A stretch of DNA of 36,299 bases from assembly GCA_013138805.1 (NCBI GenBank), contig WTCA01000003.1, positions 1 to 36,299 on the forward strand, given 5' to 3'. Numbering within the stretch: the first letter of the stretch is position 1; each line of letters begins with the position of its first letter. The translations under genes were made by a program, and so were the position numbers. This stretch comes from an archaeon. Lineage in GTDB: Archaea > EX4484-52 > GLR71. Under the pieces are notes generated by a model. That model had not been told where the DNA came from and made no database searches. It saw only the letters and a list, made by a program, of their open reading frames with translations. Of the stretch, positions 1-36,299 are shown piece after piece.

Positions 1-144
1 AGAGAAAACACTATGCTGCAATTCAAGACACTGATAGAATAAATCAGTACCAAGAGAGGGCCTGTCTTTATAAGATGGCTTTACATGAAGATTGAAATGG
101 TATTCACCACCTACAGAAACACCAGGAGGAGTAAAAAAGGACAT
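1..144 (-). CDS. Hypothetical protein, partial (runs off the left edge)
   Basis: Open minus-strand frame from ATG at 144 to position 1: MSFFTPPGVSVGGEYHFNLHVKPSYKDRPSLGTDLFYQCLELQHSVFS. Not in the ORF list because it is incomplete. Starts ~30 nt after the aspS stop. Confidence 0.4.
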   Translation of the reverse strand, partial: MSFFTPPGVSVGGEYHFNLHVKPSYKDRPSLGTDLFYQCLELQHSVFS

Positions 145-173
145 AATGTCACCAGAACAGCTCAGATCATATC

Positions 174-1475
174 TTATGGCGTCAATCTTTTCGGGTCTCT
201 TGGGAACAGGCATGCTTCCCTTATGTTTTCTCTAGCTGTCAGGAGCATTGTTATTCTCTCAAGGCCTATGGACCAGCCTGCATGAGGCGGTGCGCCGTAT
301 CTGAAAGTGTCAATATAGAACTTGAAGTTCTCAGGATCCATGCCTTTTGCCTTGAGGCGCTTTATCAGAAGTTCGGGTATATGGATACGCTGGGCTCCGG
401 ACAGGAGCTCTACGCCTCTGAACATGAGGTCAAAGGCGCGGCATATTTTTGGGTCTTTCTCGTCAGGCATTGAATAGAATGCTCTTATGTCTGTGGGCCA
501 TTCGGTTATGTAGAAAGGCTCATCCCAGCCGACAAGTTCGCAGATTTTTTTCTCTGCAGGAGTTGAGAGATCTTCGCCCCATTTTATTTTCATTCCTTCT
601 TTTTCCAGTATCTTGAGGACTTCTGTATATGTTATTTTTTTCAGGGGGAGCTTAGGTATCTTGAAATCTGTGCCGATAAGTTTTAGCTGGCTTTCGCATG
701 TCTTTTTTACATCGCTGAAGATGTTGAATGTGACTTCATCAAGGACATCCATCGCTTCAACGTCTGTGGCAAAGCCCATCTCAATGTCCATCTGGCGTGC
801 TTCTGAAAGATGCCTTACAGTATTTGATTTCTCAGCTCTCCAGACAGGAGTTATCATGCTGACTTTTTCCATACCACCCATGACTGCCATCTGCTTGTAT
901 ATCTGCGGGCTCTGGGCAAGGAATGCTTCCCTGTTGTAGTATGGAATCGGGAAAAGCTCTGCACCGCCTTCTGATGATGCAGCTATGACTCCTGGCGGTG
1001 TTATCTCTATGAATCCTTTGTCTTCAAGGGTTTTTCGGAAAGATCTTATTATCTGATTTTGGATAGTGAATATTGCTCTTACCTCAGGCCTTCTTAAATC
1101 AAGGAACCTGTTGTCAAGGCGGGTGTCAAGGTCTGAGTTCACCTTGCCTGTGGATTCAAGAGGCAATGGAGATTCTGATTCAGATATGATTGTTACTTTT
1201 GTAGGCTTTACTTCCATTCCGTTTGGTGCTCTGTCGTTCTTCTCTGCCTTGCCTTCTACTTCTATCACGAACTCTTTGCCTATGTCTTTTACTTCTTTCA
1301 CTATATTGTCGTCTGTCTCGCCGGTCTTTGCCGTGACCTGGACAAGGCCGTGCATGTCGCGGACTATAAGAAATATCAATTTGCCGAAGTCCCTTATCTC
1401 ATGAACCCAACCTGCGAGTTTTACATTGTCGCCAACTTTCAAGTCTTTGGAATATGTGCGTTCCATAACAATCAA
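174..1475 (-). CDS. aspS: Aspartyl-tRNA synthetase, archaeal type
   Basis: N-terminal OB fold (VKLAGWVHEIRDFGKLIFLIVRD), class II motifs (WRAEKSNTVRHLSEARQMDIEMGF; GAPPHAGWSIGLERITMLL). Confidence 0.95.
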   Translation of the reverse strand: MIVMERTYSKDLKVGDNVKLAGWVHEIRDFGKLIFLIVRDMHGLVQVTAKTGETDDNIVKEVKDIGKEFVIEVEGKAEKNDRAPNGMEVKPTKVTIISESESPLPLESTGKVNSDLDTRLDNRFLDLRRPEVRAIFTIQNQIIRSFRKTLEDKGFIEITPPGVIAASSEGGAELFPIPYYNREAFLAQSPQIYKQMAVMGGMEKVSMITPVWRAEKSNTVRHLSEARQMDIEMGFATDVEAMDVLDEVTFNIFSDVKKTCESQLKLIGTDFKIPKLPLKKITYTEVLKILEKEGMKIKWGEDLSTPAEKKICELVGWDEPFYITEWPTDIRAFYSMPDEKDPKICRAFDLMFRGVELLSGAQRIHIPELLIKRLKAKGMDPENFKFYIDTFRYGAPPHAGWSIGLERITMLLTARENIREACLFPRDPKRLTP

Positions 1476-1578
1476 CTGATAATTGTTAAGAATAGGTTTT
1501 TAAATGTTGGGGGTGTTTTTTGGGGAGATTGTGCAATCAAAAAAATAACATTAAATATCTTTCTGTTGAAATATCATT

Positions 1579-3231
1579 ATGTGTGGCATTGGTGCGATTG
1601 TGCCAAAGACAAGATATTCTTCTTCCATATATAACATGCCGCAGACTGCAAAAGACATCCATCTTTCCCTTACTGAAAGGGGTACATCAAGCTGTGGTTT
1701 GACAGGTATTGAAAACGAGCCAAATAATCAGTTACTTAGCAGGATGAGATATGAAGGCCATTTTGCTGATGCAAAAGCAATGCAAAAATTCTATGAAGGT
1801 ATCAAAAAATTTCAAAAATTAGTATTCCAGACAAGATTCACGACAAACGGTGAGGACAGCCTGCTCAATGCACAACCTATAATCGTATATGCTGATGATA
1901 ATGATGAAAGTATAAATGTATTCAATGGATCTAATATACACCCACCTTATGCAAAAGACCGTTTTGAAGGAAACAATGTATTATGTCTTGCACATAATGG
2001 AGAGATACGAATCCCTAAAAAAGATAAGATATTTTCTGAGAGGGGATATTTTTTTGACGACTCTGAAAACCAGTCAGACAGTATGCTTCTTGCCTCATAC
2101 CTGTTGTCAGGCCTGATGGAAAATGAAGGTGATGTCGCAAAGACTATGAAAGATGCTAGAAATGATGTTAGAGGTACATATTCTATAATAGCTGATGCAA
2201 ATATTGAAGGATTTGAAGGTCTTTTTGCTTATCGATGCGGCAGGCGACCACTTGCAATCGCTAAGACTGATGATTTCTTTGCGCTTGCATCAGAGACAGG
2301 ACATCTTGTCAGTTCAGGAATAGAGGATGAATATGTAAAAACGATAGAATCTGGTGTGCTGCATACATTAATATATGAAAATGATTTAATCTCACACAAG
2401 ACAAAGAAAATCACAGACAAACCGAATCCATACTGTTTTTTTGAAGGACCTGTTTATCTTAAGAATCATTTAAGTGTCTGCGACCCTCTCCCTCCACAAA
2501 TGTTTGATCCAAGCTTTATTGAGGTCTTGAAAGGAAAACTTAAGATTGAAGATTATAACCCTTCTGAAGATGCTATCAATAAATCTCAAAAGAACCATCC
2601 GTGCATGACTGCAAGAGAGCTTATAGGGCAGTGGCTTTTTAGGCTTCGTGGTGATGAGATACCTGAAGCATATAAAACTATTTCAGGTGTTCCACGAAGC
2701 GGTCTTTCTGTTACACAAGGTTTTTCAATGGAATCTATATTACAAGGCAATCCTATACTGAACAGAGAACTTATCACTGCCATCGAATTACGGCGTGATT
2801 TTTTGAATGACCAGAAAGAAAGAGAAAAAACCAGGCCAAAAAAATTAGAATATAGAGATATGCCGGATTATCTTATATTAGGCGAAGACAGTGTTGTAAC
2901 CAGCAGAAACATTATTGATGCCATAGAGAACTGCTATGATAAGGATGCTGAAAAAATCATAGTCATTGTTGGATCCCCTCCTATAATAAAGGCATGTGAT
3001 AATGGCATAAACATGAAATATGGTCATCAATTCCCACAGAAACTATATCCTGATATGCCTGAACAATGGATAAATAACAGGGTTGTAAATAATTTAGATT
3101 TATTTGAGAAAGATGCTGCAAAATATCTTGGCATTGAAAAAGTAATCTATATGCCTCTCAAACCGATTGAGATGCTTCTAGGTCCTGCTTACTCTTATGG
3201 CTGTGTAGGCGGCGGTGGATGCAGCTGCTGA
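1579..3231 (+). CDS. Class II glutamine amidotransferase / PurF-like protein with degenerate phosphoribosyltransferase domain
   Basis: N-terminal MCGIGAIV (Cys2 Ntn nucleophile), TRFTTNGEDSLLNAQPI, LAHNGEI, SDSMLLASYL, CGRRPLAIA. PurF-like C-terminal half, but the PRPP loop reads ILGEDSVVTSRN. Tail is YGCVGGGGCSC. Confidence 0.8.
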   Translation: MCGIGAIVPKTRYSSSIYNMPQTAKDIHLSLTERGTSSCGLTGIENEPNNQLLSRMRYEGHFADAKAMQKFYEGIKKFQKLVFQTRFTTNGEDSLLNAQPIIVYADDNDESINVFNGSNIHPPYAKDRFEGNNVLCLAHNGEIRIPKKDKIFSERGYFFDDSENQSDSMLLASYLLSGLMENEGDVAKTMKDARNDVRGTYSIIADANIEGFEGLFAYRCGRRPLAIAKTDDFFALASETGHLVSSGIEDEYVKTIESGVLHTLIYENDLISHKTKKITDKPNPYCFFEGPVYLKNHLSVCDPLPPQMFDPSFIEVLKGKLKIEDYNPSEDAINKSQKNHPCMTARELIGQWLFRLRGDEIPEAYKTISGVPRSGLSVTQGFSMESILQGNPILNRELITAIELRRDFLNDQKEREKTRPKKLEYRDMPDYLILGEDSVVTSRNIIDAIENCYDKDAEKIIVIVGSPPIIKACDNGINMKYGHQFPQKLYPDMPEQWINNRVVNNLDLFEKDAAKYLGIEKVIYMPLKPIEMLLGPAYSYGCVGGGGCSC

Positions 3232-3253
3232 AGTGATAAGTATGGAAAACAAC

Positions 3254-3363
3254 GGGCTTCAGAAAGCCCATAAAAATGCTAGGCATTTTTAGGGTCCCAA
3301 AAATCTATGATTTTTTAGGACCCGGGTATCTATATGACATTCAATCCTGCGGATTGAAGTCAT
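3254..3363. repeat. Cluster of four consecutive intergenic hairpins
   Basis: H1 GGGCTT-caga-AAGCCC (3254-3269); H2 TAAAAATGC-tag-GCATTTTTA (3271-3291); H3 GGGTCC/AAAAATC-tat-GATTTTT/GGACCC (3292-3323); H4 ATGAC/TTCAATCC-tgc-GGATTGAA/GTCAT (3334-3363). Confidence 0.8.
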
Positions 3364-3426
3364 GGTTTAATTGATGTTGTGTGATGGAGAAACAAAATAT
3401 ATAAAAAATACAACACAATTGAAAAT

Positions 3427-4015
3427 ATGGAAAACAATCTACCTAAGCCTATCGGACCTGCTGAAGTGATGTATTCGGGAATTATCTTTGATATCATTCA
3501 TCAGAATATGCAGATAGGTAATAAGACAGAAACATATGAAGTGGCCAGGAGATCTCCAGGTGTACGCATAATGTTTGTTAATGACGATAAGATGCTGATA
3601 GCAAAAGAATACAGAGCCGAGATTAGCGGGTGGGATTACAGGCTTCCGGGAGGCAAGGTCTTTGATTCGCTCCGTGAATACAAAGAATATATTGATAGCG
3701 GAGATGAAATAATAGACTATGCATTGAAAGCTGTTGAGAACGAAGGCAGGGAAGAAGCCGGGCTTGTGGCTGATAATATAGAATATTTCTCTAAATCCGG
3801 TTCCGGTGGAAGGACAGTCAACTGGGACCTATATTATTTTGTTGTTGACAAGTTCCATGAAAATGAGGGCGGACAGATGCTTGAGCCGGGAGAGAACATC
3901 ACCTGCGATTGGATGGATTTTGAGGATGTCAGGGCTGTGCCTTGACGGGTCTTTTAAAGAGGACAGGACTGTTGCGAATGTGCTGAAGTTTATTCTGAAG
4001 GCACAGACAAAATAA
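3427..4015 (+). CDS. Nudix hydrolase (ADP-ribose pyrophosphatase-like), apparent +1 frameshift near 3938-3945
   Basis: Frame 1 ORF 3427-3945 carries RLPGGK...ALKAVENEGREEAGL. The frame stops at TGA 3943-3945, and the expected C-terminal helix (LDGSFKEDRTVANVLKFILKAQTK) continues in frame 2 to 4015. Confidence 0.75.
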
Positions 4016-4043
4016 TATAAACAGCCATCACCTTAATACTCTC

Positions 4044-5186
4044 ATGCATTTTCATCATCACATGCACAAGATTCATCTTCTGAAAAATGAGCTTTCCGAG
4101 GTATACATGAACCTTGCGCTGGAAAGTTTCGCCCTGTCACTCATATCAATATTTGTGCCTATATATATTCTTTCTGTCGGATATTCTTTTGACTACATGA
4201 TTCTTTTCTTCATGATATATTACGGATGCATCGGCATCTTTGCACCAGTCTCCGCTTCTCTTGCGAACAGGTTCGGGTTCAAGCACATCATTCTTTTCAG
4301 GACACCTCTCCTGATTGCGTTTCTTTTAGGGCTTCACAATATAGAGAACCTTATGTTCTCACCTCTTATCCTTGCAGCTTTTGGAGGATTCGGCTCGTCG
4401 CTCTACTGGATATCTATCAACTCAATCTTTGCAAAATACAGTGATAAGATACACAGAGGTACGCAGACAGGAAAGATGGTCTCCCTGCCGCAGCTTGCAG
4501 CTCTTGCCGGACCAACTTTAGGCGGCTTCATAAGCTTCATATACGGGTTCAAGATATTGTTCCTGGTAACAAGCGCAATTATCATAATATCTGTTGTTCC
4601 GCTATTCATGACAAAAGAGACAAAGCCGCATATAAATTTCTCTTTCAGGAAGATGATCAATATCAAGGCGAACCTGAAATATTCCGGATACTTCACTCTT
4701 GACGGTGCAAAATCGGTTGCTTCAGTCATATTCTGGCCGATTTTTATATACTGGGGGCTTTCGGGAAGCACGACAGGCACAGGGTTCGCGCAGACCCTGA
4801 CAGGCATCGGCGTCATCGCATTTACATATTATATAGGCAGGCAGACTGACAAGAAAGGCAAGACATCATTTATCAAGAAAGGTGCTGTGTTCCTGGCTCT
4901 TGTGTGGTTTGCGCGCATCTTTGCAAGCTCATCTTTTGAGTTCTTCATATACAGCCTTCTTGCCGGGTTCTTTACTGTGCTGATTGATGTGCCTTTTCTT
5001 GCCGCAAGCTTTGACCAGGCGAACAAGGAGAACCCTGATGAGTTTGTTGTCTTCCGCGACATCTTTATCGGTTTCGGAAGGTTCGTGTTTTTAGGTCTTA
5101 CTCTTCTTGTGTCTGATGCTGCCATGAAAGTACTTTTAGGTTTCGGTCTTGCCGGGGCTGCGAGTTTGCTATTTTTGTTTTTTTGA
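4044..5186 (+). CDS. Polytopic membrane protein, MFS-type transporter
   Basis: About 11-12 hydrophobic segments; MFS-like loop FAPVSASLANRFGFKHIILFRTP. His-rich N-terminus. Confidence 0.75.
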   Translation: MHFHHHMHKIHLLKNELSEVYMNLALESFALSLISIFVPIYILSVGYSFDYMILFFMIYYGCIGIFAPVSASLANRFGFKHIILFRTPLLIAFLLGLHNIENLMFSPLILAAFGGFGSSLYWISINSIFAKYSDKIHRGTQTGKMVSLPQLAALAGPTLGGFISFIYGFKILFLVTSAIIIISVVPLFMTKETKPHINFSFRKMINIKANLKYSGYFTLDGAKSVASVIFWPIFIYWGLSGSTTGTGFAQTLTGIGVIAFTYYIGRQTDKKGKTSFIKKGAVFLALVWFARIFASSSFEFFIYSLLAGFFTVLIDVPFLAASFDQANKENPDEFVVFRDIFIGFGRFVFLGLTLLVSDAAMKVLLGFGLAGAASLLFLFF

Positions 5187-5810
5187 GGATGTACTTAGAA
5201 ATTCATCTAATATATTGTTGAGATTTGGTGCTGAGTCTATTGATTTAAAGATTATTTTAGTATACCATTCAATTCCATCATCATTACATAAATACAGTAA
5301 TTTTGGCACTGTCGTTTCGAGAATCTCACCAAATTCATATGAACTGCAAGCAGATTTTAATGTATCAGCGTCAACAACAACTTTACCTCGTAATTTATCT
5401 ACAAGTTCTTCTAAAAGAGGCAGATTATAGTCAGTTTCTATATACTTACATTTTTTTAATATTGTTTTACCTAAGGTGTTTGATAGGCAGTCATATATAT
5501 CCTGACATTTTAATAATTCGTCTTTAATTGTAAAATCAATATGATCCTGTCCATAGAGATCTTTAACTTTCTCAATCACACTATAAAGGCTATTTATTTC
5601 GACCCATATAGAATATACAGGCATCAATGACTTCTCTTTTGCGTCGGGGAATTCAAAAATAGAATCACCAAAGGCGTAAGCTTCAAGAGATACCTCCATG
5701 ATCCTATCATCAGTTTTTGGATTTATGCCTACCAGATATGACTCTTTACCCGGCGCATTCTGTTCAGTATCTGAAAGGTCTGGTTGCGGTATCAGTATTT
5801 TAAAATCCAT
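5169..5810 (-). CDS. Hypothetical protein
   Basis: 213 aa ORF, convergent 18-bp overlap with the MFS gene; no family recognised. Confidence 0.65.
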   Translation of the reverse strand: MDFKILIPQPDLSDTEQNAPGKESYLVGINPKTDDRIMEVSLEAYAFGDSIFEFPDAKEKSLMPVYSIWVEINSLYSVIEKVKDLYGQDHIDFTIKDELLKCQDIYDCLSNTLGKTILKKCKYIETDYNLPLLEELVDKLRGKVVVDADTLKSACSSYEFGEILETTVPKLLYLCNDDGIEWYTKIIFKSIDSAPNLNNILDEFLSTSSKKQK

Positions 5811-6133
5811 AGAAATCAGTATGTTTATACTTAGCAGTCATATTTAAATTTATATGCATAAAATTGCTTTTTTTAAAAATATTAGGCATAAATATTGAAT
5901 AACCGAAAACTATATATACTACTTCTACCAATAAACAAATGTTCAATAAAAAGCCTTGAGAAAGGATAATCGATATAGTCGAATTCAGTCGAACCTTATC
6001 GAGACATTTATGAGAAAATTGATATGCGGGACAAACTCCTTCGGCACAGGTCCGTGAAAGATATTGTTTTGGTCCCCGACATCATCAACACACATAAAAT
6101 CAGAGAAAGGATTTAAATCAACCGCTATAATCT

Positions 6134-6877
6134 TTGATGGTCATAAATATGAGAAATTCCGATGAGTCACAGGCATCTATTGAAACTGTTTCTTCTATAC
6201 CTGAAAAGCTCAACAATGACAACATAATAGACTGCCTGATTTCCGGACGATGGGAGGATGTTCTTCTGGGACTTACAAGCGACATGGACCCGTGGGATAT
6301 AGACCTTGTCGTGCTTGCAGAAAGGTTTATGGACTATGTCAGGAAGACCAAGGAAGGGGATCTCAGGATTCCTGCAAAAGTCATACTTACGGCCGCCATA
6401 CTTTACAGGATGAAGGTAGACTCAATCACTGCAGCTGAAGAGATACAGAAAGCAGAAATACTGGAAATTTCAGGAGACTCTTCAGAGAAAGATGATGTTG
6501 ACGCTTCCGGAATAAAGATACCGCCCATAAGCGTGCCTTTGCTCAGAAAGACACAGGGGAAGGTCAGCCTTGATGAGCTTATCAACGCACTTGACAGGGC
6601 GATGACTATCAAGAACAGGAGAGATGCGCGGGAAGTGTTCCAGATAGAGCTTAAGGGGGAAGATATAACCGAGTCTATCGAGGGGCTTTTTGAGAAGATA
6701 TGCGACAGGATATGTGTTGATAAGATTCTTAAGTTCTCAAGCTTTCTTGACAAGTCCGACAGGAAAGATATCTTGCGTAACTTTAATTCTTTACTTCATC
6801 TTTCCAACCAGGAAAGAGTTTTCATAGACCAGCCGGAAATGTTCGGTGAAATATATTTAACTGTTGCGCAACAATAG
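6134..6877 (+). CDS. scpA: Segregation and condensation protein A
   Basis: DPWDIDLVVLAERFMDYVRKTKEGDLRIPAKVILTAAILYRMK is typical of ScpA; scpB lies downstream. Confidence 0.9.
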   Translation: MMVINMRNSDESQASIETVSSIPEKLNNDNIIDCLISGRWEDVLLGLTSDMDPWDIDLVVLAERFMDYVRKTKEGDLRIPAKVILTAAILYRMKVDSITAAEEIQKAEILEISGDSSEKDDVDASGIKIPPISVPLLRKTQGKVSLDELINALDRAMTIKNRRDAREVFQIELKGEDITESIEGLFEKICDRICVDKILKFSSFLDKSDRKDILRNFNSLLHLSNQERVFIDQPEMFGEIYLTVAQQ

Positions 6878-6907
6878 TTCTTGTTGTAAGGTGTTGTTTT
6901 TTGAATG
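6846..6907 (+). repeat. Direct repeat copy 1 flanking DUF1016 cargo
   Basis: gtgaaatatatttaactgttgcgcaacaatagttcttgttgtaaggtgttgttttttgaatg; same as 8197-8257 except one inserted t. Confidence 0.95.
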
Positions 6908-7088
6908 ATTCTGTCTCATCTTTTGCCTATGTGATCTGATATGTCTTTCCTGAAAAGGTAATCTTTATTGTTAACTTAAAATTGTTAAGAGAGGACGGGT
7001 TTGTTGTCAATCAGCCAAATTCTATTAAATAGACAGCACCAAAAGTGGTGACGCAATTATATGCATAGATGCTATTGAAAACAAGAGT

Positions 7089-8140
7089 ATGGATAATTCT
7101 GATAAAGCTGTCGAGACTAGATCAGATGGGTATAATCATCTGCTCAAAGATGTGAAATCTATACTTGATATGGGCATTTCTGGTGCGTATAAAGCAGTTG
7201 ACAATATCAAGGTGCAGACATACTGGCAGATAGGAGAAAGAGTTGTGAGGGAGGAATTGCAGCATAAAGATAGGGCTGATTATGGGCATAAAATAATAGA
7301 ACAATTGGCGGCAGACTTGTCATTTTCAAGACGGCTAATGTTTGAAATATTACAATTTTACAGAGAATATCCAATTGTGCATACACTGTGTGCACAATTA
7401 AGCTGGAGCCATTATAGGCTGTTAATTGCGATTGGAAGAAAAGAAGAACGTCTATTTTATGAGACTCAATCTGTCAGGAATATGTGGGCAGTCAGAGAGT
7501 TACAAAAACAAATACATAGCAATCTCTATAACAGGATGAAAAAACACAGAAAGCTGAGCATACCTATACCTATGCAGTCCAAGACCTATATGCCGGAAGA
7601 TGTCTTCAAGGATATATATCATTTTGATTTTCTTGGACTTGAGAAGGGGTATGATGAAACAGAACTTGAGAAAGGTCTGATATCTAATACAGAGAAACTG
7701 CTTCTTGAATTCGGTGCTGACTTTTCAGTTTCAGGAAGACAGAGGAAAGCTATCATTGATGGACAGGTACATGCTGTTGATATTGAACTATACCATAGAA
7801 GCATACCATGTATCGTTCTTGTTGAACTGAAAGTAGGAAGATTTAAAGGCGAGTATATTGGTCAAATGAATAAGTATTGTCAAAGCCATGATATCAAATG
7901 AATTGCTTTGCCATATACATCAAGGCATATTATTTGCCTTGAGTATATCTTAACTGGTATAAGGAGAATAAAAAGCATTCCTGGGAGAAAGATCCGATCG
8001 GGCTTATCATATGCAGGAATAAAGGGAAAGAAGAAGTTCATTATGCGCTTGGCGGCATAAGCAACAAAATCTTTGTTGCTGAATATAAGATGAAATTACC
8101 TTCAGGAGAAGACATCAGAAGAAGATTGAGTGATAATTAA
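7089..8140 (+). pseudogene. DUF1016/YhcG-type (PDDEXK-like) nuclease, disrupted
   Basis: ORF 7089-7901 has the N-terminal wHTH-like half and the nuclease segment (FLGLEKGYDETELEKGLISNTEKLLLEFGADFSVSGRQ...VELKVGRFKGEYIGQMNKY). The family C-terminus (YLNWYKENKKHSWEKDPIGLIICRNKGKEEVHYALGGISNKIFVAEYKMKLPSGEDIRRRLSDN) continues in another frame at ~7943-8140. Confidence 0.85.
7878..7948. repeat. Approximately 65-71 bp insertion with two hairpins inside the nuclease gene
   Basis: Lies between GQMNKY and YLNWYKEN codons. Hairpins CAAAGC...GCTTTG (7881-7910) and CAAGGCA-tattatt-TGCCTTG (7921-7941); flanked by agtat (7873-7877, 7942-7946). Confidence 0.7.
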
Positions 8141-8196
8141 CTGCCGATTCATATTATTTGATATGAGTATAAAGATTTAGCTTTTTATCTAATTCA

Positions 8197-8257
8197 GTGA
8201 AATATATTTAACTGTTGCGCAACAATAGTTCTGTTGTAAGGTGTTGTTTTTTGAATG
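8197..8257 (+). repeat. Direct repeat copy 2 flanking DUF1016 cargo
   Basis: gtgaaatatatttaactgttgcgcaacaatagttctgttgtaaggtgttgttttttgaatg. Confidence 0.95.
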
Positions 8258-9072
8258 TTAAGAAAAGGCTTATAGAGGCAGCGCTTTTTGTCGCCGCAAA
8301 ACCTCTTTCTCTTGCAGACCTGTATCAGGTGCTGAAGATACCCAAGTCCAGGATAAAGAAAATCATCGATGAGATGAAAGGGCATTATGGCGAGCATGGA
8401 GTCAGGATTGTTGAGGCTGGCGGTCTTTATGAGATGAAGATAAATTCCAGCTTTGAGGAGCATGTCAGCCATCTTGCGCCGCACAAGGATTTCCCTAAGG
8501 CTGTCCTTCAGACGCTATCTCTTATCGCTTACAAGAACCCGGTGAAACAGAGCAATATTGTTTCTGTTCGCGGAAACAGAGCGTATGACCACTTAAAGGA
8601 GCTTGAGGCGAAAGGATTTATCCGGCGAGAGGAATCAGGGCATACCAATATTGTGCATATCACACGGAAGTTTCTTGACTATTTCGGGATTGAGAGCGCA
8701 GAGGAACTGAAAGAATATTTCAGTTCCACACCGATTGATATGATACTTAAGGATGTTGAGGTCAAGGAGAAAAAGGTTGTGAAAGAGGAGGCTGAAGTGG
8801 CTATTGATTCGCGCGATGTGTCTTTTTCTGATGACGGCGAGCTGCCAGAGAAGATGAGGGCTATTGTCGAGAAGAAGAAAGAAGAGATTCTCAAGAGACG
8901 GAAGAAGAAGCCTGTTGAGGATTCTGTTTCAGGTGAGGACAGACAGGATAAAAATATTTCTGAGGATGATGAAAAAACTGAGGAAGATTCTGCAGAAACT
9001 GATAAAGAAGATGATACTGTGAAAGATGATACTCCTAAAAAATTCAAGAGCAGTTTTGATGGTTTGATTTAA
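8251..9072 (+). CDS. scpB: Segregation and condensation protein B with charged C-terminal tail
   Basis: VKKRLIEAALFVAAKPLSLADLYQVLKIPKSRIKKIIDEMKGHYGEHGVRIVEAGGLYEMKI is typical ScpB. Probable TTG start at 8251 with taaggtg upstream; the listed ATG at 8215 lies in the repeat. Confidence 0.9.
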   Translation: MNVKKRLIEAALFVAAKPLSLADLYQVLKIPKSRIKKIIDEMKGHYGEHGVRIVEAGGLYEMKINSSFEEHVSHLAPHKDFPKAVLQTLSLIAYKNPVKQSNIVSVRGNRAYDHLKELEAKGFIRREESGHTNIVHITRKFLDYFGIESAEELKEYFSSTPIDMILKDVEVKEKKVVKEEAEVAIDSRDVSFSDDGELPEKMRAIVEKKKEEILKRRKKKPVEDSVSGEDRQDKNISEDDEKTEEDSAETDKEDDTVKDDTPKKFKSSFDGLI

Positions 9073-9145
9073 GGATAGTGTTACTTATTCTGCGCAACAT
9101 ATCATTTTATATACTTTCCCGTATTAGGTTGATAGTGGATATTTA

Positions 9146-9367
9146 ATGAGCGGATATGACACTGTGCATCTCGGAAAAGGCTCTACGGTTTCTATAAAAA
9201 AGATAATAAGCCCGCACAATGACTTTATCATACAGTTTGATAACCTTACACGGGTGTTCCTGCGTTCTGAGCATATCTTTGAGCTGAAAAGACAGATTGA
9301 CAACCATATGGGCGAGGATGTCGGCGTCGGCGTGAAGAAGAAAGTTGAAGAGGATTCCGGGCTTTAA
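9146..9367 (+). CDS. Small hypothetical protein (73 aa)
   Basis: Sits between scpB and tpiA on the same strand; no family recognised. Confidence 0.55.
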   Translation: MSGYDTVHLGKGSTVSIKKIISPHNDFIIQFDNLTRVFLRSEHIFELKRQIDNHMGEDVGVGVKKKVEEDSGL

Positions 9368-9395
9368 ATTGTTTTTCATTATTCTACAGTATAAA

Positions 9396-9418
9396 ATTTT
9401 TAAAAAATATATAAATAT
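9396..9418 (+). promoter_or_regulatory. Candidate archaeal promoter (TATA-like) for tpiA
   Basis: tttttaaaaaatatataaatat about 20-40 nt before the tpiA ATG at 9438. Confidence 0.4.
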
Positions 9419-9437
9419 AGAACTATAGTTTTAATCT

Positions 9438-10112
9438 ATGAGCGAAGATATCAGTCCTTTGATTGTCCTTAACCTGAAGACTTATGAGAACGCTACGGGT
9501 AAAAAAGCAGCCATAATGGCAAATGATTTGTGGGAGGCAGCTGAAGTTTATGGTGCGGATCTTGTTGTCGCTGCACAGGCCACAGACATAAACGAGATAA
9601 AAAGACAAGTGCCTGAATTGACTGTCTATGCGCAGCATATTGATTCTTATGGATATGGTGCTCATACAGGACACATTACTGCAGAAGCTATAATCGGTGC
9701 AGGCGCTAGCGGAACACTTCTTAACCACAGCGAAAAAAAGATAGACCATGGCATTCTTGCAGAGACAATAAAAGTTGCACAAGACAGAGGCCTTGAGGTC
9801 ATAGCCTGTGCTGATTCGGTTTTAGAAGCTGAACAAATCGCAGATTTTGGCCCTAATTATATCGCTGTCGAACCTCCAGAACTTATCGGCGGAGATGTAT
9901 CTGTGACGACAAGACCACAACTTATTGTTGATTCAGTTGAAACTGTTCGGAAAGTAGACGAGGGAATAACTGTTCTTGTCGGCGCGGGAGTCAAGACATA
10001 TGAGGATGTGTCAAAAGCTATGGAACTTAAGACTGACGGCGTATTGCTTGCATCAGGAATTACAAAAGCAGAAGATCCGGTGGAAGCTTTTAAAAGGCTT
10101 ATCGGGCGTTAA
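9438..10112 (+). CDS. tpiA: Triosephosphate isomerase, archaeal type
   Basis: LIVLNLKTYENATGKKA, AQHIDSYGYGAHTGHITAEAIIGAGASGTLLNHSEKK, VLVGAGVKTYEDV...GVLLASGITKA. Confidence 0.95.
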   Translation: MSEDISPLIVLNLKTYENATGKKAAIMANDLWEAAEVYGADLVVAAQATDINEIKRQVPELTVYAQHIDSYGYGAHTGHITAEAIIGAGASGTLLNHSEKKIDHGILAETIKVAQDRGLEVIACADSVLEAEQIADFGPNYIAVEPPELIGGDVSVTTRPQLIVDSVETVRKVDEGITVLVGAGVKTYEDVSKAMELKTDGVLLASGITKAEDPVEAFKRLIGR

Positions 10113-10146
10113 ATGATATTTTAGAAGAAAATCTTTTATTGAGAAG

Positions 10147-11175
10147 GTGATTTGGATGGGATATGCAAAGATAGCTGTTAATGGATATGGGACTGTCGGC
10201 AGGCGCGTAGGAACTGCAGTAAATGCGCAGTACGACATGGAGATTGTCGGTGTTGTCAAGACGCGACCTACATTTGAAGCAATGACGGCTATTGACAAAG
10301 GTTTTGATCTTTATGTGCCGGATTCAGATATGATTGGTGCATTTGAGAAAGCAGGAATTGAAGTTGCAGGAACTCTGGATGATCTTCTGGATAAGGTTGA
10401 GATTGTCGTTGACTGCACGCCGAATAAAGTGGGTGCTTCTTATAAGTCACTTTATGTTGAAAAAGGTGTAAAAGCAATATGGCAGGGTGGTGAAGCTCAT
10501 GAGCTGGCAGAATTCAGTTTCAATGCTGAGGCGAATTATGATGATGCTATTGACAGGAATCTGGCAAGAGTTGTCAGCTGCAACACTACCGGGCTTACAA
10601 GAGCGCTTTATCCTCTTGAGCAGGAGTATGGTGTAGAAAAAGCCAGAGCTACTTTGATAAGAAGGGCAGCAGACCCTGGACAGAGCAATAAAGGACCGAT
10701 TAATGCTATTGTTCCTGCCCTTGAGATGCCAAGCCATCACGGGCCTGATGTCAATACAATCATGCCTAATATTGAGATTGCCACAACTGCCGTGAAAGTT
10801 CCGAGTACGCTTATGCATTTGCATGGGCTTACTGTTGCATTGAAAAATGATTTTGAGCCAGAAGATATTGTTGACCTTTATGAAGGAAGACCCAGGATAT
10901 ATCTTGTGTCTGGCGGCGATGGTGTGAGTGACACTGCAAAAATCATGGAGCTTTCAAAAGAACTGGGACGCAGCAGAAATGATATGTTTGAGAATGCGAT
11001 ATGGAAAGACAGTATCAGCAAGTACCAGGGAGAACTGTATTTATTCCAGGCGATACATCAGGAGTCTGACATTGTTCCTGAGAATGTGGATGCTATCCGT
11101 GCTATGTGCGGGCTTGAATCTGACGGCGCGAAATCTATTGCAATGACCAATAAGAAGATGGGTATTGGGAAATAG
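10147..11175 (+). CDS. gap: Glyceraldehyde-3-phosphate dehydrogenase, archaeal type II
   Basis: KIAVNGYGTVGRRVGTAV, VSCNTTGLTRALYPL, RRAADPGQSNKGPINAIVP. Start may be the second Met (10156). Confidence 0.95.
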   Translation: MIWMGYAKIAVNGYGTVGRRVGTAVNAQYDMEIVGVVKTRPTFEAMTAIDKGFDLYVPDSDMIGAFEKAGIEVAGTLDDLLDKVEIVVDCTPNKVGASYKSLYVEKGVKAIWQGGEAHELAEFSFNAEANYDDAIDRNLARVVSCNTTGLTRALYPLEQEYGVEKARATLIRRAADPGQSNKGPINAIVPALEMPSHHGPDVNTIMPNIEIATTAVKVPSTLMHLHGLTVALKNDFEPEDIVDLYEGRPRIYLVSGGDGVSDTAKIMELSKELGRSRNDMFENAIWKDSISKYQGELYLFQAIHQESDIVPENVDAIRAMCGLESDGAKSIAMTNKKMGIGK

Positions 11176-11306
11176 ATACCCCTCCTTTATTTTTTTCTGT
11201 TTTTTAAAAATATTTTTGGTTTTAAAATCGTTTTTTCAATAAGATAGAGGTATATTGTGCTGATTAAATAGAAATTATATATACAAACCAGGCATAAATA
11301 TATTTT

Positions 11307-12257
11307 ATGGATTCTGATAAGATTGTATCTTTTGTTAAAGAGAACAAGATTGTGTCTTTAATCGGTGCTGTTTTGCTTGTTGTTATTTTACTTACAGCCC
11401 TTAATGTGTTAAGTGGATTACGATCTGTACAATATATGAGTAATGCAGATATGATTGGTGCTTCATCATATATGTATGAAAGCGAAGGTATGTCTAAGTC
11501 CGGAGCCAATTTTGCACTGAGAGCAGAGGCTCCCAGTTCCGGCAGTTCATATGTTGAAGTAAAAGAAGGATCCATGACTATCAAGACTGAGAATGCTGAA
11601 GGTGATGCGTCTGCGATTCGCGGGCTTGCTGAAGCATCTGAAGGATATGTTGAGGACTTGAGGAAATATGAAAATGATTATAATCTTAATATAAATATGC
11701 GTGTGAGGATACCATCTGATGATTTTGAAGGATTTGTAGACACTTTGAAGGAAAGGTATGATGACAAGAGTTTCTCTGTTTCATTCTACAGGCTATCTAC
11801 TGAAAGGGAAATTGGTGAGCTTGAAATTCTTGAGACAGCATTCTTGAATTATGAAGAACTCAGAGATAGGACTATGATGATACCTCTTGATGAGAAGCAG
11901 ATCAATCTTTTGTTTGAGATTACAGAAAAGGAGCTTGAGATCAAGAGACTGGAGAGACAATACTCGTCATCCCTTTCAGGCAAAGAGGAGAGAAGCGATT
12001 ATTCAACACTTACTGTTACACTTCAAGAGAAAAAAGAGATAAACATGATGCCTGAGGATTTGGGTGATGAACTTCGTCTTAAGATCAAGAGAGCATTGGA
12101 TGAGATTGCAAACTCACTCATGGACATTGTTACAGGAAGCATTGTTGTGTTTGTTTCTGCTATCAAGTATGTGATCTATTTCATTGTTATTGCTATACCT
12201 TTAATCTTGGGATTCCGTGTAATGAAAAGGATTTATGGGAAGATTTCTAAGATATGA
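11307..12257 (+). CDS. DUF4349-like membrane protein
   Basis: N-terminal TM, GSMTIKTENAEGDASAIRGLAEASEGYVED...NINMRVRIPSDDFEGFVDTLKE, C-terminal TM. Confidence 0.75.
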   Translation: MDSDKIVSFVKENKIVSLIGAVLLVVILLTALNVLSGLRSVQYMSNADMIGASSYMYESEGMSKSGANFALRAEAPSSGSSYVEVKEGSMTIKTENAEGDASAIRGLAEASEGYVEDLRKYENDYNLNINMRVRIPSDDFEGFVDTLKERYDDKSFSVSFYRLSTEREIGELEILETAFLNYEELRDRTMMIPLDEKQINLLFEITEKELEIKRLERQYSSSLSGKEERSDYSTLTVTLQEKKEINMMPEDLGDELRLKIKRALDEIANSLMDIVTGSIVVFVSAIKYVIYFIVIAIPLILGFRVMKRIYGKISKI

Positions 12258-12259
12258 AA

Positions 12260-12380
12260 TGCCCCCGCCGGGATTTTCAGACGAAGACTGGAAATGTAGA
12301 AAATCTCCAGATTTTCGAAATTTGAACCCGGGTTACTAGGTCCGCAACCTAGCGTCCTATCCAAGCTAGACTACGAGGGC
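12260..12380 (-). tRNA. tRNA-Arg(GCG) with T-loop intron
   Basis: Minus strand: acceptor GCCCTCG/CGGGGGC, D-arm GTCT-AGCTTGGATA-GGAC, anticodon arm CTAGG-TTGCGGA-CCTAG, T-arm CCGGG-TTCAAA[47 nt]T-CCCGG, discriminator A. 74 nt without intron. TATA-like tttaaata ~25 nt upstream. Confidence 0.88.
12274..12320 (-). other. tRNA intron (47 nt), predicted position 59/60
   Basis: BHB-like fold: TTCA/TGAA 4-bp helix with AAT on each side. Cleaving both as AA^T gives a canonical TTCAAAT T-loop. Confidence 0.75.
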
Positions 12381-12455
12381 ATGTATCTATAAGTCGGATG
12401 TTTATTATTTAAAGATTTCTGCTAAAACAGGATTGTTAACAATTATGGTGATAAT

Positions 12456-12617
12456 ATGTCAAAATGCATAAGCTGCGGAAAAGATGTCTCAAAAGGTGTA
12501 AATTTCTCAAAGTTCAAGTGTCCTAAGTGCCTTGAAGCTGAAATTGTCAGGTGCGACAGGTGCAAGATGCTTGTCAACAAATATACATGCCCTAAATGCG
12601 GGTTTGTAGGACCTTAG
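12456..12617 (+). CDS. Small zinc-ribbon protein (53 aa)
   Basis: MSKCISCGKDVSKGVNFSKFKCPKCLEAEIVRCDRCKMLVNKYTCPKCGFVGP; four CxxC motifs, as in archaeal HVO_2753-like proteins. Below the ORF-list size cut-off. Confidence 0.85.
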   Translation: MSKCISCGKDVSKGVNFSKFKCPKCLEAEIVRCDRCKMLVNKYTCPKCGFVGP

Positions 12618-12642
12618 ATAACTTAAAAGAGGTAGATATGAT

Positions 12643-12900
12643 ATGGGTAAAGTCGCGACAACATTCAAACTGATGCCGGAATCTGTGGAAGTGGATCTTG
12701 AGAAAGTTCAGGCAGACATCAAAGAGAAGCTGGAGTGCGTCCAGGATATGAAGATTGAACCTATAGGCTTCGGTCTGAACTCACTTCTTGTGATGGTCGT
12801 CACCGAGGATTCTGAAGGTGGCATGGATGAGATTGAGAACACTTTGACTTCTATTGATGGTGTCAGTGATCTTGAAGCTTTGAGCAGTACGCTGCTTTGA
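12643..12900 (+). CDS. ef1b: Elongation factor 1-beta (aEF1B)
   Basis: MGKVATTFKLMPESVEVDLEKVQADIKEKL...IEPIGFGLNSLLVMVVTEDSEGGMDEIENTL; adjacent to the zinc-ribbon gene. Confidence 0.9.
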   Translation: MGKVATTFKLMPESVEVDLEKVQADIKEKLECVQDMKIEPIGFGLNSLLVMVVTEDSEGGMDEIENTLTSIDGVSDLEALSSTLL

Positions 12901-12919
12901 TTTCTTTTATTTTTATATA

Positions 12920-14293
12920 TCAAACCAGCCTCTTCAGTTTTTTTACAATACCCCTGTTCGCATCAACACTGACCATGTCGCCGTTCTTCAACGCTCTTGT
13001 CGCCATGCCTGTTCCGACAATGCAGGGGATGCCCATCTCTCTTGAAACTATAGCTGCATGGCTTAATGCACCGCCTTCATCGGTGACAATGGCTGCCGCT
13101 TTTCGCATTGCAATGACATAATCAGGATGGGTGACAACTGCTACAAGAATGTCGCCGTCTTCCACCTTTATGATGTCATGGATTGTTCTGACAATTTTGA
13201 CAGTTCCTGTTGTCCTGCCGGAACATCCTACTGTGCCTTTCAGGCTGACAGGCAACGCTTCTATCTCTATACCGAAATGTTTGATTTCTTTTTCTACATT
13301 GCCTTCTTTGCATATGATATTTCCATTGTTGGCGTAGAGAAGGAAACCTTTTTTTCTTTCATCAAGAACTGAACTGCCTATAATATTTCTGCATTCAAGA
13401 AAATCTATAATCTCATTTTCTGTTAGATAGGCTACCTGCTTGTGTGTTATTCCTGCTCTTTTTGCAATCTCATCAAAAAGCGGACTTGCGTTGAACACAC
13501 CTTTTCTCCTGTAGTCGTCGCGAGCATCCCGTATGTAGGCAAGCTCCCTTATCATCTCAAACATATCTTTCTTGTCTTTCAGTCCGGCAATATTTAGTGC
13601 TTCTTCGAAACTGTATTTTGGATGTTTTATAGGCTCTGCCTTTTTGATAAAGTCGCGCATCCCTTTCAGTGTCCATGGAACCTTATGGATATCAAGGCAT
13701 GAGAGCCATCTGTATTCTTCCCATAATCTTTTGACAGCTTCTGTGTCTTTTACATCAATCTTTGATGCTTTTTCGTTTAAAGTTACAACAGAATTGTGTT
13801 TTATGGGTCTGAAAAGAGCGGCGCGGATGTCTGGGTCTGTATTCTTTACTATCGGATTCATTTTCGCGAACCAATATTCTGCAAGGACGAAGGCGACAAA
13901 AGGGCCGATGAGCGAGTATTCTATTGCTATCTTCTGATATCTTAGATAAAGCTCTTTAATCTCTTCATCGCTTAGATTTGTTAAGTCATAATCAGATATT
14001 TCTTTTGAAACATCAAGATATTGCTTCCCTAAAGAATGGAACAATGCGATAAAAGTTTTCAGCTGTTTCATGTCGGTGCCGAATGTCTTTACGCAGATAC
14101 TGACAAAAAACTGCTTGGCATCTTTCTCTATATAGCAGACAGCGTTGTTGTTTTCGGGGACAAAGATAAGGTCTTCCTCAAGATTTCCGGGAAAGATGCT
14201 GTCTGTCTGTGGACCTATTGTCTTTATGGCTATCTCGCAGTACTGGACGCTGTATTCTCTTGCAAACCAGCGAAGCCATACTTTTTTTGCCAT
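12920..14293 (-). CDS. PEP-utilising-enzyme mobile (phosphohistidine swivel) domain protein
   Basis: C-terminus GDILVAVVTHPDYVIAMRKAAAIVTDEGGALSHAAIVSREMGIPCIVGTGMATRALKNGDMVSVDANRGIV; helical N-terminus without a recognisable PPDK ATP-grasp. Confidence 0.8.
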   Translation of the reverse strand: MAKKVWLRWFAREYSVQYCEIAIKTIGPQTDSIFPGNLEEDLIFVPENNNAVCYIEKDAKQFFVSICVKTFGTDMKQLKTFIALFHSLGKQYLDVSKEISDYDLTNLSDEEIKELYLRYQKIAIEYSLIGPFVAFVLAEYWFAKMNPIVKNTDPDIRAALFRPIKHNSVVTLNEKASKIDVKDTEAVKRLWEEYRWLSCLDIHKVPWTLKGMRDFIKKAEPIKHPKYSFEEALNIAGLKDKKDMFEMIRELAYIRDARDDYRRKGVFNASPLFDEIAKRAGITHKQVAYLTENEIIDFLECRNIIGSSVLDERKKGFLLYANNGNIICKEGNVEKEIKHFGIEIEALPVSLKGTVGCSGRTTGTVKIVRTIHDIIKVEDGDILVAVVTHPDYVIAMRKAAAIVTDEGGALSHAAIVSREMGIPCIVGTGMATRALKNGDMVSVDANRGIVKKLKRLV

Positions 14294-14351
14294 GTATAAA
14301 TATTGTCGGGAAGAAATATAAAACTGTGATTATATAAATTTTTTTAAATAA

Positions 14352-14963
14352 TTGTATAATATGACGCCTGAAGAGATTATCAAAAAATATTCTGATGCTG
14401 CAAAAGAGTATGATAAGAAAGGTCTGGATTCAGGATACATAGCACACAAGAAGATAGCATTGGCTGTTATTGATGAGCTGAGACTGAAAAATGCAAAGGT
14501 AATTGATCTTGGATGCGGCACAGGACAGAGCTCTGTTGAATTCTTCAATAAAGGGTATGAGGTTACTGGACTTGATATTACGCCAGGTATGCTTGAAGAA
14601 GCAAGAAAATATTCTTTTGAGAAGCTTATCTGCCAGAATCTTGATACTCCGTTAAAAGTAGAAGACAATAAGTTTGACGCTGCCGTACTTACCGGAGTCA
14701 TGGAGTTTATACAGGACCCTCTGGTGCTATTCAATGAGGTCAACAGAGTGCTGAAAGCTAATGGTGTCTTTGCTATTACAATCCCACAGAAGTTTCCTGA
14801 AGGATTAAATATCCCTTTCAAGAGCTATTCAAAAAAAGATATTGAGCCTGTGTTTAAAAAGGCGGGATTTCGGATAATCAGATGTGAAGAATTTTTCGGA
14901 TTTCGGAAATGGGGCAGTGGTGAGGAAATTTTTTATTATGCGTATGTGTTGAGGAAAGATTGA
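14352..14963 (+). CDS. Class I SAM-dependent methyltransferase
   Basis: VIDLGCGTGQSSVEFFNKGYEVTGLDITPGMLEEARK. Confidence 0.85.
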   Translation: MYNMTPEEIIKKYSDAAKEYDKKGLDSGYIAHKKIALAVIDELRLKNAKVIDLGCGTGQSSVEFFNKGYEVTGLDITPGMLEEARKYSFEKLICQNLDTPLKVEDNKFDAAVLTGVMEFIQDPLVLFNEVNRVLKANGVFAITIPQKFPEGLNIPFKSYSKKDIEPVFKKAGFRIIRCEEFFGFRKWGSGEEIFYYAYVLRKD

Positions 14964-14998
14964 GAAAAATTTAAAAAAAGAAAAAGAAAGGGAAAAGT

Positions 14999-16639
14999 TT
15001 ACTTCTTTTTCCCTTTATCTTCCAAAACCCTTACACAATCCTGACCTTCAATCGGTGTTCCTCCGAACTCTTCCATCAGGTTGCCTGTTATTGTGAGAGG
15101 AATGGTTTCTCCCATCTCATCTGTAAGGGTTAGTGCAACAACTTCCTGAGTGTCGAACTTAAGCGTCAGATCCATGAAACCGTCGCCGTTCAGGTCATGG
15201 CAGTCGCAAAGCTCTCCCTCGAATGGTGTGGCAACATCTTCGTAGTTCCAACGGACCGGAGCTACTCCATCCGTCCCGGGGTCAAGTTTTATCCGGATTG
15301 AAGCCGGGTCAATTGTTGTGACATCGAAGTCATATGTGCCAAGAACTGCTACAGGCAGTACACCTTTGCTCTTTGTGTTGATCGGGTTAGGGCAGGAGCT
15401 GGGTTTTATATCGACAAAGACCGAAATCATCGGAGTCTCAGGAGACGACTTCTCAAGAGTTAGAAGAGCCCAAGTTGTTATGATAGTCGGGTTTCCTCTC
15501 CCTTCTGAAGAAGATATCCATGAACCGTCTGCCTCTTGCTGGGCAACAATCACATCAGAGAAGTTCTGATACCAGTCTATGCTGTCAAACGTGTCTATGC
15601 CCATATACTCAAGGCCTTTCATGGCAGTGAACATCGCCTGATATTGTGCTGGATCACCTTTCCATCCAGGTGGCTGATTATTTCCGCTTGCATCATCCCA
15701 GTGCCTTGCAAGATAGTCTGTAGCGTCAGTAACCCGTTGTGCGTCAGGCGCATCACCTACAAATGCCATCTCAAAGATGAGATTTCCGGTCTTAAGGATA
15801 TTGGTACCTATAAATATACCTGTATCGCCAATGTTGCGGTACCATGAACCTCCGTCATTTTCATCACCATTAACAGGATCCTGGATGCATCCTATAAATG
15901 CATTCAACTCAGTTTTTACCCATTGAGGTACTGTGCTTCCGAAATCCTCTGCATAAGACAGACCAAGAACGGCATATCCTGTGTTGGAGTTGTCAGGCAC
16001 AGTATTGGAATTGTCAAGCGCCCAGTAATACCATCCACCTTCACCACAATCATTATCACCTGTGTAATCATAATTGTAGTCTGATTGTGCATAAGCAAGC
16101 CAGTCAACCATATCCTGCGCTATCTGTGCCTGTGTCATGCCATCCACCACCGTATTAGGTGCATTAACCACTCTTTCAGGCAATCCGCAAACAGATAGTG
16201 CTGAAAGTCCTATACCTGTAGTATATGAGTTGTAGCCAGACATATAGATACCTACTCCGTTGCCGTTTGAGTCAGGATCATCTATCATTCCTGAAGCCCC
16301 TGCAGTATGGTTCTGAAGCGATAAATCAACAACAGACATCCTGCTATAGAGGTAGTTCAATCCTGCCGTAACATTGGAACTGTATATATAGTCCGGGTCG
16401 TAAGGGTCCAGCCCCTGCTCTTTTGCATACTCGCACAGTTTCAGCAGTGCAAGACCTGTGGTTGCCTCATCCCCATAATAATCAGGCCAACTTCCGTCAC
16501 CTTCCTGGTCGTTTGCCAGCCATTCCAATCCCATCATTATGGAATTATTTATCTCCACTTCTGTGGCTGCACTAACAACTGTTACAGAAGATAAAATCAA
16601 AACTGCAGCCATAGCTAAAGCTAAAATTAATCGTTTCAT
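14999..16639 (-). CDS. Secreted alpha/alpha-toroid (prenyltransferase/squalene-oxidase-repeat-like) protein
   Basis: Signal peptide MKRLILALAMAAVLILSSVTVVSAA; repeats of QEGDGSWPDYYGDEATTGLALLKL / GGWYYWALDNSNTVPDNSNTGYAVLGL / QEADGSWISS. C-terminal DIKPSSCPNPINTKSKGVLPVAVLGTYDFDV domain with DLNGDGFMDL. Confidence 0.75.
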   Translation of the reverse strand: MKRLILALAMAAVLILSSVTVVSAATEVEINNSIMMGLEWLANDQEGDGSWPDYYGDEATTGLALLKLCEYAKEQGLDPYDPDYIYSSNVTAGLNYLYSRMSVVDLSLQNHTAGASGMIDDPDSNGNGVGIYMSGYNSYTTGIGLSALSVCGLPERVVNAPNTVVDGMTQAQIAQDMVDWLAYAQSDYNYDYTGDNDCGEGGWYYWALDNSNTVPDNSNTGYAVLGLSYAEDFGSTVPQWVKTELNAFIGCIQDPVNGDENDGGSWYRNIGDTGIFIGTNILKTGNLIFEMAFVGDAPDAQRVTDATDYLARHWDDASGNNQPPGWKGDPAQYQAMFTAMKGLEYMGIDTFDSIDWYQNFSDVIVAQQEADGSWISSSEGRGNPTIITTWALLTLEKSSPETPMISVFVDIKPSSCPNPINTKSKGVLPVAVLGTYDFDVTTIDPASIRIKLDPGTDGVAPVRWNYEDVATPFEGELCDCHDLNGDGFMDLTLKFDTQEVVALTLTDEMGETIPLTITGNLMEEFGGTPIEGQDCVRVLEDKGKKK

Positions 16640-16977
16640 TTCACATCACACCTCCAAGTGTTATGCCTATCTATCTACAGCCAAGGCTAATCAGAAACTG
16701 TTTTTTTCACTGTCAGGTAACCCCCTCATAACCTGGCAAAAGATAGACAAGCAACAAGTAATATAGACATTTATAATTATATAGTTGACCCACATATAAT
16801 GCTTGATTTATGCATAATATATTCTATTTTTAGAACAAAATATAGAAGATACATTAGAAAAATGAGAGAAGTTTTTGCCGGTCTTTATTTTTTATGCTAT
16901 GATTTTTAATACAATGAAATAATCAGGAATAATCCTGTTTTTTTTGTATAACTTGCATGTGACCTATTGTCTGAAAG

Positions 16978-18342
16978 CTAAAGATTGTTACGGTCAAGAC
17001 CTTTCCAGAACTCATCCCCTTTTATGTCCAGAAGATCTTTGCCTTCAACAAGCGAAAATCCTTTTTTCATCGAATCTGCAATATTTTTTGGTATCCCCCT
17101 ATCAGCCAAATCCTTTGCGCTGCCGTCAAAGAACCAGGTCAGCATAGACATAATGTCAAAATGCTTTCTCCTGACCTCTGAAACCATGCGGTCGCATTCA
17201 AACCAGATGTTCCCGTATTTTTTTTCAAAATTGTCGCGGTTCACCTTAGGGTCGAAAATCCTCGGACCTGTCATCTTCCTGAACCGGGGGACTGTCGGGC
17301 TCAACAGCTCCAGACCTATACCGCAGTCGCTGTCCGCGAACTCCCAGGAAGAGAGGATTATGAAACCTTCGCTTTCAAGGCTGTCTGATATTCGCCTCCT
17401 GAAACGCCTCAGCTGAGGATAAAGTATGTCCTCTATAAGATCAGGCCGGGACAAACGTATTGCCAGATGATAGGTGCCCCGCTCTTTTGCAGACCTCAAT
17501 ATAGCTTTCACGTCTGTCGGCTTCTCAAGAGGGAAAAAGTAGTTTATTGAAGGGTCTTCCATAAACCTACCTGCGAAATATATGAACTGCGCAAGCTTCT
17601 CGCTGGAAAGCACTGCTGCAACATTCCTGTTCCTGTCTGTAGGGTCTATGAAAATCAGTGGCTGGTCTTTGAACTTCCGCTTTATGGCTTTGTGCTCTGA
17701 CTTCCTATAGCCGTTCTCCATATCCATGATTTCCTGATAGCCCCAATCTTGCGCAGATTTAAGAAGATTTAGGAAAGTTCCGCACTTTATTATGAGAAGT
17801 TCGCAGAGGTATCCGGAAAAACCGTTTGTCTTAAGGTCAGAACCGTACGCACCCATTCCTTTCAGGAACTTCTTCAGAAGCCTGACCTCGTCTGGTTTTT
17901 TTAGCGTGTCGAGCACATATTTTGTGTGGAACGGTGTCCTGTCAACTGAGGACATAAGCTTTTTCGTGGATGTTATCTTATAGGCAGGAACTATCTCTAT
18001 CTCGAAACTGCCGACATGACCTTTAGTGTATGGATGCTCTGCATAGCTGATTACATAGTTGCCGCCGAAACGTTTGAATACATTTTTACCGACATTGAGG
18101 CCTTTCTCCTCAAGGTCTTCCTTCTTTGTCTTTACGGGAAAGAATACGAATATGTCCAGATCCTTGTCTCCTGCGATGAATGTGTTTTTTGCAACAGAAC
18201 CCATGAGCCTGGCGTCAAGTGAATATTTTTCTTTTATAAACTTCTTTATGTCGTCAAACATCATCTGGTTCTCTACGACTTCCTTTGTGTCCGGGCGTAT
18301 CTTTTTCAGGGCGTGCTCAAATATTGTTTCGTATGTATCCAT
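16978..18342 (-). CDS. cca: CCA tRNA nucleotidyltransferase, archaeal class I
   Basis: LMGSVAKNTFIAGDKDLDIFVFFP nucleotidyltransferase motif; archaeal CCA-type C-terminal region. Confidence 0.93.
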   Translation of the reverse strand: MDTYETIFEHALKKIRPDTKEVVENQMMFDDIKKFIKEKYSLDARLMGSVAKNTFIAGDKDLDIFVFFPVKTKKEDLEEKGLNVGKNVFKRFGGNYVISYAEHPYTKGHVGSFEIEIVPAYKITSTKKLMSSVDRTPFHTKYVLDTLKKPDEVRLLKKFLKGMGAYGSDLKTNGFSGYLCELLIIKCGTFLNLLKSAQDWGYQEIMDMENGYRKSEHKAIKRKFKDQPLIFIDPTDRNRNVAAVLSSEKLAQFIYFAGRFMEDPSINYFFPLEKPTDVKAILRSAKERGTYHLAIRLSRPDLIEDILYPQLRRFRRRISDSLESEGFIILSSWEFADSDCGIGLELLSPTVPRFRKMTGPRIFDPKVNRDNFEKKYGNIWFECDRMVSEVRRKHFDIMSMLTWFFDGSAKDLADRGIPKNIADSMKKGFSLVEGKDLLDIKGDEFWKGLDRNNL

Positions 18343-18463
18343 GATGATATATGGTTCTTGCTGGTTTATATTTATTGACGGGATTTTGACAGGGGATAAA
18401 ACAATTTTTTGTTAGGCACCACTCATTATATATACTACATTTATCCAAATAAATCATGAGGCA

Positions 18464-18709
18464 GTGTATATGGCAGTGAAAACTAAGGCAAAAGGCAAAA
18501 AAAGAGTCCCCATAAAAGCGAAGACAATTAAAAATGTCAAGAAGGCAGCAAAAGCTAAGAAGACAGAGGTACCTGCTGAGAATAAAGTGACAAAAAAGAC
18601 AATGTCTCTCCCTAAAATAAATACATCAAACATGGCGCAGATAATATACATGATAATGATAATAATCTTCCTTGCCTTTGTGATACTCAAATATCATGAA
18701 ATAATATGA
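18464..18709 (+). CDS. Lys/Ala-rich, C-terminally membrane-anchored small protein
   Basis: Basic N-terminus (KTKAKGKKRVPIKAKTIKNVKKAAKAKK) plus C-terminal TM (IIYMIMIIIFLAFVIL); close to the next gene. Confidence 0.6.
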   Translation: MYMAVKTKAKGKKRVPIKAKTIKNVKKAAKAKKTEVPAENKVTKKTMSLPKINTSNMAQIIYMIMIIIFLAFVILKYHEII

Positions 18710-18719
18710 CGGTGCTTAA

Positions 18720-19532
18720 ATGGAACCTCTGTTCATGCTTAAATACATTGTAGCATTCCTGTCATTCCTCATACTGCTCTACTCACTGTCGCTCCTCCTT
18801 TACCTTGGCGTAAATATCAGGACGTTTAAGAACAAGGATTTTATAGCAATAATACTTCTTCTGATTGGGCTTCTTGCAATAGGTCAGATAGAAAAAATAA
18901 CAAATGTGCTTTACATAGATTTAGCAAATGTTCTTCTTATGGGCATAATACTGCACATGTTCTCAATAATAAGCCTGTTTCTCATATATTTCTATGTGAA
19001 GAAATCAAAGGATATGCTGGGAAAGATGCTTCTGATAGAGCCTGTAGATGAAGATATAGAGAAGAAAGAAAAGAGGGATTTTGAGCTGGAACATGGAAAG
19101 ATACATATAGTTATTGAGAAGCAGCCAAAGAAAGCATATGACATGTTTGTCGACCAGATCAGGTTCGGAAAAAAAGGAGCTGTCATAACTATAGAGCCTA
19201 AGGATAATATACGGGAAAAATACGGACTTAAGAAGACACCTATAATTGAGATTGGTGCAGATTTCACAAGATATATGCGGATAGAACACATACAGCACAA
19301 GCTTGTGGAATTTATCAAAAAAACGAGGAGCGACGGAGTTATAATTATAGACTGCATAGAGAGGCTTATAACCAACACGTCATTTTCAGAAGTATACCAT
19401 ATGATGCAGGTATTGAGAGACTATGCATCAAAGAACAATTCAATACTCATATTGAGCCTAAACAAGGATACGCTTGAAAAAAGAGAGATTGCGCTTCTTG
19501 AAAGAGAGGCAGACATAATAAAGGGCAATTAG
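18720..19532 (+). CDS. DUF835-like membrane protein
   Basis: Three N-terminal TM segments plus soluble domain GVIIIDCIERLITNTSFSEVYHMMQVLRDYASKNNSILILSLNKDTLEKREIALLEREADII. Confidence 0.65.
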   Translation: MEPLFMLKYIVAFLSFLILLYSLSLLLYLGVNIRTFKNKDFIAIILLLIGLLAIGQIEKITNVLYIDLANVLLMGIILHMFSIISLFLIYFYVKKSKDMLGKMLLIEPVDEDIEKKEKRDFELEHGKIHIVIEKQPKKAYDMFVDQIRFGKKGAVITIEPKDNIREKYGLKKTPIIEIGADFTRYMRIEHIQHKLVEFIKKTRSDGVIIIDCIERLITNTSFSEVYHMMQVLRDYASKNNSILILSLNKDTLEKREIALLEREADIIKGN

Positions 19533-19538
19533 ATTGAT

Positions 19539-19742
19539 ATGTTTCTTAGAAAAAAGATTATCAAAGGACATGAATACTGGTACCTTGTAGAGAACAAATG
19601 GGTGGATGGCAGGTCAAAGCAGAAAGTGGTCAAATACCTTGGCAGCCGCGGCAGCTTTGACATGAGCGAGGTCGTGAAAGCAATCGAGAGAAGCAAGTTG
19701 GCTAAGAAGAATTCAGGCGATAAGATTCAGGCAAACAGTTAA
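19539..19742 (+). CDS. Small conserved-type protein resembling the N-terminus of IS1634/IS4-type transposases
   Basis: MFLRKKIIKGHEYWYLVENKWVDGRSKQKVVKYLGSRGS. Confidence 0.6.
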   Translation: MFLRKKIIKGHEYWYLVENKWVDGRSKQKVVKYLGSRGSFDMSEVVKAIERSKLAKKNSGDKIQANS

Positions 19743-19766
19743 ATATGTTTTGCATCAATCATTCTT

Positions 19767-20201
19767 ATGAACAAGATACTTAACATAATGATAGAGAGTA
19801 TGTCATGCGAAAAGAAAAGGCAGCCGTTCGGACCTATCCAGATATCAAGCAACAACCAGATAACAGGGATATCAAAGACAAAGATGATGGACGGCTCTGA
19901 CGGGATTGCTGTAAGCTTTAGGTACACAACACAATACAAGGGAAAAGATGAAGATATAGGCAGTATAGACATTTCAGGAAAAGTGTTCTACAACGGCGAT
20001 AATTTCGAGAAGATAGCAGATATGTGGGACACGGAGAAGAAACTTGATCCTTCTGAATCTGTTAATATAATAAATATCATACTTTCTGAAGCTTCTGTCA
20101 CTGCGGTGATTGTCGCCAACCAAATGAGGCTTCCGCCACCGATACCGTTGCCAAGGGCGAAAGGAAAGATAAGGGAAGTTGACACGAGCTATATTGATTG
20201 A
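19767..20201 (+). CDS. Conserved-looking hypothetical protein (144 aa)
   Basis: Beta-rich protein ending VIVANQMRLPPPIPLPRAKGKI; same strand and spacing as the preceding genes. Confidence 0.6.
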   Translation: MNKILNIMIESMSCEKKRQPFGPIQISSNNQITGISKTKMMDGSDGIAVSFRYTTQYKGKDEDIGSIDISGKVFYNGDNFEKIADMWDTEKKLDPSESVNIINIILSEASVTAVIVANQMRLPPPIPLPRAKGKIREVDTSYID

Positions 20202-20269
20202 TTCTTTTATTAAACTTTTGACTATGTGTGAGAGATAAAAATTTAAAAGAATAATCTTCAGTATATACT

Positions 20270-21487
20270 ATGCATCCTCATGATAGGCTGGCAAATATAA
20301 TCAAAGAGAACTTAGATGTTCTTGAAGAGCCCTGTTTTTTCTATGATACTGATTTTGACGGCTGTGCAAGCATGACCGCCCTGGAAAAGATATATGACTT
20401 CCTTAGGATTAGAACGGAATCCTGTCATATAAATTATTCTGATACATCTGCTGCGATAAGGTTTGCGCGTGAAAAGAAGCCGAAAGAGATTATATTTGTT
20501 GATTATGAGCCGCACGAAAAAGAGTTTGAAGAGATATGCAGGCATGCTGAAAATGTGATAATCCTGGGGCATCACCAAAGGCCAGACATCAAAATGCTTG
20601 AAGAGACAGATAAAAGAGTCAAATATCTTAACCCGCGAGATTATTATGATGGGAACAGCAAAAGAAGAGGCCTTCCTATTGTTTATTTTCTTAATAAGGT
20701 TGCAGAGCTGTATGGCGTCGATACTTCTTTCCAGGCATCTGTTGGCCTTAGAGGATATGGTTTTTCCGACCTTGCAAAAGAGATAGAAGAGAAAAAAGGA
20801 TTAGAGGTTGACATAAGGAAAGTACAAAAAATTATAAGTAAAGGTCTCATGCTTGTTTCCTACAGACTTGAATGCTCCAAATATCTTGTTGATGCCCTTA
20901 GATTATCAAAAAACTATGAAGAAAATGCTATGCACATATTATCAGAAAGGCTCAAAAGACCGGATCCTGAAAAAGAACCAAAAGATGTGATATACTTATA
21001 TGAAAGATTAATGGAATCTGCAAAAGAAAATATAGTTATATTTGAAAAAGAAGGAGTTGTAGGCGATCTTTTAGTGTTTCAGCTAAAGCATTCGAACGGA
21101 GATTATTTTGAACAGATAAAGGCATTCCTGCATGACCCGATAAAAAAAGGGCTTCATAATCATGCGACAGACCTGGGATACTATACTAGCTTAAGCATAA
21201 ACTTCATAGGGGGGAAAAGAAAAGCTTCTATGAGAAGTAATAATTATACAATCAATATTGCAGAAATTTTAAAGAAGACTTTTGAAGACCTGCCTGAAAT
21301 TGAACCTAATTTCGGAGGGCATGAGAACTCAGGAGGATTTGTCTGCTGGCAAGAGGTTCTGCCGGATGTAATAACTGCTTTTGCGAACAATTATTTTGAA
21401 GCTACAGAGCAAAATATCAGGATATCAAAAGAAGACTTGAATGGCTTAAATGATAATGATGATGAGCAGAAAGAGCTGAACTGCTGA
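20270..21487 (+). CDS. DHH-family phosphoesterase (RecJ-like)
   Basis: FYDTDFDGCASMTAL (DxDxDG), EIIFVDYEP, ILGHHQRPD (DHH-like), C-terminal FGGHENSGGFV (GGH). Confidence 0.8.
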   Translation: MHPHDRLANIIKENLDVLEEPCFFYDTDFDGCASMTALEKIYDFLRIRTESCHINYSDTSAAIRFAREKKPKEIIFVDYEPHEKEFEEICRHAENVIILGHHQRPDIKMLEETDKRVKYLNPRDYYDGNSKRRGLPIVYFLNKVAELYGVDTSFQASVGLRGYGFSDLAKEIEEKKGLEVDIRKVQKIISKGLMLVSYRLECSKYLVDALRLSKNYEENAMHILSERLKRPDPEKEPKDVIYLYERLMESAKENIVIFEKEGVVGDLLVFQLKHSNGDYFEQIKAFLHDPIKKGLHNHATDLGYYTSLSINFIGGKRKASMRSNNYTINIAEILKKTFEDLPEIEPNFGGHENSGGFVCWQEVLPDVITAFANNYFEATEQNIRISKEDLNGLNDNDDEQKELNC

Positions 21488-21489
21488 AA

Positions 21490-22554
21490 CTAAATTATTC
21501 TTTCAATTTCCAGATTTTTATAAGCATCCTGCAGATAACCAAGCTCTTCTTTATAGATTTCACGATTTCTCTCAAATATTTCACGAGAGCCTTTAAAGCC
21601 GAAAGTTGCGGCATTTTCAATTGCATCGGTGGTATTTTCAATTGCCCACTCACAGCTTCTCATCCTGCGCCCGATTGATGAATTAAGCTGATCAACAGTA
21701 GTGACGGATATAGGCACAATCTGACGGCCAAACTCTTTTTTAATAGAACTAAACATACCCCCCTCTGTATGGGTAGTCAATGAAGGAAGCATATAAGCGA
21801 TAGGGCTTTTTTTATTGCCGCATATCTCAAGGCTTAAGGAATAAGTGATCAGCTGATTCTCTGAAAGGAAGGTCTCATAAGATGTCAGTGAGGGATTTAG
21901 CTTTACTTCTGCCCACATGTTGTCGCAGAAGTTTCTGCTTAGACAAAAAACAGTATCAGGAATAACTGTTATTTGTGAAGAATCGTTTCTTGGCCTTGGT
22001 GCATATCTTGCTTTGTCAAAATAGGACAAAGTAAGCTGGTACCCTTCGTCTGAAAAATCAAAGAGTCTTTTCTGCATCTTGTTATCAGGAGACCATCTGC
22101 GCTTTTTTATCCAGGAATATTGTTTTCGGCTCTTGATTGATTCAACCATCTGATCATAACATTGTTGATTATAGGTGTATGCTTCATATTCTGCTGTCAG
22201 TTCAGGATTGGCTGAATTGTCAAAACAGGACAGGGACGGCTTAGGGTTTGAGATATTAAGCCTGTATTGAGATGCTTCAACATGAAATGGTATTGCCATA
22301 TCAGCAATGACTGCTTTCTCAAAACTGCTTTCGGTTCTTGGCGGCGTAAGATTCATATAGATTGAAGTAAATGCTTTTCTATTGTCTAAATTTTCAAAAT
22401 TTAGACTAATTTTTGGTGTCGGGAAAGCGACAATCAGTTGGGATCCGAAATAAGGATTTTCAAAGGGCTGCACGATTATCTTTTCAGAATCAGCACCAAA
22501 GCGCCCGTAAAGGTGCTGACATGCCTCATCTGCGAAGTTCTCCATAGAATACAT
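21490..22554 (-). CDS. Hypothetical protein (354 aa)
   Basis: Long ORF with its own upstream AT-rich region; no family recognised. Confidence 0.65.
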   Translation of the reverse strand: MYSMENFADEACQHLYGRFGADSEKIIVQPFENPYFGSQLIVAFPTPKISLNFENLDNRKAFTSIYMNLTPPRTESSFEKAVIADMAIPFHVEASQYRLNISNPKPSLSCFDNSANPELTAEYEAYTYNQQCYDQMVESIKSRKQYSWIKKRRWSPDNKMQKRLFDFSDEGYQLTLSYFDKARYAPRPRNDSSQITVIPDTVFCLSRNFCDNMWAEVKLNPSLTSYETFLSENQLITYSLSLEICGNKKSPIAYMLPSLTTHTEGGMFSSIKKEFGRQIVPISVTTVDQLNSSIGRRMRSCEWAIENTTDAIENAATFGFKGSREIFERNREIYKEELGYLQDAYKNLEIERII

Positions 22555-22749
22555 AAATGGTATAAGGGCTAAAAATATTTAAATTCAGGAGAAAATATAA
22601 GATATATTTAATAATATATACGATAAATAATATATAATCAAATATAGCAAATGTATACTATATACTTATAAAGCAAAACAACAAGATTAGGAATAGTACA
22701 TAAAACATATAAATACTCAGACAACAAAATATAATTAAGCATCTGGTGG

Positions 22750-23028
22750 TTGAAAAACATGAAGAACAATAGCAGTATCAATGAGCTGTTCCTGCATATG
22801 AAACCTGTACAGATTCTTCTCGCTCTCCAGTCAAATCAGGAAAATTATGCATCCACTGTAGCAAAGATTGTTGACTGCACATATTCTCACACTATGAAGA
22901 TTCTTGAGGCATTCCATAAGGAAGATATGGTATCTTTTGAAAAGAAAGGGCGTGTCAAGTTTGTGCGCCTGACAGATAAGGGCAAGAATTTCGCAAGGAA
23001 TTTTGACAAGATAGTCAACAAGATGTAA
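22750..23028 (+). CDS. Winged-helix (MarR-like) transcriptional regulator
   Basis: PVQILLALQSNQENYASTVAKIVDCTYSHTMKILEAFHKEDMVSFEKKGRVKFVRLTDKGKNFA. Confidence 0.8.
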   Translation: MKNMKNNSSINELFLHMKPVQILLALQSNQENYASTVAKIVDCTYSHTMKILEAFHKEDMVSFEKKGRVKFVRLTDKGKNFARNFDKIVNKM

Positions 23029-23031
23029 ATA

Positions 23032-24921
23032 TTATTTCTTTTCTACCATATTACCTACAAGCACAGCTATCTTCTTTCCGTCAAAACGGCCTTTAAGCTC
23101 TGACATAGCCATACCTATCAATGCGCCTTTAGGTGCTTTCGGGTTTTCTGAGATTATCTGATCTATTATCTTTCGTGCATCTTTCTCAGAAAGCGGGGCA
23201 AGACTGTAATTCTTTATGATCTCGTCTGCGAAAAGCTCGGGGTGTCCTGCCTTTATCTTCAGGAACCCGGGAATTGTGTCTTTCAGCATCTTTCCATTGT
23301 CCAGATTGCGGAAAAGATCTTCAAAACCGCTATCATGTATCTTTGATACATCAATCTTATCGCGCTTCTTAAGGTCAGCCAGAGTATTTACAAAGAAGTT
23401 GGCTACGTCTTTAGGTTCCACAACTTTGCAGCTGTCTGATATCTTCTCGAAAAGAACAAGATAGGACGATGATATGATTGCTGATGAAAGCTCGCTGTTG
23501 AGCCCCAGCTTCTGCTCAAACCGTTCTCTTTTAGACTCAAGAGTCTCAGGCATGTCTTTCACAATAGATGCGAGATAACCTGCGCTGACCTTTATTGTTG
23601 CTATATCAGTCTCAGGATACATCCGATGGGCACCTGAAAGCGGGCGGGCATAGCTTGATGTCGCATCAGCATGATTCGGTACTCTTGTCTCTTCGGGCAG
23701 CCCTACAAGGCATTGCCTTGCCCTGTCAAGGACGGATTTTATGGCTTTTTCTGCAGTAGTTTTCGTCTCTGCAATTATAAGGACTAAGTCATCATCTTTT
23801 GCCTGAAGTTTTTTCCTTACAAGGCTGAACTCATGGACAATGCTGTATTTGGACAGGTCTTCATCTGTGTGCAGCATGCCTTTTGCACCGAAAGCTTTCG
23901 CATACTCTGAAAGTTCTTTGCCGAATGTCTTTTTCGGGCATACTTCCCGTTTCAGGACACCTGCAAAACCAGGAAGCTTAAGCGCAAGGACTATTGCGTT
24001 CCTTGATATTAGAGATGATATCAGCTTTGATTTTGTCTTTATGAAAAGATCAGTCACATCTTCCGGATTTGTGCTTATCTTCTTTATGCCTTTCTTATCA
24101 AGCTCGGACTTCAGCGAGTCCATGAACATGTGCCTTTTGACTTCATTTTCCACAAGAAGGTTGAGCCTTGAGAGGTCCTGCCAGCCTTTTATCTCTGTGC
24201 GCGCGCCGTCAAAGATGGATATGTTCACATCCTGACGTATTGAGCCTATACCTCTTTTCATCTGCGGGAAAGATCTTAGAAGCATGCCAATCTTTGATGC
24301 TGTCTCTTTTGCATGGGCGGAATCTTTTATGTCAGGGGCTGTGGTAAGCTCTATCAGGGGAATCCCCAGGCGGCTCAGGGAATAATGAACTTCATCATCT
24401 TTTTTTTCGATTATCTTTGATGCATCTTCCTCAAGAGACATGGACTCAAGATAGACCCTGCCTTTTGATGTATCAAGAAATGATTCCGGGTTGCCCAAAC
24501 CTATGAGTGCAGTTCTCTGGAAACCGCTTGTCGCCGAACCGTCTGTAACAGTCTTTCGCATGACATGGATCTCTTTTGGGATGTTCATCTTCAGGAGTTC
24601 TGCAAAGAGAAGCGCGGTCTTTTTTGCATCTTCGTTTATCGGATGCGGCGGCTCAGCATCCATCTCGACAAGGCATGCTTCATCCTTATACACATGATAT
24701 ATGAAATGGCGTTTTCTTGCAGACTCAAAAAGTGCTGTAATGTCCACATCACCTGTCTCGCCTGCGACAGGCCTTAATTTTCTTCTGACCTGGATGCATT
24801 CATCTTTTTCGGCAAGGGCGCTTGAGCAGCTACAGAAAAGCTTGCCTGTGTCAAGCTCCTGATGAATCTCAAGACCGCATTTGAATCCTAGTTTTTTATA
24901 ATCCAATTCCATCAGCATCAA
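23032..24921 (-). CDS. gatE: Glu-tRNA(Gln) amidotransferase subunit E
   Basis: LGFKCGLEIHQELDTGKLFCSCSS, TVTDGSATSGFQRTALIG, GIGSIRQDVNISI. Start is likely ATG at 24918 or 24912 rather than TTG at 24921. Confidence 0.95.
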   Translation of the reverse strand: MMLMELDYKKLGFKCGLEIHQELDTGKLFCSCSSALAEKDECIQVRRKLRPVAGETGDVDITALFESARKRHFIYHVYKDEACLVEMDAEPPHPINEDAKKTALLFAELLKMNIPKEIHVMRKTVTDGSATSGFQRTALIGLGNPESFLDTSKGRVYLESMSLEEDASKIIEKKDDEVHYSLSRLGIPLIELTTAPDIKDSAHAKETASKIGMLLRSFPQMKRGIGSIRQDVNISIFDGARTEIKGWQDLSRLNLLVENEVKRHMFMDSLKSELDKKGIKKISTNPEDVTDLFIKTKSKLISSLISRNAIVLALKLPGFAGVLKREVCPKKTFGKELSEYAKAFGAKGMLHTDEDLSKYSIVHEFSLVRKKLQAKDDDLVLIIAETKTTAEKAIKSVLDRARQCLVGLPEETRVPNHADATSSYARPLSGAHRMYPETDIATIKVSAGYLASIVKDMPETLESKRERFEQKLGLNSELSSAIISSSYLVLFEKISDSCKVVEPKDVANFFVNTLADLKKRDKIDVSKIHDSGFEDLFRNLDNGKMLKDTIPGFLKIKAGHPELFADEIIKNYSLAPLSEKDARKIIDQIISENPKAPKGALIGMAMSELKGRFDGKKIAVLVGNMVEKK

Positions 24922-25487
24922 CCCTTATTTGCTTCAATTATCTCCTTATTGTAATTGTCAACAAACAGATTTAAAAAATTTATCTTTTCCTTTGCAAGCT
25001 CAAAGCCTTTCCTTGTAGTAAACCATTCTTCCATTGACGGAAGTATCTTAGTGTTTATTATGTCAAGGCCGCCTTTTATCCCCCAGGACGAGAATATCTT
25101 TGAGATGCCTACCGCACCTATGCGATCAAGATGGTCTGCTTCAAAAAGGATTCCTGCCTCAATTGAGGGGTTGTCCGGAAGCGATTCATGGACTGATATC
25201 ACAGCCACTATCTTTTCTGTCATCCTGTCTGACATGTTCATCTTATTGAGTACATCTTTTGCGAGTTTTGCAGATTCTTCTGCGTGGACCGCAAGATTTT
25301 CAGGCGACATGTCAAGTTTTGACCAGCAGATGTCGTGGAGCCATGCTGAAGATATAAGGATATCCATGTCTGCATCGTCGGTCCTGCCTATAGCTTTGCA
25401 GTATCCGACAACCCTTAATGTATGGGCAAAAGTGTCCTGTTTTTTCGACAATGCCTTTTTTACATAGTCAGAGATGAGAGATTCCAT
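24918..25487 (-). CDS. HD-domain phosphohydrolase
   Basis: FAHTLRVVGYC, SSAWLHDICWSK, HAEESAKLAKDVL, VISVHES, FEADHLDRIGAVG. Confidence 0.8.
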   Translation of the reverse strand: MESLISDYVKKALSKKQDTFAHTLRVVGYCKAIGRTDDADMDILISSAWLHDICWSKLDMSPENLAVHAEESAKLAKDVLNKMNMSDRMTEKIVAVISVHESLPDNPSIEAGILFEADHLDRIGAVGISKIFSSWGIKGGLDIINTKILPSMEEWFTTRKGFELAKEKINFLNLFVDNYNKEIIEANKG

Positions 25488-26066
25488 CTACAGCACATCC
25501 TTTTTTGCAGCCCTTATGAATTCCGAAATCAGCCGGTAATTGTATTCAACCATGTTTTTTGTCTGATCGAAAAAAAGTGAATCATGGCTTTGGGATATAA
25601 ATGTATCCAGAGACTTGAGAATCTGTGTATTCGTTTGCTTAAGGTCTTTAAGGACAGATATATGGCTTAGAAGCCCTCGCGGAGTCAGGCTTTCAGCAGT
25701 CTCTGCGTCATATATTATCTTTTCCTCAATTGTTTTCGGCTTTTCTGACAAGTCCCAGTTTTCCTTTTCATGCAGCTTGATTATTTTTTGGACAGCAATG
25801 CGCAGGCTCTGTGGACACTTGATACCTTTCAGAAAAGCCGCGGCTTTATCTGCGCTGTCAATCGCGTGTGTTGACATATTTGTGCTTTCAAAAGCGATAT
25901 CGTGGAGATATGCAGATAGCTCTATAGTCTTTATGTCGCCGCCCAGCTTTGCTGCAAGAGCGAGAGCTGTCTTCCTTACTCTCCGGGCATGAGGGAAGCC
26001 GTCAACTACATCATCTCCAAGCGTTCTTGAAGCGAAATTCCGGGTCATCAACACAATATCATCCAT
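25488..26066 (-). CDS. HD-domain phosphohydrolase
   Basis: GFPHARRVRKTALALA, LSAYLHDIAFE, THAIDSADKAAAFL, IIKLHEKENW, IIYDAETAESLTPRG. Confidence 0.8.
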   Translation of the reverse strand: MDDIVLMTRNFASRTLGDDVVDGFPHARRVRKTALALAAKLGGDIKTIELSAYLHDIAFESTNMSTHAIDSADKAAAFLKGIKCPQSLRIAVQKIIKLHEKENWDLSEKPKTIEEKIIYDAETAESLTPRGLLSHISVLKDLKQTNTQILKSLDTFISQSHDSLFFDQTKNMVEYNYRLISEFIRAAKKDVL

Positions 26067-26281
26067 AGGCAGAACACCATAAGCAAAGTATATGCTTATT
26101 ATTTGGAGTGAAAGAAAATAAAGGTTTTGGGTTGTTTTGGGGGTGGATGCGGAGGGATGTGATAGAATATGCTGTATTTTCCCCCCACCAAATCCAGGGT
26201 TTTAAAAGTTGTATAAATAAATGAGTTAACTATCTATAAAAATCTTATGGTATATTGCATAGAATAATGCAAAGATGCGGC

Positions 26282-27661
26282 TTAATACAAAAAAGATTGC
26301 GGCAAAATCTTTTCTGAAAACTCGCCTGCAAGGTTCTTGAGCATCAGGTCTTTTATCTCCTGCTTATCCTGAACTCTTCCAAGGATGCAGCCAAGTTTGA
26401 CATAGGCGGTTTCGGGAAGCATATCCTTAGCAAAGATGACTCCTATTTTTTCCATCTCTACTGCACTTCGGTATACATGAGGATGTGTGGAGCCGTACAA
26501 GGTCTGGGATGCGCTCACAATCGTGACACTTTCATCTGATGCGCGCTCTAATGATTTTTTCCAGGACATATTCTTATCCAGAGGATCCATAGGCACATGA
26601 CCCAGGGCTGTTGTCTGCAGGACTACCCCTTTGTATCCTTTGTCTATGTGCCAGTCAAGAATTTCAGGGCTTATGCCAGGATGGATATTTATCATCGCAG
26701 TCTTTGCCTCAAATCTTGTGTCTGCCAGGACATCAAGGCTGTTGTCTCTTTTCCTGTGATTGCTGTCTATTATGTCAAGCTTGCCGCAGGGATATACTGT
26801 ACCTATAGGCTGTGTATTTATTGGCCGGAATGCATCTCTTCTGGATGTGTGCATCTTCCGCACTTTCGTACCTCTGTTTATAAGGCAGTAATCGTCGTTC
26901 ATTGTTGCGTGCATGACAACTGCGACCTCGGCAATATTACATGTTGCGTATCTTGCTGCGCATATAAGGTTCATTGCGCCGTCAAAGCTTGCGCGGTCAG
27001 GAGACCTCTGGGCACCTACAAGAGCTACCGGCTTGCTGAGATCCGGTAACATGAAAGACAGGGCTGCGGATGTATAGTGGAGAGTGTCTGTGCCATGGGT
27101 GACTATCAACCCTTCTATACCTCTGTTGAGCTCTTTTTCTGCAAGTTTTGCCAGCTTTGCCCATTCTTTTATTGTCATATCCTCGCTTGCCATCCTGAAA
27201 GGCGAAAGTATGGATGTAAGATTGATTATGCTTTTAAGCTCGGGCGTTGTCCTCAGAATCTCTTCAGGTTCCATGAGCATGTGCACTGCACCAGTCTTAT
27301 AGTCTACCCTTGAAGATATCGTGCCGCCTGTTGCAATAAGGGATACTTTCGGCTTTTTTCGGTCAAAGGAAAGGATGCCTTTGCTTTTTGATTTGCCAAG
27401 CTCGAGTTTTTCCTCAGAAATTATGTCATCCTGCGTCTTTTTTCCGGATTTGGATATTGCTGTCTTTTCAGTCACAAGAATACCAGTATTATATCCGCTG
27501 TCCAACTTGAGCGTCAATATGTCTTCTGCGCTGTCGTCTGTCCCGGGCATGAGAATGCCTTCAATCTTTATCTTTCCGTCTGCGACTGCAATCCTTGTAC
27601 CTACATCGATGCTTTTCGATTCAAGAATTTTTTTCAGTTTTCCAGCGTACATAAATATCAA
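26282..27661 (-). CDS. gatD: Glu-tRNA(Gln) amidotransferase subunit D
   Basis: PKVSLIATGGTISSRVDYKTGAVHMLMEPEEIL, GLIVTHGTDTLHYTSAALSFML, GAQRSPDRASFDGAMNLICAARYA. Confidence 0.95.
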   Translation of the reverse strand: MIFMYAGKLKKILESKSIDVGTRIAVADGKIKIEGILMPGTDDSAEDILTLKLDSGYNTGILVTEKTAISKSGKKTQDDIISEEKLELGKSKSKGILSFDRKKPKVSLIATGGTISSRVDYKTGAVHMLMEPEEILRTTPELKSIINLTSILSPFRMASEDMTIKEWAKLAKLAEKELNRGIEGLIVTHGTDTLHYTSAALSFMLPDLSKPVALVGAQRSPDRASFDGAMNLICAARYATCNIAEVAVVMHATMNDDYCLINRGTKVRKMHTSRRDAFRPINTQPIGTVYPCGKLDIIDSNHRKRDNSLDVLADTRFEAKTAMINIHPGISPEILDWHIDKGYKGVVLQTTALGHVPMDPLDKNMSWKKSLERASDESVTIVSASQTLYGSTHPHVYRSAVEMEKIGVIFAKDMLPETAYVKLGCILGRVQDKQEIKDLMLKNLAGEFSEKILPQSFLY

Positions 27662-27676
27662 ACCTTATGAATTTTT

Positions 27677-28840
27677 CTATTCCGAACCTTTTAAATATAT
27701 AAGCAATGATTTCCCTGAAATGTTAAGCTCTTCTTTCAGCTCATCTTCTGTCTTTGAAGCAAGATCAAAATAGTTCTGCTCAAAGACGCCTGTTATTGTA
27801 GTGGTCACGCCAAGAAGCGTCGCAGGTGTGATGTTATAGGAATAGTATTGAGACAGTGCATTGGTGTAATCGCCTTTATGTATATATACTTCAAAAGTAG
27901 ATGCGTTGACAGTTATCGTGTCTGCATCAATATCTGCCGTGTAATCTGTCAGGTTGCCTATTATGGCGATTGCACCCTTCCTTTCAAGCCCGCTGGCAGA
28001 AGGGTCAACAAGAGGACCATTGTAAAAATCTATTATTGTTATGTTGTTGACAGGGTCATTGTTTGATTCTATATAGAAATTATTGAAATTCTTAAGGTCA
28101 AAAGTGACTGTCTCATTTGTGTCTATGAAGAACTTGGTGGAGTTTACGACAACCCTGACTGTTGTATTTCCGTATATTGCTTTTCCCTCAAGTGATCCGT
28201 TCGTGAAATTGAAGGGGCCTGCTGTAGATAATGTTATGCCTGTACCTGTAAGCTCTTTCTCCTGCGGGGCGCTTAAATCAGGATGATAAATATAAGATAA
28301 TTCCTTGATACCGCCTGTGTCAAAATATAATATCATATTATCGGTTGATATATACTTGTCTGTTGTTCCGTTTATGACATCAAGACCTTTATATACATAT
28401 TTGGATAGGTCTGTGCCTTTAAGGTAAGTGAGATAAAAAGTATTTGGAGGATTTGTTCCGGTGGTGTTGGTCAGGTCAGAGTACCATCTTAAAGTATTTG
28501 TTCCGTTATCGAACTCACTGGGTATCGGGCTGCCGTCAACATATGTTATAGATATTGAATTTATGTCTATCTCCTGAGATGGTGTGAAGTTTATCATTAT
28601 CAGGGTATCACTGACATTCACAGGATTATCTACAAATACAGGAGTCTTATAGATAGTGACAGAAAGACTGCCTTCTATCTTTTCATATATATTTTTTGCT
28701 TCGGCTTTCAGGGAGGATTCAAAAGGTTTTTTAGGCATCAGCTCGGACTGCACGACCATAAAAGTCAATACAATAGCAGATATGAATATGACAAGAGCCA
28801 GAATGCTGCCAATCTGCATCTGTCCTTTTCTAATAGACAT
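27677..28840 (-). CDS. Pilin-like N-terminally anchored surface protein
   Basis: MSIRKGQMQIGSILALVIFISAIVLTFMVV: RKG/Q site followed by a hydrophobic helix, then a Thr/Asn-rich beta-type ectodomain. Confidence 0.65.
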   Translation of the reverse strand: MSIRKGQMQIGSILALVIFISAIVLTFMVVQSELMPKKPFESSLKAEAKNIYEKIEGSLSVTIYKTPVFVDNPVNVSDTLIMINFTPSQEIDINSISITYVDGSPIPSEFDNGTNTLRWYSDLTNTTGTNPPNTFYLTYLKGTDLSKYVYKGLDVINGTTDKYISTDNMILYFDTGGIKELSYIYHPDLSAPQEKELTGTGITLSTAGPFNFTNGSLEGKAIYGNTTVRVVVNSTKFFIDTNETVTFDLKNFNNFYIESNNDPVNNITIIDFYNGPLVDPSASGLERKGAIAIIGNLTDYTADIDADTITVNASTFEVYIHKGDYTNALSQYYSYNITPATLLGVTTTITGVFEQNYFDLASKTEDELKEELNISGKSLLIYLKGSE

Positions 28841-28862
28841 AAAAATACCTTTGAAACTTATA

Positions 28863-30110
28863 TCATAACAGCTTAATCAGGACATCAGTCAGCCCTCCAG
28901 AAACACCCATATTCTTCACGAGAAGATTATAAGCGCCTGCCTGAAGCTTTACCGATGTCTTGTTTTTAGAGGCATCCGCATATAAGCTTATAGAATCATA
29001 ATCCAGTGTCAGGCGTATCTTATTTTTGGTGTCTATCCCGAAACCGAAACTTGGACTGTACAGATTTTCGAAAGTTCTGTCATTGATGTAATGGATCCTG
29101 TCTGCGATTGTGCCATCCTGTCCGCTGGTGAACACAAGATATATCTTGTTTATCTTGAACGGCTGATTGAGATATATCATGTTTGATGCACTCACTTCTC
29201 CTGTCACCGCGTCATTGTCTGACACAATGGCAAGGACTGTGCCCGCTGTTGCGGACTCTATATATTTTTTTGAATAGTCAAAATCTGATGTTGGTGTCAC
29301 GAAATTTGTGCTTACCACATTGGTCTCAACCCAGTCAAAATACTGAGGGCTTATGACTCTGATCTTGACATAATCTGTGCCGGACTCAAGTATGAAATGT
29401 ATTTCATACTCTATTGTGGAATAGTTGAGATATGCAATAATCTCTGCTGCGCCAAGATTATCACCAAGTTTTTTTGCATCAACATACCCTGTTACCATTT
29501 CAGGTATGCCTGTTATGCTAAATTTTATGTGGTCTAAGACTCCTGAGAAAAGGGTCTTTGAATCATCCTTGAGATATATGTTTTTCAAAAGCTTTGATGT
29601 GTTTATAGCCACATGATCTGTTGAATTTCCAGAGTTGTTGATGTAGACCATGAGGTGCTCATTTTCTAATATGAAATCTGTCGTATTTGCGCCGGCAGAG
29701 ACATTTGTGTTTGAGCTGAAAGTTATATCACCTATCTTTCTTGACGCTCTTGGAGATACTGCCAGGGAATCTGTCTCAATCTCAAAATATAATTTGCCAT
29801 AATCACTTTCAGATATATTTGCTGAATCTATAGTGAATGTGCCTTTACTGAACGAAAGGGGAACTACCCTCTGGGAACGTTCGCTTTCCTGAGCAACAAG
29901 CTCTATATACTGGTTCAGGTAATTCATAGACTCCTGTGCGCTGTCAATGACTACTGTATCCCTGACATCATTCAAGGACGGTATTATGCCGCCCATGATT
30001 ATGGATGTCGTCGTTATTATTATCGCTGTAAATATTACGCCTGAAAGGAGAGGGCTGATGCCTTTCTTTGTATTTGCTACCTTTATCCTGCATGTTTTGC
30101 ATCTATCCAT
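28863..30110 (-). CDS. Pilin-like N-terminally anchored surface protein
   Basis: KVANTKKGISPLLSGVIFTAIIITTTSIIMGGIIPSLND: KKG/ISPLLSGVIF resembles archaeal pilin H-domains. Extra CKTC at the N-terminus. Confidence 0.65.
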   Translation of the reverse strand: MDRCKTCRIKVANTKKGISPLLSGVIFTAIIITTTSIIMGGIIPSLNDVRDTVVIDSAQESMNYLNQYIELVAQESERSQRVVPLSFSKGTFTIDSANISESDYGKLYFEIETDSLAVSPRASRKIGDITFSSNTNVSAGANTTDFILENEHLMVYINNSGNSTDHVAINTSKLLKNIYLKDDSKTLFSGVLDHIKFSITGIPEMVTGYVDAKKLGDNLGAAEIIAYLNYSTIEYEIHFILESGTDYVKIRVISPQYFDWVETNVVSTNFVTPTSDFDYSKKYIESATAGTVLAIVSDNDAVTGEVSASNMIYLNQPFKINKIYLVFTSGQDGTIADRIHYINDRTFENLYSPSFGFGIDTKNKIRLTLDYDSISLYADASKNKTSVKLQAGAYNLLVKNMGVSGGLTDVLIKLL

Positions 30111-30180
30111 CTGACATCACTCATTGCCGGCTCTTAGTTAAAGGTTATGATATTAATTGTCGCCTCTCAATTAAATACAT

Positions 30181-30276
30181 TTATTATGCATCTCATCATA
30201 CATCTCATAATACTTCCCATAATACTTCTCATCGTACATCTTATAATATTTCTCATAATATCTCTCATCATCTCAG
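30181..30276 (-). repeat. 12-bp minisatellite, about 8 degenerate units
   Basis: Plus-strand units: ttattatgcatc tcatcatacatc tcataatacttc ccataatacttc tcatcgtacatc ttataatatttc tcataatatctc tcatcatctcag. Confidence 0.85.
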
Positions 30277-30869
30277 CTGTTCTCAACAAGATTTACCCAA
30301 AGGTCCTGCTGTTTCCCCAGCTCAAGCTCGAACACCTCAAATACTTTTCGTGTCGTGTTGAAAGCTATCGGTGAATCAAGCTGTGCGAAATTTATAAGCA
30401 CAGTTATGTTTTCAGAGCCACCGAACACTGAAGAGAAATTCAGTGTAGATTCCGTCCAGGGACCGAGTATCGTTATGTTCCGGCTCTGTGTACCTGTTGA
30501 ATTTGTGATATTTATCTCTATGCTATCAAGAGAATACTGCCTGAAGTTGCCTACAGTTATGTTAAGGTCATCACCCCGAGGCAGGCCTAGAATATAATAG
30601 CCTTCAAGATCCAGGTTATGGTTTTTTGAATATGTATCAAGGAAAACAAAAAAGATGTGCATCTTATCCTCTATGTTTGTGGAATCGGCGCTGTCTGCCA
30701 CAATAACGTTCACGACATAATTGAGCTCAGATTTCATGTTGGTGAACATGTACTGCGTCCGGTCAAGCTCTGCTGTCTGCGAGGGGTACATGAACCGTGA
30801 TGCTAATATCAAAGATGTCATGAATATCAGCACTGCAACGCTTATTATGTAAAACTGCCCTTTTCTCAT
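30273..30869 (-). CDS. Pilin-like N-terminally anchored surface protein
   Basis: MRKGQFYIISVAVLIFMTSLILASRF: RKG/Q site plus hydrophobic helix. Open frame continues 33 codons past the TGA to TAA at 30171-30173. Confidence 0.65.
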   Translation of the reverse strand: MRKGQFYIISVAVLIFMTSLILASRFMYPSQTAELDRTQYMFTNMKSELNYVVNVIVADSADSTNIEDKMHIFFVFLDTYSKNHNLDLEGYYILGLPRGDDLNITVGNFRQYSLDSIEINITNSTGTQSRNITILGPWTESTLNFSSVFGGSENITVLINFAQLDSPIAFNTTRKVFEVFELELGKQQDLWVNLVENS

Positions 30870-30872
30870 AAC

Positions 30873-31268
30873 TTACCACATATATATCAAAAAGACTGTT
30901 GGATCGTATTTATATTCATATCCTGAGACGACATAGCTGAACACATAGACGCTTTCATTATCAGGTATGCCTCCAAACAGGATGCTGTCTGTGTAGTTTG
31001 TGTAACCGACAGTATATTGGTATGTCGGAGGCAATAGAGTCTCAAGAGAATCTGAGAAACCAGTAAGATTTTTCGGATCCGATACGGCAAATTCCCTCAA
31101 CTGATTTGACTTGTCAAGGAACTCATATACCCCGTAAACAGTCTTCACAAGTGCCGGTGACTCTTCTCTCTGCCCTGTGTTCATGGCTGCGACAACAAGA
31201 AAAGATACAAGCAATACTGCAGCAAGCGTCGCTTCAAGTATTCTCACATTGGCTTTCCTTATCATCAC
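30873..31268 (-). CDS. Pilin-like N-terminally anchored surface protein
   Basis: MMIRKANVRILEATLAAVLLVSFLVVAAMN: RKA/N site, Glu near +6, hydrophobic helix. Confidence 0.65.
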   Translation of the reverse strand: MMIRKANVRILEATLAAVLLVSFLVVAAMNTGQREESPALVKTVYGVYEFLDKSNQLREFAVSDPKNLTGFSDSLETLLPPTYQYTVGYTNYTDSILFGGIPDNESVYVFSYVVSGYEYKYDPTVFLIYMW

Positions 31269-31278
31269 ACACAGACCC

Positions 31279-34200
31279 TTAATTTATTGTTGTGCCGACT
31301 GATATATACTGTATGCTTGTCCTTCCGAAACGATCTATCACGATCATCGGAACCTGGACTGTCGATATATCTTTTGCCTGAGTATCCATATATATACCAT
31401 AAAGTGTTGATTCCACGCTGAAAGACAGTATGTCTGAGACTGTCCTGTCACTCAGCTTATCTTCTGTATATGTCTCCTCCCATACATACACTATCTCTAC
31501 TTTCTTTGCACCTGTAGGAATCGTATTGTTAATGAAATATGTGCAATAGACAGTGCGGTTTGAAAGGATAGGCAAGATATCGTTTTTCTGAGGCATTGTG
31601 CAGTTCATATCTATAGCAGGATTATAGCTGTTCAGGTATCTGTCAAATATCTCTGCCCTGACATCATAATCAGCTGTTATGTTCATATTGCCCCTGTTGA
31701 TTATAGTGCCATTCAAGAGTATCATATCATCACCCTCATATTCTGTGCTGTTCAAGGTGACATTGAACCCAGCCCATGGATCGTTCAGAATGGTGAGGTT
31801 GACTGTGGTGTTAATGATGCCAACATTGCACAGGCTGCTGTTCCAGCTTACATTTATAGGGAAAGAATAATTTCCTGGCGGCTGGGTGCGCACAGATGAA
31901 ACTGATATGTTGACTGTATCGTTTTCGCCGGAAGATATGTTTGATATGATTTCAGAATTTCCTATGTTCCACAAGGTTGTGTCCCATATATCATAGGCGC
32001 TGTCTGAATCATCTGCCTGCCCGACAACGACAGTTATGCCTGCAACATCCGTACTGGCATTGAGCGTTACAAAGAACAGTGATTCTGTCAAAGTCTTGAC
32101 GCTATCGGGGGCAGATATCGCAGATACGTTGACATCATCTGCCATAGCTACCGGCGCATATACCAACTGTTCCTGGCTGAAATGACAGGATCTTGAAGCT
32201 GTCGTATCCATAGTTACCCCAACACAGCCGTTTGCCTCGCAGATGAATTCATACCACTGTTCTGTCGCGTTCCAGGATAAGGTTCTTGGACCAACACAGT
32301 TAACACCGCCGCCAGTCATGTCTGCTGTAACAGTGGCTCCTGATATGTTGATATTGTCCATAATGTTCTCATAATTGCAGTAGAACATGAGATGAGTCCA
32401 GTTTGAGATTATCCAGCAATCAAGAGATGTTAAAGTGGGTGATACTGTTATATTGTAACCTGGATCCACCAATACTGAATCAGCTACCTCGTGCAGGTAG
32501 GAGTGGGTTGACTCTGTCCATACATGCCATGTTGACACTTCATCTATGCAGCTTATGTTGAATGTGGTGTTCGCTTCGCCGTTAGTTATAGCAGCCATAA
32601 TGTTCAATGGTATTGATGCCTGAGAGGTATGGCTTTCGTTGTGGAGCTCGAAATAAGTTATGCCAGAGTATATGTTGCTGTCGTTGCCGGGATGACTTAC
32701 ATTGTTGGCATAGTCTGCATAGAGGATGAATGTGACATTATTGTTGGAGTAATATATCTTCCCGAAATCTGTTGTGTTGTATGTTATGCTTATGTCGTCT
32801 ACACTGAACAGGTCTGAGTTGTTCCCATAGTCGCTTGTCTGGTATATCAGACCGTCATATACTCTTACTTTTACATCTATAGGACCCAGCTCCTCATCAG
32901 TCATCGTATCGGGCGGGTTCCATAGGCAGAATCCGACCCATTGCTTGAGGTTCGCTGATGTCCTTGTGCAGTTTTCTGTTATGTTTATTATGTATTCATT
33001 TCCTGTGTCGTCTCTCAATGACATGTTTGTGATGTTCAGGACGAAAGGAATGCCTGAAGATTCATCAGGGTCTGTGATATTTATAGATATGTTTGCTATC
33101 TGATAGGATCCGGAATTCCTGTCTGTAGGGTCAGGTGATTCCAGCAGTGTTATGTTGGGATACTGGTTGAGGTATACAACACCAGACCAGCCTGTTGACC
33201 TGTTCTCGTAGAATTGCTTTGATGAGTTCACAGAAAGGTTCCAGTAGCCGTTAGGGTCTGAAAGCTGGAAAGTGTATGTCGCTGTATAAATTCCGTCAGT
33301 TTCCGGATCGCTGAAGGACAGGATGTGATTGGTATTGTCAGAGTCTGTCAGATATCCTGTCATTACGGCACCGGATATATTGCCTTCCGGTGAGTGGTCT
33401 GATGTCAGATATACGTTTACTGTTACAGTCTCGCCGGGGTTGTATATTTCACCATTGGGTTCCTGCCTATTGTTGTAGAGAGCGCCCCTCACTTCCATCG
33501 TGCTGTTAGGGATACCGTCATCATCATAGCAGCCGTTGCCTCTTAACGCTGTGGCGTTTATTGTACAGTAGCCAGGTTCGCCAAATACAGAGTAATAATA
33601 GTTATCATACGGGTCTATTGTGCAGTTGAAATGGCCTGCTGAGGCATCCCAGGTGCAGTTCTGATCTGCGATGCATGCTCCGTATATTGTTATGTTGGCA
33701 TTGCTTGTGGCACCATCTGAGTCATTGACTGTGATGTTTACATAGCCTATGCTTGGTGCATAAGCTGTTGTCCTGTATATCAGGGCAGGAGTTTCAACCA
33801 TAGTTATTTCAAGCTCGCCCCTGTCGAATGTGACATTCGCTATTGTGTCATCAGTATCTATATCAAGATGACCTATTTCATTGGCGATACATGAAAGGTT
33901 GTATAATTCTCCACATTGCATTGTAGTCGGAATGGAGCAGTTGCCTTCACCATATCCTGTCCAGGTGCAGTATTTATCTGCGGTTGTCGGGCATGAGTTA
34001 ATATTTTCTGAGTTGCCGGGATTGCAGCCGAAGAAACAGTCCACCTTTATGTTCTCTGCAGAATTACCAGAATACAGGGTCGCGTTGAATATAGGTGTTG
34101 CTGTTGTAGTGTTTCCTCCAATCTCAATAAGTGTCAGGTTCACCTCATCATAGCACATAACATTTGAATATTCAAGGCTGCCGTGCTCGCCGTCAGGAGG

Positions 34201-36297
34201 CGATGCTGTGTATGTGTCTGAATTGTGGTCCCAGTCTGTCCTTGGATAACTGCCGACAGAGTTTGAGCAGCCGAAGTCATCCCAGAACATATCCATCAGG
34301 AATGTATATTGGTAAGGTATTGTGAAGACCTGGTTTGGTGCCCACAATGCAGGGAATGCTGATGAGCCGTATGCCTGCGTGGGCTGTACCCCTATATTAA
34401 TTCTGAACAGACCATCCATATCTGTGCCGGTTATCGGCAGTGTTCCTGTGTTGTTCATAGTTGCTTTCATCCATAAGGTGTCGTTAACATCTATGTCAAA
34501 CTGCGCGCTGCAGTCTGTCTCAGATATGTTGACTTCTGTGTCGGAATCCTGCACTATGCAGCCAAGAGATATGGTTGTATAGTTTACTGTGAAGTTTGTA
34601 TAGGCGTCAAAGTCTGTATCTATATTTGGATAACCTAATCTTTCAGCATTGCAGTATATCGTGTTCTCGCCCCGGGTCAGGTTTGGTGCAGGTATCATGC
34701 AGGTCTTTTCATTACCCTGGGAGCCGCTGTATGTGCAAGTGTCTGCTGTGCAGGACTCTATCCTCGGGTTGCAATTAAGGGCGCATGTGACATTGACCAT
34801 ATCGTCAGAATCTATGCTGACATTGAATATCGGGACCAAAAGAGATGTGTTTCCGACCATAGAGACCACAAGCTGTGTTATGTCGTCCACGTCAAACTGG
34901 TAAAGTGATGTGGTGTTGCAGTAGCTGAGACTGTCGCATGCGCGTATGTAGTAGTCTGTGTATGATGCTCCGGAACCGTCAAGTGTGTCTGTCGTATATT
35001 CGCAGGACTTGGCGTTCAGTGTTGTATTGGTGCAGAATGTGGCTGAACATGAAGGATCTTTGCATGCCGAGAAGTTCCAGGTGTCTGCATCTTCAGGTAT
35101 GTCTGAGTCAGAGATGTCTGCGCTGAATGTGAAGGTCTCGCCAATTTCAAAGACTGCTATTGATGGCGGCGATACATTTGAGATGTTGGGCTTTTCATTG
35201 ACATGGACTGTTCCTGTATAGTTCGCCAGATCATAATTTACCTTATGGACAACTGCGATGTATGATATATTCTGGTAGCTGTTCGGTGTGCAGGTGAAAG
35301 TGTAGTTTCCGTCACCTTCATTAGTCATAGCCTGCATAGAACCCTGGCAAGATGCGCCGCCGCCTGAGACATTTATGTATTTTGTTGCGGCCCCGTCCAA
35401 CATGTCGTTTCCGCAGAATGTCTCACTGTAAGCGCATGTTATGTTGAGCTGTGTGCCTGTGTTGATGGGGCTTGCCTCTTCTGTGCAGACAAGCTCTGTC
35501 GGCCTTGTCATGACTGTGATCTGGCAGTTGCTGTTGTCGGTGTCATCAATTGTTGAGCCCTGTCTTGTTGTGCTTCCGCTTACGTTTAAGTGATATGTTG
35601 TTGTTACAGGAACAAAGGTTGGAGTGAATGAACATAGTGTCTGGCCAGTTGAGTTTATGGTGTTGGTGTAGTTGGTGTAGATTAAATTATCTGATGAATT
35701 CAAAAGCTCACAGTCTATATTTCCTCCAGATACTGTGAGGGTGTGTGATGTGTTGAAATATGTTGATACTGTGAATTCTATCTGTGTGTTGCCGCATATT
35801 GACTGGCCGCAGTTATCGTAGCTGAAGTATATATCTTCACCGCAGGCAAGAGTACTGTCATCCCTCTGCCTTGAAAGGCCGTAATTGTCTGTTGCATTGG
35901 TTGTTATGTTTATGCATGTGATGCTGTTTTCGTGTCCGAGGTTGCGGCTGTATGTATATGTGTAACTGTCTATTGTCTGGTAATATGACATTGCATTGAA
36001 GCCGGACCATCCGGACAGGTTCTGCTTGTCCTCTATCACTGAGGCTATGTCAGATGCGCTGTCATAGTCTGTGACATTGAGATATAATATGAAGTTTTCG
36101 GTGAGGTGGTCAATGTCTATATATTCTATAGACTTGTTGTTTATATTGGGTGTCTGGAGCAGGAGTGGATTGCAGTATATGTCTCCTGTTGTGTTTGACT
36201 GTGTCGGATTGACATAGTATTGCTTTGTTGCATCTGCTGTTATGTTCAGATCCATGCAGTCTGCAGGCAGGTTTGAATTGTTCAGGGTGCAGTTCAT
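31279..36297 (-). CDS. Giant Cys-rich, sequon-rich surface protein (N-terminus outside window)
   Basis: 1672 aa open frame reaching the window edge; repeated beta-type domains, many N-x-S/T sequons and paired Cys. Confidence 0.8.
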   Translation of the reverse strand: MNCTLNNSNLPADCMDLNITADATKQYYVNPTQSNTTGDIYCNPLLLQTPNINNKSIEYIDIDHLTENFILYLNVTDYDSASDIASVIEDKQNLSGWSGFNAMSYYQTIDSYTYTYSRNLGHENSITCINITTNATDNYGLSRQRDDSTLACGEDIYFSYDNCGQSICGNTQIEFTVSTYFNTSHTLTVSGGNIDCELLNSSDNLIYTNYTNTINSTGQTLCSFTPTFVPVTTTYHLNVSGSTTRQGSTIDDTDNSNCQITVMTRPTELVCTEEASPINTGTQLNITCAYSETFCGNDMLDGAATKYINVSGGGASCQGSMQAMTNEGDGNYTFTCTPNSYQNISYIAVVHKVNYDLANYTGTVHVNEKPNISNVSPPSIAVFEIGETFTFSADISDSDIPEDADTWNFSACKDPSCSATFCTNTTLNAKSCEYTTDTLDGSGASYTDYYIRACDSLSYCNTTSLYQFDVDDITQLVVSMVGNTSLLVPIFNVSIDSDDMVNVTCALNCNPRIESCTADTCTYSGSQGNEKTCMIPAPNLTRGENTIYCNAERLGYPNIDTDFDAYTNFTVNYTTISLGCIVQDSDTEVNISETDCSAQFDIDVNDTLWMKATMNNTGTLPITGTDMDGLFRINIGVQPTQAYGSSAFPALWAPNQVFTIPYQYTFLMDMFWDDFGCSNSVGSYPRTDWDHNSDTYTASPPDGEHGSLEYSNVMCYDEVNLTLIEIGGNTTTATPIFNATLYSGNSAENIKVDCFFGCNPGNSENINSCPTTADKYCTWTGYGEGNCSIPTTMQCGELYNLSCIANEIGHLDIDTDDTIANVTFDRGELEITMVETPALIYRTTAYAPSIGYVNITVNDSDGATSNANITIYGACIADQNCTWDASAGHFNCTIDPYDNYYYSVFGEPGYCTINATALRGNGCYDDDGIPNSTMEVRGALYNNRQEPNGEIYNPGETVTVNVYLTSDHSPEGNISGAVMTGYLTDSDNTNHILSFSDPETDGIYTATYTFQLSDPNGYWNLSVNSSKQFYENRSTGWSGVVYLNQYPNITLLESPDPTDRNSGSYQIANISINITDPDESSGIPFVLNITNMSLRDDTGNEYIINITENCTRTSANLKQWVGFCLWNPPDTMTDEELGPIDVKVRVYDGLIYQTSDYGNNSDLFSVDDISITYNTTDFGKIYYSNNNVTFILYADYANNVSHPGNDSNIYSGITYFELHNESHTSQASIPLNIMAAITNGEANTTFNISCIDEVSTWHVWTESTHSYLHEVADSVLVDPGYNITVSPTLTSLDCWIISNWTHLMFYCNYENIMDNINISGATVTADMTGGGVNCVGPRTLSWNATEQWYEFICEANGCVGVTMDTTASRSCHFSQEQLVYAPVAMADDVNVSAISAPDSVKTLTESLFFVTLNASTDVAGITVVVGQADDSDSAYDIWDTTLWNIGNSEIISNISSGENDTVNISVSSVRTQPPGNYSFPINVSWNSSLCNVGIINTTVNLTILNDPWAGFNVTLNSTEYEGDDMILLNGTIINRGNMNITADYDVRAEIFDRYLNSYNPAIDMNCTMPQKNDILPILSNRTVYCTYFINNTIPTGAKKVEIVYVWEETYTEDKLSDRTVSDILSFSVESTLYGIYMDTQAKDISTVQVPMIVIDRFGRTSIQYISVGTTIN

Positions 36298-36299
36298 CT

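Follow-up and report, generated by a model that had tools for sequence, protein, structure and literature searches.

A four-gene cassette beside a giant surface protein gene

The window, by which we mean the whole 36,299-nucleotide stretch analysed, comes from an uncultured archaeon that is probably host-dependent. The five consecutive same-strand ORFs noticed in a preliminary description were confirmed on the minus strand, where they read in the order giant, P4, P3, P2, P1; the gaps between the P1, P2, P3, P4 and giant ORFs are 22, 162, 3 and 10 bp. The features of the locus are as follows.

26282..27661, minus strand: gatD, a conserved downstream neighbour that serves as a synteny anchor and is no part of the pilus
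27677..28840, minus strand: P1, minor pilin, 387 aa; RKG-QMQIGS, helix with a sizeable beta head; remotely homologous to DUF7287
28863..30110, minus strand: P2, modular minor pilin, 415 aa; KKG-ISPLLS; the N-terminal pilin part (about aa 1-260) is the remote homologue of DUF7289
28887..29267, minus strand: P2C, domain at the C-terminus of P2, aa 282-408; relatives have it in giant or small secreted proteins
30273..30869, minus strand: P3, minor pilin, 198 aa; RKG-QFYIIS; weaker match (63.7%) to the third gene of euryarchaeal sets
30873..31268, minus strand: P4, minor pilin, 131 aa; RKA-NVRILE, with Glu at +6 invariant family-wide; remote homologue of DUF7288
31279..36297, minus strand: giant, at least 1672 aa, proposed tip adhesin; rich in Cys and in sequons, truncated at its 5' end where the contig stops
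31291..32937, minus strand: last 550 aa of the giant, with homology to the giants directly upstream of P4 in genomes G029 and G033 (E about 1e-24)
31297..31374, minus strand: P1-like tail of the giant, aa 1642-1667 at its very C-terminus, KDISTVQVPMIVIDRFGRTSIQYISV; hhalign 87.9%, E 3.2e-6, with the three giants together

Class III signals and pilin architecture

We searched for archaeal class III signals as [KR][GA] followed by a hydrophobic helix. The N-terminal motifs of P1 (RKGQMQIGS), P2 (KKGISPLLS), P3 (RKGQFYIIS) and P4 (RKANVRILEA) are kept in their orthologues: position -1 is G or A in every member of the four families, and K occupies position -2 in 17 of 20 P1, 20 of 22 P4, 24 of 24 P3 and 22 of 22 P2 orthologues. 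When a strict class III filter was applied to the window, three of the 27 ORFs of at least 120 aa passed, these being P1, P2 and P3, and one of 45 passed on three other contigs of the same genome; P4 was rejected for its charged residues R+3 and E+6. Judged from these sequences, chance is not a plausible source of the motifs in P1-P4.

The predicted model of P1 (pLDDT 80) comprises helices 10-34 and 40-59 and a beta head, and that of P2, which is less confident (pLDDT 67), a helix spanning 20-74 and a beta head; both display the long N-terminal helix and beta-rich head of archaeal type IV pilins. Some features are peculiar to the window proteins: an acidic +5 residue and a C-terminal tail, present in most P1 orthologues, are missing from P1, and P4 has 131 aa, compared with about 225 aa in most orthologues. 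The Foldseek hits of P1 and P2, to the YidC periplasmic domain and to beta-supersandwich domains found in carbohydrate-active enzymes, were weak and had low TM-scores (best target-normalised value 0.59), and we claim no relatedness from them.

Remote homology to an ordered euryarchaeal pilin set

In Pfam and NCBIfam scans of the window proteins, nothing except GatD scored above cutoff, and the window proteins fell below the curated Pfam cutoffs of DUF7287, DUF7288 and DUF7289. Relatives of the window proteins did match these families in part (DUF7289, 13 of 22; DUF7288, 6 of 22; DUF7287, 1 of 20), and hhalign comparisons of P1, P4 and P2 with DUF7287, DUF7288 and DUF7289, respectively, gave 94-95%. 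The profile matches to the ordered euryarchaeal set were one-to-one, with hhalign off-diagonal values of at most 4.9%. By these profile comparisons, P1, P4 and P2 are remote homologues of the three euryarchaeal families, all of which are present in Haloferax volcanii, rather than members of them. The match of P3 to DUF7261, the third gene, was weaker than those of the other three (hhalign 63.7%, E 6.7e-5, 123 columns), and P3 is less firmly equated with the third gene of the euryarchaeal loci. The bacterial core minor-pilin families (PilHIJK and GspHIJK) gave no Pfam match, at E up to 1 for the window proteins and up to 0.01 for the relatives, and no pilin was found among the PDB sequence matches of the P2, P3 and P4 profiles.

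Conserved gene order and the matching pilus machine

The gene order proved to be conserved when relatives were surveyed, as the preliminary description had proposed to check. In DPANN relatives, P1-P4 form a single cassette by gatD, usually in the order P1-P4-P3-P2, which is altered to P4-P3-P2-P1 in the window. The usual order was found in 20 genomes, which represent at least six families and include euryarchaeal-type and other distant archaea. In a sister genus, the cassette follows immediately after genes for a pilus ATPase, for two platform proteins and for small pilins; in G007, a single strand carries genes for the ATPase, for two T2SSF proteins and for four small pilins, together with P4, P3, P2 and P1. 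Linkage of a T4P ATPase and TadC-like platform to the cassette is contiguous in G007 and G040 and partial in G011 and G089.

The observation that no pilus ATPase or platform protein is visible holds for the window and not for the genome, which encodes such genes on contigs C15, C52 and C33. The C15 ATPase is the best match of this genome to the G007 ATPase (53%, versus 40% for that of C52), and the machine matching the cassette is that of C15, from which the cassette is separate in this genome. The C52 locus adjoins a GroEL/thermosome-like gene. A prepilin peptidase domain (PF01478) scored above cutoff on C23, and PF06847 was not found in the genome.

That P1-P4 are type IV pilin-like proteins, as had been suspected from their N-termini, is well supported because the class III motifs are kept, the P1 and P2 models are pilin-like, the matches to the euryarchaeal set are ordered, and the cassette is linked to ATPase and platform genes. 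Two of the conditions that the preliminary description named as refuting its proposal, missing synteny in relatives and a missing pilin fold in models, are contradicted by the conserved order and by the pilin-like models of P1 and P2. An archaellin identity was dropped, since no archaellin family was matched and the linked machines contain no archaellum parts. The cassette is a divergent version of the pilin set that accompanies euryarchaeal pilus ATPases. The label of an undescribed appendage is therefore not supported, and Makarova et al. (2016) had already modelled archaeal loci with minor pilins and large PilY-like adhesins (PMC4858521).

A P1-like tail links the giant protein to the pilins

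The giant was described as Cys-rich and dense in N-x-S/T, and the counts agree: its 1672 aa contain 55 Cys and 86 sequons, where composition would predict about 34 sequons. A high density of sequons is seen in many archaeal surface proteins. A search with the contig end, where the N-terminus of the giant is lost, found no overlapping contig. In the visible 1672 aa, which lack the N-terminus, Pfam detected no DUF2341, PilY1 propeller or lectin domain and, of the SPEARE features, no LamG, protease or restriction-enzyme domain; no C-terminal membrane helix was seen. LamG is present in the homologous G029 giant and not in that of the window.

In hhalign comparisons, the C-terminal tail of the giant matched the tail of the P1 family, and in G029 and G033 giants take the slot of P1 before P4. 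Elsewhere, the P2C domain is the C-terminal part of giant surface proteins or of small secreted ones, and its fusion to a pilin was found only in G000, G002 and G007. In G001, a giant bearing DUF2341, a PilY-type domain (PMC4858521), lies beside the cassette at the same place as the window giant, and in G026 a giant with a class III N-terminus carries DUF2341. Giants beside cassettes contain Ig-like, laminin-G and beta-helix domains, which are typical of surface binding. The proposal that the giant belongs with the four small proteins is supported by several independent links: it adjoins P4, it has a P1-like tail at its C-terminus, a C-terminal domain of the giant type is fused to P2, and in a relative the giant at the same place carries DUF2341.

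A probable minor-pilin tip complex

We consider it probable that the cassette encodes the minor-pilin initiation and tip complex of an archaeal type IV pilus, displaying the giant as an adhesin. The class III signal peptides of P1-P4 would be trimmed by a prepilin peptidase, and the N-terminal helices would then pack in the membrane into a starter complex. By analogy with bacterial systems, this complex would start assembly: a C15-type ATPase and a TadC-like platform would push it outward while small major pilins are added below, and it would thereby end at the filament tip. The giant would be held there by its C-terminus, through the tail shared with P1 and/or a P2C-type domain, and its large N-terminal part may extend outward and attach to a surface or a partner cell. 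Several observations speak against this reading: the visible part of the giant showed no DUF2341, PilY1 propeller or lectin domain, the P1 of the window has neither the acidic +5 residue nor the tail, the cassette and the C15 machine lie apart in this genome, and the match of P3 is the weaker one.

The minor pilins might instead occupy the pilus base or positions along the shaft, with the giant an S-layer-like protein that is merely co-expressed. Makarova et al. drew on the archaellum as an analogy to locate minor pilins close to the base, and they noted S-layer-like proteins in several T4P loci (PMC4858521), and the giant is sequon-rich as well; however, the tail common to P1 and the giant, the giants in the P1 slot and the presence of P2C on P2 go beyond co-expression, and the giant shows no membrane helix at its C-terminus, so that we regard this arrangement as unlikely. 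Less likely still is that the cassette supplies the pseudopilus-like component of a DNA-uptake or protein-release machine, with the giant binding the substrate or being it. In Methanococcus maripaludis, natural transformation is lost when transposons insert into a DUF2341 gene or into any of several epd genes for pilins (PMC10133366), and DNA import has been proposed for DPANN pili (PMC9563170), but the domains of the cassette-side giants are those typical of surface binding. DNA uptake and attachment are not mutually exclusive. That P1-P4 are unrelated single-span membrane proteins with a coincidental motif fits their want of Pfam or NCBIfam matches above cutoff but is highly improbable, being already disfavoured by the conservation of the motif, the synteny with T4P machines and the family-specific matches to the ordered euryarchaeal set.

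Beyond the tip complex favoured here, we tentatively suggest, at somewhat less than an even chance, that the P1-P4-P3-P2 set represents a core minor-pilin complex that is widespread in archaea and ancestral to many of their T4P, initiating assembly and capping the tip in the manner of bacterial PilHIJK. In DPANN archaea, giant adhesins would dock onto this complex through a C-terminal tail or domain that pilins and adhesins exchange, yielding exchangeable host-recognition tips.

Although pilus ATPases are encoded in DPANN archaea, the pilins of these organisms have proved elusive: no pilins were annotated in the nanohaloarchaeal genomes studied (PMC9563170), and the cognate pilins of one ATPase clade could not be identified in nanoarchaea (PMC4858521). 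The cassette supplies a candidate set and physically links pili with the giant surface proteins to which a role in host contact is ascribed. The recurrence of the same four-gene order in distant archaea hints at the way in which such cells assemble and equip their pili, and if that order marks a general archaeal core complex, pilus initiation and tipping could be tested in tractable archaea such as H. volcanii.

Comparison with known systems

Among related symbionts, Nanohaloarchaeum also combines giants, the SPEARE proteins, with two DPANN T4P loci (PMC6642349, PMC11291902), and the C52 locus resembles its locus 1 in having a GroEL/thermosome-like neighbour. The window giant differs from SPEARE proteins in lacking protease, restriction-enzyme and LamG domains and a C-terminal membrane anchor, and the published Nanohaloarchaeum loci stress coiled-coil proteins rather than the P1-P4 quartet. 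In the Clade 1 loci of Methanococcus and Thermococcus (epd genes and DUF2341 proteins), several minor pilins likewise lie beside large proteins proposed to be PilY-like, whereas the machine of the cassette belongs with another ATPase set and the window giant has no visible DUF2341.

The bacterial PilHIJK, FimU-PilVWX and GspHIJK systems with PilC/PilY1 resemble the cassette in that four minor pilins are encoded with a large non-pilin surface protein. In bacteria, the four core minor pilins sit at the tip and are capped by PilC/PilY1; modular pilins with grafted domains are known, and C-terminal strand complementation has been predicted for PilX-PilY1. The cassette most likely works like PilHIJK with PilY1; as no sequence homology was detected, the likeness is, as far as shown, one of organisation and proposed mechanism.

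A parallel in composition is offered by the euryarchaeal Clade 2 T4P sets of the Haloferax PilB3/PilB4 type, in which an ATPase and one or two TadC proteins accompany small major pilins and several pilins of larger size (PMC4858521). Their arCOG02911 minor pilin (about 250-550 aa, often duplicated, all-beta; PMC4858521) fits P2 by description, and P2 matches DUF7289. Compared with these sets, the DPANN sequences of this genome are too divergent for the Pfam cutoffs, and the window adds the giant with its P1-like tail, the P2C fusion and the order P4-P3-P2-P1.

A cassette of four pilin-like genes and one giant gene

The window is the entire contig C43 of the source genome, G000 (1.33 Mb, 103 contigs, completeness about 93%). 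The five minus-strand ORFs of the preliminary description were all present at the positions assigned to them:

27677-28840, minus strand, ORF of the pilin-like protein P1
28863-30110, minus strand, ORF of the pilin-like protein P2
30273-30869, minus strand, ORF of the pilin-like protein P3
30873-31268, minus strand, ORF of the pilin-like protein P4
31279-36297, minus strand, ORF of the giant Cys-rich surface protein, cut by the contig end

No contig in the G000 assembly overlaps the cut end of the giant, and neither P1-P4 nor the giant had a Pfam or NCBIfam match above the cutoff. P3 and P2 are separated by 162 bp, and this spacer contains a 12-bp tandem repeat array (window 30174-30268; about 8 copies, consensus AATACATCTCAT, alternative 36-bp period), an unusual feature in an operon whose genes are otherwise closely packed. 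Elsewhere in the window, a secreted-looking protein of 546 aa (14999-16639), with no Pfam match at E values up to 0.001, recalls by eye alpha/alpha-toroid (terpene-cyclase-like) repeats in its N-terminal part, and a DUF1016/YhcG-type PDDEXK nuclease family protein is encoded at 7089-7901, in a small DPANN-like genome.

P1-P4 carry pilin signals, and P1 and P2 have a predicted pilin-like architecture

When 100 genomes were searched for the P1, P2 and P3 families, P1 homologues were nearly all confined to the window's own order, and those of P3 and P2 were found in this order and in a few distant genomes. The P2-family carriers with names bear the labels Candidatus Nanohaloarchaea, Aenigmatarchaeota, DPANN group or simply 'archaeon', and almost all are metagenome-assembled; this makes a DPANN archaeon the most likely source of the window. 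The class III signal proposed in the preliminary description was kept at the expected position in all four families, with lysine at -2 in 17 of 20 P1, 20 of 22 P4, 24 of 24 P3 and 22 of 22 P2 members and Gly or Ala at -1 in every member. Glu at +6 is invariant in the P4 family; Asp at +5 is usual among P1 relatives, and the P1 of the window has Gly there. A strict class III motif filter retained only P1, P2 and P3 among the 27 window ORFs of at least 120 aa, and 1 of 45 ORFs on three other contigs. A prepilin peptidase domain is encoded in G000 outside the window.

AlphaFold2 models of P1 and P2 showed the expected pilin architecture of a long N-terminal helical region and a beta-rich head, with a broken helical region at residues 10-59 in P1 and a single helix at residues 20-74 in P2, for which model confidence was only moderate. 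The heads of both models (window 27677-30110; P1, m7421123b7f71; P2, mfa29a4b9e533) gave weak Foldseek matches to beta-supersandwich domains of polysaccharide lyases, GH38/GH81 and the YidC periplasmic domain, raising the question of whether the two heads might have one unusual fold in common.

The quartet is conserved in order and has euryarchaeal counterparts

Within the window's order, the cassette typically reads giant, P1, P4, P3, P2, in many cases followed by a small pilin, and then the downstream neighbour gatD, with frequent overlaps of a few bases between neighbouring cassette genes. The conserved synteny looked for among relatives was found: P1-P4-P3-P2 recurs in nine genomes of this order, where contig ends truncate some of the sets. 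It also occurs in G149 and G175, which belong to two further families, and in nine genomes from two families with larger genomes, some with intervening genes.

Pfam DUF7289 matched 13 of 22 P2-family members (best 8.4e-10), DUF7288 6 of 22 P4 members (2.1e-6) and DUF7287 1 of 20 P1 members (0.0012). Two genomes that appear euryarchaeal carry such genes together: DUF7287, DUF7288, DUF7261, DUF7266 and DUF7289 are consecutive in G160, and G040 has DUF7287, DUF7288, a third gene, a further small gene and DUF7289, with ATPase and TadC genes adjoining. In a profile-profile matrix of the DPANN families against euryarchaeal-type genes picked by position, some of which had earlier been seen to match P-family profiles weakly, the diagonal scored 94.5% for P1, 94.8% for P4, 95.5% for P2 and 63.7% for P3, against an off-diagonal maximum of 36.9%. 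These off-diagonal controls speak against the matches reflecting no more than features common to pilins; P3 is the least certain equation because of its low diagonal value. DUF7289 is present in Haloferax volcanii and Methanosarcina acetivorans, and DUF7287 and DUF7288 in H. volcanii; our literature search found no paper naming these families.

Giants share C-terminal elements with the pilins

Over its last 550 residues the giant is homologous (E about 1e-24) to the giants of G029 and G033, which in both genomes immediately precede P4. With P2, P3 and P4 as negative controls, hhalign matched the tail of the three giants to that of P1 orthologues (87.9%, E 3.2e-6), at the extreme C-terminus in both. 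Direct HMM matches were strong for the G029 (4e-9) and G033 (1e-8) giants and marginal for the window's giant alone (0.0058 for the whole ORF). In all three genomes the giant takes the P1 slot before P4; no separate P1 was seen in G029 and G033, and that of the window is shifted to the cassette end and lacks the tail. The C-terminal domain of P2 (about residues 282-408) is fused to a pilin only in G000, G002 and G007, and in relatives it either ends giant proteins or stands as a small protein whose N-terminus resembles a signal peptide. The giant is tied to the pilins by three separate links: the homologous giants upstream of P4, the P1-like tail and the P2 C-terminal domain.

In relatives, giants adjoining the cassette or lying close to it have DUF2341, Ig-like, beta-helix or laminin-G domains, none of which scored above the cutoff in the part of the giant that the window covers. 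A DUF2341 protein of at least 839 aa (locus L084, G026:C121, 7239-9755) starts with the class III pilin signal KKAVSPLISV and looks like a fusion of a pilin with a giant adhesin.

A pilus machine elsewhere in the genome

The preliminary description rightly found no pilus ATPase or platform protein in the window, but G000 encodes such machines on other contigs. In the sister genus, G007 has on one strand an ATPase, two T2SSF platform proteins, four small pilins, P4, P3, P2, P1 and gatD; in G011, small pilins and two TadC-like proteins precede P1, and P4-P3-P2 lies on another contig between a giant and gatD. Contig C15 of G000 carries an ATPase, two platform proteins and five small pilins without the quartet. 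Its ATPase is the best G000 match to that of G007 (53% identity versus 40% for C52), is slightly preferred by that of G040 (41% versus 39%), and is of a type that occurs with quartet members in G089 and G040 too. Because it matches the quartet-linked ATPases best, the C15 system is most likely the machine served by P1-P4; the operon is split in G000, with the quartet and this machine apart.

A second machine has its own P1-, P4-, P3- and P2-like genes:

L103 (G000:C52), 3-12821, second pilus machine with quartet-like genes

This locus, which lies beside a thermosome/GroEL-like gene and resembles locus 1 of PMC11291902, also encodes a giant (at least 1032 aa) in convergent orientation. On C33 (L104, 5803-14905), a third ATPase is encoded with two TadC-like proteins, about 3 kb upstream of a small protein with the class III motif RKGQSATEYL.

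Discussion

Building on the signals, architecture, gene order, linkage, and common tail and domain observed here, we propose that P1-P4 would initiate the filament and anchor the giant, via its C-terminus, at the filament tip. Cleavage, complex formation, tip position and adhesion would follow by analogy with bacterial type IV pili (T4P), in which four core minor pilins assemble first, as a tip complex that PilC/PilY1 caps (PMC10191384), and beta-strand complementation between PilX and PilY1 is predicted (PMC13190605). P1-P4 could instead sit at the base of the filament, a placement that Makarova et al. modelled on the archaellum, or the cassette might serve secretion or DNA uptake, which in Methanococcus requires a DUF2341 gene and pilin genes (PMC10133366).

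As to known systems, Tad-type clusters have been reported in nanohaloarchaeal genomes with the pilins not annotated (PMC9563170), the search for the cognate pilins of one ATPase clade was unsuccessful in nanoarchaea (PMC4858521), and a 2024 study of Nanohaloarchaeum antarcticus described two T4P loci across DPANN lineages (PMC11291902). In the literature searched, an ordered four-family module across DPANN and euryarchaeal-type genomes appears undescribed, as does the way in which pilins and giants exchange their C-terminal elements. The pilins and their linkage to the giant stood, but the 'undescribed appendage' of the preliminary description did not: because archaeal T4P loci with minor pilins, arCOG02911 being the signature one, and large DUF2341 adhesins were already described by Makarova et al. 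in 2016 (PMC4858521), whose description of arCOG02911 P2 would fit, the cassette is a divergent form of these known loci.
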